Source: Anisakis pegreffii (lineage: Eukaryota > Nematoda > Chromadorea > Rhabditida > Anisakidae). From it: a stretch of 64,000 nucleotides of DNA. The stretch covers positions 44,025-108,024 of the forward strand of contig JAPYMA010000072.1 in assembly GCA_035041965.1 (NCBI GenBank), written 5' to 3'. A program made the position numbers and the translations under genes. Shown here piece after piece: positions 1 to 64,000 of this stretch; the stretch's first letter is position 1; every line of letters begins with the position of its first letter. The notes below the pieces were generated by a model. That model made no database searches. It was not told the DNA's origin and worked only from the letters and a program-made list of their open reading frames with translations.

Positions 1-3000
1 AGCTGAAATTTCCCGTTGACTCTGCACCTAAATCCAACGATTCAATCCGCTAACATATCGAACAGATAACGTTCGATGAGCAATTGAACGTCTATCGCCA
101 CAATTTGTTTTCTTCTTGATAAGCATTTTGCTGGTATCTGACCCGTGAAAGGTGATTGCATGCAATCGCTACAACTCATAAACAAACAAACGTGTTATAA
201 GGTTTCAGTTGCGATTGCTCAATACATTTCCGATCACTAAATGCATTCAGCAAATACAACACACAACCATAGAACTTGCCCAATACGAATGCTCTTTCAA
301 GTTATTAAGCAGTCGTGTAAACTCTGTTGCTTTATCAAACAAATTTGATTTATTCAACATCAATACTCCCATTATTTTTTGATTTATTATGCCAATTCCG
401 ATTTATTTACTCATTTTTATGCACACAATGTAATACGTTGTGCAGACAATTTGGGTAACTCTTTTCAAAAAATTGAACTTCTCATGAACTCAACCAAAAT
501 TGCGAGCTTTTACTGTGAAATCCCCATAGTATTTTCTTCATCAACAATTTTTGCGAAGTGTTTATCTTTACACTTTTTTTCTATCGTATTCGAAGTTATC
601 TTCATTTCTGGAAGAATTTGACTACCATTAGAGCATCAGGGAGCATTGGAAACAAAAATCCTGGCCAGTACCTTTAATGGAGTAGTTAACGTGGAGTTCA
701 TGTTCTCAATACGGTAATGTAGGGAACTGCTCGAAACCGTCACACCCTTACGAGCTCAATGAGCAGCATATTATTACAATGAATCAATATCGAAATGATT
801 GATAGAAGGATTGAAAATCAAAAAGAAACAAAAATGCATCCTATAAAAATGACGTTCTGGTTTATTTCTAATCAAATTTTGTTTTTGTTTATTGCGCTTA
901 TCAGTTAAGCGATAGCGATAGTATGTTAGCTATCAACGAAATGCTATGATATCAATAATTGTGCGATCGATTTCATAAAAATATTCAATTACGAATCGCT
1001 TTTGAGCAGTATCATTCTTTTCTTTACTGTTAAAAAATGAAAGAATTCAGATTTATTTACAACTTTGATAAATGATTAGAAAGTCTCATTCTCGATGTTT
1101 CAATGACACGTAATAAATTTCGTCAACTGGTCTTATGATCTCAATTGATTTTTTGATCTTAATCAGTTCGAATTCTCAATTCGTCAATTTTATTGCTCAA
1201 TTTGATACTGTATCGTTTTTTTTAATCCGTCAACAAGCTAGATTATCACGAAGCCATGAATGAGTCAGAGTCATTTTTAATGAAAAAGCTTGTGGAATGA
1301 TGTGCCGTCGTACCTTTAGAATGGGAGTAATCACTTCCAGATTAATGATGTCATAAAGATACGTACTTCAGACAAAATATGCAGCCAAAATAGGTTAGAC
1401 TTTTTTTAAAGATCGAAATATTAGCAAAAGGATTCGAGGTACACCAATACTTTGTAGTAAGAATCAACACATTTGAAAACACCCTCTTTCAGTTATTGAT
1501 TGAACAGCACATGCAAAATATAATGAACATGTAATTTGCTGATAATGTGCATAGCGAACACATGAGAAATTCACTTGAAAGCACTTTATAGGCATATAAA
1601 CGGCAATGAAAACAATGATAATAACGAAAGGAATCCATTAAGAGTTGATTATAATTCATGGCAAATGAAGCGAGAGACACAGCAAATGCATGTAAACGCA
1701 ACCAATTCAGTTAATTCGATTTTATCTCCGAATTACGTGAAAATTAAAGATCAAAATGTCGACAAAATGATATTAGGTGTACTCATGAAGTTCTTCGGAA
1801 ACAAATCTTATGGATATACTTGACAATATGCAATCAGTCGGAGTTAATTGAAAAACTCAAATGATCTCATAATTGACAAAGAGCTTTCAGTAGTGAAAAG
1901 AGCTTTCACTCATATCTCCTCTTACTATTGGGAGTTTGTAAGGTTGATTCGGTCATCTCTGAACAGGCAGAAGTTTTCCAATTCCGTGAACCTTACAATT
2001 CAATCTTGACAGCTCTTGAACATCTCAAGGATGTTCGGGGCTTGCCTCTAGGGACCACTGAGGTTGAGGACTTCTAAACATTTATGAAGTATCCCGGGCT
2101 TCCTACCTTGGTTTATCCCAAGCTTGTGCAATGTTCCAAGTCTCGCGACTAAACTCTCGTCCCTCAGGGCTCATCCATCTTGATTTCGTCTCCGATCCAA
2201 CTTTGCATGATTTATTTGAATTGCTTAACGAGTTGTTCTTATCCAACGATACCGGTAACTATTCGTTATAAAATTCAAAATAAAGATGCACACCAATTTC
2301 TGCGCCATAAAAGCCACAATCGAATCGAGCTGTGCCGTTTAGACCCCCTGGGATTATTGCGTAAAAGAGGAGCTGTTGCCTTATTGTTAGAATATATTGT
2401 AATAGATTGTGGTACGATGTTGTAAAACGCTCGGATGCGCAATCGCACAATGAGCTGTATTCAGCAGAGATCACCTACTTTTTTCACATTTCTGCCATGA
2501 GTTTCTTCTCCAAAAAAAAAAACAAACTCGTACATGTTCTTCTTCATATTTTCATGGAATCACTCAATTTTCATTCATCATTACTATGAATATGATTCAA
2601 GGATGCTGAATTGTCGACTGATGTCAACAAATAATTTCTATGGCTATCCTCATAGCAAACATTTCTCGCTCGACGAGTATCCCTAACAAAATTAATAATT
2701 AATGAAAACAAGCAAAGTGTATCGTGGAGTATGCTTGCTTCAGTGTTGTTTTTATATTACATTAGTAAAGCATTCGTTACGCATACGAACGAGTGCATGC
2801 ATATTCACATGACTTTCACTGACATCTCAACATATTAATGAATTAGCACCCTATGCAATCTAGATTCTTCCAAGGGATTGGAAATATTTACTGACAATAA
2901 GGAATAATCAACGAGAAGCATTTTTTTTTCTTGTGAAAGGCGGATGTAATACCTCGTCAAGGATGATCAACAAGCGTTTTGAAGTAGACGTATTGAACGG

Positions 3001-4146
3001 AGGAAAACACCGCCGATAGAATGAGGTCATAATGAGGCAACATCATAAACACTAATCGCTAAATCCGTCAGAGGTTCTGAACGAGGCGCACAAATGAAAA
3101 TGATTTGAAGCAAATCGCTGATCTGATTTACGTCATAATGACCTAAAATAGAGACGACGGGTCATTGTGACATTGAGGATTTCTCAGTGGTTGAATTGTT
3201 CATTATTTATCGTTTTGTCCGTTCACAACGATTCATTTCAAATAAGAAATATCAATTCCAAATATGAACACATTCGCCTGTGTGAAATTTTCGACAATCG
3301 ATTGGTTTTAGATAACGTGAGCGAGAAGCATTTAGTATGTGGGAAATTGAAGGAATTTTTGAAGAAAGGTTGGGAAATTTGAACCAGAATTTATGATTAC
3401 AATAGGATTTCAATCAGAAATAATAATTTTTGATTGAGTTTTTTCTTGGCTGAAACTTTCTGTCGTTTCTGCGAGTGTCTTCAATTCATTTTTTTTTTCG
3501 ATTTCATCGAACGTTCTGATGTAATAAAGAACTCGTTATTCACACATTATCTACATGAATGATCAATTGTTGTGTATTACTTTCGTTTATTTGTGCATTA
3601 GAGATTGGCGTTCTTCGATTCAAATGGTTTTGAGTTTCGATTAATTTCCCTTAAAGAGCTAAGCACTTGTCGATCGTGAATGAAGCGGATATTATCAGTT
3701 AGAGAACAAGTCGGTGACACATCGCTCTAATGAAGTTGATTGTTTTCCGTCATCTTTTCAACTGAAAATCCCGTTTCAATGACTCGTCCCTCGCCTGATG
3801 CAATTTTCATTTTCATCATTTAGTTACTCATAAAACTGCTGCTTATCGCGTTCATGTCTGTCTAAATGTTGTCGAAAAAAGTCATTTCACTTTAGATTAT
3901 CGCTTGTAATGTTTAATCACTATAATATTCTTTGCCTCTCCAAAGACCTCCTAACGATCGAATGCTTCAAACAAACTTCTCATAGCTCATCACGGCTGTC
4001 AATTGACCAGCCGAATTGTGCTCTTTCCAGGCACATTCCTATTTTTTTGCAGAATTTCTTTACTGTTCATCTCATCAAGTCCATCGATTCCTATAATCTC
4101 GTTTTTGAAAAAATTATTTATGTGTTTTGATAAATTTTTGACGTTC

Positions 4147-4479
4147 CAACTGCGTTGCATGCATCAAGCTGAACTGACTGAAAATCAACGGCAGATCGAA
4201 AGACAAATTGAGTTCAGCAGTGAAATTCTGAAGAAGTTAAGGACAATCGGATATAAAAAGGGATTTCGAGAAAATATCTGGGTTATGAAATGTCTGAGCG
4301 CTCGTATGTATCCTCTGAATCATCAAGTTCCAGTTGTACGTGATAAGAGCACTGCGACTAAATCCTTTCAATCACTCATATTTCACGAATCACTTCCCAT
4401 GATTGAGAACATTCTTTTTTTTATGGACACGAGTATTGATCTCGGATTGCTGCACAAATTTGTCTCACTAACCTCATAG
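4147..4479 (+). CDS. Possible coding fragment, unidentified
   Basis: An open frame of about 110 codons with a charged, probably helical start rich in Glu, Gln and Arg. A GTACGT donor-like site lies at about 4336. No acceptor of good quality is visible upstream and I recognise no domain. It may be an exon, a decayed gene fragment or chance. Confidence 0.2.
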   Translation, partial: QLRCMHQAELTENQRQIERQIEFSSEILKKLRTIGYKKGFRENIWVMKCLSARMYPLNHQVPVVRDKSTATKSFQSLIFHESLPMIENILFFMDTSIDLGLLHKFVSLTS

Positions 4480-6539
4480 ATTTTCGAGGTTCTTACAAAT
4501 GCTTATGTTTTTCTGCCCTAAAAAAGATTTCTATCCTACTCATTCACGAGTAGAATTCATTTGCTGAAAGTGTCGCTCCAAAACTCCTACTAGGGAATGG
4601 TGTTCAGTCAGCTGTTAAAATTGAAAACTCTTTTCGCTTCATACTGGCAAAATTCTATAGTTGCATTATCATATGCTGATCGACATATCTATCATATTTG
4701 TCAATGCTGACTGCGTTTAGCGCATCCAAATTCGGATGCATAAAGGAGAAGGAAAATCATTGAAGCGGAAGTTCGAAAGTTGCATGTGGTCTTTTTCGTT
4801 TTCAATTGACTTTGAGGAAGCAATAAATTGCAATTGCTTCGTACAATTGGAAAAAATTGTTAGGTGTTGTCTCCAAACGTATTTAGCACATTGACGATTC
4901 GAGTAGCACTCAATATCCATTCAGCGTATGAAATAGAATTGAGTGAATGAATATTGTCGAAAGCAAATGGATAATATGTTTTTGCATAATTAATCAATTG
5001 TTTCTAGGTTATCGCGTATATTTCCACGCAATAATATAGCAAATTCTATTAATGAAATGCTTTGAACTACCAACATTGTTTCATTAGTTATTGTTCCGTG
5101 TATTGAGTCCGAAACTGAGGATGTTCTGTTGATGTTATATATTTCTCGTGAAGTTGACTTGTTCAGAAATCGGAAAATGATGCCTTCTTGAAATGAATTG
5201 TTTGAGAAGGAGCTGAAATAGTCTCAGTGATGAGTTGGTTTCAATATGAAGCTAGGTACTCCTGATGGCCAGCTGTTAGATCAGAACTTGAATATCATGA
5301 TCATGTTTCTGGATTTGCGCAGAAAAAACTGCTGCGAAGGCCATGGACTCCTTAACTGCACGAATATTTGGTGACAATGAGGGTGTTTTTGCCATATGCA
5401 ATCAAGCATATTGAATTATAGGTTTGTTCTGCAAAGAATTTCGGCGAATCATTCGAAAAGGGTGCACTTTTATTAGCAACATTTCATGTTTATGGTGTTC
5501 AACTCGTCTTGGTCATGAATAATTCATTTTCTCCGCCAACTGGTTGTTTTAACTGGGATGAATCTACATTTTGGAATGAATGAAGGAACTCGATGTATTC
5601 GTCTTGCAGAAAAAAAAACGGAGCAAAATATTTTCGGCGGTTGCGAATTTTTATCAAGACATTGCGAAAATCGTATCCTGTTAGACGAAATCCACACGAA
5701 CAAGAGGCTTTCTTCCCACAACAACATCCGTTGAACTGTGGATGTGATGCGAAAATAGTTTAGCTTAAGCCATTGTCTTGATTGGATTTACGATAGACTC
5801 TGTTTCCAAATCGCTGACTTCTTTTTGCAGCAATTGTTATTCAATTTTGACGAAGTTCCTTGTGACAGCTGCAACAAGGAATGAGTTTTGCACTGAAGTC
5901 TTACCGAAAAAAATGGTTTTTTTGCATTCGATGAATTAACCGTCAATGCAAAAAGAGTGATCTTTGGAGATAGTTTAGTTGAAATTCCAAGAACTGGTTC
6001 ATCATCTTTTACAACTCTATAGGATGTGCGATCGATCAGTTAGTTGTCAGAAATGATTGATGTCTTCCGAAAAAAATTTGAACCTTAGAAGAGGTGGCTG
6101 TTCGGCACTCATTTTACATGAATGAGGAAACATTCCATTCACTTTCTTTCTCAAATTTTGAGTTCACGTTTATTTTGGTATCCGTTAATTTTACGAAATT
6201 GCTCGAAAAATATTTCCTATTCTCACATCATTCTTGCCCTGCTTAGCACTGAACGTTTGCACATGAGATTATTTTCAAAAAAATATTCAGTGTGCTCAGA
6301 AGAACGAGCCGCTTATTGTATCCTCGCTGTCATGACTGTTTGAGAGTTTTGAGGCATTGTTCATTGGGATTAATCTGAATATAAGTGAAATCTTGATGTA
6401 TAGCCTACTAATTTTGTGATTGCTTGGAAATCAGTGCCCATCAGTTTGTGATACAATGCGATGAACTGAGAGATTATCATGGTCAGTAAGATCAATAACC
6501 CTCGCTGCATACAAACTTCATCATAAATTTGAGAATAGA

Positions 6540-6884
6540 ATGATAAAAAGCAAAAACGTATCGTTACTGCTTTTTGACGAAAATATTCACTTAACACTGA
6601 ACCAAATTTTAAAGCTTCATCCATGCTCTAACATAACCTTGAATGAACGGTATGCCAGTGGTGCTGTCGTGCTAATCCCTACCAACCTATGCTTTTCATA
6701 CGATTCACATGATGGATTACTATACGCTTTTGCGAATATTCCATCAATCTTAAAATATTTAAACGTGAAAATTACTCCTCGCGACAATCAGCCTATGGAA
6801 GATATCGTAATTCCACAGCAATTGGATGAACCGCTTGAGTTTGACGAGGTTATAAAGGTCAAGATGGTGCCATCACAAGACTGA
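6540..6884 (+). CDS. Unidentified 114-codon open frame
   Basis: ATG to TGA, 114 codons. The last 40 residues are rich in Pro, Asp, Glu and Val (around PRDNQPMEDIV) and look more like protein than the neighbouring frames. No domain, signal peptide or membrane segment is recognised and no partner exons were found. It could be a small gene, an exon or a fragment of an old mobile element. Confidence 0.22.
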   Translation: MIKSKNVSLLLFDENIHLTLNQILKLHPCSNITLNERYASGAVVLIPTNLCFSYDSHDGLLYAFANIPSILKYLNVKITPRDNQPMEDIVIPQQLDEPLEFDEVIKVKMVPSQD

Positions 6885-8689
6885 CTGCAAGAGAAACTAA
6901 TCAGCTCTCAATTGGAATGCATCATTCGATTGCCAGTGCTTCTTTGAAACTGAAACGATCGCTAACAAAATTTTTGGTTAGTCGTGACAAAATCGTAAAA
7001 ATACGCTTCATTCTTTCGGCTCTCTCAGTCATTGAAGCACTGCCGAATCAAAATATAGGAGAGAAGCGGTTAAATGCTTTGTGATCAATCAAGGATCTTT
7101 ATTCAACGAACGTTAGCGAATTTGATGGTTATGGCTTGATGCAATCGCTTTGATTGAGAAATTTCATCATTAATAAGGCGTAGAAGAAGCAAACAATGAG
7201 GATACATGTCATAAAATATGAATCGCAAATAAAACTCAAACGATAGCTGACGGTTTTTTTGTCTATGAGCGTCGTAAATAATCGGTTGAGTGCAATTGAA
7301 TGCTAAGATGGTTTGATTACTTTGATACGTGCGTAAATGAATGCATGAATCATGCTTTTGCGTTAGTAACGTTACTGCTGCTGCTTCATCTGCTTGGATT
7401 GACAAATTTTCTTCACTTTTAGTCATTCATTTGCGTACTCCCCAGCTAAATATTGCAAACTTTTTTTGTTCGCTGATTCAGCGACATTTTTGCAAAAATC
7501 ATTTGTTAGCACTGTGTCTAATTGATTTTTTCATTTCATTTTTTTTGGCCATCATTCGATGAAATTTCATTTTTATTCTTATCGTTCATTCAATTTGTTC
7601 GTTAGCGCATCAACCGTGAAGAATCAATAACAGTCGTCTAGTGCATTTGCATTTTACGCTTTTCAGCGATTCTTCGTTCGTTTGCCGGACAAAATTCTCA
7701 TTCCACATTTCTCATTAGACTCTGATTTCGTCAGCATTTGTCACATAGTGAAGTCCTTACATGAGAAAAAAAGAAAATGTTTCGAAATTGTATTCGACGT
7801 GTTATCATGGCAACTAAGATTTAAAAGAATTTATTGATGGCAAAACGATATCGGTCTGGTCACCCGATGCTAAATAAGCTTTGCGATAGAAGGCTCACCT
7901 TTTAATAGGCTAGCAATCCACCCACTGGAAGTGACTCACGATACGTTGGCTCTAGCGAAACGATGCGTGAGTATCTCGTTGAAATTGAGTGGCGACTCAG
8001 AGTCTCTCATTGCTCAGAACCGAAAGCGCTTGCTGATTGATATTTCTCATTTATGATCTGTGTTCGCTGAGTTGCTCTCGAGCACAACAGTGGCAGGCAG
8101 TGATTCAGTGTGTCACATGAATTGTTTTTGCCTTCAGAGGCATTTTTCAGAGACATTAACAAGTTGTTTATTTATGACTGAGCAGTGACTGTGCACTGAT
8201 GTGTCCTATTCTGTACCATCAATCCTAGTGTCGATCTTATGCTAATAGATAACGCTCGATATTTTCTGATCACTTCTTATCAGCTTACAACTTTAGCATT
8301 TACGGCTGATTTCATAAGCACAATTTTATTTGCTGTCTCTTTCATCAGTTCGTCAAGCTGTATGCCCCACTTGATTTTGCTACTAATTGTTATCATTATA
8401 AAGTTGAGAAGGAATGTTAATAAAAGCATTGCTATAAGATAATGCTGTAGGCTTGTTGATAACTCACTTCACTTCAGCCTGTTCGCCGTAGTAGTCAGTG
8501 TTTGTACATTCACTCGCCATTTACAGTCGGTGAAGTAGGCCTTCGAACACTAGTTTGAACCTATCAACCTATCAAGGTCTAGCCAAGATTATTTTCGAGG
8601 ACAGGCGCAAAATAATCTGATCCAGAACAATAGCTGATTTTTGAGGCGGCTTTTTCCATGTTAATTTTCTCCTACCTCATCCTTCCATC

Positions 8690-8842
8690 GTTTCTTTGTC
8701 CCATCTTATTCGTTTTTTTTCCATCTTCCTTCCTCTGTTCTGTACTCTTTTCTCTTCTTTTCCCCTTTTCTTTCAACCTCCAGCGGAGAGTTGGAAAAGG
8801 CCTGAGGGAGAGGAGGGGAGGGGGCGGGGGAAGGAGGTACCC
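8690..8842. other. Pyrimidine tract next to purine tract with G-quadruplex motif
   Basis: About 95 bases of C/T-rich sequence are followed directly by about 60 bases of G/A-rich sequence on the same strand. The two halves are partly complementary and could fold back. Four G runs (8806-8808, 8815-8818, 8820-8824, 8826-8830) with loops of 6, 1 and 1 bases meet the usual G-quadruplex pattern. Open frames across it on both strands are low-complexity artefacts. Confidence 0.75.
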
Positions 8843-11492
8843 GATGCGTCTCATCCCTTGGGTACGCGAATGATATAGGTCGTCATCAAAGTTTTTCCAA
8901 ATTCTAACAACGTAACAATACGTTAGAAAAGGTCAACACTTTCATTAGGCATTTGCTAATCGCTTGCTCCATACGCACAATTCGCCATTGGTGAAAGCAG
9001 ATTCTCAGACGGATTGACACTACGCATTGACAGATGATATCGTGAAGTTGATAACGTAACTAAACTGTGACTTGATTTACAGGTATCGAATTTCGGGTGA
9101 AGCTGTGAGGTAGAATTGGAAAGAAACCATCAAAGTGGTCATAAACAAAGCAAATATTGCACATTTTCGACGTTACCTTCCGTGAGACGCAATTGTCAAA
9201 CTACACAAATCGAAGAATTCAAATAAACACATTGATCAAAGTTCACTTTATTCTGTCAAAAAACACTCATCAGTACGTAATATCAATCGTCTTGTAATAT
9301 AGCGATTCAAAAACAGAAAAATGGCCATTCCAATCACCGGTTCCATACGGACTAATCCATTTGTTCAGGTAAAAAATATACTACTTATATCGTCATCTTT
9401 ATGTGCTTGTATTCAGCCCTTCTTATGAATTCAAAAAATGAATCACATGCTCTCATTTATGGGTTCTGCTAGCGGGGGTCGATCAATATCTACTTTCTTT
9501 TGTTCAGCTTTTTCATGAACTATACAGAGGTTTACGATGAAGGAGAACGCGAATGCATTATTCTTTTGACGAGTTGGTCGTGAAGGGCCGCATAATAGAT
9601 TGCGTTCATTGAATGTGTTCTAGTGATTGATATGAATAGCTGCTATAAGAGTAATAATACTCGCAATATAATGCAAGTAATATTGATACAATAGTAAAAG
9701 CATGCATGCGTTTAATTTGCATAAAATACGGCGTTTGTTGAAATACGAAAACGCATGTGAGAACCGATCACTTTTGGTGTACTTTTGCGTGCCTCCCTGG
9801 GAATAATCGTCATTACTGCTGCAGTACTCCGATTACGAGCGATATTTAACATCTCGTCGCCGTTGAATTCCACGATGGAAAGCATTCAGTACAGGTGAAC
9901 GAAAGGTGCACCTGAAGACACGCAGTATTTTTGCGATTACAAGTATCCATCCGTCTGATTGAAGTGAAGGTCACATCTTGAGCAATATTTAGTGATGAGG
10001 TCGACAGTTACGGATCGGACATCGAAATATCCAGTTTAGATTCTCGTCATAATTCGCAGGATGGGAACCAATAAGAATTTGATTCCGCTTCGGTAAAATC
10101 ACCGCCAAAATTACAGTTGGCTAATTCCTTGTTAGCCATCGAGTTTATGCAAACTAATACATTTGAAAGCTAAATCGATCTTTCTACAGACGTACAGTGA
10201 TGGAACCAAATGTGCTATCCTATTGTAAAAACGAACCTCATTGGATATTTCCCAGTAAAACCATTAATTGCTCTTGTGTTAGAGCATTTCTGGTTATCGA
10301 TGAAAAAATTTCGAACTTAATGAAAAAACGTCAGTTCGAATTGTGCATATTTATAGTTTGAATTCTTTCACGATTTAGACTAACTGCATAATTTTCACAT
10401 CTTAAATATTGCCTCCCGCAAATCATTGTCAACTGCAAACAATCAATCGGTCGTTCTGTCATATCCTTTTGAAGTTGCTCTGTCAAAAAACTAATTTCAT
10501 TATGACAACGTATGCCTTCTTAACCCTAATAAATCTCACATTCGGTTTTAGTGCAATGATTTTATTTATGCACTTCTCAAATTTATTTCAAATAATCTTT
10601 CAATTCACTTCTAAAAATTTGCCTTGGACAGCGGTGATCCCTTTTGACTTCTTTATCGTTCACTCAATGGTCTAAATCATGTTCGCCATAACGCTTCAAT
10701 AATTGGTACCATCTGTTTTCCTCAACGAACATCGCTCACTTCATAAGGAGCGCTGAAAGGTCATTCGCTACTTGACAGTTTCAAACGCTCTAACTGGTTC
10801 ACTGCCGATGAGACCACTTCGTGCTCCACATACATTTCACATCTTTCCTGTGTTTCATCCCGGAAATCCGCCAATTCCTTCCATCTCCACCGAATTAGTG
10901 AATGAATAAAATACTGCGAAAATGCAGTTTAACTGGACTCAGTTTTCGGTTGAAATTTTGCGCATCTTATCGACCCTACGTAAGAGAGTTTACAATCTGA
11001 ACGTCTTAGTTCGAAAGGAACCAGTGAAAAAACTTTTAGGAGAATTATTTACGATCATTCCTTTACAATATATCGTAAACTAGGATTTGTAATGATGTGG
11101 TTAGAATCACTGAGAGAAGCGTTGAAATTCTAAAACGCTTTTGGAACAGTAATGCATCGTTTCGACAACATTCATAGATCCTTGTGTTGATTCAAAGAAA
11201 CATCCATAATCCAATTTTGCAATTAGTCATGCGATCTTCCTTCTTTCCTCTCAATAGCTGTTACGTTCAAGAACTGAAATCACTTTTCGCTGATCACTGC
11301 TCCTGTTTCTCCACAAACACCTTGAATTTTACTGGCAACAGGCATGCAATTTTGAATACAGTTGAGAGCGATAATATCAAAGTACGTCCCAGTCTCACCA
11401 TGTTTTTCCGGGTTAAATTGCTTATGGAACTTATCTAATAAAATGTGATTAATCATGTTTCGAACTGGAAAGTCAACTGGTTTCGTTTTCAG

Positions 11493-11934
11493 AACGATTT
11501 GCGAATGAATCCTGTTTGGAAACGTTCATTCGGATCGCTGCCGAATGATACAAACCTATCCCCAACAATGTTCTCTCCTCGAGATCCTAGCAGAGTCCTA
11601 GCAGCAGAAGCCAACGGCACGGCCTATTCACTAAAGCCATCCACGCCAATATTCTCTCCGCGAGCAATCATATCACCAGATCCGAACGCCACGTCCTATT
11701 CACTAAAGTCAATCTCACCAACGTTCTCTCCTCAAGCAGTCCTGACAGCAGATTCCAACGCCACGGCCTATTCACTAAAGTCAATCTCACCAACGTTCTC
11801 TCCTCAAGCAGTCCTGACAGCAGATTCCAACGCCACGGCCTATTCACTGAAGTCAGTCACCCCTGATTACTCACTCACTAATGGAGTCTCTCCCGCACCT
11901 GACACCGACACTGCCGTAGACGTCAATGACAACG
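11493..11934 (+). CDS. Probable exon with 24-residue tandem repeats
   Basis: A good acceptor (TTTCGTTTTCAG) precedes 11493, and the frame stays open to a possible GTTGGT donor at 11935 (phase 1) or GTGTTT at 11939 (phase 2). The protein is rich in Ser, Pro, Thr and Ala. A 24-residue unit (72 bases) of the type SLK-S-SPTFSPQAVL-ADSNATAY recurs about four times, and the two middle copies are identical in DNA. No domain is recognised. The FSP-rich style resembles residues 753-760 of the gene at 17401, so this may be one of its upstream exons, but the join is unproven. It could also belong to a separate gene. Confidence 0.5.
11557..11856 (+). repeat. 72-bp in-frame tandem repeat, about 4 units
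   Basis: The period is 72 bases. The copies starting at 11701 and 11773 are the same over the whole unit. The first and last units are diverged. Because the period is a multiple of three, gain or loss of units keeps the frame. Confidence 0.85.
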
Positions 11935-11939
11935 GTTGG

Positions 11940-14900
11940 TGTTTTCAGTTATTTTCTATCATTTATTCTGCAGACAATTTCTATGTGAATAAGGCAAAAC
12001 AAGTTCAAATGAGTGTATAATCATGGATAATGAACATTTGTGGACGATTGATTCGATGCTTCTGTATTATTATGTATGCACTAAGGCAGTTTGTTAATTG
12101 GATAGTAAAAAGGATTTAAAACAGCACAATCGACTGCAAAGTTGGAAGCATAAAATTTCTCACCCAGAACAGGGAAGCCAGTGTTTTGATCAATAGTATC
12201 AATAAACATCCAGGCGACGTTTACTCTAAACGAGCAAAAAAATTGCACCCAAAGTACAAAGAATATGCCGTTGCATGGACAACAGTGAAGTTTTCATCTT
12301 TGGAAGTTTGAAAGATATTCGAAATAAAAGAGTAAACGAATATACTTTGTTTGAAATCATTGCGAGTGGATAATTATCCGAAAGGATTCAGCTGAACATT
12401 CGCAAACCATTACAGCATTGGATGAGATATTATAAGAAGTTGTCCGAGTTGTATGATAGATAATATAGTAATACCCATAATATACCCCTAATCAGTTGTT
12501 TGTTACGCAAGAAACTGCAACAAATAACTCATCAAATCGATTTTACACTTGATTAAAGAACACTCGCTCAATGTAGCTACCAGTTTCAGTTTCAAATACG
12601 TCTCGACAAACAATGAAATTCAATCCGTTTAAGAGGAAGATATTGTAGTCTTTATATTCGTTTCTCCATTACACATTCAGCGTTTTCTTGCATGTTGTAG
12701 AATTCCTTGCAATCTGATATACACTAATTTATTCGCCGCAAACTTGATTTCGAGTAAAATGTTCATGTCAAAAGATATTAGGCGTCGCACATTCGGGTTA
12801 TTCTCAGTGTTCATGTTTGCTTGTTCCGTCTTGTTTAATGACATGAAACATGAAATGAATCAATTCAGTTGGTGCCATTTAAGAATGCGATTTGCCGTTA
12901 AAATATTATTTTATTACGTTTCGTTTGATCATAATTTTTGTAGTGTGTTCGTATTGCTTAACATTACGATGGAAAAAACTTTTTGCACATTCATTCGATG
13001 ATTTATTCCATGGTCATTGATAATAGTATTTGATGGGCTGTTTTTGTTGAGAAGAACTTTCTGTTTGGAGAAATAGTTTAGTGAAATCATCGTCTCCGTC
13101 TTCATTTCTCTTTCGGCACCGCTCGTCAGGGGTCATCACCTTGGATTTTTCTCGTTCAACGTTCGCGAATTATTGCATTCACAGCTGTCACTGCAGCAAT
13201 GTTCTCTTATGACATCTTTAAAACTCCGTTGTGATCGACCTTGCTTTAAGTGAGACTGTCATAAAACGTCAAATTTATTCGATCATAAATGGTGAAAGTT
13301 CATGATTCTTCCATCGTTTTGAACGCAAATTCCCTATTCTCAAATCGAATACTAAATTTATCTCATAATGCTATGATATGAACGTATCGTTCTGTTTGAT
13401 GTTCGCTTATACTCCGATAATCTGCGGTATTGCTGATGTTTCATGAAGCATTTTCTTTGCAACTGGCGTTATCCTTACCTTTAGCATTCGTTTCTGACTT
13501 CTACCACCTTTCCCATAAGATAGTAGCGTGAGCTGTTCAGGATAAAAATTGCGCTGTCTCTCTAATAAAACACACTTTAGCACTCATGGTCGTGATTCAG
13601 AAAGTGATTCTGGAACAGCAAATGCATATGGTATCATTAAATATCCTGCAGTTTCTGGCGTTTCTATTCGGATTTGAATAACTCCGTTCGGCTCCATTTA
13701 ACCACCATTCATTTATGTGCCCATTGATTCGGCATACTTAAACAGCATCCACATGATCCTCCTCAACAATAGTCAGCATTGTTCGGTATTGTGTTCATCT
13801 AGGTATCATGCATTCCATTGGTTATTTTATAGCACTTGTTTGAGTGATATGTTTGTACTCTTTCTTTTTCTGCATCACGTCAGTATTCTACTTGCCTGCC
13901 CTTGATATGCCCCATCGCTTTTTTTGCTGAATTCCAATCAATTCCTTCTAAATGCAAACGCTCAGTTAACTTTTTTGATTTCAAATCCAAACTATTTGCA
14001 GTAGTATTTCTCAACGTCTTCGAAGTCTTTTCCTTTTATACTACTATCATTCCATACATCATTCGTTTACCTATTCGATCCCAAAAAACTGACTTTTTGT
14101 GATAATCACAATTTTTTGGCAGATGCTTTTTAATATCGTTTGATTTTTTCTATCATTTTATGATAATATCATTTTGATTTTTTGCACAAATGAATATCAT
14201 CTATTGAGTTTTTTATGTTTTATGTTCATCCATGAGAAGTCTATCAGATTGTAAGCATTGTCTGTCGTTCTCGGGAACGTGCGCAATAGTACTAGCATAA
14301 TGACACATTTTTTGTTTCCCCAAAAATTCATTTGATTTTCATTTTTTAAATTTCGTCAAAACATTTGATTTTTTACTTTATCCCTGACATTCCATCAAGC
14401 AAGTCTGAACGTCCAGTTTTTGTAAACGTCCCTTTCTTCCGATCAGTACATTTCATTTTTGTAGCGAACCGAAAATTTTAAAATGTGATTTATTAATTGA
14501 CAACGGTTGATGGTATTACATTGGGGTTAACGTTATCAATACCTGTCTTAGAGTCATCATTTTCTTTCAACCGATTGAATTACCGCAGCAAAACGTCTCG
14601 TTCCATAGAAAAGACCAGCATCACACGTGGTTTTTCTCATCTTGCCTAATCATATACACTATTCGATAGGCAGTTTCGATTGTTCCTTTTGACGAACTAA
14701 TAGAAAACGCGATATAAAAACGTCTTTGGTGCTCAAGAATGACTCCAGATCATAAAATGCATTTCACTGCTATTTAAAAATGGCGAAATCCAAATCGAAT
14801 GGCTCATAAATGCAGTGAAAAGGAGGGATAAATGGGATTTTTTAATGGTGGATTGCGATGAATTAGTTCCTTTATTGCGAGCAATTTAACGTTTTAGTGG

Positions 14901-16700
14901 TTTTATTCCGATAAAATGTGAGTATTATAAAGTCCTTATATTTCTAGTGGATATCTTTTCAGTTTTGCTCATTAGTGCAAATTTTTCGAGAAAACCCATT
15001 AAACATATCAGAACAATCTCGCCATTTCGTTTCACTATCGTTGCGATCATGCTCACGCAATCATTGATTCAATTGAAATGCAGTTCGCTGGAGGGGTTGA
15101 GCAGTTTCATGCGATTTCGATGACTTATAAGAGCTGATAATAGTGATGACTTGATATGAGCTGATACTATCAATTATTACGAGACCTCGGTCCTTTTTGT
15201 GAGTGTCTTTTTGCTGACCTCGATCATTCTAAAACAGTCTGAATGTTTCATCATCAAAACGTTGTTTCTCATATCGAATTCCAAAAATTTTTGCGCTCTT
15301 TTGACTACAAAGATTGATGAGTGGATGAGATGATCAGGTGATCAAGTCATGCGGCAAATGCAAAAACTTTCTAAACAGGAGCAAATCTTCTTAATCGTAT
15401 AGTAGATTTGAAACTGACGCAATTGCAATAAAAAATGTCAGGTGATTAATGTGAATAATAAACATAAGAAAGGTACGATCAAAAGGTAATAATCGAAAGG
15501 CACCAATAACAAAAAATACTAATCAAAACAATACCCGTTGTAATCGATTTATTAGGTTGAAATATTGATAACTGCTTCAAGAAAGGAATGATTCGATACT
15601 GTTTGTTACACAAGCAAATAACCATATCGGCTCACCTTGTAACAAACAATGTTATGGAAGTTGATTCCACTCCGCTGCAATAAAACGATGGAAATTATTT
15701 CTCATCGGGTCACGTTGGAAAACGAAATGAAATCGCTTTCATCCGAGTCAAAATTGATTATGCACCGTAATTATACACTTTCGATTCACTTGTTCAGTGC
15801 ACTTTCGAACCGATTGTTCGTTTCACTCACGCAAATTCACTCTCAAGAGCCCATTCCATGCAATTTTTCAATCGAATCACCCAAATAATTCACCGCTTAT
15901 ATTGTGATTGAAATAGTTGTGAAACTCGCTGAATTGCCAACTTATTACATTCTCTTTGAGTGACCTAAAAATACCTGTCAAAAGTGTTCTTGGTCCTTGT
16001 CTTTTCTTCGAGATTTTCATCTTGCCTCTGTTTTCACATGAAATTACTGCTGCCATGTATTTTGAGATCTTCTAGACAAATTCTAGGTTTAAGTGATAGG
16101 ATATGACCAAGAAAACACGTTCAGATAGAGTTCACACCTTCGAGATGCTTTATTGCATGTAGAAAGCGATGAGGTTGCTCTCTATGGTGTACTGAAGACA
16201 GTCAATCCTTTTGATGAATTCGTCGTTTGAATTTGTCTCAGTGTAACTAAACTCTTACACCCGCAACTGCTCTAGACCAGCGGAAGCGGACGTAACGGAT
16301 CATTTTCATAGTCATACCATAAATTATCACTATATCGTATCAAACAAATGGGAAAAGTATTTTATGAAATGTGAAATTCGCTCGGCGAAAATCGATCAAA
16401 GCGTTTTTGTGGCAGTTCGATGACATTGTTGATGCAACTGTAATTATTCATTAATTGCGGAATTCAACACCGTTAGTATAGAAACATTTCACACGAGCCA
16501 AAAAGTTCATATTGGATACAGTTTATGACAGTCGCATTGATATTTTGTGACGTTTGTTATTTGTTGCTGTTCGTTTCACTGCTCAAAGCTCATGTTTCCC
16601 TATACGAACGACTGAGAAATTCTTGTTTCGAATTTCTTCTGAAAATTTAAGTCGGCTCAGATTAATCGAATTTTCAACTACTTGAACCATCTCACTGAAT
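11940..16700. other. Non-coding stretch, intron or intergenic
   Basis: No convincing exon is seen. The motif TTTGATTTT recurs five times between 13970 and 14375 in T-rich sequence. The rest is unremarkable AT-rich DNA. Confidence 0.5.
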
Positions 16701-16889
16701 ATGTCTTTAAAAGATTCGATTCATGCTCACGATCATTGTCCATATACATTTGAGGTTCCAAAATTTGCGCAAAAACGTGCGAGAGTTCTTGATGAATATA
16801 CTGCTGATAGGGAATCTGCTTCTCTGAATAGCCGGAAATACTTGGCTGGAGCGTCTGGTCTCGGATGTTGTTCTAGAAAATCAGAATAA
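16701..16889 (+). CDS. Possible small open frame, unidentified
   Basis: ATG to TAA, 62 codons, with mixed hydrophilic composition and several Cys near the end. It lies just before the foldback element. No homolog is recognised and no splice join to the neighbouring exons could be shown. Confidence 0.2.
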   Translation: MSLKDSIHAHDHCPYTFEVPKFAQKRARVLDEYTADRESASLNSRKYLAGASGLGCCSRKSE

Positions 16890-16999
16890 GGCGTAGTGAA
16901 CGTTTCTGCTGCAAATTTTTTGATGAAACTTTTTCATCACTATTTACTAGGATTCCTTCCTATGTTTGTGCTTGATCAAAACATTAATATTTCCATGGA

Positions 17000-17225
17000 T
17001 ACACGCGCAATCTGCCTGAAGACGTTTTGCCTAAGGACAGTTTGCCTAAAGACACGTTGCCTAACGAACAGCTCGCCTAACGAACAGTTTGCCTATTAGG
17101 CAAAATATCCATTAAAAACTATCCGTTAGGTAAACTGCCAATTAGGCGAACTGTCCGTTAGGCAATGTGTTTTTAGGCAAAAAGTCCTTAAACAAAACGT
17201 CTTTAGGCAAATTATCCGGTTACGG
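17000..17225. mobile_element. Foldback (MITE-like) element with 10-bp flanking repeats
   Basis: The left half repeats a core like TTGCCTAA-GACA every 17-18 bases, and the right half carries its reverse complement (TTAGGCAA), so the whole can fold on itself around about 17095. The 10 bases TTTCCATGGA occur directly on both sides (16990-16999 and 17226-17235), as a target-site duplication would. Part of that 10-mer is itself palindromic, so it could instead be the element's end. No transposase is encoded, so any movement would be non-autonomous. Confidence 0.6.
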
Positions 17226-17400
17226 TTTCCATGGAATTGCTGCAACTGATTGCTTAACGTGCGTTTCGTTGAACAATCTCAGCGTTCTTTTCCATTTGTT
17301 CGCATTTCCTCAACAATTCTCAGCCATCGTCGAATACTGATGTGCAATTGATTGCAGTATATCGAAATTAATCAGCAATCTTTCACTGTCTCTCTAATTG

Positions 17401-18220
17401 ATGTGGCTTATCAATGGTGCCAGACAAACTTCTACAAGGTATTCTGGCACAAAAACGTCCCACTGTAACTGCTGTCTATTCGACGACTACGTCCATCATG
17501 ATGCAAGCGTTGTTTTGCGACGATTCACTCAGTTCGAATCGCTCAAGCCAAAAGCAATACACCAACAGATGAAACGCTGCCAAACGCAAACGAAAACTCG
17601 TCCGAGTGTCTTGGATCATTGTTGGTCGTCAACAAACTGCGCAACAACTGAAGAAGCCAACGGTGACGAGATGAATCGAAAACCCTTAGCAACGAACATC
17701 GTTGTTAATCGAACTGAATGCCGAACAGGTGGTGCTCAGAACGAATCGCATTCAGTTGAAAGCCGCCCTCAATGCAGCATCGCGGAAAGAGCGTTCAAAA
17801 AACGAACGAAAAACAGTGTCGATGAAGAGCTTTTAATGTCTGAACGAAAATATCTGCAGCAATATTGTGTATCGCCAAAGAATCAACGACATTCTCCACG
17901 AGTCATCGTAAAAAAATCCAAAGCTTCGAAACATCCAATCAAATCTGTGCAATTTTCTGTTATAAAGAAATGTGCGACTGGAAAGAATTCACCGTCACCA
18001 AAACTTGAGCAACGGCGAAAGAAATTTATGCGTGCAAATTGGGATCAGTCAAGTCAGGAGTATTGTACCGAGGAGTATTCGTATCGAAGAAGCGATCAAG
18101 TCATTTTTGAGAGTGATGTTCTCAGTGACCCAAGTTTTTGTCCTCTAATTATCCACTCGCCAAAACCTTTCAGGGTTACTCCAAACACTCATAAGCATGA
18201 ACGAATGTTCCGGTCGCAAG
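17401..18220 (+). CDS. Exon 1 (residues 1-274)
   Basis: Open from an ATG just after an in-frame TAA at 17395. Basic and Ser-rich, no known domain. The donor AAG|GTTCAC leaves phase 1. A later ATG at 17572, or an acceptor inside the exon (for example after 17436), would shorten it. Confidence 0.65.
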
Positions 18221-21200
18221 GTTCACACATTATTGGAATCAAACATCTTTTTTAACGGCAACATAAATAATTACCTTATAATGTTGTTTCTTGAATATTT
18301 TAGGTGAATGCCCTGATTTTGAGCATCATAAGCTGCAAACAAATCATTTCAGACGACTAAAAGCATTCAGTTGATGTTTTGTGATCAGCACTAATCTCAT
18401 AATCGAACAGAAACAGTGAAAAAAGCAGTAATTGAAATACTAGGTCTGAGTATTGTGTTGATGAAAAAGAAGGATTCATTGTAGAGATCACCTATGGACC
18501 AGGCATTGTGCAAAAGTTACGAGATAAATTCGCTGAAATGTCGAATATCGCAACGCAGAATGTTCGTATTTCTCCGCATTCAAAGAGAAAACGATTTCCA
18601 TCAGCAGACGATATTCTATCTGACGAAACCGAAAACCGTGATCAAACACCCTATCGGTCAGTCAAATGATGCATTTTACTCGCTCGAGTTTCAATAACAC
18701 TCTTCTAACCATTAAAAGAATTCATTTTGATATAACCATAAATATTCCAAATATTAAATTTTAGTAAATTTGCTCACATTGACTTCAGTCTGTGTATAAT
18801 ATCGCAAAGTGAAACAATAAAATTGTTTTTAGGCCTGAAAATTATTTGTTGAAAAACTCTGCAAACAAGTCAGTCTCTGAAACGTCAGTTGAAGCAAGCA
18901 GTAGTCCAAAAGTTGAAAAGGTAAGCTGATTGATTATCATTATTGATTCATGCATGCTTACGCAGTCCCACCAGCATTGAAATTTCTCATATATTTTACC
19001 GAAGAAGTTATTCTTCTGATTGAATTTCTCAAATTACTCCATTAATGTTTTTGGAATCACAGAAAATCTTCAAGAATTGCCAGAAAGTTCTCATTCTTGC
19101 TTCTTAAGAATCCATGTAAAAATCAACTGAACTCTTTTTTAAAGGGTGAGCAGTCAAAAAAATTCGTGGTCGAATCGATGCAGCACCGAAGTGATGCCAT
19201 ATACGATGACAGCAAATCGCTGCCAGCACAGTTTCCAGCTGCTCACTACACTGCCCATGAGGAACCTCCACCTCGGGTTCAAATAAGTTCACTAAGGGAG
19301 AAATTCGAAGTTATTAGTCAACAGACTAAGCCAGCTTCTACCACAAAATCTGTATGAATTCATAATCATTTCTAAAATCATTGTCACATTTCCATTCTAT
19401 CAATTATTCTTCACTGCGTTTTCATTCGAAATTGCATTACTTCATCGGAAAAGAAAAATAACATCAAAGTGATTGATACTTTTGTTGATCGTAAAGTTAA
19501 ATCGAAATTTTACAATGATCACTGAATTCAGACTGCAATCTGGAATCGCACAACGCGTTCTTATTCAACACCTCCCCACACATACGAATCGGATGAACCA
19601 GAATTCATCCGTGTGCAGCGAAGAATAAGAAGCCAGAGTCGAGACCAAGTTCTTGCAGATATTACTCCATCAGACGGTTCATATCGTAATCGCTTCATCA
19701 GACCCGCATTCCTAGCGGTCAAAAAAGAGCAAAGTAAAAAAATTCGAAACTCCATTCGATTAGTTTTTGAGTGTCTTAGACAACTTTTCTCTCTGGAAAT
19801 GAGCACTGTCGTGAACTAAGAATCTTGCCTGAAACCCATGTGAAAGGCAACTACTGATCATAACTACACGCTGTATCTCCGTTAGTCCAATAAAGTAGTG
19901 GCTTCACCATCATGGTTCAATAGGTTTATCCATTCGCAGTACTACTATCTCTTTCACATACGTATCAAACCGTTTGTTAAGAGGTGATCGAACCAGAGAC
20001 AAAAGACAGCTGGGGTCTTCCACAATTGAAGGGATCAGCTCGAATCATTGTGCAATCGCCACCAAAGGACGAGTCAAGTGCCAAGAGTGGTCATCCGTTG
20101 CCTGTTCGAGTCGCTGAACTAATAAGCCCACCTGATCCAGATACTGCTCGACTCTCGTTACCCGAGCCCACTGTGAGTGATCAATAAATTTTCGGAGAAT
20201 TCATTTCAGTTTCGTTCGACAAATACTTCCTGCGTATTTCAGCGAGCTCAAATTAAACATGTCTGTAAAACATGTGAAGTTTGTCTTTACAGAAATTTGT
20301 GCTAAAATTTCCAGACGTTTCAGCCTCCACCACATTATGAACCAACTGAACCCAGTCCACCACCCGAAGAACCAAAACCACTCACTATTGATGTAAGTTC
20401 TGCATATTGCATTTCTTTACAACATCGAAATGAATTTCTATCATTCATTCTCGATTGAGACTTGAATTCAAACTACAGTTTTCTTTTCTAAAACTGAGTT
20501 AGTTGATTATATCCCAAACGAAATGAATGGTTTTTTGTGTACAAACACTCAAAGCAATTGATCAATGCATTCGTGCACTTCGGTGAAACTGAATATTTCA
20601 GGTGAATGAGGTGGAAAATCGAAATGAAGAGTACGTTCAAAAGGGAACCGAAAAAATTTTATCTCCGAGCGCTCCACCATCTCTTTATTTCTCACCAAAT
20701 AGCTTGAAGATTTCCGAACAGTTGGATGGTGAGACCATCAGTGCTAATTCATCATTATTGTGAGAAACCTGAACTTACAATTAGGAAACTATTTTTTCGT
20801 TGCTTTGCATTTCCGTTCCGTGCTCATCCATATTTCCATGCAGCCAATCAACTCCACTGAATTCATAATTTGCCTGGTCACTATGAAACGTTAATTACTG
20901 AATATGCTGAATTATATGTGAAAAATCTTCTCGAAAAGTCAAATATGTGGCAACAAGCTATGCTTGTTCAAATGAAAAGGTAATGAAATCTGTTAAAATG
21001 CAGCGCGATTTCAGATCGAAGTGGTTTGGATGAAATGCATCGTTTATTGAGTAAGTTTAGTATCAATCGAGAGAGTAAGCCGATCGATGATGAAGAAAAG
21101 GACGAAAGCAGAAAGACGAAACCAGCAGAAAGTTCGGACATTTTAAGGCTACTCTCATCGAGTGCCCGATCATTGACTAAATTCGACACTGAAAATGAAC

Positions 21201-24200
21201 AGAAACTAAAATTCGAAGATCGTTCACTGAAAGAAGAGAAAAACGAACGAAAAGTCGAAGAAGCAGTGAATCAGAATTTCCCGAAAACTGAGTTAGTCAT
21301 ATGTAGTTTTCACTTTTGCCGTGTCATTTACGATGCCAACTTTATACGATTACACTTGAATTCATCAATGACTGTTCGACGAAGCGAAAAAAGAGAATTT
21401 CAGTAGCTAAAAGTTGGGTGCGATTTGTTGAATTCAGTTGCGCCATAACCTTGCCGTACAATTTCAGGATTGACCGACATGTTGGAAAATCTTTCTTCCA
21501 AACCGACGATTTGCCCAAAGTGGAGCCGCTCAGTAGACCGGCAACGTTGCTGAAGGATCAGGTAGAGCACCTTTCGGAATTCCACCTTAATCCTATGCAT
21601 ATCACATTCCATCTCATGCAAAACACGGGTGCTAGATTATTGTTCATCATAGAAACCTAGAAACATGTTCTATTTTCGTCAGTAAGATAGCCGCCAATGA
21701 AAACATCAACTGTAGAAGGTTTTCCCGGTTCGAGGTTCGGAATATCTCTGAATGACTTTCGGTGCAATTTGTTCCATCAATGCACTAACAATAAGTTGCA
21801 TTCCAGCAATATGAAGCGGGCGTTTTCTCTTATGTTAGGCAATCACCTATCTAAATGAATTCAAATTTGAATCCGTCGTAAGTTGTTGGAAGGTGAAATG
21901 AAACGAATTTAAACTTTTATGTTTTTTGTATTGCTTCATTCAGACGCCGATGTTCTCGCCAATTCATATCGATGATCATGCTCGCGATAGCTCAACGGCT
22001 CGATCATGGACTACTCGAGCTTTTACACCGAAAAACTCCGACATTTTAATGCTACTGTCACCGACGGCTCAAATCCAACCGCTGCCTAAATTCCATCCAC
22101 GTTAGTTGATTATTGATTCATACATGACCAAAAATTAATGATGGATTTGTCAACGAATATCTGTCATTTATATTGCACACTGCAAACTTTTCGCGGCGAT
22201 CCCATGCTAGCGACTGAACCTTAGGCAGTAAGAGTGATGCTTCTTTCAATCACGGGAACTGTGATGGCTCATCGTCAGTTTTTTTTTGTGCATATGAAAG
22301 CGCGGTTGTGCCATTATGCTTTGTTAAGTGAGTCTATTTTCCACTATTAACGATTCACTATGCTAATGAAACGAATGCATATCGTGGGAACACATCTATG
22401 AGAACCACAATTGCTCTTTATCCGATGATCTAATAGTCGTTTTTTCGACTGACTTTCTTTAGTTTTTCGACGATATGCCTTGGAATATTTATAAATCAGG
22501 AGGAAGGAAATTGTGCGCAGCTATGAAAACTATGCATACTTTTCTATATAAGTATACGAATAGTTAATCAAAAACTTCCACATAACGGCTATATAAAACC
22601 TTGAATACATATGCGACTAAGAGCTATACGATGCTGAAACCTTTCATGTTAATACGAATCTTTAATCTACCAAAAGTTTTGTCGTTTGCCTTAAGAACAC
22701 GGCGATAATGTCACCTTTAATCAGTATCGTTTGTCATCCTAACAGATCGTTCATCATGATACCATTCAAACGATTATCTCATATTCATCGCCTGTCTCAT
22801 TCGCATACGGCCTTCGTTGTCATGCATTGTCGTATTAAAAGCTACAACTTGCAACCTTCAAGAACGCTATTTCTCGTTTTCGAAATTTCAAGTTTAATAG
22901 CATCTTTCAAATTTGCCTGTGAGCATTGGTATGTCTGGTGAATGTTTCGTGATCTGTTCAGTTGTTCGTTTAGTTTTCTCTCGAATGAATCTTGTCAAGT
23001 ATGAAAATGAATCTGTTGTGTATGAAAACGATTGCTGAAACAGTGGTAAAGTGGACTAGCCAGTGTTAACACTCGTTTTGCTATTCTCCACTCTACTTGA
23101 CATTATTTCTAAACGAGTACCATATCGCAAAGCCTGCGTACGGCACGAGTGTACAAAACTAGTCATACGTAAACAGCTGAATGCGATACGTCCAAAATAC
23201 ACACATATTGTATCATTTCCAAACAATAGGCAAACACATAAATATTCTCATAGTCCCTAATGGAGTGAATGCAAATGTGGCTGGTTATTCCATTGAAGCC
23301 AGCGAATCTCAACTAATAACAATAATAATAATAGTAATAATTAATAACGATAATTGCTGTTCGGATGATGTGTGTGCAGTTAATCGTATCCATCACTCCG
23401 TTCTATATTGCAACCGTCAACATTGGCTACATCGTCTGACAGGTGTACCAATATCGGCGGTTACAACGACTGAACCTATTTGACTATCGGTTCAGTTCTC
23501 GACCATTCATACTCACCACAATGGTGCAAATAGATGTCTGTCTCCAGCTGAGCAATCTCTTTGATTTACTGCTCGTAATCCATCATAATCTTCCAAATCG
23601 TGTTCACTATATTAGTTCCATTTACGTCATAAAGGTTTTCAGTGATGCACATCACTAATCCCATTGCTGCACAACAGTTTCGATAAAAACAATAGTGCAG
23701 GCGTCTGTAAGTTCCAGGAAAGTCATTTGTGGATGAAAATTATTTCGGTGGAATGAGAAGAGTGATCTCGTACAAATCCGTTCAATTAAGAAATTCGAGA
23801 GTTGATAAATACGGATCAAATCAACAGCATTCGCGGTTTGATCCGTATGAGATCAGCAAAAGACTGAATCATATCATCATGAAACAGAGCTTACAACAGT
23901 ATTAATGTAGTATTGATTAGAACTAAGTTTCATAAATGGCTTCCCTGGAGCTTGAGTTCCAAATGGAGAGCCTTCTCCAAATGATCCATTAAGGCGATTT
24001 GTTTGTCTCGTTCGCGTTTGCATAATGAGTTCAAGTGAGTTCGCTAATTCACACTAACATGAGTGGAACGAATTAACACGGTGGTGGCTGTTTACGGAAG
24101 GTTGACTGGCAATTTATGCCCTTTTAATTGACACTCGATATAGAGCATGTTTACTCGATCGTTCGGTTGTTGTTAACTATGGTGAGGTACAATCATGAGT

Positions 24201-27200
24201 GCGGATTGATAGGTTGTTAGGTCATCGACGTTGTTCCTTTGTTAGCATGATATTATATTAGACATATGCGAATAATATTAATAATAGTGGTAATAATACT
24301 GCTGAATGTAGTGAATATGAGTTCGCTATTATTTGCAGTACAATCCGAAGAGATCAAAACAACAACTTCCGGTTTTTCGATTGCACTTAACTACTCTTAG
24401 TTATTCACTCCGATTTTGAGGAGATTTCAATGCTAGATAAAGTGTTTATGTTTATTGCAAATATGGAACATAAGTAATCTGATCGCATATGGCACTTTAT
24501 TCACTTGAGTGTTTTCGTTCAGAGGGAAACGGCTTAAATTGAATATTAAGAGACTAAATGCTAATAGTTCAGTCCGTTGTTTACGGAAACTAAAATTCAG
24601 AAGGAGGAGATGGAGTAAAAGATGGGGATTAATAGATGAATAGAGTAATATTTTCGAGCATGTTCTCCATATGATATATTGTTGCTTACAGCACATACCA
24701 TTTCTTCGACTTAATTGCTCATGTCCTTTGCAACTCGTAGATTCATTGGACTCTTTCGAGGATGCCTGTCTTTCTCCTGAAGAGATACAAGTTCCATGTG
24801 TCATCCTTCTCGTTCCGCGTATTTTTACTCGTAAACGCCTTAGAAATGAAAACATTAAATGATGTCCGCCAGATGGATTTGATATCAAACGTTTGTGAAT
24901 AGTGACATCAATAAACCAATGATATGCCTACCCATAAACTCATATCAGTAACAATATCAAGAACAATGACCTCGATAAAATTGTTATCGCAAACGTATTA
25001 TCACGTCTCACCTGTCATCTTTTTCCTAATATCCCATTATTCTATTTTATTATTCCAATTCGCGATTTACTCTCAACATCCAGAGCGATGAAATTGTGTT
25101 GCTTTCGAAGCTTTAAAAATCGTTAGCATTCATAGCTACTGTACCTTGTCCCTAATAATACTTTGCTCAGCCTTACAAAATTCCTAGCATAGGCCGTTGG
25201 TTGAGTTCAAACTATAACTCTGCCGTATTTTGTGGCTCTAATTATTCAAGCGGTATCTAGCGCTGTACAAACCAATACGTCGTACTAATTTCGCAAAGTG
25301 ATCGCTTCCGAAAGATCTTACCTAAGCTCATGAGACCATTCTTCAGTGTCCAGTCGTTTTTTATAGTTTAGTATTCTTCGAAAAGTACCCATCCAAATTA
25401 ATCAGGAATGCAGTAGTGTTTCAGGAATTTGTCTTCGCAACAACAAATAACTGATCACCACGGACTGATTCTCTCAATTTTTCAGTGATTTTTAACAGAG
25501 ACCATCTAACATACCTAACATAAAAACCATATTGATTCCATTTGTTTGGTTTGTCTTAAAGATTCTTCAAAAGTCATCCAAAGAAAACCTATTATATTTG
25601 ACCATATGTGTCTTATTGCGTGCCGGTGTTTGTTTAGATCGTATCAGATACAAATGATGTCATCACTTGATTAACCTCATCGAAAAATGAGGACAATCTA
25701 CGCCGATACGGATTAGAAACTGGACTGTTGGCTCGGCGGGATTAGCGGGTTGTTTTTGGTGCTGTGTATAACCATCGTTTTTTAATTCATTGAAACCTCA
25801 TCGTAGTATTAGAACTTTATCGAAGGCTGTAATATCTGCAATATTCGGAACTCACGAAGTCGATTACTCAACAGATGCTATAGAATTTGTTTTCCTTTAG
25901 CTGTCGGTATTATGCGAGAATGATTCAAGTATAATTTTGATCTCAACGTAAGCTTGAACTTGAGCTAACCAACGATTGAAGTTACATCTCAGGTTCTCCA
26001 CTTCAACTTCCTCCCGTGGCACCTAAGCGATTGAGTGAGTAAGTTCTAGAGGTCGCCTGTAATATGTTATCGTACTCGCCGTACAAGCGAACACTTCCTC
26101 TCTCCATAAGTGATTCATTTGGATGTTGTATGGAATGTATTTTATTACGTTGAGCATTTCAAAACATTTCATTTATCAGTCATTTGATCAAAAATGTTTT
26201 TATTTTTCTCAGTGCATATTTTGACTGTGACTCACTGATTTTTGGTGATCAAAATTATCGTGATGCAATTAAAACGATCGCATAGTACAATTAAGTTTGT
26301 CATTCCATAATATTTTCTTCAAAAGAATGTCACCATTCTGCTTAAAAAATATTTTACTTTCCTCCTAAAGTCCATTAGAACTCAGCTTCGAAAGCTTTTT
26401 GAATAGGAATCTTTTATAACTTCTATTGAATAATCGTTTCGAATGAAAGGGAAAATTGCTGAGGGAAAAAGTTTGTTCACTTGACACATATAATTATTTA
26501 TGCGGTGCGTGATTGAGGCGTGTAAAATTTTCATCATGCTGTTATAAATTCCAGAAGTATTACAGTTTTGTGGCATCGATGTGAAGCAAAAATATTATTT
26601 GATCGTTCATTTGCGACTGATGAATTATCAGTGAAATTTTCGCGTGATGGTTAATTTTTTGGAACATTCATTCAACTCGATCGAAAGTAGTGTATAATCC
26701 TATCATAGAAATTCCGATATTGAAAGGGGACGCAAATGTCAAACGAGAGGCTGGCTCTGTGCAGACTGCTTTTATCATGAATGTTATCGAATTCTGAAAG
26801 TTTGAGTCATATGGCGGATGATTTATTTGTAAGTAGTCATGTGACTTTGGTTTTTGAACTAGAAACGGCGGCTTTGGGATAATGGAACAAAATTGCTGCG
26901 AGTGTAATCAATCCATTAGTTTTTCAAAATTTTCACGTTTTTTTAAAAATTCGCACATTCCGACATCGAAAAATTGGACGAATTATGAAAATTTTTTGAA
27001 TTTACGGATATTGATCACATGTTCAATCCATTAACAAACTCACTTAGTACAAAATCCCGGATGTATTCACTTGCCTAATGCGTATAAATAGATCCTAATC
27101 GTAACGCATTTGTCAGTTGGTCTAAGGCAGTGCTTTAAATTTCGACTCATTTTGTGACGGATTGTCATCCTACTGATGTATCAACCTTGAATGAAAAATT

Positions 27201-30200
27201 TTGTAGCATGTCGAATCATATGAAAGTGATAAACTGGATGAATTTTTTAGGATGAGTACCTCATAAATTGCTTCAAAAACATAATTTGGCTTAATATTAT
27301 ACCACCAACCATCATATTGTACGACCTTATTATTATACCATCTATTTTTGATGGATGTTTTAGCACAAGGAAAGCATTCGCGTTTTGTTTAAACAGAAAG
27401 GTTGCTATTTTACGAGCGAATTTTATGATGAATGCTCTGCCTTATTTGTTTACTTTTTATTCTCTTTTTGTGTACTAAATCGATGTTTTATGTTATTAAA
27501 CACAACCCGAGTCAAATCTTCGTAAAACACAAATGGCATCACTCTTATTTGCAATTCTGATAAAGCAGATAGACTGGGCGAGCGGTCGCCAAACTCTGTT
27601 GATTCAGTCTGTATTTTATTGAGTTCTTGATGATGAAGACGATCGGCTGCATTCGACCACATTCAATCAGCAATTGTTCAGTCGAATTTGCGCTTTTAAT
27701 TAAATTTTTTTGGTCGCATTCATCTCGTTTCTGATGACTCCAATCAATTTCCTTTAGTATGATTAGAAAAGAACGGTGTTCGAGGAGGTTTTCAATATCT
27801 CAGCAGAAACAATGCATCTTTTTTTTTCTGTCCACTCATCATCGTTTTGCATTTCGTTCATAGGAGCACAAGCTGTACAATTCGTAATAGTGTAAGGAAA
27901 TACGAGGGTTTATTTCAACCCCTCATAAGCTCCTTATAAACCTAAACAGCCTGAGCTCAAGCTTGCTCAAAAGCATGAGCTCTATGCGAAACTCATTCCG
28001 AGAGGATGAGGTTGAACTAAACCTATTCGAATTTTTTTCAATTTGCTCAGCAAACCAGAAAGATTTTGTTTACAGTTAGTAGCTGACCGACTCGGTCATA
28101 TGAGACTCTGATGTTGAGGGTTGGTTATTCATTCGAATAATAAACAAACATAAATAACGATTTGAAGATCGCACAAAACTGAGTGGTTCTTTAGTTGTCT
28201 TTCCCTACAGCTCTTTGGAATTCTTCTAATGAATAGAGACGAGAAAATATTTGATAAAGTCTAAACTCCGGTGTTATTTGATGAGTAATTATTTATGTTA
28301 AGAAGAATTTCATCTCCACTTTTGTTTTAAAAACATCCGAAATGTCTAGGATTCGTTTCAACAAAAAACTGCATCAATTTAGTGATTCACAACCAGTCCA
28401 ATCGCTTACTAACACGGTTTCGTTTTGTTTCAGCAAATCAAATGAGGTTATGCATTTCTTACGATTAGAAAGGCATTATTCTCCAATAGAAACGCCACTT
28501 TTTCGGTGACGCTGATTTATGACCGATGAGGGAGCCAAAAGAATTGGTGCTAACTGGTGTTTTCCTTCCCCTTTCGGGTCCTGAACTATTACAAGGATTA
28601 AAGAACTCAATTGTTAATAGTGTTTTGTTGAATTGGCGTAATCTATTGGAATTTTTTTTACATCGAACATAAAAACGAATGGCCGTATGGTGAACCCGTA
28701 CTATGTCACGCAAGATGTATGTAACTGCGCGATTGTCCTTCATTGAGAGCGAAGGGTTCACTCCTTAGTTAGAAAGAGGAATTCTTTCCATCAGCAGCAA
28801 TCCCTATTTATTTTGCAAAGATCACCTTCAAAGTGGGACATTCTCGGAACGTATAGCAAGAAAAATTTTCTTCGAGAGAATCCCTCTTCCTAATTCTCGT
28901 TCCTATTGCGGAGAATTTCATTACAAAATTTCATACGTATAACGTACGATACCCATACCTTACGTTACGACAAATAGTTAAATTCGAAACTGAAAACAGT
29001 GGCAGTTTTTGAAGGTGATGTGGAGCGAAAAAATTTATTGCTAACTAGTATTTGAGTACACAAATGATATCGATAACAGTGCCGATAGTAGTATTCGTTT
29101 GACCCCCTACTGTGTGTTTGTGAATTTATCTGATGTTAGTGTTGTGTTTATACAAAATGAAGTGCATTCGAATGAGATGAACTGATTTTGAGTTTTAAGA
29201 AGCTGATCATAAGGGGTGGTGTTTATGTAGTGAAGTGTTTGTGGATGAAAGCTAGAGCACAGCTGCGCACTCCTTAATCTTCTCCTAAATCACTCAAAAC
29301 GACATTTTACTCAGACTTACCAGTCGACTGACAATCAACAGACAGCCTCATAATGCCAGACGCGCACCAGCTTCATTGCTTATCGTCAGCACATATCCAT
29401 GTTAACATAACATTCAAAAAGTTTTCATTCCTTTATGCAGTCACTAGCTTGAAATGCTTAAATTTGAGCATCGCTGATTTGATTAACGAAAATTCGTGGA
29501 CGAATTCGGTTGATTTTCATTGCGTTTTCTGCAAGTTGCATGTTTTTGAGACCATCTGTCGATATTTCATTGGATTTAAATCTCGACTGATTCATCCCTG
29601 CTTTACTTCGCTGCAGTTGACAGCATCTAGCTACCTTTAAGTGGATTAACTGAACGGCTGTAATTCGATTGATCATTGATTTTATTGACTGTAAGTCGAT
29701 TAACTCAATGTTTATCTAACCAAATATATTTAGAATTGATGAGTTACCGTTTTCACAACATGACAGATCGTTTTTTGACCTCGAGAAAATATCTTCAAAA
29801 ATTTTCCTGCTCTATGAGCAGAAGCCAACGCTAACTGTTCTAATTTAAGGCATTACTAATAAGCTCAACCGCACCCACTTCGTAGAATTGCGTTCAAATT
29901 AAAACGTTGTGCAATCGTACCTGTTTCTGGTGGTCATCGAACGTATTCCAGACAGTCGTGTGTTCAACTGGTGAAAGAAATGAGAATGTAATGTGCAACA
30001 TGCTATGATGGGTTTGCTGTAATGAAGAGAATCACTGAAATGATTTGAATGCACACAAGAGATAGTTGTCATGATATTATTGTCTGTTATTAATTCTCAA
30101 CGAAATGATATTGAAGGAGATTTATGTGATATTATTATTATTAAACAACGCATTAACGGGCAGTGCAACGCTGAAATGTTGGTGGTGATTAGGGCGATAA

Positions 30201-33200
30201 TCGCCTTCAATCTTATTTGCATCATCCATTTACTTTATAGTTGATTATAGGTGCAAGGCTTATACGAATTATCAATCTTCTCTTAACTTTTACCTCTTCA
30301 ATCAGCATCTGTTTGTGTTAGTTTATGATCATTAGGAGAAGTAAAATGTGTTCCATAGTATATCGTGAAAAAATTTTAATTAAGGCTCTCTTCCTCTAGA
30401 GAAAACACCAGAAAAAGTAAGAATTCGTTCCATTACTAGATTATTGGTATTATTGGTATGTCGTTCCATTGCTAGATTATTATTGGAACTTTTTCAAACA
30501 TTGAAAGGTTGAATAATGACGTTTTTTCTGGCTTGGTATTCCCGTTATCCTGATGAGAATGACACATATTCGAGTTTGACTTGATCGTATGATTTGACTT
30601 GACGGTGCAAAATTTGCTCTGATTCAGCGTTGTCTCACTCGCACTGCTCTTTCTACCAATGATTAGCGCTAAAAAAATGGCAACGGTTCCTCTGCACCAT
30701 TGAGGAGACGTTGACATTAACGTGGAAATTTGTTCGTCCTTCATTGTTCGATTGCTGATTTTATTTCGTTTTGTGTGCGGTTGTGGTTTGAGGATTTATC
30801 GCGCACACCCATTCACGAATCACTATATGATGTCTGCATTATATATTGTCACAAATTTTTGAACTTTTCTTATTCATGAAAACACTCATTTGTTGGCGAA
30901 CAGAACTTCGTCGAAAACGATAATTATTGTTTTTGATGGAAATTGATATGAATAACTGACATCATTCGAAGTAAGAATTCTTTCGTTGAATCGTTCGTTT
31001 GTTCATTTACTTCGTTGGCATGTTGATTCGATTATAATTCACTGAAAAAATAACACTTCAAGTGGCATTATATTTGCAGATTTTAAAGTGTATTATTTCA
31101 TATTTTTGCTTTCTCTGTGTAATCGAAATGCAGGACGAACATCAAATTTACTTTGGATGCGTTTGTTCCATATGAAAACCACTTTTTTTCTATTCAAGAA
31201 GCAGATGCTTTTTTTTCATTTCAAATATTTTCATTCGTCTTTGTGTGCACATTCATTGTTCATTTCACTCATCCAGCTCGAACACGGTGTCAAATTTTGT
31301 GGTATTGTAGTATTATATCGTTTCATTTATCGACTGTCTGGCGATTATTATTTTTTACATCTGTAAATGTATGATTACTTTGTTTCATGTTTGTAAGCAC
31401 AAAACTGCATTTCCTCTGATTTGCTTTCAACTTTCAAAATTTTGCAGCATTCATCGTCCCGTTCCATCTTTAAATTTCTCAATTTTTCCATTCCTTCTCA
31501 TAAGGTGTTCCTTGCTTGTCAGTTTCTCCACTGGTAATCTTAGTTCTCTTCAGAATCAATGATTGATTCGATTTTGCGTCATATTCTATCTAGATCTGTC
31601 AAAGCAACAGTTGATGTTGAATGGTTAAAATGGGATCTTTTCGGAGTAAGTTCTGTGCTGGTGGTGTCCCGTAGAGAAGATACGTATACATCAAATCAAC
31701 GTCAATAATAAGGGAACATAATAAATTCATTTTGTGTCCCATAATGAAATTAGAATTGCTTTCAGCCAGCAATCAATTGAACGTTGACCAAATTTGTTAG
31801 TCGCTTTCGCTCACTCATCACATTTGCATTTGACTGAATGTAAACACAAAATTGTTATCGTTTCATGTTCTTTGTTAAGCAAAATTGACTTTATCCGCTG
31901 AATGTTCGACAAACTTCATGTGTTCAATGTGTTGCTGCTGAATTGAGTTCTGAATTGCTTTAGTTTTCTTGCCCATTCAATTCATTGCCGCAAAACTCGA
32001 TTCTGTGTCATTGGTAGTGTTGAAAACCTAGTAACTGAAACTAGCAATTGAAACTCGCATGACTATTAGACGTTCAATGTGCATCATGAAAAGTCACTCA
32101 ATTATTCGTTCTTACTGTTATGCGACCAATAATGACTAACATTGCTCCTTATAAATTTAAAACTTTCTCTCAACAAAACGCCATCTTAATCAACATTTTA
32201 CATTCATTTATTGCTTTACATTTTTATTGCTTTCATTTTAAATTTATGCCTATTAATACTTTTTATATGCTACCTGTTTAATCTTTTTCGTTTTCAGTTT
32301 TTTTTTCTTTCTCTTTTAGTCGGCAGTTTTTTCTTGTTTACATGTTCACGTTTATATTCTTATGTGCCTATATGTCAATGTGCTTTATTGCGATTGCTTT
32401 ACTGACAATAAACTTACAATGTGACGAATTGAAGTTTGCATTAGGAGATATTCAAAAGGTCTTGAATATTGATGTGGGGAGTGCGGCGATTCGTGAAACT
32501 GATAACTTCACAGTGGTGCTTACTTATGGCATTTCGAATAATACATCTATCTTTCGTTAGATTGCATTTTCGCATCGTTTTGAGTGAAGGAACGAATTGA
32601 ATTAATCAATGTTTGCATCTCTTATGTTGTCGGTGTTCTGAGGTGTGAGTTCATCGCACTTTAATCATAAATTTCTCTAGTTTCATCAGTTTTAATGCCA
32701 AAATCTATAGTGGAATGTAAGGGAACTGTAATGAAAACAGCTGAAGTGCATTGCCAAAAAAAATTCCAATTCGAATACGACCTGAAGAAATTTTATGTTT
32801 CTCTTGTAATTTCCCTTGCTCGATGCAGCAGAGCGCTGAAGTCAGCGTTTTATTATGCATTTGTGAGCGCTGCTACCGATACTGACTAAAAATTTTACAT
32901 TTGGCGCAAACTACACTTTAGATGAATCGTTTGTGATCAATCGTCGCCATGATTTGCTTGCCAAGTGATATGATTTGTGTCAACGTTTGAAACACCGACT
33001 GATAAGAGAAATGTATTATAGTCGCGAGATTTCCATCAGTGATAAGAAGACTCTTATCAGTATCAGCTCATAAGGTTCGAGTTAGCCTTCAAAGTTATGG
33101 ATGAGACACTCATTGATATCATTAACATTTCATTGTTTTTGCTTTTAGCGATCGATGGTTTTTTGAGTTAGCGAGGATCACTTATATTCAATTTTCATGT

Positions 33201-36200
33201 TATCAATTTAGACAAGAATGCATCTCGGCGAAATTTTTCTTTCTAAAAGACGTCACATGAAATTGGGTGTCATCTAGCTGTCAAGATGTCATTTCCCTTT
33301 CTTACAAAGTATTTTGAAATGCATTCGTCATCAGCGCTTTGAAGAAATCGGTTTAAATTTGACGCGATTACCTTCATTGTTCACCATGTTCTACCGGTGT
33401 TCCACTCGTCAGCGATAATCTAACTGCGCGAATCACTTGGCTGTCACTGACTGTAGTAATCAGCTAATTTAAAAAATCAACGAATTTACCTCATAACCTC
33501 ATTTCACTCGCGCGACTGCAATGAGTTTTCCTAACAATATTGCTCAATATCACTCTTGTTGAGTTCTGATTTCATGCTTGTTCAAGCTAGCATCTGTGTC
33601 CTATATAGGCACAGTGGGTCCTTTGAAATGTGTCGCCATTCAAGTTGCAATAGTGTTGGATAGTGCTAGAACAATAGCTCTTTGAAGCTTGATCATGAAG
33701 CTGAGCGTAAGACTGAGGCCATTTACGGTGACACCTGAACGCTGGTATCACCATAAAGCTGAATCTAACGATGAGATTAGCTTAATTTAGGTGAAACTTT
33801 TGACTATTCAACTGTATTGTGCCGTGTTGATACACTAGGATGGAATCAACACAGTGTTTTCGCCCTGACGTCATCCTGTAAATTGTTTGATTCTCGTCAA
33901 TAAATCAAGTTTTATCAGCAATTATTCAATGCACTTGTTCCTTAGTCTGAGTCAGTTAGTTTTTGGTGACATTCCTTGGCAGATTATCGTATCTTTAGCC
34001 AATTATGTATAGTTGTATTTAGTGACAACACACTTAACAGCAATATTATCGCGCTTCTATCGTTATCATCGGGCAAATTACAATGTTTTGGTACCTTCAG
34101 TGTTCCTTCATCTGAGAGTCAATCTTAAATGTTAACAAAAACAAATTTACGGTCACAGTTATTGATTGTAGCTTATGGTTAAAAGCTGAAATTGTGTTGA
34201 ATTTTTCAGTTTATATAATATTGAACAAACTGCGATCACTTTATATTTTATGATGACATTAACGATGTGAAGTGATTTATTCGTTCGTTCTGTTTTGCGC
34301 ATTTTGATCTGTTTTGAGAGTCTGTTTATATTGTCAATTATACGTCACCAATGTTAGCCTTTCGCATCTTTTAAGTTATCGTTCCAAAGCTGTCAAATTG
34401 TGGGATGAGAATTGTTTGTAATCGATCGAAATGAACCGGTCACGTTTAACTTGGTTTGTTAGAAGCTCATTAGCATTTGAAAATGTCGATGAACTCTTGA
34501 ATGTTTCATGCTTACAAAGAGATAATTGAAATCAGCTGAAGAGAGAATATGAAAGATCAGGAGAATGCTGAAGGAAGTTGTTTGTTAGTTTTGCCTTCCT
34601 CATCTTTTGTGCGACTCTTGAATAGTTTAATCGTAGACCGAAATTCTCGGTTTTTTATCGCGGACCGATTATAACTCATCAGCGATGTCCTTGTCGGGAA
34701 TAATAAAAAGGTCATTGCTGTCAAATGAAGTGAATCTCGCTGGAGAACTCGTGAAAGTCTCCGAAACTGAACTGTAAATGAGCATAATAATTCATAGCTT
34801 TTCAAGAATTTATTTCGGCAATTTCATCAAATGCTCCACACTTTTGCTGTCTTTGGCGATTGTTTTGTTGAAGTGTGCGATACCGCATCTTCTGACCTTC
34901 GAAGTGGCGGCAGTTTTAGAACTGAAATTTTCTTGAATGTTGCAACGAGAAGTTGCATGCTAGAGTTCAAAAATTATCCAGTTTTTAGGCAGAGTTGATT
35001 GAATCTGGAGGTTGAGGCCGAGTTGAATGATGAAATCTGTAACGGTGTGACAGTAGACATCCTGAAATGATTTACTGTCAAGCTGTATGAAGGTCTTTGT
35101 TATGTTGACTCATTCTCTTTGCATGAGCATCGTCTATTTGGGTGACTAATTTTTCAAAGCTTATGATAATGTCAGAATGCATTGTGATGCATTGTGTTTT
35201 GTTCACATTCAATTTGATCGCAATCGATTTTTTTGCATATTTTGTTGATTTCAACGTTGCTGTCACGTTATCGTAAGCAGTCGTGGGTGTCACTGATTGT
35301 GTCATTTCAAATTCGATTTCGACGCAAACCAGGGGCTTTATTGAATTTTTGAGCACTGACACTGTCGTTGATTACGGATTCCGACTGCTTGTTTGTTCAT
35401 TTATTAGTGACTCACCATTGAGCTCTTGTTTGATTATTGCCGTTTCGTGTCAATCGCCTTCCAGTGTTAATTTATACTTTGATTCGCTACTCATTGACGT
35501 ACGCGAAGCCTCAGTAGAAAGTCGAACTCTCGAATACCCCTTGCCGCACCGATATTTCCGAATTCAGAAACATACCATTAGTGATGTTTACGTTAAAGGC
35601 TGTGCACTGCTTCTGGCTCTGAATATTTCGATCTGAATTCAGGAATATACCATTGGTGATGTTAGCTGCATTTCACCACCAGTCCCACAGAAATTTTCCT
35701 ACGTACGTCAGTGTGGATTTGCATCGTTCGACGAGTTGAGACGTTTCAATTGATTCATTCTTATTGATAGGAGGTAGTGTAAAGTGGTGCCGTATTTTGA
35801 TCGTATCTGCATAATTTCCAACCGCAAATATTCTGATCATTCGTGACTTCGGTTCGTGCTGAATTCAGTGAGCATCTGAAGCTGAATACTGCGTTCGTTA
35901 TTGTATATATACCTGTCGCCTAAAATGTCTTCACTGTGCGCATATCGTCACAGTTATCTTCAACATCGTTCAGCATCACTGGCTACCACAAGTCGACCAT
36001 CTGAATTTCAGTGGTTCAGTGTAGCGCTTAAGAATTTGAGTAGGCCGTTTGCTTTTCGTTTGATTTCAATATGCACATTTCATTATCCATTTTTGTGCTT
36101 GTTGAAACCTTTGATATGGTTCAGTGGATTCGAATTTTTCAATTTCTGTTGGTGAACGTGCGGAAAAATTACAAAATGTGTCAAGTATAGGCTTGAGAAG

Positions 36201-39200
36201 ATTCACTCCGAAAAACAAATCAAACCATTTGTCCACACATCTATCATTTCCCCCGCTGAAATCCCCATCAGATGCACAGTTCTAATTTTCAAATCAAAAT
36301 TTACGTTGAAATTAGCTAATGATGGAAACTCACTGCCAGTACCCACTATTCCTTAGTTTGACTAAAAAAACTGTGTAACTGCTTGAGAGGAAAGAAGTAT
36401 CTGTAGTTATTCTTCGTGTTGCTTCATAAATTTTCCCTTACATTCTCTATTATGATCCAGTTTTTCTTGTGTTCAATTCTGTGCAACTACAGAATTCATT
36501 CCCAGCAAAATAATGAGTTGATTCATTCAGATCGCTGCCTAATTTTTCACTTCTTTTTTTTTCTTGGTTGATACATGTGACAAACATCTATTGGTTTGAC
36601 TCATCGAAATTGATTGGCATCTGTCCTTCGACTGAGAAATTGAGTAAACACCCAAATTTTTTTTGAAACAAGAAGGCGAAAATGCGTCTAATCATGAACT
36701 CATCATGCTCATACTAGTTCTTAAAAACATTAAATCAAAAAACGTAATTCAATGAGTTTAGCGTTTATTTTAACACATTCCTTTGCAGATACGAACAGCT
36801 CAGAGAACTCGAACGATTCAGGCCCTCAGCCAGAATCAGTGTTGAAACTAACCAGTCCACCAGCTACTCCAGTCGCCGAACTAAATGACAAACCCACCTC
36901 ACCACCAATATCCACTACTATTCCTCATGTCAATAGCTCATCGCAAGATCACCAACGTCCAATATTCAAAACCATCTCACCGCCAATATCCAGCATTCCT
37001 TACGTTGTTGAATCAAAACAATCAAAAGTGCCAACTGAAATGTCACCTCAATTCGCTTCACCTCAGACTTCTTCTGCGCAACCACTACTAACGTCCTATG
37101 AACGAACGAACGAATCGAATCAGAATAGCCTACGTCTAATGACCTCATCCACATCGGAAACTTTACCTTCTGGCATTAAAAGTCCTCCTGCCATCCGAAG
37201 TCCTCCTATCTCACCTCCTTGGCAACATCCAGTATCATCCCTTCCATCGAGTTTTACCTACTCACATTCTTCGGTGCCGATTAAACCACTACCTTCAGCG
37301 TATTCACAACCTCATCCTCATCAACCACCCCCAATACCTGAAAGGTAGTCACTGCTCGCTTCATCTGCGTTTTCAAATTACCTGCTAAGAATGTTCATAT
37401 AGAGATGGTTTCGTCGATGATTTGAGGTTTCGTTGACGATTGTGTTTTGCAGGGTAGGAAGTGTGACACTTCCACCGTTGGTCAGTACGGTGGATAGCCA
37501 AAGGAAAAGTCTTACGGCGAAATTTCTCGAGAACAAACAACAACAACAGCAACAGGAACAACAAAGTGTCATTAAAGCTGCAGATAGCAGTGAAATTGAA
37601 ACCGATGAGGAGACTTATAATGAGGTGAATTTGTCGTAGTTGTATGAATTATTTCGTAGGTTTGCTCTAGAATAACAGCAGTAATGTTTTATCATGAAAT
37701 ACAATTGTCTTGACCCATTGAAACCCCACCGAACATCATATCCACATTTCAAACGGCTTTTTCTCAGAGTATTGATACTGCATAATGATAACCACAGCGG
37801 TGGAGAATGATTAATTGAGTGAAGAGAATCGTTGCTAAGATTTCTTCATATGGAATCTGTTTGTTCGCAAACGTTTTATCACAGAATATCTGTTGAAAGT
37901 TTTTTGGATACGAAAATATTCGATGAGTTTAGAGCAATGATGTGAAGCAAGCAGATGTTGATGAGGATGATGATGACGATCGCGTGAACCCTTTCGATAT
38001 TTGGAAATCGCGAGTTGATGGAGGAGAGACGCCAGCAGTGCCAACAAACAAAACTAATGATCATCATGGCAGCCTGGTGCAAACAACGATCGAGAAATTT
38101 TCAAGACAGGTTAGCGCTGATACAACGGCCATTAACTTTTCATAAGATGATGCAAAACAGGCTGTTAGCATTCTTTCAGTTGACTCAAGCAAATGCATGA
38201 ATTGACCACAAAATGGTCTCTATCGCAAAAAGCAAAGTACCAAATTATCTCCTTCGAAGGCGTTTGCTTAGAACAGTTTTGAGTACCATTTTTGAAAGTC
38301 TGATTCAACGATAGGTTGGATGAATTATTACACGGTGCTGCCGCTTTACTCGGTTGCCAATATTCTGATTGATGAATTTCAGCGCGTCGCTGAAAATGTA
38401 TCATTCGATGACGAACCACTAAACGGCATAAGGTCTTCTTATTCGGTACGGTTTCCGAATAAATGAAATTTTTTAGATCACTTAAATAGCTTTTTTCAAG
38501 CCTATTTCTTTTGTGGCAAGGATGTCCGTTTTTTGAGATACTCTCGATGTGTTATTGTGAGTGGTTTTGATTCTCACTGTAAGATTTTCCTCTGATTTTT
38601 TGGTACCGCTGGAGAAATTTGTTAGGGAGAAGTTTTACGGAGTACGGCGTTCTCGCTAAATTTTTGAAAAATAAGGGTGGCAAATTATATGTTGCCTGGT
38701 TGGTAAGTCCGAGTTATGAGATCAACAGAAGGACGTGATGATAGGGTATTGCTGGAAGTTTTGACCGTCAATATAAGATTTCGTCATTTTAAGAATACGA
38801 CAGCTGGTGACGGTAATCCGGTGCGGCATTCGTTGATTAGTTTAGTGCCGGAAGAGGATGTGCCGTTATTGTTGGAAGCGATGGCCGAGAAGGTTCGTTG
38901 ATATCGCTCGAAGTGACTTTTATTCATAATGTCCATACTGATTACCGATTGAACATCATCTTCAGCTCTACTTTATCGTTATTCATTTCCTCTCAGAACT
39001 TTCGGTGACTTGTCATCCGCCATCAAATATTCCTAGTTCGAATACCTGTGATTCATGACGAATATAAGTAATGAAATCGCCTCGTAACTGTCTTTCAAGC
39101 AGGTTCTCTTCATATGTCTGCGTTACAGTTGAATTTCGAATTCGAAGATGTGACTTCGACGCCATCCAGTTCGAATGAAGGAATAATTCACGATACGAAT

Positions 39201-41040
39201 GAGCGGCAACAACGCCGTAAAATTCGCAACGTTAGCTTCAACCACATCTTTATTCTGTTTTCAGCGGCTTCAAAGCGTTGCGTCCATCGAGTAGATTTGA
39301 TTATTGATTTGTGCGCATTCTATGATCGCATTCCATCCAAAAATCAGGCTTTACAGCGTTGAAAAGTCGAATGATATAATTTAAATGTTCATTTGTTCAG
39401 GTCACAAGGATCGAATTTAAAACTACACCACCAGCAGTTTTCACTTATCCGGACGAATCGACGGCTTCGGAGTCTGCCGAGTGGTGTCCCGGAGAGGATA
39501 TCACTTTCGATCAGTATCAAAAAATCTGTGAAACGTTCGTTGCTGTTCTCATTTATTCATATAAAGCGATTATTTAGTTCAAATGAGTTTCATAATTCGT
39601 TGAGCGATTTAGCAGTATCATAAGGGATACTTTGAAGCAAAGATGCAAATAGCTATCGAATGCAATGTGATCATTTGGGTTGTATGGCTTATATCATCTT
39701 GATTATTGGAGAGCACCTAACAAATTGTTTTTCGTTGTGTAACAACTTTCATTCTTCAGTGAAAAAGAGCTAAGCGAGCAAAAAAGAGTTGAATTGAGCA
39801 AATGGCAGACGTACATGGACCACGGAACCGTCGATTTAAATTCCCTAGGTAGTTTGCTTTTGATTGCTTTATTTCTTGTTATCAAAATCGTCTCACATGT
39901 GACCACGAACTGTTGCATTCCAAAGGATTCTCTGTCATCTTGATGAACCAAGCTGATGTTTCGGCGAATTTGATTCGCAAATTCAGACCTGACTTTTCGC
40001 ACCACGCATTGTTGCAATCGCACTAGGGTAACAAATTTTCTCGAATCACCGAATTCGTCCGATTCTAGTCCCGCTGTTAATCCAGAAAGAACCTGTGCGG
40101 ATGTATGCATCCAAAAATTAGTTCGAAATGTACCTGAGTCGGCTTGTTGTTCACCTGAGGCGCCATAATGCTCTATTTCCGCATTTCGGAATTTCACTTC
40201 CCGTGATAATGATCCACTTAAAAGTTTTTTGAACACAGTTGATCTGGTGTGTCATTGGTTCAAAAAAGTCGGCCTGATTTGCTACTGTGCGGAAAAAACC
40301 AACCTATTAACTATTATCTTCAGAACTGGTTCCCTAAGCTATTATCTGCAGAACCAAATTCCTCGGATGTTGTCATCAGACCAGATGACATATTTTTTGT
40401 AGTGTGATTTGCACTTTTCAGTTTCATTTTTATCGCGTGAAAATTTGCCAACTCAACCTGCAGATTTGTTTCATGCTCAAAGGATGTTAGGAATAAAACC
40501 CATATCATTTTAGTGAGTGCTAATCCAGCCAGTCCAACGGCAACCGATTGTGAACTGGGCGTAACGAGTCGGATCTCCTACGACTCCCCACCAGTGGTTA
40601 TGGTCACCAACAACTTCACCCCGAATAATTTGTAAGTTGTAACTTTTTGATCATTTCCAATCTCTCAAGCGTCTTAATAAACCATCTTATTGGTTATTCG
40701 TCGCAATAATGAATCGCAGCAAAAGTTGATGTATTAAAATGGAATCACGAAATGAAGCAGTTTTACTATTTCTGCTTTGTGAAGATGGCTCAATGCTTTC
40801 GTTATACTGACAATGAGAAGTTTGAATGAAGTTCCTTATGTAAAATGAAAAAAACAAATGAAATTTATCCGTCCAAAAATTTGTTACCTAGTATCATCAG
40901 TCATGCATCTGTATGAGGTTTGTTGATTTTACTTGTGCGAAAGAATTCTAAACTGTGAATTGTTTACAAAGTTGTAATAATTGTTTCATATAGCTGAATG
41001 ATTACTTTTGTGCAGGTCACCACTTATCGCTGGTAAATGA
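17401..41040 (+). CDS. Large Ser/Pro-rich protein, candidate PP1-docking scaffold (21 exons)
   Basis: Exons: 17401-18220, 18485-18656, 18833-18920, 19145-19351, 19532-19733, 19982-20172, 20315-20392, 20602-20728, 21015-21291, 21468-21561, 21944-22100, 36789-37344, 37453-37624, 37933-38109, 38383-38432, 38721-38896, 39103-39230, 39401-39534, 39760-39848, 40514-40631, 41016-41040. Every junction agrees in phase and the total is 1345 codons plus stop, strong evidence for one intact gene. Most of the protein is disordered, rich in Ser, Pro, Glu and Lys, with PxxP stretches, a Gln run and an Asp run. A short motif of type LxxKF recurs. Near the C terminus RIEF (1227-1230), six residues, then VF (1237-1238) has the RVxF-phi-phi spacing of protein phosphatase 1 regulators such as spinophilin. 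The following Tyr-Pro-Asp-Glu recalls phostensin/taperin. The family assignment is tentative. The start at 17401 follows an in-frame stop, but upstream exons cannot be excluded. Confidence 0.75.
18485..18656 (+). CDS. Exon 2 (residues 274-331)
   Basis: Acceptor TTGTAG, donor GTCAGT. The start reads GPGIVQKLRDKF, the first and clearest LxxKF-type helix. It is followed by a basic stretch and an acidic Asp-Glu segment. Confidence 0.75.
18833..18920 (+). CDS. Exon 3 (residues 331-360)
   Basis: Acceptor TTTTTAG and donor GTAAGC are both good. Ser-rich linker. The phase agrees with both neighbours. Confidence 0.75.
19145..19351 (+). CDS. Exon 4 (residues 361-429)
   Basis: Acceptor after TTTTTTAAAG, donor GTATGA. 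Carries SLREKFEVI (about 409-417), a second LxxKF-type helix, after a Pro-rich stretch. Confidence 0.7.
19532..19733 (+). CDS. Exon 5 (residues 430-497)
   Basis: Acceptor GAATTCAG. Donor GTAAAA at 19734 (phase 1) pairs with the acceptor before 19982. An alternative donor at 19718 (GTCAAA, phase 0) would pair with an acceptor before 19984. Confidence 0.7.
19982..20172 (+). CDS. Exon 6 (residues 497-560)
   Basis: Donor GTGAGT is strong. Pro- and Ser-rich with SPPK and SPPDPD segments, possible proline-directed kinase sites. Confidence 0.75.
20315..20392 (+). CDS. Exon 7 (residues 561-586), very Pro-rich
   Basis: A 26-residue exon with 10 Pro, including PPPHYEP, a possible WW- or SH3-type ligand. 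Acceptor TTTCCAG, donor GTAAGT, phase 0 at both ends, so skipping would keep the frame. Confidence 0.75.
20602..20728 (+). CDS. Exon 8 (residues 587-629)
   Basis: Acceptor TATTTCAG, donor GTGAGA. Begins acidic and continues with SPSAPP and SPNS segments. Confidence 0.75.
21015..21291 (+). CDS. Exon 9 (residues 629-721)
   Basis: Acceptor GATTTCAG, donor GTTAGT. Holds HRLLSKF (637-643) and then SDILRLLSSS (669-678), followed by a strongly charged Lys/Glu region that is probably helical. Confidence 0.75.
21468..21561 (+). CDS. Exon 10 (residues 721-752)
   Basis: Acceptor CAATTTCAG, donor GTAGAG. It is needed to bridge the phase between exons 9 and 11, which supports it. Confidence 0.7.
21944..22100 (+). 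CDS. Exon 11 (residues 753-805)
   Basis: Acceptor TCATTCAG, donor GTTAGT. Contains SDILMLLSPTA (784-794), a second copy of the exon 9 motif, so the two exons probably share an ancestor. Confidence 0.75.
23314..23353. repeat. Imperfect TAA trinucleotide run
   Basis: Runs of AATAAT with interruptions inside the long intron. Confidence 0.8.
24271..24309. repeat. Imperfect TAA trinucleotide run
   Basis: AATAAT and TAATAATA with single-base interruptions. Confidence 0.7.
27906..28023. repeat. Small inverted repeat
   Basis: The left arm at 27906-27926 (GGTTTATTTCAACCCCTCAT) is nearly the reverse complement of 28003-28022. Inside it, GAGCTC occurs on both sides of a short centre. No flanking duplication and no coding frame are seen. 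It may be a tiny MITE. Confidence 0.5.
35561..35670 (+). repeat. Imperfect tandem duplication
   Basis: A segment containing ACATACCATTAGTGATGTTT is repeated about 77 bases later as ATATACCATTGGTGATGTTA, each preceded by AATTCAG. Confidence 0.6.
36789..37344 (+). CDS. Exon 12 (residues 805-990), Ser/Pro-rich
   Basis: The second-longest exon. Acceptor CTTTGCAG, donor GTAGTC. Repeated SPPIS, SPPAT and SPPW segments, ending in QPPPIPER. Likely disordered, with many possible SH3 ligands and proline-directed phosphosites. Confidence 0.8.
37453..37624 (+). CDS. Exon 13 (residues 990-1047), Gln run
   Basis: Acceptor TTTTGCAG, donor GTGAAT. Contains KSLTAKFLENK (1008-1018), another LxxKF-type helix, followed by a Gln run coded mainly by CAA and CAG, then an acidic tail. 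Confidence 0.8.
37933..38109 (+). CDS. Exon 14 (residues 1048-1106), Asp run
   Basis: Acceptor GAGTTTAG, donor GTTAGC. Begins with an acidic Asp run followed by VNPFDIWKSR, and ends in TTIEKFSRQ, again an xxKF helix. NPF is a known EH-domain ligand, though this single copy may be chance. Confidence 0.8.
38383..38432 (+). CDS. Exon 15 (residues 1107-1123)
   Basis: Acceptor GAATTTCAG. Donor GTCTTC gives phase 2 and joins to the acceptor at 38720. The other donor, GTACGG at 38446, gives phase 0 and finds no matching acceptor. Confidence 0.55.
38721..38896 (+). CDS. Exon 16 (residues 1123-1182)
   Basis: More hydrophobic than the rest, probably part of a folded domain (VLLEVLTVNIRFRHF, then PEEDVPLLLEAM). 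The acceptor (TTATGAG) and donor (GTTGAT) are weak, so the ends are uncertain, but the phase fits both sides. Confidence 0.6.
39103..39230 (+). CDS. Exon 17 (residues 1182-1224)
   Basis: Acceptor TCAAGCAG, donor GTTAGC. Ends in a basic ERQQRRKIRN segment directly before the RIEF motif of the next exon, as basic residues often precede an RVxF motif. Confidence 0.7.
39401..39534 (+). CDS. Exon 18 (residues 1225-1269), RVxF and phi-phi motif
   Basis: Acceptor TTGTTCAG, donor GTTCGT. Carries RIEF, six residues, VF, then TYPDES. Basic residues come before and acidic residues after, which is typical of PP1 docking segments. Binding itself is inferred. Confidence 0.75.
39760..39848 (+). CDS. Exon 19 (residues 1269-1299)
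   Basis: Acceptor ATTCTTCAG, donor GTAGTT. Charged and probably helical, continuing from YQKICE in exon 18. Confidence 0.75.
40514..40631 (+). CDS. Exon 20 (residues 1299-1338)
   Basis: Acceptor CATTTTAG, donor GTAAGT. Ser/Thr/Pro-rich, with SYDSPPVVMV. Confidence 0.75.
41016..41040 (+). CDS. Exon 21, last seven codons and stop
   Basis: Acceptor TTTGTGCAG, then seven codons and TGA in the frame set by exon 20. Confidence 0.65.
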
Positions 41041-42591
41041 TCTCTATGTGCTGTCGACAGTTCGTCACTAATTTGAAACGGTTATCCTCATCTATAATAA
41101 TTCACAAATTTTCGTTGCTAGTAGCTGAGAACATTGGATTTTTATTCAGTATTCAATATTTTAATCTGTCATATCCGATGGCTCCACTTATGTATTTTAT
41201 CGACCTTTTTTATTTCATTTCCTATGATTAACATTCTCGCATTCAGTTGGCTCTGATCAGTTTTATTCAAATTTTACTATCATTTAATTCACCGTTTTAA
41301 TCAACGTATGAGAATTATGATAGTGAGATTTCCTTGCTGAACGTTATCTTTCATGGTGTCTGCATATTCATAAAATTGCACAATTGCCCCGGTTGTATGA
41401 AATGCATTCACACTGATCCAGTTTTCTCTTCTTTTTATGTTTTTGGTCGTTCACAATCATGCTGAATGTCATTCAAATCATTCCTCTTCTTGGTGTTATT
41501 TTCAGATTTTTCTGTTTAGGTTATTGCGCTTTAAGAATACTTTTTAAGAATAACCTATCAGCTGTACAATTTGAGTTCATACGTTTACGTTCCTTCAATT
41601 AATGTTTATTTTTTCATTTTCACACGGCTAATCAACTCTTAATCATTCTTCTTTGCTGATGCTGCAACGTGCATCATTTAATTTGTATTCCTCTCCTTAA
41701 TCACGATCAAATTTCCACGTGTCATCTTATTCTGTTTTTGATTGTTTGTTTCTGTAACATTGAGTTTCATTGACTATTAATCAGGCCAAACTTTTTACTA
41801 ATTTCGAAACACATTCATTGATTAGATTGATTTCGTCATGAAAAAATTAAAGATAGTGCGACTCAAATGGCTTCTGGCCTGCACATACTACTACTGGTCG
41901 TTAGATTTCTCGTTTCGATTGATTTGCTATAGGAAGACCAAATTTTCATTCTGTTTACATAAACAGTCTCCTAGCACCGTAAAAAGTTTCAATACGCCTG
42001 CTCAGCTCGTTGTATATTTGTCCAAATGGAATGTAATTACTCGCAACATAACAGATTTCTAATTTTTTCGACATTCTTATTGGACTTCATATATGCACTG
42101 AGCTACATCTCTTTTATTAATGTGCACATGGTTATTTATTGTATTATCAATTCAGATTCACTCAAAATCGCCCGTCTCATTTTATTTGCGTTTTTATTTG
42201 GATTATATGGATTACTTCAACGAATGTTTGTTATTTCTTGATAGTTGCAAACCCATTAATCCCGAATTCGGAAAGTGTGCAAATATATGTGCATGTTTAT
42301 ACATAGTGTTGTGTGTTCGATGATAGAATTTGTCGTTTTTTGAATAAATGATCTTAAAGAATGTTGCTCGACTGCCACTGAATGTGAATGTGATTCCTTT
42401 GGGAAACATTCATTCAACGAATATTTACATTAGGTAAAAGGCAAACGCCTCATAGCGAAACCATTCATCTTTAACATTTTACGGAACCATTACAATACTT
42501 TTATAATATTAACTGGAAACGAAAAGTTTGATACTTATGATGATTTGTTATCAGTGTGGGATAAGATTTTTGATTTCCTGATTAGTTTGAA
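41041..42591. other. Gap between two convergent genes
   Basis: It should contain the 3' untranslated regions of both genes. AATAAA occurs at about 42344 on the + strand. I could not assign a poly(A) site to either gene with confidence, and no other gene is seen. Confidence 0.5.
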
Positions 42592-42826
42592 TCAAACTTC
42601 TCCATGACACAATGGACAGTAACGCATGGAGCTGATTTGCTGCTCATAAGCGCGGTGCTTACACGTAGGACACAACCAGAACTGATAATCAAGTAACGGT
42701 CTTCCGCTGACAATACAAGTTGGAAATTTAGTGTCACAATTTGGACACATTTGGCAATAATCGGGTATGTGTGCGTCACATCCAGTGCATTCGACCTGAA
42801 CCAAACGGGTGTCATTTGGTGGATAC
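42592..42826 (-). CDS. WDR35: WDR35 last exon, zinc-binding C terminus and stop
   Basis: Acceptor AATTTCAG, stop TGA at 42592-42594. Several CxxC pairs (CTGC, CPNC, CPTC, CPLC) with a nearby His form the Cys-rich module. [11 protein letters not shown] and CPLCHGEV are family hallmarks. Confidence 0.95.
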
Positions 42827-45800
42827 CTGAAATTGAAAGCGAACCATGAATAAATGCGAATCGAAACAGAAATACCGAACGGTTCTGCTGAGTGAGAGAA
42901 GCTTCCTAAATCTGGATAACATTTAAGTTGTGTTCAAATTCCTTACTTTGTGAATATTGTGAGTGCCAGTTTGCTGTATGCTTCTCTTTCTTGAGGTGTT
43001 ATAGATGGGAGACTTTCGAGTTTGATGAATGCTCGACTGCACACTGAGAACTGTCTTGCTGCGCAGCTGGCCAACGCTGAAAAACAAACATTTTCAGAGG
43101 CTAGTTGGGATATATGTCAGGAATTCACTTCACATCATTTTCCATTAAATACTATATTTCAGCGATTATGTCGTGATTAGATAATCACGAAAAGGAAAAG
43201 AGTTTAAAATACGAAAAGAAAATGATTCATGAATTTACAAAGTTACCATAAGGAGACTGAACAAAGGCAAGATAGGAAATGCGATAAGAAGGGCATCGGA
43301 TATAAGCCATCATAAGGATTATTAATGGAAACGAATAGGAGCAGCATGAGAGTGTGAATATCGAAAGTGAGAGTGGCGAATCATTCATCCCACATTTCTT
43401 GTTCTGTACGGTTTGTCTGTGTCGTTGTGGATTATTGTAAGCCGTGTTACTGGTGGTTGGGTTGTATTTGTTACTAGTGGTTAAGATGACTGATGATATT
43501 CATAGTTAAGGTCACAATATTGATAACAGTTAAGATTAATTCGAAATCAGTAATAAGCAATTGGAAATTTTGAATTTAAGAGATATTATCGCGAGGTGTT
43601 GTTATCATTAATAATGTTATTATTACTGTTAGTATAACACTGTCATCATTATGAATGTTGTTGTTTACGTCGTTATCATTATCGATTATATTTTCCTATG
43701 AATGCTATGGCTATGGTTTAATTACCCAAGTTTGAGATTAAAAGATTAACGACAAGTGCGTATAGTCGTTACAGATTATAATTATGGCTCCTCGGAATAG
43801 TAGGGAAATACTTGCATTGCTTGTTTTTAGTGCTGCTTCAACCCACTCATTGAGAACCAGATGTTCAAAGATTACATTTTATAACTGAGTGAGTCTTCAG
43901 TATTGCTAAGAAGTATTGAAAATGAGCAAGATGCCAAGATCTCTTGTCAAACAGTCGTAACTTAAGCAACAATAAACGATACCAAGTAACGAATAGACTT
44001 CAACTGGCTCCAGGATGTCATCGAAATCTGTTAAATGGAGGGCCGTCTTCATTGAAGCGTCCACATCATCTGGTATAAAGAATCAGTTGATAGGAGATTA
44101 ATTATCTTGGATATCGTTGTAGGACGTTTCAATGCGAGTATTTCGGTTATGTAGCTAATGGTTCCAGGAGGCGCTCTCGTTCGGTTTAAGAATGTCCGAA
44201 ACGGGCGATCCATACAAGGACAGATCATATAAAACTTCTGACATATGAAAAAGTGCCGGCATCAAAATGTTCAACTCTTATGAAAGTATCCGAATGACAT
44301 ATTTTGATTGAATGTTGAATCGAAAGTTAATAATCTATTGCTATGAAATCGCATAAAACGCTATGAAATCACGAATATTCCAATGGCATTGGTACTTTCA
44401 TAAAGCTGATGCTGTGCTAGCATGTAGAAGTGATAAGCCTCAGCTCCACGCCATGCACCGTCAATCAATGAAGTGTCAGCCAGTGATAACGCATTATCTT
44501 CCTCCAGAAGACCTCGCAGAGCCACTTCGGCCTAAATTACTGACGTTAACCGATTGAGGTTAATTTCCACATTCATGCACTACTTGTTTGGATTCAACAA
44601 GATTGTTTTTTATTTTCTGGTGAATTTAAGATTATTTATCATGAATTACTGACTGTTCAGTTCCTAATTAGGATCATGACAATGAGAAACTTTTATTTTC
44701 GGATAATACTATTTGGGATAACGGAATACTGCAATATGCACGGATCTATGGGCGACAATAAGAAATCATGCTCAAACTAGACAGAAATTCATGGAAGGTT
44801 TTGTCGGATCTGAGACGGAATTATTTCAATTCGAAGCTTACACCACTCTTGTTATCAGCATCTTTCGCCACTTCAGCTTTGTTCTGAACATGATACTGCT
44901 CAACAAGAAGTGCTCCCAGCACGTACAACTTCTTCAAACGTAACGGCTGCGCTTGTTTCTTGCGTTCCTCATTGGCAATCTGAAACAGTTTGCAGATGAA
45001 TCTCTCAATTTTCTTACGGACAGCATTTTTTGATGACCAAAATATCGTTAACGAACAAATTTTTTTACTCACGTGTACGATTACAATTCCATTGAAACAC
45101 TGAACTAAACTTAACGCGAACAGTAGTTAAGGAGTGTTCGTTTGTTAATGAATAGCAGGAATCATCAAGTTGCTTTGGGCCGGTTTATGAACACCTCAAG
45201 AAAAATAAGTGGATAACGTTTCATAAAAAAGGTAATGAGCTACTGTTGAAAGCTCGAAATTTGGCATACATCAAACACGATTCGTGCTGCTTCCAGGAAC
45301 TTTCCGGCTCTCCGATACAACTGCACCGCGGCTAATGTCTTTTCGTTACTACCTGAAGAAATCAACTAACCGTCCATAAGACTTTTCGACAAATTGGAAT
45401 TCAATAAAATGATTGGTTTCGATGGCAAGAGTAACTGATGTAATACAGAAGATAATTATCGAATCTCTCATATTCACGGAAACGATCTCGACAAAACTTG
45501 TAAAGAATTTCTGATTCATATGTTCTCCTATTTCAAGTAACCGACCAGTTAACTGTTCAGCATACTTTCCCAGCAGTGCATCAACGTTACGTAAATTATG
45601 TGTTTTCGATAGCTGCACGGCTTTGTCCCATTGATTCAATTGAATGCAAACATCAAGCGCATCGTTCAACATATCACACTGAAATTTCACACTGGAACTG
45701 AATCATAGCTCACAATTGCAAACGATCAAATCAGATTTGCCATAAACATCAGTGCATAGGTTCACAATGAGTAACATTCCTAAAATTCTGAACCAACGAG

Positions 45801-48800
45801 TGAATGCGATGATCGTTCAACATGTCAAATGAAAGATCCAATCATCAATAAAAGTATTTAGTGCAATCATTATATTGGAATCGAACATTTTTCAATCTTA
45901 CTCTTAGATAGCAGTTGACGGCCTGCTCACATAAACCGGCTCCACCGAATATTTCACCGATCATCTGAAATCATTAATGGATTGATAAATCTTCAAGGAA
46001 TGCGAATCCATGCGTTATTGATTGGTGATCAGTGGAAGCTAAAGTATTTGATGAATGTTGCTGAATAAACCGATTATGACCAAAAAGAATCTGCCAGTGA
46101 TCATCTCGCACACTTATTTTTGTTTGAGAACATGACGAAAAAGAGATCAAAATGTTCATTGAGCGAGCAAAGTTTGTGATCCGAGGGAAATTTTGCCGAA
46201 AATTTTATTCATAAACCGTACATCCTTTAATTGTTAACGAAAAAAGAGTGAAATTGGACCTTCAGGAGATCGTGACCATCAGGTAGTTGCTTGGATAGAT
46301 TTCCGAGTTTCTCGTAATTATCGTTCATCAAATAGCATCGAATTAGTTGTTCATAATTTTCACATTTTTCATAATAGAAGGCTGCTTGCATCCTAAAATT
46401 GTTATCACGGCTCTTTCTGGAAGAGATCTTCTCACAAAAATTGAGCTTCTCACAAAATTCACTTTATTGGATAATAGTGAAAGCGTGGTCAATGAAAATG
46501 AATCTAATATCATCCCCAGCATAATCAGGAGACGTAAACGCAATCAGCTTGAGGCATCAGTTCATTTAGGAGAACATGATGAAGACGAACCAGTTCTGAC
46601 GGTCAGCATAATAATCGCCAACATGATTCCAAGCCTGCTTCAGAAGCTGATCGTCGCCGGGCCCTGAGCTTCGTTGAACGATCTCCATAATCCGAAACCA
46701 ATCGTTCATCTTACGACGCATTGCAATCGCCAAATCTCGACGATCACGCTCCATATAGATCTTTTCCGCCTCGTCCAAACGACCGAGGAAAACTGCGATT
46801 TCAGCACGTTTGAAGTCTTCTTGCTATGACAGTAAAACATAATGAATTTATCGGGCGTATTAAGCAAGGAATTACTGATGAAGTGATATCAAAGTGGCGC
46901 TGAAAGTAATATGCAAAACAGGAATGTGTATTTTAAGAGGGATCCGTATTATTTTGTACCTAATTAGGAAATCCCAAATCTAGTAGATGAGAGAAACTTG
47001 AGCTTCGGAATTGTTCGAAGAGGTTCATAAAGTTGTAAGCCTCATATCAAAGATCACATAGTAGTGCGCCTTCCACTGGAACTTAAGAAGGTGCAGTGCT
47101 AGATACCTGGATACCGTTGATACGTTTAATCAGCTGAATTCCAGCGTAGTCCTTGAGCATCACGTATGCATGTTCAGCAGTTGCTGTATCCAGACGACTC
47201 AACGCCACCTCAGCCAGCAAGGACCACAACTTGGGATGACTGTTCTTCTCGATGAATGCTGTAGCTTCTTGAATTTTCATCTTCTCCAGAAGATTCTTTG
47301 CATCTCTCAACGACTGAAACCGAAGTTGATATGTGCTCAACCACTACGATAGTGGCGATTTAAAATAACAACCGCAGGGAATCATGGAAGGGAAAGGAGT
47401 AATTTTTGGTTTGAGGTAGGTTATTTCATGTCACAAAAGTGGTAATTTTGATTCAAGCAAGATAAAAACAAGAACCTTGATTTCTACGTCGACGATATAG
47501 GATTTATCTGGATTCTCAGGACTTTTCATGATCTCATCCAGAAGTACAGTTCGTACAGTGAGATTATGAAATGAACACAAATATCCACTGTTGACGATCG
47601 GTTCTTCACACTCCGTATTTCTCACCACATACATTCGTGTTTTCTCCATTACTGCGATTGTATCGTCTTTCTCCTTCAAATATCCCAGAGAGTAATTTAT
47701 GTCATTGATTCAACCGTACTGGTTCTAATTATAACCCCATGTTCGGTATTTTACTGACGGTATTAATAGCAATATTTACCATGGCAACGATAGCAGCAGT
47801 GATAACGATAGTGATACTAGCAGCATCAATTGTGACAATAATAAAGTTGATAGTGAAAAGAAAAACAAAATCGGAAATAATATAGAACGCGATACCGCAT
47901 CCCACTTAATACACCAAACATCCTTTCGATCGAAGTTCATCATTTTAGTTGAAGTTTCACTGATTTCAAACAGTTGCATTCCTTGCGACGTTAGAACAGC
48001 CAATCTTGTTCCATTGCAGTTCAGTTCCATTCGTTCAACTCGACATCCTAACAGGAATGTATTCTTTAGGATGATCTGAGGTAACGAATATCGTTGAACT
48101 GAACCGGATTCTCGACACTGAAAAGAGTCAGTTCACAAACGCAAAACTTCGGAGCACAGGCCCATTTGGAACGAAGTAATTGTTATGAAACGATCTGTAG
48201 TTTACTCGAGCATTTTTACATCCAAAGAATCGGTGAAGAACATGCAGCGGTAGAAATTTGATACTCTGCGTGAAACGAAATTGTATAAAAGCGCTTGCAA
48301 TGCAAATGGGTTGAGACAATGGTTCAGTCAGATGCAGTTGTTACGACGGAAGTGAGAATAAGTTCGGAAAACTTACTATTAAGAAGAATTTTTCGGTAAT
48401 GCTCACTGCGCAGATCAAGTCGTCTTGGCGCTGAAATCAGAGTGAATTCAGAATACGAGAATTTAGCGACTAGCAAATGAAAATGGTGATCGCTTCCCCC
48501 ACTCAACCTAATAGTGGCGATCGAATGGATTATATGAAGCAGAAGGCTTTTCAGACGTCCGAACTATAAAACGGTCGGTGAAGTTACGTCGTCAATAATC
48601 TTGAGTAAAGAGAAAAAGTTGTTTAAGACATCAATCACTTCAATAGTCAACTTTTCACGTGTTGGGGCGACTGAAGTTCCACTGAATACCTTCAAACTGT
48701 AAATAAAAGTAGAATTTACACCTTCTTACATGTGGTTTTCGCTGAAGAGCAGCAAGTTTAGTGGCATCTTTAGCACTGTTGTCGTCAATGTGATATATTC

Positions 48801-50526
48801 TGAAAGCATTACTTAGCGAGCCATTTTTAATCCAAGGGCATCCAAAAGGCATACAAATCACGTACAAGTCACTGCTATTCGTGCTGGTTGGTAATGATTC
48901 ACGTCGAGAGCTTCTTGGAATCACATAGCGCCACAGGAAAAACGCATCAGCACTGGCAACCAGCACCTCGGAGCCATTCATTGCAACAAATTTCGGTTCC
49001 AAATCAATATACTTCGAATCCACCGGAGTACCAATCCCGTTGCAAATTTGCATGAAGTACTGCAAAACGCGAGTGATCACAATTGACGAAATCAAGCGAT
49101 TATGATCTGTCTCTACTGATCAGGCAAAACAATCGGCATTTCAGGAATAATCCACCAATACATACCTATCATGACTTGAGACATCATCCGTTTGACGACG
49201 GCCAATTTCATTAACATCTATGCTTCATTAGTTCAATTGAGAGAAAAGCGTGGAATCAACGAAAACAAACCATTCCAGCTTGATCATCAGCACGATTCAC
49301 CACCACACAATGATCTTCGAATGCAGCAATATGTAACAATTGTTTCACATATTTCTGATAACATTCTTCGAGTTTTGTCTCAAAAAACACAACACAATGC
49401 TCATTTTGTTCGGATCGTTCATAGCTGTAAACCACTGTTTGCCCACAATATGCCCACTGAAATGAACATCTATTACCTACCCACCTGTCAATGTCGACTC
49501 AGTCGACAGATAAATTTCACGACCTATTACGATCCACTGCCATCGAATACAGTGCAGCAATCGGTGGCGATTTTCAAACAATTCACGACCTATTGTTTTA
49601 TGTCATCAGCGGTTCGAACGGTGACACTGCTCAAAAACTTCATGGAATCCACACAAGTAAAGTTTAGCCTACTCATGTGCATTTCCTAGCCTTTAAATCT
49701 CATGAACATCAGTTCAATCTCCTTATGGCAAAACCATCACTAAGTCATTGCATGCGATCAAATTTCAATTGCTTCAAAGTCACAAAATGTTAGAACTCAT
49801 AAACAAACAGCAAAAAGCCCGACAACGTTCCATGGTTCCACTCACCAATACGTCATGACTGTTAGTAGGTATGAATCAACATAAAAAATTTCCACAACCA
49901 TTCTAAAAATCATCGATAACAACATTGACAACATAAGTCCGATAGAGATTAACTAGCATGTTGCAAAGAAATACCGTGTAGTTGGGGCGAATGTTTGCGA
50001 AGAAGAGGTGAGAATCGATTGCCATACAAATACGCAGCCCTCCACCTTCCCATGTCAAATCGGATATAGTTTGGCCGGGAATTTGAAGGAGACGCTGGCG
50101 CTGCAGAACAAATACATCATCAGTACAAATTATATCCGTTCGACAGAGGAGGACTCGTTAACTGGACCGGCAGGTAAACGAACAAACGCATTCTTTCGAG
50201 TGGAAAGGGCCTAATTATAGGATTAATTTTAACTTCTTAGAGAGATGAGAATTTCACGAAGGTTTAGGACAGTGGCAAGAACTGAGCAAAAGCCCATCTC
50301 ATTGTTTCTGGTGACATTAAACAGCTTTTCAAGAATGACAACATCGCAACGGACGCTACGAAAACAAAGTTCCCAGCAATTACATCGCCATACGCAGTCA
50401 CAAAATGGACGACACACTTTTCAACATCAAGATCAGTTTGTAGACCGCAAATTGCAAGCAAGGAACCATCTGGACTCCACTTCGCCTTGCTTAAAATCAT
50501 ATTCGGCAGCTTGATCACAATTGGAC
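42592..50526 (-). CDS. WDR35: WDR35 / IFT121, intraflagellar transport A subunit (5'-partial, 18 exons)
   Basis: Exons in coding order: 50384-50526, 49975-50100, 49271-49456, 48730-49059, 48377-48430, 47896-48117, 47476-47673, 47107-47313, 46591-46823, 46260-46392, 45902-45964, 45546-45678, 45270-45352, 44842-44979, 44396-44531, 43983-44069, 42947-43076, 42592-42826. All phases agree, giving 944 codons plus stop. IFT121 is a peripheral subunit of IFT-A, which drives retrograde transport in cilia and the entry of membrane proteins. The first exons give the end of the first WD propeller and the second, the middle a helical TPR-like solenoid ([26 protein letters not shown]), and the end a Cys-rich zinc-binding module finishing with CPLCHGEV. 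About the first 285 residues of the family's usual ~1180 are absent and should lie past 64000, beyond the tRNA array. The C. elegans counterpart is ifta-1. Confidence 0.92.
42947..43076 (-). CDS. WDR35: WDR35 exon, [11 protein letters not shown] region
   Basis: Acceptor TTTTTCAG, donor GTAAGG. Encodes [14 protein letters not shown] and [11 protein letters not shown]. Confidence 0.92.
43600..43640. repeat. AT-rich trinucleotide run in a WDR35 intron
   Basis: Imperfect TTA/TAA repeats within the intron 43077-43982, the longest intron inside the visible part of WDR35. Confidence 0.6.
43983..44069 (-). CDS. WDR35: WDR35 exon, [13 protein letters not shown] region
   Basis: Acceptor TATACCAG, donor GTATCG. 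Encodes [20 protein letters not shown]. Confidence 0.9.
44396..44531 (-). CDS. WDR35: WDR35 exon, [10 protein letters not shown] region
   Basis: Acceptor TAATTTAG, donor GTACCA (phase 1). Encodes GLLEEDNAL and [21 protein letters not shown] 64-codon frame on the + strand here is its shadow. Confidence 0.92.
44842..44979 (-). CDS. WDR35: WDR35 exon, [15 protein letters not shown] region
   Basis: Acceptor CTGTTTCAG, donor GTAAGC. Encodes [19 protein letters not shown], then a charged linker. Confidence 0.93.
45270..45352 (-). CDS. WDR35: WDR35 exon, [12 protein letters not shown] region
   Basis: Acceptor TTTCTTCAG, donor GTATGC. Encodes [20 protein letters not shown]. Confidence 0.88.
45546..45678 (-). 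CDS. WDR35: WDR35 exon, [10 protein letters not shown] region
   Basis: Acceptor AATTTCAG, donor GTCGGT (phase 1). Encodes [20 protein letters not shown]. Confidence 0.9.
45902..45964 (-). CDS. WDR35: WDR35 exon, 21 codons
   Basis: Acceptor GATTTCAG, donor GTAAGA. Encodes [12 protein letters not shown], a solenoid helix. Confidence 0.88.
46260..46392 (-). CDS. WDR35: WDR35 exon, solenoid
   Basis: Acceptor AATTTTAG, donor GTCCAA. Encodes [20 protein letters not shown], a TPR-like helix pair. Confidence 0.88.
46591..46823 (-). CDS. WDR35: WDR35 exon, [10 protein letters not shown] region
   Basis: Acceptor TGTCATAG, donor GTTCGT. Encodes [20 protein letters not shown] and GDYYADRQN, among the best kept parts of the family. 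Confidence 0.93.
47107..47313 (-). CDS. WDR35: WDR35 exon, start of helical solenoid
   Basis: Acceptor GGTTTCAG, donor GTATCT. Encodes [13 protein letters not shown] and [14 protein letters not shown], helical repeats typical of IFT-A subunits. Confidence 0.92.
47476..47673 (-). CDS. WDR35: WDR35 exon, MEKTRMYV region
   Basis: Encodes [11 protein letters not shown] and [18 protein letters not shown], very close to the family. The acceptor (TATTTGAAG) is less typical. Donor GTTCTT. Confidence 0.9.
47896..48117 (-). CDS. WDR35: WDR35 exon, [12 protein letters not shown] region
   Basis: Acceptor CTTTTCAG, donor GTATCG. Encodes [13 protein letters not shown] and [10 protein letters not shown], the end of the second propeller. 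Confidence 0.92.
48377..48430 (-). CDS. WDR35: WDR35 exon, 18 codons
   Basis: Acceptor CTGATTTCAG, donor GTAAGT. Encodes [16 protein letters not shown], the counterpart of a conserved strand in the second propeller. Confidence 0.85.
48730..49059 (-). CDS. WDR35: WDR35 exon, [10 protein letters not shown] region
   Basis: Acceptor TTTTGCAG, donor GTAAGA. Encodes [20 protein letters not shown] and later FRIYHIDD, both family landmarks. Between them lie about 22 residues unlike the family, which may be an unspliced small intron ending in GCTTTCAG. Confidence 0.85.
49271..49456 (-). CDS. WDR35: WDR35 exon, second propeller start
   Basis: Acceptor TTCATTTCAG, donor GTTTGT. Encodes [14 protein letters not shown] and CVVFFETK. 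A 165-codon frame on the + strand over this exon is its shadow. Confidence 0.88.
49975..50100 (-). CDS. WDR35: WDR35 exon, FANIRPNY region
   Basis: Acceptor TTCTGCAG, donor GTATTT. Encodes [18 protein letters not shown] and FFANIRPNY, segments well kept across IFT121 proteins. Confidence 0.9.
50384..50526 (-). CDS. WDR35: WDR35 exon, WD repeat of first propeller
   Basis: Acceptor TCTTTTCAG, donor GTAATT. Contains [14 protein letters not shown], a typical WD blade strand matching about residue 290 of vertebrate WDR35. It is the most 5' exon visible. The 165 bases before the array hold no further exon. Confidence 0.85.
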
Positions 50527-50749
50527 CTGAAAAGACGCGCGAAATGCTAAAGGTATTATTATGAAAGATAAAAATGACTGAACTCAATTCGACTCAAAAA
50601 CGAATCCATCGGATTCACATCCTCAACAAAACCTCATCCGTAACCTCGTGATGAAATGTAATTGTTATCTAATTGTAAGTTGAATTAAAAATGTGAATAA
50701 GCAGCCTGCTTGGTTCAACAGAAGCGGAAGGACTGTATTTGTGGCCGCG

Positions 50750-50760
50750 TGGCGCAATGG
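50750..50760 (+). promoter_or_regulatory. Internal A box of tRNA copy 1
   Basis: TGGCGCAATGG matches the RNA polymerase III A box. It sits at the same place in every copy. Confidence 0.9.
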
Positions 50761-50793
50761 ACAACGCGTCGGTCTACGGAACCGAAGATTGCA

Positions 50794-50804
50794 GGTTCGA
50801 ATCC
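50794..50804 (+). promoter_or_regulatory. Internal B box of tRNA copy 1
   Basis: GGTTCGAATCC is a perfect B box, the main TFIIIC binding site, and is repeated in every unit. Confidence 0.95.
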
Positions 50805-50819
50805 TGCCGTGGTCGAAGA

Positions 50820-50823
50820 TTTT
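50820..50823 (+). terminator. Pol III terminator of tRNA copy 1
   Basis: TTTT begins five bases after the discriminator base. Two more T4 runs follow within about 35 bases and could catch read-through. Confidence 0.85.
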
Positions 50824-50927
50824 GCTTAATTTTGAGCTATCTTTTACATTGCTAACGCGTCTGATAACCTTTGGAGTGTGAATAAGCAGCCTGCTTGGTT
50901 CAACTGAAGCGGAAGGACTGTATTTGT

Positions 50928-51000
50928 GGCCGCGTGGCGCAATGGACAACGCGTCGGTCTACGGAACCGAAGATTGCAGGTTCGAATCCTGCCGTGGTCG
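50928..51000 (+). tRNA. tRNA-Arg(ACG), copy 2
   Basis: Same as copy 1; the first copy with the standard 5' flank. Confidence 0.97.
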
Positions 51001-51112
51001 AAGATTTTGCTTAATTTTGAGCTATCTTTTACATTGCTAACGCGTCTGATAACCTTTGGAGTGTGAATAAGCAGCCTGCTTGGTTCAACTGAAGCGGAAG
51101 GACTGTATTTGT

Positions 51113-51185
51113 GGCCGCGTGGCGCAATGGACAACGCGTCGGTCTACGGAACCGAAGATTGCAGGTTCGAATCCTGCCGTGGTCG
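51113..51185 (+). tRNA. tRNA-Arg(ACG), copy 3
   Basis: Same as copy 1. Confidence 0.97.
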
Positions 51186-51297
51186 AAGATTTTGCTTAAT
51201 TTTGAGCTATCTTTTACATTGCTAACGCGTCTGATAACCTTTGGAGTGTGAATAAGCAGCCTGCTTGGTTCAACTGAAGCGGAAGGACTGTATTTGT

Positions 51298-51370
51298 GGC
51301 CGCGTGGCGCAATGGACAACGCGTCGGTCTACGGAACCGAAGATTGCAGGTTCGAATCCTGCCGTGGTCG
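51298..51370 (+). tRNA. tRNA-Arg(ACG), copy 4
   Basis: Same as copy 1. Confidence 0.97.
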
Positions 51371-51482
51371 AAGATTTTGCTTAATTTTGAGCTATCTTTT
51401 ACATTGCTAACGCGTCTGATAACCTTTGGAGTGTGAATAAGCAGCCTGCTTGGTTCAACTGAAGCGGAAGGACTGTATTTGT

Positions 51483-51555
51483 GGCCGCGTGGCGCAATGG
51501 ACAACGCGTCGGTCTACGGAACCGAAGATTGCAGGTTCGAATCCTGCCGTGGTCG
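51483..51555 (+). tRNA. tRNA-Arg(ACG), copy 5
   Basis: Same as copy 1. Confidence 0.97.
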
Positions 51556-51667
51556 AAGATTTTGCTTAATTTTGAGCTATCTTTTACATTGCTAACGCGT
51601 CTGATAACCTTTGGAGTGTGAATAAGCAGCCTGCTTGGTTCAACTGAAGCGGAAGGACTGTATTTGT

Positions 51668-51740
51668 GGCCGCGTGGCGCAATGGACAACGCGTCGGTCT
51701 ACGGAACCGAAGATTGCAGGTTCGAATCCTGCCGTGGTCG
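51668..51740 (+). tRNA. tRNA-Arg(ACG), copy 6
   Basis: Same as copy 1. Confidence 0.97.
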
Positions 51741-51852
51741 AAGATTTTGCTTAATTTTGAGCTATCTTTTACATTGCTAACGCGTCTGATAACCTTTGGA
51801 GTGTGAATAAGCAGCCTGCTTGGTTCAACTGAAGCGGAAGGACTGTATTTGT

Positions 51853-51925
51853 GGCCGCGTGGCGCAATGGACAACGCGTCGGTCTACGGAACCGAAGATT
51901 GCAGGTTCGAATCCTGCCGTGGTCG
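51853..51925 (+). tRNA. tRNA-Arg(ACG), copy 7
   Basis: Same as copy 1. Confidence 0.97.
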
Positions 51926-52037
51926 AAGATTTTGCTTAATTTTGAGCTATCTTTTACATTGCTAACGCGTCTGATAACCTTTGGAGTGTGAATAAGCAGC
52001 CTGCTTGGTTCAACTGAAGCGGAAGGACTGTATTTGT

Positions 52038-52110
52038 GGCCGCGTGGCGCAATGGACAACGCGTCGGTCTACGGAACCGAAGATTGCAGGTTCGAATCCT
52101 GCCGTGGTCG
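52038..52110 (+). tRNA. tRNA-Arg(ACG), copy 8
   Basis: Same as copy 1. Confidence 0.97.
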
Positions 52111-52222
52111 AAGATTTTGCTTAATTTTGAGCTATCTTTTACATTGCTAACGCGTCTGATAACCTTTGGAGTGTGAATAAGCAGCCTGCTTGGTTCAACT
52201 GAAGCGGAAGGACTGTATTTGT

Positions 52223-52295
52223 GGCCGCGTGGCGCAATGGACAACGCGTCGGTCTACGGAACCGAAGATTGCAGGTTCGAATCCTGCCGTGGTCG
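52223..52295 (+). tRNA. tRNA-Arg(ACG), copy 9
   Basis: Same as copy 1. Confidence 0.97.
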
Positions 52296-52407
52296 AAGAT
52301 TTTGCTTAATTTTGAGCTATCTTTTACATTGCTAACGCGTCTGATAACCTTTGGAGTGTGAATAAGCAGCCTGCTTGGTTCAACTGAAGCGGAAGGACTG
52401 TATTTGT

Positions 52408-52480
52408 GGCCGCGTGGCGCAATGGACAACGCGTCGGTCTACGGAACCGAAGATTGCAGGTTCGAATCCTGCCGTGGTCG
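52408..52480 (+). tRNA. tRNA-Arg(ACG), copy 10
   Basis: Same as copy 1. Confidence 0.97.
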
Positions 52481-52592
52481 AAGATTTTGCTTAATTTTGA
52501 GCTATCTTTTACATTGCTAACGCGTCTGATAACCTTTGGAGTGTGAATAAGCAGCCTGCTTGGTTCAACTGAAGCGGAAGGACTGTATTTGT

Positions 52593-52665
52593 GGCCGCGT
52601 GGCGCAATGGACAACGCGTCGGTCTACGGAACCGAAGATTGCAGGTTCGAATCCTGCCGTGGTCG
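52593..52665 (+). tRNA. tRNA-Arg(ACG), copy 11
   Basis: Same as copy 1. Confidence 0.97.
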
Positions 52666-52777
52666 AAGATTTTGCTTAATTTTGAGCTATCTTTTACATT
52701 GCTAACGCGTCTGATAACCTTTGGAGTGTGAATAAGCAGCCTGCTTGGTTCAACTGAAGCGGAAGGACTGTATTTGT

Positions 52778-52850
52778 GGCCGCGTGGCGCAATGGACAAC
52801 GCGTCGGTCTACGGAACCGAAGATTGCAGGTTCGAATCCTGCCGTGGTCG
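52778..52850 (+). tRNA. tRNA-Arg(ACG), copy 12
   Basis: Same as copy 1. Confidence 0.97.
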
Positions 52851-52962
52851 AAGATTTTGCTTAATTTTGAGCTATCTTTTACATTGCTAACGCGTCTGAT
52901 AACCTTTGGAGTGTGAATAAGCAGCCTGCTTGGTTCAACTGAAGCGGAAGGACTGTATTTGT

Positions 52963-53035
52963 GGCCGCGTGGCGCAATGGACAACGCGTCGGTCTACGGA
53001 ACCGAAGATTGCAGGTTCGAATCCTGCCGTGGTCG
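52963..53035 (+). tRNA. tRNA-Arg(ACG), copy 13
   Basis: Same as copy 1. Confidence 0.97.
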
Positions 53036-53147
53036 AAGATTTTGCTTAATTTTGAGCTATCTTTTACATTGCTAACGCGTCTGATAACCTTTGGAGTGTG
53101 AATAAGCAGCCTGCTTGGTTCAACTGAAGCGGAAGGACTGTATTTGT

Positions 53148-53220
53148 GGCCGCGTGGCGCAATGGACAACGCGTCGGTCTACGGAACCGAAGATTGCAGG
53201 TTCGAATCCTGCCGTGGTCG
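53148..53220 (+). tRNA. tRNA-Arg(ACG), copy 14
   Basis: Same as copy 1. Confidence 0.97.
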
Positions 53221-53332
53221 AAGATTTTGCTTAATTTTGAGCTATCTTTTACATTGCTAACGCGTCTGATAACCTTTGGAGTGTGAATAAGCAGCCTGCT
53301 TGGTTCAACTGAAGCGGAAGGACTGTATTTGT

Positions 53333-53405
53333 GGCCGCGTGGCGCAATGGACAACGCGTCGGTCTACGGAACCGAAGATTGCAGGTTCGAATCCTGCCGT
53401 GGTCG
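53333..53405 (+). tRNA. tRNA-Arg(ACG), copy 15
   Basis: Same as copy 1. Confidence 0.97.
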
Positions 53406-53517
53406 AAGATTTTGCTTAATTTTGAGCTATCTTTTACATTGCTAACGCGTCTGATAACCTTTGGAGTGTGAATAAGCAGCCTGCTTGGTTCAACTGAAGC
53501 GGAAGGACTGTATTTGT

Positions 53518-53590
53518 GGCCGCGTGGCGCAATGGACAACGCGTCGGTCTACGGAACCGAAGATTGCAGGTTCGAATCCTGCCGTGGTCG
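53518..53590 (+). tRNA. tRNA-Arg(ACG), copy 16
   Basis: Same as copy 1; the second T run downstream is T5 (53605-53609) instead of T4. Confidence 0.97.
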
Positions 53591-53703
53591 AAGATTTTGC
53601 TTAATTTTTGAGCTATCTTTTACATTGCTAACGCGTCTGATAACCTTTGGAGTGTGAATAAGCAGCCTGCTTGGTTCAACTGAAGCGGAAGGACTGTATT
53701 TGT

Positions 53704-53776
53704 GGCCGCGTGGCGCAATGGACAACGCGTCGGTCTACGGAACCGAAGATTGCAGGTTCGAATCCTGCCGTGGTCG
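53704..53776 (+). tRNA. tRNA-Arg(ACG), copy 17
   Basis: Same as copy 1. Confidence 0.97.
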
Positions 53777-53888
53777 AAGATTTTGCTTAATTTTGAGCTA
53801 TCTTTTACATTGCTAACGCGTCTGATAACCTTTGGAGTGTGAATAAGCAGCCTGCTTGGTTCAACTGAAGCGGAAGGACTGTATTTGT

Positions 53889-53961
53889 GGCCGCGTGGCG
53901 CAATGGACAACGCGTCGGTCTACGGAACCGAAGATTGCAGGTTCGAATCCTGCCGTGGTCG
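53889..53961 (+). tRNA. tRNA-Arg(ACG), copy 18
   Basis: Same as copy 1. Confidence 0.97.
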
Positions 53962-54073
53962 AAGATTTTGCTTAATTTTGAGCTATCTTTTACATTGCTA
54001 ACGCGTCTGATAACCTTTGGAGTGTGAATAAGCAGCCTGCTTGGTTCAACTGAAGCGGAAGGACTGTATTTGT

Positions 54074-54146
54074 GGCCGCGTGGCGCAATGGACAACGCGT
54101 CGGTCTACGGAACCGAAGATTGCAGGTTCGAATCCTGCCGTGGTCG
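54074..54146 (+). tRNA. tRNA-Arg(ACG), copy 19
   Basis: Same as copy 1. Confidence 0.97.
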
Positions 54147-54258
54147 AAGATTTTGCTTAATTTTGAGCTATCTTTTACATTGCTAACGCGTCTGATAACC
54201 TTTGGAGTGTGAATAAGCAGCCTGCTTGGTTCAACTGAAGCGGAAGGACTGTATTTGT

Positions 54259-54331
54259 GGCCGCGTGGCGCAATGGACAACGCGTCGGTCTACGGAACCG
54301 AAGATTGCAGGTTCGAATCCTGCCGTGGTCG
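54259..54331 (+). tRNA. tRNA-Arg(ACG), copy 20
   Basis: Same as copy 1. Confidence 0.97.
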
Positions 54332-54443
54332 AAGATTTTGCTTAATTTTGAGCTATCTTTTACATTGCTAACGCGTCTGATAACCTTTGGAGTGTGAATA
54401 AGCAGCCTGCTTGGTTCAACTGAAGCGGAAGGACTGTATTTGT

Positions 54444-54516
54444 GGCCGCGTGGCGCAATGGACAACGCGTCGGTCTACGGAACCGAAGATTGCAGGTTCG
54501 AATCCTGCCGTGGTCG
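54444..54516 (+). tRNA. tRNA-Arg(ACG), copy 21
   Basis: Same as copy 1. Confidence 0.97.
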
Positions 54517-54628
54517 AAGATTTTGCTTAATTTTGAGCTATCTTTTACATTGCTAACGCGTCTGATAACCTTTGGAGTGTGAATAAGCAGCCTGCTTGGT
54601 TCAACTGAAGCGGAAGGACTGTATTTGT

Positions 54629-54701
54629 GGCCGCGTGGCGCAATGGACAACGCGTCGGTCTACGGAACCGAAGATTGCAGGTTCGAATCCTGCCGTGGTC
54701 G
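54629..54701 (+). tRNA. tRNA-Arg(ACG), copy 22
   Basis: Same as copy 1. Confidence 0.97.
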
Positions 54702-54813
54702 AAGATTTTGCTTAATTTTGAGCTATCTTTTACATTGCTAACGCGTCTGATAACCTTTGGAGTGTGAATAAGCAGCCTGCTTGGTTCAACTGAAGCGGAA
54801 GGACTGTATTTGT

Positions 54814-54886
54814 GGCCGCGTGGCGCAATGGACAACGCGTCGGTCTACGGAACCGAAGATTGCAGGTTCGAATCCTGCCGTGGTCG
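54814..54886 (+). tRNA. tRNA-Arg(ACG), copy 23
   Basis: Same as copy 1. Confidence 0.97.
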
Positions 54887-54998
54887 AAGATTTTGCTTAA
54901 TTTTGAGCTATCTTTTACATTGCTAACGCGTCTGATAACCTTTGGAGTGTGAATAAGCAGCCTGCTTGGTTCAACTGAAGCGGAAGGACTGTATTTGT

Positions 54999-55071
54999 GG
55001 CCGCGTGGCGCAATGGACAACGCGTCGGTCTACGGAACCGAAGATTGCAGGTTCGAATCCTGCCGTGGTCG
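54999..55071 (+). tRNA. tRNA-Arg(ACG), copy 24
   Basis: Same as copy 1. Confidence 0.97.
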
Positions 55072-55183
55072 AAGATTTTGCTTAATTTTGAGCTATCTTT
55101 TACATTGCTAACGCGTCTGATAACCTTTGGAGTGTGAATAAGCAGCCTGCTTGGTTCAACTGAAGCGGAAGGACTGTATTTGT

Positions 55184-55256
55184 GGCCGCGTGGCGCAATG
55201 GACAACGCGTCGGTCTACGGAACCGAAGATTGCAGGTTCGAATCCTGCCGTGGTCG
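55184..55256 (+). tRNA. tRNA-Arg(ACG), copy 25
   Basis: Same as copy 1. Confidence 0.97.
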
Positions 55257-55368
55257 AAGATTTTGCTTAATTTTGAGCTATCTTTTACATTGCTAACGCG
55301 TCTGATAACCTTTGGAGTGTGAATAAGCAGCCTGCTTGGTTCAACTGAAGCGGAAGGACTGTATTTGT

Positions 55369-55441
55369 GGCCGCGTGGCGCAATGGACAACGCGTCGGTC
55401 TACGGAACCGAAGATTGCAGGTTCGAATCCTGCCGTGGTCG
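55369..55441 (+). tRNA. tRNA-Arg(ACG), copy 26
   Basis: Same as copy 1. Confidence 0.97.
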
Positions 55442-55553
55442 AAGATTTTGCTTAATTTTGAGCTATCTTTTACATTGCTAACGCGTCTGATAACCTTTGG
55501 AGTGTGAATAAGCAGCCTGCTTGGTTCAACTGAAGCGGAAGGACTGTATTTGT

Positions 55554-55626
55554 GGCCGCGTGGCGCAATGGACAACGCGTCGGTCTACGGAACCGAAGAT
55601 TGCAGGTTCGAATCCTGCCGTGGTCG
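55554..55626 (+). tRNA. tRNA-Arg(ACG), copy 27
   Basis: Same as copy 1. Confidence 0.97.
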
Positions 55627-55738
55627 AAGATTTTGCTTAATTTTGAGCTATCTTTTACATTGCTAACGCGTCTGATAACCTTTGGAGTGTGAATAAGCAG
55701 CCTGCTTGGTTCAACTGAAGCGGAAGGACTGTATTTGT

Positions 55739-55811
55739 GGCCGCGTGGCGCAATGGACAACGCGTCGGTCTACGGAACCGAAGATTGCAGGTTCGAATCC
55801 TGCCGTGGTCG
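55739..55811 (+). tRNA. tRNA-Arg(ACG), copy 28
   Basis: Same as copy 1. Confidence 0.97.
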
Positions 55812-55923
55812 AAGATTTTGCTTAATTTTGAGCTATCTTTTACATTGCTAACGCGTCTGATAACCTTTGGAGTGTGAATAAGCAGCCTGCTTGGTTCAAC
55901 TGAAGCGGAAGGACTGTATTTGT

Positions 55924-55996
55924 GGCCGCGTGGCGCAATGGACAACGCGTCGGTCTACGGAACCGAAGATTGCAGGTTCGAATCCTGCCGTGGTCG
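55924..55996 (+). tRNA. tRNA-Arg(ACG), copy 29
   Basis: Same as copy 1. Confidence 0.97.
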
Positions 55997-56108
55997 AAGA
56001 TTTTGCTTAATTTTGAGCTATCTTTTACATTGCTAACGCGTCTGATAACCTTTGGAGTGTGAATAAGCAGCCTGCTTGGTTCAACTGAAGCGGAAGGACT
56101 GTATTTGT

Positions 56109-56181
56109 GGCCGCGTGGCGCAATGGACAACGCGTCGGTCTACGGAACCGAAGATTGCAGGTTCGAATCCTGCCGTGGTCG
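56109..56181 (+). tRNA. tRNA-Arg(ACG), copy 30
   Basis: Same as copy 1. Confidence 0.97.
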
Positions 56182-56293
56182 AAGATTTTGCTTAATTTTG
56201 AGCTATCTTTTACATTGCTAACGCGTCTGATAACCTTTGGAGTGTGAATAAGCAGCCTGCTTGGTTCAACTGAAGCGGAAGGACTGTATTTGT

Positions 56294-56366
56294 GGCCGCG
56301 TGGCGCAATGGACAACGCGTCGGTCTACGGAACCGAAGATTGCAGGTTCGAATCCTGCCGTGGTCG
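56294..56366 (+). tRNA. tRNA-Arg(ACG), copy 31
   Basis: Same as copy 1. Confidence 0.97.
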
Positions 56367-56478
56367 AAGATTTTGCTTAATTTTGAGCTATCTTTTACAT
56401 TGCTAACGCGTCTGATAACCTTTGGAGTGTGAATAAGCAGCCTGCTTGGTTCAACTGAAGCGGAAGGACTGTATTTGT

Positions 56479-56551
56479 GGCCGCGTGGCGCAATGGACAA
56501 CGCGTCGGTCTACGGAACCGAAGATTGCAGGTTCGAATCCTGCCGTGGTCG
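56479..56551 (+). tRNA. tRNA-Arg(ACG), copy 32
   Basis: Same as copy 1. Confidence 0.97.
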
Positions 56552-56663
56552 AAGATTTTGCTTAATTTTGAGCTATCTTTTACATTGCTAACGCGTCTGA
56601 TAACCTTTGGAGTGTGAATAAGCAGCCTGCTTGGTTCAACTGAAGCGGAAGGACTGTATTTGT

Positions 56664-56736
56664 GGCCGCGTGGCGCAATGGACAACGCGTCGGTCTACGG
56701 AACCGAAGATTGCAGGTTCGAATCCTGCCGTGGTCG
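56664..56736 (+). tRNA. tRNA-Arg(ACG), copy 33
   Basis: Same as copy 1. Confidence 0.97.
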
Positions 56737-56848
56737 AAGATTTTGCTTAATTTTGAGCTATCTTTTACATTGCTAACGCGTCTGATAACCTTTGGAGTGT
56801 GAATAAGCAGCCTGCTTGGTTCAACTGAAGCGGAAGGACTGTATTTGT

Positions 56849-56921
56849 GGCCGCGTGGCGCAATGGACAACGCGTCGGTCTACGGAACCGAAGATTGCAG
56901 GTTCGAATCCTGCCGTGGTCG
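56849..56921 (+). tRNA. tRNA-Arg(ACG), copy 34
   Basis: Same as copy 1. Confidence 0.97.
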
Positions 56922-57033
56922 AAGATTTTGCTTAATTTTGAGCTATCTTTTACATTGCTAACGCGTCTGATAACCTTTGGAGTGTGAATAAGCAGCCTGC
57001 TTGGTTCAACTGAAGCGGAAGGACTGTATTTGT

Positions 57034-57106
57034 GGCCGCGTGGCGCAATGGACAACGCGTCGGTCTACGGAACCGAAGATTGCAGGTTCGAATCCTGCCG
57101 TGGTCG
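57034..57106 (+). tRNA. tRNA-Arg(ACG), copy 35
   Basis: Same as copy 1. Confidence 0.97.
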
Positions 57107-57218
57107 AAGATTTTGCTTAATTTTGAGCTATCTTTTACATTGCTAACGCGTCTGATAACCTTTGGAGTGTGAATAAGCAGCCTGCTTGGTTCAACTGAAG
57201 CGGAAGGACTGTATTTGT

Positions 57219-57291
57219 GGCCGCGTGGCGCAATGGACAACGCGTCGGTCTACGGAACCGAAGATTGCAGGTTCGAATCCTGCCGTGGTCG
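57219..57291 (+). tRNA. tRNA-Arg(ACG), copy 36
   Basis: Same as copy 1; T5 (57306-57310) downstream, the same variant as after copy 16. Confidence 0.97.
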
Positions 57292-57404
57292 AAGATTTTG
57301 CTTAATTTTTGAGCTATCTTTTACATTGCTAACGCGTCTGATAACCTTTGGAGTGTGAATAAGCAGCCTGCTTGGTTCAACTGAAGCGGAAGGACTGTAT
57401 TTGT

Positions 57405-57477
57405 GGCCGCGTGGCGCAATGGACAACGCGTCGGTCTACGGAACCGAAGATTGCAGGTTCGAATCCTGCCGTGGTCG
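57405..57477 (+). tRNA. tRNA-Arg(ACG), copy 37
   Basis: Same as copy 1. Confidence 0.97.
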
Positions 57478-57589
57478 AAGATTTTGCTTAATTTTGAGCT
57501 ATCTTTTACATTGCTAACGCGTCTGATAACCTTTGGAGTGTGAATAAGCAGCCTGCTTGGTTCAACTGAAGCGGAAGGACTGTATTTGT

Positions 57590-57662
57590 GGCCGCGTGGC
57601 GCAATGGACAACGCGTCGGTCTACGGAACCGAAGATTGCAGGTTCGAATCCTGCCGTGGTCG
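57590..57662 (+). tRNA. tRNA-Arg(ACG), copy 38
   Basis: Same as copy 1. Confidence 0.97.
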
Positions 57663-57774
57663 AAGATTTTGCTTAATTTTGAGCTATCTTTTACATTGCT
57701 AACGCGTCTGATAACCTTTGGAGTGTGAATAAGCAGCCTGCTTGGTTCAACTGAAGCGGAAGGACTGTATTTGT

Positions 57775-57847
57775 GGCCGCGTGGCGCAATGGACAACGCG
57801 TCGGTCTACGGAACCGAAGATTGCAGGTTCGAATCCTGCCGTGGTCG
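57775..57847 (+). tRNA. tRNA-Arg(ACG), copy 39
   Basis: Same as copy 1. Confidence 0.97.
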
Positions 57848-57959
57848 AAGATTTTGCTTAATTTTGAGCTATCTTTTACATTGCTAACGCGTCTGATAAC
57901 CTTTGGAGTGTGAATAAGCAGCCTGCTTGGTTCAACTGAAGCGGAAGGACTGTATTTGT

Positions 57960-58032
57960 GGCCGCGTGGCGCAATGGACAACGCGTCGGTCTACGGAACC
58001 GAAGATTGCAGGTTCGAATCCTGCCGTGGTCG
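57960..58032 (+). tRNA. tRNA-Arg(ACG), copy 40
   Basis: Same as copy 1. Confidence 0.97.
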
Positions 58033-58144
58033 AAGATTTTGCTTAATTTTGAGCTATCTTTTACATTGCTAACGCGTCTGATAACCTTTGGAGTGTGAAT
58101 AAGCAGCCTGCTTGGTTCAACTGAAGCGGAAGGACTGTATTTGT

Positions 58145-58217
58145 GGCCGCGTGGCGCAATGGACAACGCGTCGGTCTACGGAACCGAAGATTGCAGGTTC
58201 GAATCCTGCCGTGGTCG
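58145..58217 (+). tRNA. tRNA-Arg(ACG), copy 41
   Basis: Same as copy 1. Confidence 0.97.
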
Positions 58218-58329
58218 AAGATTTTGCTTAATTTTGAGCTATCTTTTACATTGCTAACGCGTCTGATAACCTTTGGAGTGTGAATAAGCAGCCTGCTTGG
58301 TTCAACTGAAGCGGAAGGACTGTATTTGT

Positions 58330-58402
58330 GGCCGCGTGGCGCAATGGACAACGCGTCGGTCTACGGAACCGAAGATTGCAGGTTCGAATCCTGCCGTGGT
58401 CG
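58330..58402 (+). tRNA. tRNA-Arg(ACG), copy 42
   Basis: Same as copy 1. Confidence 0.97.
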
Positions 58403-58514
58403 AAGATTTTGCTTAATTTTGAGCTATCTTTTACATTGCTAACGCGTCTGATAACCTTTGGAGTGTGAATAAGCAGCCTGCTTGGTTCAACTGAAGCGGA
58501 AGGACTGTATTTGT

Positions 58515-58587
58515 GGCCGCGTGGCGCAATGGACAACGCGTCGGTCTACGGAACCGAAGATTGCAGGTTCGAATCCTGCCGTGGTCG
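58515..58587 (+). tRNA. tRNA-Arg(ACG), copy 43
   Basis: Same as copy 1. Confidence 0.97.
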
Positions 58588-58699
58588 AAGATTTTGCTTA
58601 ATTTTGAGCTATCTTTTACATTGCTAACGCGTCTGATAACCTTTGGAGTGTGAATAAGCAGCCTGCTTGGTTCAACTGAAGCGGAAGGACTGTATTTGT

Positions 58700-58772
58700 G
58701 GCCGCGTGGCGCAATGGACAACGCGTCGGTCTACGGAACCGAAGATTGCAGGTTCGAATCCTGCCGTGGTCG
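58700..58772 (+). tRNA. tRNA-Arg(ACG), copy 44
   Basis: Same as copy 1. Confidence 0.97.
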
Positions 58773-58884
58773 AAGATTTTGCTTAATTTTGAGCTATCTT
58801 TTACATTGCTAACGCGTCTGATAACCTTTGGAGTGTGAATAAGCAGCCTGCTTGGTTCAACTGAAGCGGAAGGACTGTATTTGT

Positions 58885-58957
58885 GGCCGCGTGGCGCAAT
58901 GGACAACGCGTCGGTCTACGGAACCGAAGATTGCAGGTTCGAATCCTGCCGTGGTCG
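58885..58957 (+). tRNA. tRNA-Arg(ACG), copy 45
   Basis: Same as copy 1. Confidence 0.97.
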
Positions 58958-59069
58958 AAGATTTTGCTTAATTTTGAGCTATCTTTTACATTGCTAACGC
59001 GTCTGATAACCTTTGGAGTGTGAATAAGCAGCCTGCTTGGTTCAACTGAAGCGGAAGGACTGTATTTGT

Positions 59070-59142
59070 GGCCGCGTGGCGCAATGGACAACGCGTCGGT
59101 CTACGGAACCGAAGATTGCAGGTTCGAATCCTGCCGTGGTCG
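59070..59142 (+). tRNA. tRNA-Arg(ACG), copy 46
   Basis: Same as copy 1. Confidence 0.97.
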
Positions 59143-59254
59143 AAGATTTTGCTTAATTTTGAGCTATCTTTTACATTGCTAACGCGTCTGATAACCTTTG
59201 GAGTGTGAATAAGCAGCCTGCTTGGTTCAACTGAAGCGGAAGGACTGTATTTGT

Positions 59255-59327
59255 GGCCGCGTGGCGCAATGGACAACGCGTCGGTCTACGGAACCGAAGA
59301 TTGCAGGTTCGAATCCTGCCGTGGTCG
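59255..59327 (+). tRNA. tRNA-Arg(ACG), copy 47
   Basis: Same as copy 1. Confidence 0.97.
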
Positions 59328-59439
59328 AAGATTTTGCTTAATTTTGAGCTATCTTTTACATTGCTAACGCGTCTGATAACCTTTGGAGTGTGAATAAGCA
59401 GCCTGCTTGGTTCAACTGAAGCGGAAGGACTGTATTTGT

Positions 59440-59512
59440 GGCCGCGTGGCGCAATGGACAACGCGTCGGTCTACGGAACCGAAGATTGCAGGTTCGAATC
59501 CTGCCGTGGTCG
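59440..59512 (+). tRNA. tRNA-Arg(ACG), copy 48
   Basis: Same as copy 1. Confidence 0.97.
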
Positions 59513-59624
59513 AAGATTTTGCTTAATTTTGAGCTATCTTTTACATTGCTAACGCGTCTGATAACCTTTGGAGTGTGAATAAGCAGCCTGCTTGGTTCAA
59601 CTGAAGCGGAAGGACTGTATTTGT

Positions 59625-59697
59625 GGCCGCGTGGCGCAATGGACAACGCGTCGGTCTACGGAACCGAAGATTGCAGGTTCGAATCCTGCCGTGGTCG
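59625..59697 (+). tRNA. tRNA-Arg(ACG), copy 49
   Basis: Same as copy 1. Confidence 0.97.
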
Positions 59698-59809
59698 AAG
59701 ATTTTGCTTAATTTTGAGCTATCTTTTACATTGCTAACGCGTCTGATAACCTTTGGAGTGTGAATAAGCAGCCTGCTTGGTTCAACTGAAGCGGAAGGAC
59801 TGTATTTGT

Positions 59810-59882
59810 GGCCGCGTGGCGCAATGGACAACGCGTCGGTCTACGGAACCGAAGATTGCAGGTTCGAATCCTGCCGTGGTCG
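59810..59882 (+). tRNA. tRNA-Arg(ACG), copy 50
   Basis: Same as copy 1. Confidence 0.97.
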
Positions 59883-59994
59883 AAGATTTTGCTTAATTTT
59901 GAGCTATCTTTTACATTGCTAACGCGTCTGATAACCTTTGGAGTGTGAATAAGCAGCCTGCTTGGTTCAACTGAAGCGGAAGGACTGTATTTGT

Positions 59995-60067
59995 GGCCGC
60001 GTGGCGCAATGGACAACGCGTCGGTCTACGGAACCGAAGATTGCAGGTTCGAATCCTGCCGTGGTCG
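59995..60067 (+). tRNA. tRNA-Arg(ACG), copy 51
   Basis: Same as copy 1. Confidence 0.97.
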
Positions 60068-60179
60068 AAGATTTTGCTTAATTTTGAGCTATCTTTTACA
60101 TTGCTAACGCGTCTGATAACCTTTGGAGTGTGAATAAGCAGCCTGCTTGGTTCAACTGAAGCGGAAGGACTGTATTTGT

Positions 60180-60252
60180 GGCCGCGTGGCGCAATGGACA
60201 ACGCGTCGGTCTACGGAACCGAAGATTGCAGGTTCGAATCCTGCCGTGGTCG
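60180..60252 (+). tRNA. tRNA-Arg(ACG), copy 52
   Basis: Same as copy 1. Confidence 0.97.
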
Positions 60253-60364
60253 AAGATTTTGCTTAATTTTGAGCTATCTTTTACATTGCTAACGCGTCTG
60301 ATAACCTTTGGAGTGTGAATAAGCAGCCTGCTTGGTTCAACTGAAGCGGAAGGACTGTATTTGT

Positions 60365-60437
60365 GGCCGCGTGGCGCAATGGACAACGCGTCGGTCTACG
60401 GAACCGAAGATTGCAGGTTCGAATCCTGCCGTGGTCG
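60365..60437 (+). tRNA. tRNA-Arg(ACG), copy 53
   Basis: Same as copy 1. Confidence 0.97.
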
Positions 60438-60549
60438 AAGATTTTGCTTAATTTTGAGCTATCTTTTACATTGCTAACGCGTCTGATAACCTTTGGAGTG
60501 TGAATAAGCAGCCTGCTTGGTTCAACTGAAGCGGAAGGACTGTATTTGT

Positions 60550-60622
60550 GGCCGCGTGGCGCAATGGACAACGCGTCGGTCTACGGAACCGAAGATTGCA
60601 GGTTCGAATCCTGCCGTGGTCG
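60550..60622 (+). tRNA. tRNA-Arg(ACG), copy 54
   Basis: Same as copy 1. Confidence 0.97.
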
Positions 60623-60734
60623 AAGATTTTGCTTAATTTTGAGCTATCTTTTACATTGCTAACGCGTCTGATAACCTTTGGAGTGTGAATAAGCAGCCTG
60701 CTTGGTTCAACTGAAGCGGAAGGACTGTATTTGT

Positions 60735-60807
60735 GGCCGCGTGGCGCAATGGACAACGCGTCGGTCTACGGAACCGAAGATTGCAGGTTCGAATCCTGCC
60801 GTGGTCG
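60735..60807 (+). tRNA. tRNA-Arg(ACG), copy 55
   Basis: Same as copy 1. Confidence 0.97.
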
Positions 60808-60919
60808 AAGATTTTGCTTAATTTTGAGCTATCTTTTACATTGCTAACGCGTCTGATAACCTTTGGAGTGTGAATAAGCAGCCTGCTTGGTTCAACTGAA
60901 GCGGAAGGACTGTATTTGT

Positions 60920-60992
60920 GGCCGCGTGGCGCAATGGACAACGCGTCGGTCTACGGAACCGAAGATTGCAGGTTCGAATCCTGCCGTGGTCG
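60920..60992 (+). tRNA. tRNA-Arg(ACG), copy 56
   Basis: Same as copy 1. Confidence 0.97.
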
Positions 60993-61104
60993 AAGATTTT
61001 GCTTAATTTTGAGCTATCTTTTACATTGCTAACGCGTCTGATAACCTTTGGAGTGTGAATAAGCAGCCTGCTTGGTTCAACTGAAGCGGAAGGACTGTAT
61101 TTGT

Positions 61105-61177
61105 GGCCGCGTGGCGCAATGGACAACGCGTCGGTCTACGGAACCGAAGATTGCAGGTTCGAATCCTGCCGTGGTCG
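61105..61177 (+). tRNA. tRNA-Arg(ACG), copy 57
   Basis: Same as copy 1. Confidence 0.97.
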
Positions 61178-61289
61178 AAGATTTTGCTTAATTTTGAGCT
61201 ATCTTTTACATTGCTAACGCGTCTGATAACCTTTGGAGTGTGAATAAGCAGCCTGCTTGGTTCAACTGAAGCGGAAGGACTGTATTTGT

Positions 61290-61362
61290 GGCCGCGTGGC
61301 GCAATGGACAACGCGTCGGTCTACGGAACCGAAGATTGCAGGTTCGAATCCTGCCGTGGTCG
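61290..61362 (+). tRNA. tRNA-Arg(ACG), copy 58
   Basis: Same as copy 1. Confidence 0.97.
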
Positions 61363-61474
61363 AAGATTTTGCTTAATTTTGAGCTATCTTTTACATTGCT
61401 AACGCGTCTGATAACCTTTGGAGTGTGAATAAGCAGCCTGCTTGGTTCAACTGAAGCGGAAGGACTGTATTTGT

Positions 61475-61547
61475 GGCCGCGTGGCGCAATGGACAACGCG
61501 TCGGTCTACGGAACCGAAGATTGCAGGTTCGAATCCTGCCGTGGTCG
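61475..61547 (+). tRNA. tRNA-Arg(ACG), copy 59
   Basis: Same as copy 1. Confidence 0.97.
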
Positions 61548-61659
61548 AAGATTTTGCTTAATTTTGAGCTATCTTTTACATTGCTAACGCGTCTGATAAC
61601 CTTTGGAGTGTGAATAAGCAGCCTGCTTGGTTCAACTGAAGCGGAAGGACTGTATTTGT

Positions 61660-61732
61660 GGCCGCGTGGCGCAATGGACAACGCGTCGGTCTACGGAACC
61701 GAAGATTGCAGGTTCGAATCCTGCCGTGGTCG
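61660..61732 (+). tRNA. tRNA-Arg(ACG), copy 60
   Basis: Same as copy 1. Confidence 0.97.
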
Positions 61733-61844
61733 AAGATTTTGCTTAATTTTGAGCTATCTTTTACATTGCTAACGCGTCTGATAACCTTTGGAGTGTGAAT
61801 AAGCAGCCTGCTTGGTTCAACTGAAGCGGAAGGACTGTATTTGT

Positions 61845-61917
61845 GGCCGCGTGGCGCAATGGACAACGCGTCGGTCTACGGAACCGAAGATTGCAGGTTC
61901 GAATCCTGCCGTGGTCG
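61845..61917 (+). tRNA. tRNA-Arg(ACG), copy 61
   Basis: Same as copy 1. Confidence 0.97.
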
Positions 61918-62029
61918 AAGATTTTGCTTAATTTTGAGCTATCTTTTACATTGCTAACGCGTCTGATAACCTTTGGAGTGTGAATAAGCAGCCTGCTTGG
62001 TTCAACTGAAGCGGAAGGACTGTATTTGT

Positions 62030-62102
62030 GGCCGCGTGGCGCAATGGACAACGCGTCGGTCTACGGAACCGAAGATTGCAGGTTCGAATCCTGCCGTGGT
62101 CG
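62030..62102 (+). tRNA. tRNA-Arg(ACG), copy 62
   Basis: Same as copy 1. Confidence 0.97.
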
Positions 62103-62214
62103 AAGATTTTGCTTAATTTTGAGCTATCTTTTACATTGCTAACGCGTCTGATAACCTTTGGAGTGTGAATAAGCAGCCTGCTTGGTTCAACTGAAGCGGA
62201 AGGACTGTATTTGT

Positions 62215-62287
62215 GGCCGCGTGGCGCAATGGACAACGCGTCGGTCTACGGAACCGAAGATTGCAGGTTCGAATCCTGCCGTGGTCG
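62215..62287 (+). tRNA. tRNA-Arg(ACG), copy 63
   Basis: Same as copy 1. Confidence 0.97.
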
Positions 62288-62399
62288 AAGATTTTGCTTA
62301 ATTTTGAGCTATCTTTTACATTGCTAACGCGTCTGATAACCTTTGGAGTGTGAATAAGCAGCCTGCTTGGTTCAACTGAAGCGGAAGGACTGTATTTGT

Positions 62400-62472
62400 G
62401 GCCGCGTGGCGCAATGGACAACGCGTCGGTCTACGGAACCGAAGATTGCAGGTTCGAATCCTGCCGTGGTCG
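62400..62472 (+). tRNA. tRNA-Arg(ACG), copy 64
   Basis: Same as copy 1. Confidence 0.97.
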
Positions 62473-62584
62473 AAGATTTTGCTTAATTTTGAGCTATCTT
62501 TTACATTGCTAACGCGTCTGATAACCTTTGGAGTGTGAATAAGCAGCCTGCTTGGTTCAACTGAAGCGGAAGGACTGTATTTGT

Positions 62585-62657
62585 GGCCGCGTGGCGCAAT
62601 GGACAACGCGTCGGTCTACGGAACCGAAGATTGCAGGTTCGAATCCTGCCGTGGTCG
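62585..62657 (+). tRNA. tRNA-Arg(ACG), copy 65
   Basis: Same as copy 1. Confidence 0.97.
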
Positions 62658-62769
62658 AAGATTTTGCTTAATTTTGAGCTATCTTTTACATTGCTAACGC
62701 GTCTGATAACCTTTGGAGTGTGAATAAGCAGCCTGCTTGGTTCAACTGAAGCGGAAGGACTGTATTTGT

Positions 62770-62842
62770 GGCCGCGTGGCGCAATGGACAACGCGTCGGT
62801 CTACGGAACCGAAGATTGCAGGTTCGAATCCTGCCGTGGTCG
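62770..62842 (+). tRNA. tRNA-Arg(ACG), copy 66
   Basis: Same as copy 1. Confidence 0.97.
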
Positions 62843-62954
62843 AAGATTTTGCTTAATTTTGAGCTATCTTTTACATTGCTAACGCGTCTGATAACCTTTG
62901 GAGTGTGAATAAGCAGCCTGCTTGGTTCAACTGAAGCGGAAGGACTGTATTTGT

Positions 62955-63027
62955 GGCCGCGTGGCGCAATGGACAACGCGTCGGTCTACGGAACCGAAGA
63001 TTGCAGGTTCGAATCCTGCCGTGGTCG
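62955..63027 (+). tRNA. tRNA-Arg(ACG), copy 67
   Basis: Same as copy 1. Confidence 0.97.
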
Positions 63028-63139
63028 AAGATTTTGCTTAATTTTGAGCTATCTTTTACATTGCTAACGCGTCTGATAACCTTTGGAGTGTGAATAAGCA
63101 GCCTGCTTGGTTCAACTGAAGCGGAAGGACTGTATTTGT

Positions 63140-63212
63140 GGCCGCGTGGCGCAATGGACAACGCGTCGGTCTACGGAACCGAAGATTGCAGGTTCGAATC
63201 CTGCCGTGGTCG
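63140..63212 (+). tRNA. tRNA-Arg(ACG), copy 68
   Basis: Same as copy 1. Confidence 0.97.
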
Positions 63213-63324
63213 AAGATTTTGCTTAATTTTGAGCTATCTTTTACATTGCTAACGCGTCTGATAACCTTTGGAGTGTGAATAAGCAGCCTGCTTGGTTCAA
63301 CTGAAGCGGAAGGACTGTATTTGT

Positions 63325-63398
63325 GGCCGCGTGGCGCAATGGACAACGCGTCGGTCTACGGGAACCGAAGATTGCAGGTTCGAATCCTGCCGTGGTCG
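63325..63398 (+). tRNA. tRNA-Arg copy 69, eight-base anticodon loop
   Basis: 74 bases: one extra G makes the anticodon loop CTACGGGA, eight bases instead of seven. If real, this copy could be defective or a frameshifting decoder. It may equally be a sequence error, since it lies where other single-base differences begin. Confidence 0.85.
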
Positions 63399-63510
63399 AA
63401 GATTTTGCTTAATTTTGAGCTATCTTTTACATTGCTAACGCGTCTGATAACCTTTGGAGTGTGAATAAGCAGCCTGCTTGGTTCAACTGAAGCGGAAGGA
63501 CTGTATTTGT

Positions 63511-63583
63511 GGCCGCGTGGCGCAATGGACAACGCGTCGGTCTACGGAACCGAAGATTGCAGGTTCGAATCCTGCCGTGGTCG
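63511..63583 (+). tRNA. tRNA-Arg(ACG), copy 70
   Basis: Same as copy 1; one extra T in the spacer that follows (63638-63641). Confidence 0.96.
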
Positions 63584-63696
63584 AAGATTTTGCTTAATTT
63601 TGAGCTATCTTTTACATTGCTAACGCGTCTGATAACCTTTTGGAGTGTGAATAAGCAGCCTGCTTGGTTCAACTGAAGCGGAAGGACTGTATTTGT

Positions 63697-63769
63697 GGCC
63701 GCGTGGCGCAATGGACAACGCGTCGGTCTACGGAACCGAAGATTGCAGGTTCGAATCCTGCCGTGGTCG
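63697..63769 (+). tRNA. tRNA-Arg(ACG), copy 71
   Basis: Same as copy 1; one extra G in the spacer that follows (about 63790). Confidence 0.96.
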
Positions 63770-63882
63770 AAGATTTTGCTTAATTTTGAGGCTATCTTTT
63801 ACATTGCTAACGCGTCTGATAACCTTTGGAGTGTGAATAAGCAGCCTGCTTGGTTCAACTGAAGCGGAAGGACTGTATTTGT

Positions 63883-63955
63883 GGCCGCGTGGCGCAATGG
63901 ACAACGCGTCGGTCTACGGAACCGAAGATTGCAGGTTCGAATCCTGCCGTGGTCG
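63883..63955 (+). tRNA. tRNA-Arg(ACG), copy 72
   Basis: Same as copy 1. The 3' spacer has C for T at 63966 and diverges after 63990, where the window ends. Confidence 0.96.
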
Positions 63956-64000
63956 AAGATTTTGCCTAATTTTGAGCTATCTTTTACATTAAGCTAACGT

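Follow-up and report, generated by a model that had tools for sequence, protein, structure and literature searches.

At least 72 tandem tRNA-Arg(ACG) genes form one of 14 or more tRNA gene arrays in the nematode Anisakis pegreffii

The array at the end of contig C44 and its surroundings

The window analysed here, a stretch of 64,000 nucleotides from the Anisakis pegreffii assembly, ends together with contig C44 inside a tandem array of tRNA-Arg(ACG) genes (Table 1). A sequence-only reading had described a 72-copy head-to-tail array in which every copy keeps its promoter boxes, cloverleaf and T4 terminator, and this description was borne out: the array comprises 72 units of 185-186 bp, 71 of them called tRNA-Arg(ACG), and since position 64000 is the end of the contig and lies inside the array, 72 is a minimum. 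ARAGORN called 72 genes across 50742-63956, all on the + strand, of which 71 are tRNA-Arg(ACG) and one, in unit 69, has an altered anticodon loop. Rfam RF00005 recovered the same 72 genes, of which 71 score 60.2 bits and one 52.5, all above the gathering score of 29 bits. An intact box A, box B and, directly downstream of the gene, T4 run were present in 72/72 units, and 71 of these hold the full 73-nt gene.

The array is highly uniform, as assessed by TRF (period 185, 71.9 copies, 99% matches, with no shorter repeat inside the unit) and by comparison of its units, 65 of which are identical to the letter. The step from one unit to the next is 185 bp in 66 of 71 cases and 186 bp in the other five. 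An extra T is present in each of units 16 and 36 and a single inserted base in each of units 69-71, and unit 72 is partial and changed; the irregularity of units 69-72 may reflect poor sequence at the contig end. The units are too alike to reveal constraint within this array itself. The exact pattern of the spacer was matched in 72/72 units on C44 and nowhere else in the 122.7-Mb assembly, and a tRNA-derived SINE was rejected on these grounds, as no dispersed copies were seen. Seven intact dispersed Arg-ACG genes were seen besides the array; at position 68 (numbering by our own count) the array gene has U, and the dispersed genes have C or G in all seven cases.

Judging from splice sites and reading frame, the array appears to sit antisense inside an intron of the cilium gene WDR35/IFT121, a placement based on this gene being split between C44 and contig C1060. 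The first exons lie on C1060, and the exons of the two contigs can be joined in a single frame through a canonical splice donor and acceptor. No sequence bridges the contigs, whose join we infer, and the assembly lacks the array's right edge, as C1060 starts with other sequence. No tRNA was called in the first 4.6 kb of C1060; the contig carries a relic of five units, 74% identical to the array unit over 329 bp, spacer included. Compared with Anisakis, WDR35 gave 84% over a query pieced together by eye, with 14 of 23 tblastn pieces at 93-100% identity and the other nine at 62-89%, some of which may run into introns. WDR35 thus points to an ascaridoid close to Anisakis, although a single gene does not separate the Anisakis species; the COX1 of the assembly, which looks nematode-like, has best matches of no more than 87%. 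In Anisakis simplex, WDR35 sits on a 24,724-bp contig. If the remainder is of similar size, this contig could not accommodate both the gene and a 13.3-kb array, so that the array there may be shorter, collapsed or absent.

Table 1 Features of the array and its surroundings (positions in the window unless a contig is named).
Feature	Position	Strand	Basis
Array of 72 tandem tRNA-Arg(ACG) units, truncated where contig C44 ends	50692..64000	+	ARAGORN, TRF, Rfam RF00005, unit comparison, spacer-pattern search
First 185-bp unit; one substitution relative to the common unit	50692..50876	+	Unit comparison
Unit 1 tRNA-Arg(ACG) gene, containing A and B boxes; recurs every 185-186 bp	50742..50816	+	ARAGORN, RF00005, box check
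T4 run of unit 1, predicted RNA polymerase III stop	50820..50823	+	Present in 72/72 units
Gene of unit 69, whose anticodon loop has an extra G; close to where the contig ends	63324..63399	+	ARAGORN, RF00005, unit comparison
Part of the WDR35/IFT121 intron that putatively holds the array	50527..64000	-	Splice sites and open frame; putative join of two contigs
Other known part of the putative WDR35/IFT121 intron	C1060:1-197		
WDR35/IFT121 exon adjoining the array; acceptor TTTTCAG before it	50384..50526	-	Splice site, open frame
Rest of the WDR35/IFT121 exons, to the C-terminal zinc finger	42595..50100	-	

Sister arrays across the assembly

The original proposal of a long animal array for a single isoacceptor fits the evidence, but such an array is not special to Arg(ACG): with at least 13 others, there are at least 14 array loci, which hold at least 622 units among the matches listed and represent ten amino acids in all (Arg, Val, Tyr, Glu, Ile, Phe, Ser, Lys, Thr and Ala). 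A T-arm pattern had 2022 matches in the assembly, compared with 74 in a control search, which rejects chance; some tRNA genes are dispersed. The RF00005 search of the genome scored 63 of 7927 first-look candidates and therefore gives no genome-wide tRNA total. A single amino acid was found in each array typed, some from sampled units only, and each array is apparently dedicated to one. Some arrays have mixed anticodons, and in the Thr array on contig C794 the bodies were identical except for wobble base 34 in 10/10.

We consider it very improbable that faulty assembly produced the array or most of its length. C44 ends within the array, its last four units are irregular and at 12 of the 14 loci the array runs up to the end of a contig, all of which could be expected of such an artefact; however, true long repeats themselves cause contigs to break at arrays. 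Moreover, an Arg-CCT array of 39 units lies well inside contig C1717, with unique sequence on both sides and no tRNA call for kilobases in either direction, a Lys-CTT array of 37 units lies inside contig C405 (where only the right flank was read), and several arrays contain unit-specific differences. The Arg-CCT array with its unique flanks thus answers the worry about an artefact, raised from the outset, as far as the phenomenon is concerned, but not for the exact copy number at 50692-64000.

Reduced variation in tRNA bodies and the probable role of the arrays

In two diverged sister arrays, Arg-TCG and Arg-CCT, the tRNA body was 7 to 10 times less variable than the spacer. Differences per site among the 48 Arg-TCG units were 0.015 in the tRNA versus 0.146 and 0.147 in the flanks, and among 37 of the 39 Arg-CCT units 0.021 versus 0.098 and 0.196. 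None of 20,000 random relabellings matched the observed difference between body and flanks; when the site labels were shifted circularly, 3 of 204 and 3 of 294 shifts also reached it. A T4 run was present within 14 nt of the gene in 48/48 Arg-TCG and 37/37 Arg-CCT units; it begins within 7 nt in 12 of the 13 arrays sampled, and in the sampled Val unit the first T4 lies only at 26 nt.

Because the bodies of the sister arrays vary less than their spacers, and T4 is kept in every aligned unit, working genes are favoured over an inert satellite, although gene conversion confined to the tRNA body could mimic such constraint. The array at 50692-64000 is thus, as far as sequence can indicate, probably a multi-copy bank of working genes. 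That it is instead a largely silent satellite, in which unequal exchange multiplied a unit that happened to contain a tRNA gene and most copies are useless and tolerated by the intron, seems unlikely. The near-identity of 65 of the 72 units is what a recent satellite expansion would leave, seven intact Arg-ACG genes are dispersed outside the array, and an Arabidopsis tandem tRNA cluster is silent in most tissues according to the excerpted report (PMC12308677); against this, the two older sister arrays keep bodies and terminators while their spacers drift, and arrays for ten amino acids are hardly expected of a chance satellite.

Supply of tRNA or of tRNA fragments and a role in chromosome structure had been suggested at first, and tRNA supply remains likely, whereas a purely structural role is disfavoured by the two sister arrays, in which the spacers vary and the bodies and terminators hardly do. 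We give very little credence to a mainly structural function, in which Pol III factors bound to the arrays, rather than their tRNA, would provide a boundary, pause site or anchor. The apparent position in a long intron would suit such a role, and a human tRNA tandem repeat has been proposed as a boundary element (excerpt of PMC4041453). However, A and B boxes suffice for boundary use and a whole cloverleaf with its anticodon is unneeded, yet the whole body is held in Arg-TCG (only 3 distinct bodies among 42 inner units), and the C794 Thr bodies differ only at base 34.

In a bank of working genes, RNA polymerase III is predicted to transcribe each unit separately, directed by the A and B boxes within the gene and ending at the T4 stop. 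Unequal exchange or slippage at tRNA genes would enlarge and homogenise the arrays, selection for working tRNAs would preserve body and terminator while the spacers drift, much as in ribosomal DNA, and old arrays would decay, as suggested by the relic on C1060. New anticodons may arise from changes of base 34 in single units, as in the Ala, Val and Thr arrays. More tentatively, much of an animal's tRNA supply may be kept like ribosomal DNA, in separate arrays per amino acid or codon family whose bodies are homogenised and whose wobble base is free, so that arrays could serve as gene banks and, at the same time, as nurseries of new anticodons.

Comparison with known tandem tRNA genes

Judged from titles and abstracts, in broad searches from the first entries listed, and with subscription journals and preprints outside the scope, the literature searched contained no report of nuclear tandem tRNA arrays in a nematode. 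Such arrays may be concealed in the draft genomes of related worms, given that contigs end at 12 of the 14 loci. An animal case with apparently one amino acid per array makes it testable whether array length sets tRNA gene dosage, how selection acts on a single copy out of dozens and how a homogenised family comes to switch anticodons.

Zebrafish and Nematostella are among the animals in which tRNA genes are numerous and clustered, according to the excerpted survey of eukaryotic tRNA clusters (PMC2888827), which describes the clusters of zebrafish, frog and Nematostella as mostly of mixed kind, unlike the worm arrays, and gives Entamoeba histolytica as the only case of tandem tRNA repeats reported until then. 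Like the worm arrays in their probable role, the Arabidopsis Ser/Tyr (SYY) tDNA cluster offers tandem tRNA genes as an extra supply, there in root cap cells, but it is described as one cluster that decodes two amino acids and is silenced as noted above (excerpt of PMC12308677). The human tRNA variable-number repeat at 1q23.3 is another nuclear case of tandem tRNA genes in an animal; its excerpted description (PMC4041453) gives 7.3-kb units at one locus, with 9-43 units per allele and bound CTCF, whereas the worm has a 185-bp unit with one gene and many loci. The same excerpt calls homogeneous tandem tRNA arrays uncommon outside Entamoeba. The excerpted account of Entamoeba (PMC2652664) comes close to the worm in its many head-to-tail tRNA arrays of near-uniform units, for which concerted evolution and unequal exchange were proposed. 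There, a unit can hold as many as five tRNA genes, some units include 5S RNA, and short tandem repeats separate the genes of E. histolytica and E. dispar; in contrast, TRF found no shorter repeat in the C44 unit, each worm array typed apparently serves one amino acid rather than combining tRNA genes for several, and the worm arrays belong to an animal.

The Arg-ACG array and its sister arrays

A sequence-only reading had proposed 72 tandem tRNA-Arg(ACG) genes at a 185-bp period, and this was borne out, as 65 of the 72 units are identical and all 72 score above the Rfam tRNA cut-off. Box A, box B and T4 (a run of four T, the predicted RNA polymerase III stop) are intact in every copy, as that reading held, and the full 73-nt gene was found in 71 of 72; the gene of unit 69 has one additional base in the anticodon loop. 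The irregularity of units 69-72 may reflect sequence error. Because the contig (C44) ends at exactly the same position as the window, 72 units is a minimum. Across the 122.7-Mb assembly, the spacer pattern of this unit gave 72 matches, all on C44, and its reversed control gave none.

The T-arm pattern GGTTCGANYCC matched the assembly 2022 times, versus 74 for the reversed pattern, and follow-up of the matches listed gave 14 array loci with at least 622 units for ten amino acids. All called units were typed on C44, C309 and C1717, and the anticodon was read from each listed match on C98, C405 and C1634; the other arrays were typed from sampled pieces. Twelve of the 14 loci reach a contig end, the exceptions being the Arg-CCT and Lys-CTT arrays. 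No tRNA was called on either fetched flank of the former; the last gene of the latter lies near 83.5 kb of a 144-kb contig, and none was called at 84.0-84.3 kb in the right flank read. An assembly artefact, in which the repetition would arise from the assembly itself, is a less likely explanation of the arrays.

Several other features were noted (see table). The T-arm-like matches on three contigs carry TTTT at the anticodon place and represent a different repeat type. Two of the tRNA-Lys(TTT) pairs, on C1023, face one another. The 72-bp repeat lies within an open frame with no Pfam match, and the shorter repeats read TTTGCCTAACGAACAG, then ATTAGGCAAACTATCC and similar copies. Both COX1 sequences have broken frames close to contig ends, which may point to mitochondrial DNA copied into the nucleus or to low sequence quality; we take the frames on C496 to be nematode-like in appearance.

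Array loci and other features (C-numbers, contigs of the assembly; L-numbers, pieces taken from them)
Feature	Contig	Position	Units or remarks
Arg-ACG array	C44	window 50692-64000 (+)	72 units
Arg-TCG array	C309		48 calls, one being CCG
Arg-CCT array	C1717		39 units (38 in one run where a gene is cut)
Val array	C13		57 among matches listed, 172-bp steps
Tyr array	C28		8 units, gene with intron
Glu-CTC array	C41		49 units
Glu-TTC array	C80		at least 39 exact matches
Ile-AAT array	C76		57 units, one apart from others
Ser-TGA array	C190		29 units
Phe-GAA array	C98		at least 96 units
Lys-CTT array	C405		37 units
Thr array	C794	1-2600 (L077)	10 units
Thr array	C801	L078, L081	11 units, from two sampled pieces
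Ala array	C1634		at least 70 units
Five-unit run	C1060	48.7-49.5 kb (L015 3700-4503)	167-194 bp apart
WDR35/IFT121 exons	C44	window 50526 down to near 42595 (-)	end of first beta-propeller to C-terminal zinc finger
T-arm-like matches	C199	77859-80444	510-515-bp intervals
T-arm-like matches	C230	74486-76564	510-515-bp intervals
T-arm-like matches	C435	7166-7710	510-515-bp intervals
Paired tRNA-Lys(TTT)	C936	L018-L023	about 172 bp apart
Paired tRNA-Lys(TTT)	C1023	L024-L027	about 172 bp apart
Paired tRNA-Lys(TTT)	C535	L016	about 172 bp apart
Tandem repeat	C44	window 11594-11855	72 bp, 3.6 copies
Open frame	C44	window 11442-12020 (+)	
Imperfect tandem repeats	C44	window 17013-17211	15-16 bp
COX1	C496	L046	
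COX1	C446	L047	

Probable constraint on the tRNA genes and proposed exchange between units

The main rival to working genes is a silent satellite, and the comparison of tRNA bodies with their flanks bears on it. The C44 units are too alike to be used for this purpose. The 48 Arg-TCG units differ pairwise by a mean of 0.015 per site within the tRNA, against 0.146 and 0.147 within the flanks (0.0056 versus 0.122 without the first six units); for Arg-CCT the values are 0.021, 0.098 and 0.196 in 37 of 39 units, two having been dropped for an N or a position at an edge. None of 20,000 random site relabellings matched the difference; when the site labels were shifted circularly, 3 shifts out of 204 and 3 out of 294 did so. 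Overlooked degenerate units do not account for the low body variation: the calls are evenly spaced, except for a double step in Arg-CCT, left by the dropped N-bearing unit, and for two steps near the start of Arg-TCG, of 212 and 146 bp. By eye, a degenerate copy lies immediately outside the Arg-CCT array. T4 occurs within 14 nt in all 48 Arg-TCG and all 37 Arg-CCT units and, in one unit per array, T4 or longer starts at most 7 nt past the gene in 12 of 13 arrays (26 nt in Val).

We interpret the arrays as working gene banks, presumably expressed, in which exchange would enlarge and homogenise the units while selection would act on the tRNA; a role in chromosome structure is less likely. The most diverged Arg-TCG units are two of the first three, and in Arg-CCT likeness is greatest between units ten apart, as block exchange would give.

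Probable position of the array within WDR35

The WDR35/IFT121 exons to the left of the array lack the first exons of the gene, which were found on C1060 (minus strand), the final one stopping 197 bp short of the left end of that contig. A donor (GTAAGT) follows this exon and an acceptor (TTTTCAG), 165 bp from the array start, precedes the exon in the window; joined, the exons of both contigs form a single open frame matching the Anisakis protein on either side. Given these canonical signals and the one frame, the array most likely lies antisense within a WDR35 intron of at least 13.7 kb, across a join that we infer from two contigs. The deposited Anisakis model has about 21 extra residues at the join, corresponding to the 3' end of the intron here.

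Aligned with the A. simplex protein, the best named match, 14 of the 23 tblastn pieces show 93-100% identity and the remaining nine 62-89%; Toxocara canis (77%) and Gnathostoma spinigerum (68%, a partial match) follow. We regard the host as an ascaridoid nematode near Anisakis. The A. simplex contig carrying WDR35 measures 24.7 kb, less than the gene here (about 12.5 kb without the array) plus the 13.3-kb array; that species may therefore have a shorter array or none, or its array may be collapsed.

The five-unit run on C1060, roughly 49 kb from where the other edge of the array would lie, includes one intact Arg-ACG and one Arg-CCG gene and shares 74% identity with the C44 unit across 329 bp, spacer included; it is likely a decayed relative. 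At base 68 the array gene is unlike the dispersed intact Arg-ACG genes in all seven seen.

Mixed anticodons and known systems

Some arrays hold several anticodons. Counted by eye, the 70 Ala matches listed comprise 48 TGC and 22 CGC, and their bodies vary at further sites too, while the four Val units read fall into two types separated by base 34 and a single base of the D arm. The C794 Thr array cycles through TGT, CGT and AGT, in that order, every 558 bp, and its ten 72-nt bodies differ at base 34 alone; C801 carries the same three anticodons in irregular order.

Tandem tRNA arrays have been described in Entamoeba (PMC2652664), and single tandem tRNA loci in human (PMC4041453) and Arabidopsis (PMC12308677). 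Judged on the titles and abstracts listed, our literature search found no nematode with a set of one-amino-acid tRNA arrays. Animal tRNA genes are known to undergo isoacceptor remolding, including primate Thr AGT to CGT and TGT (PMC4981973); here it is found within tandem arrays.
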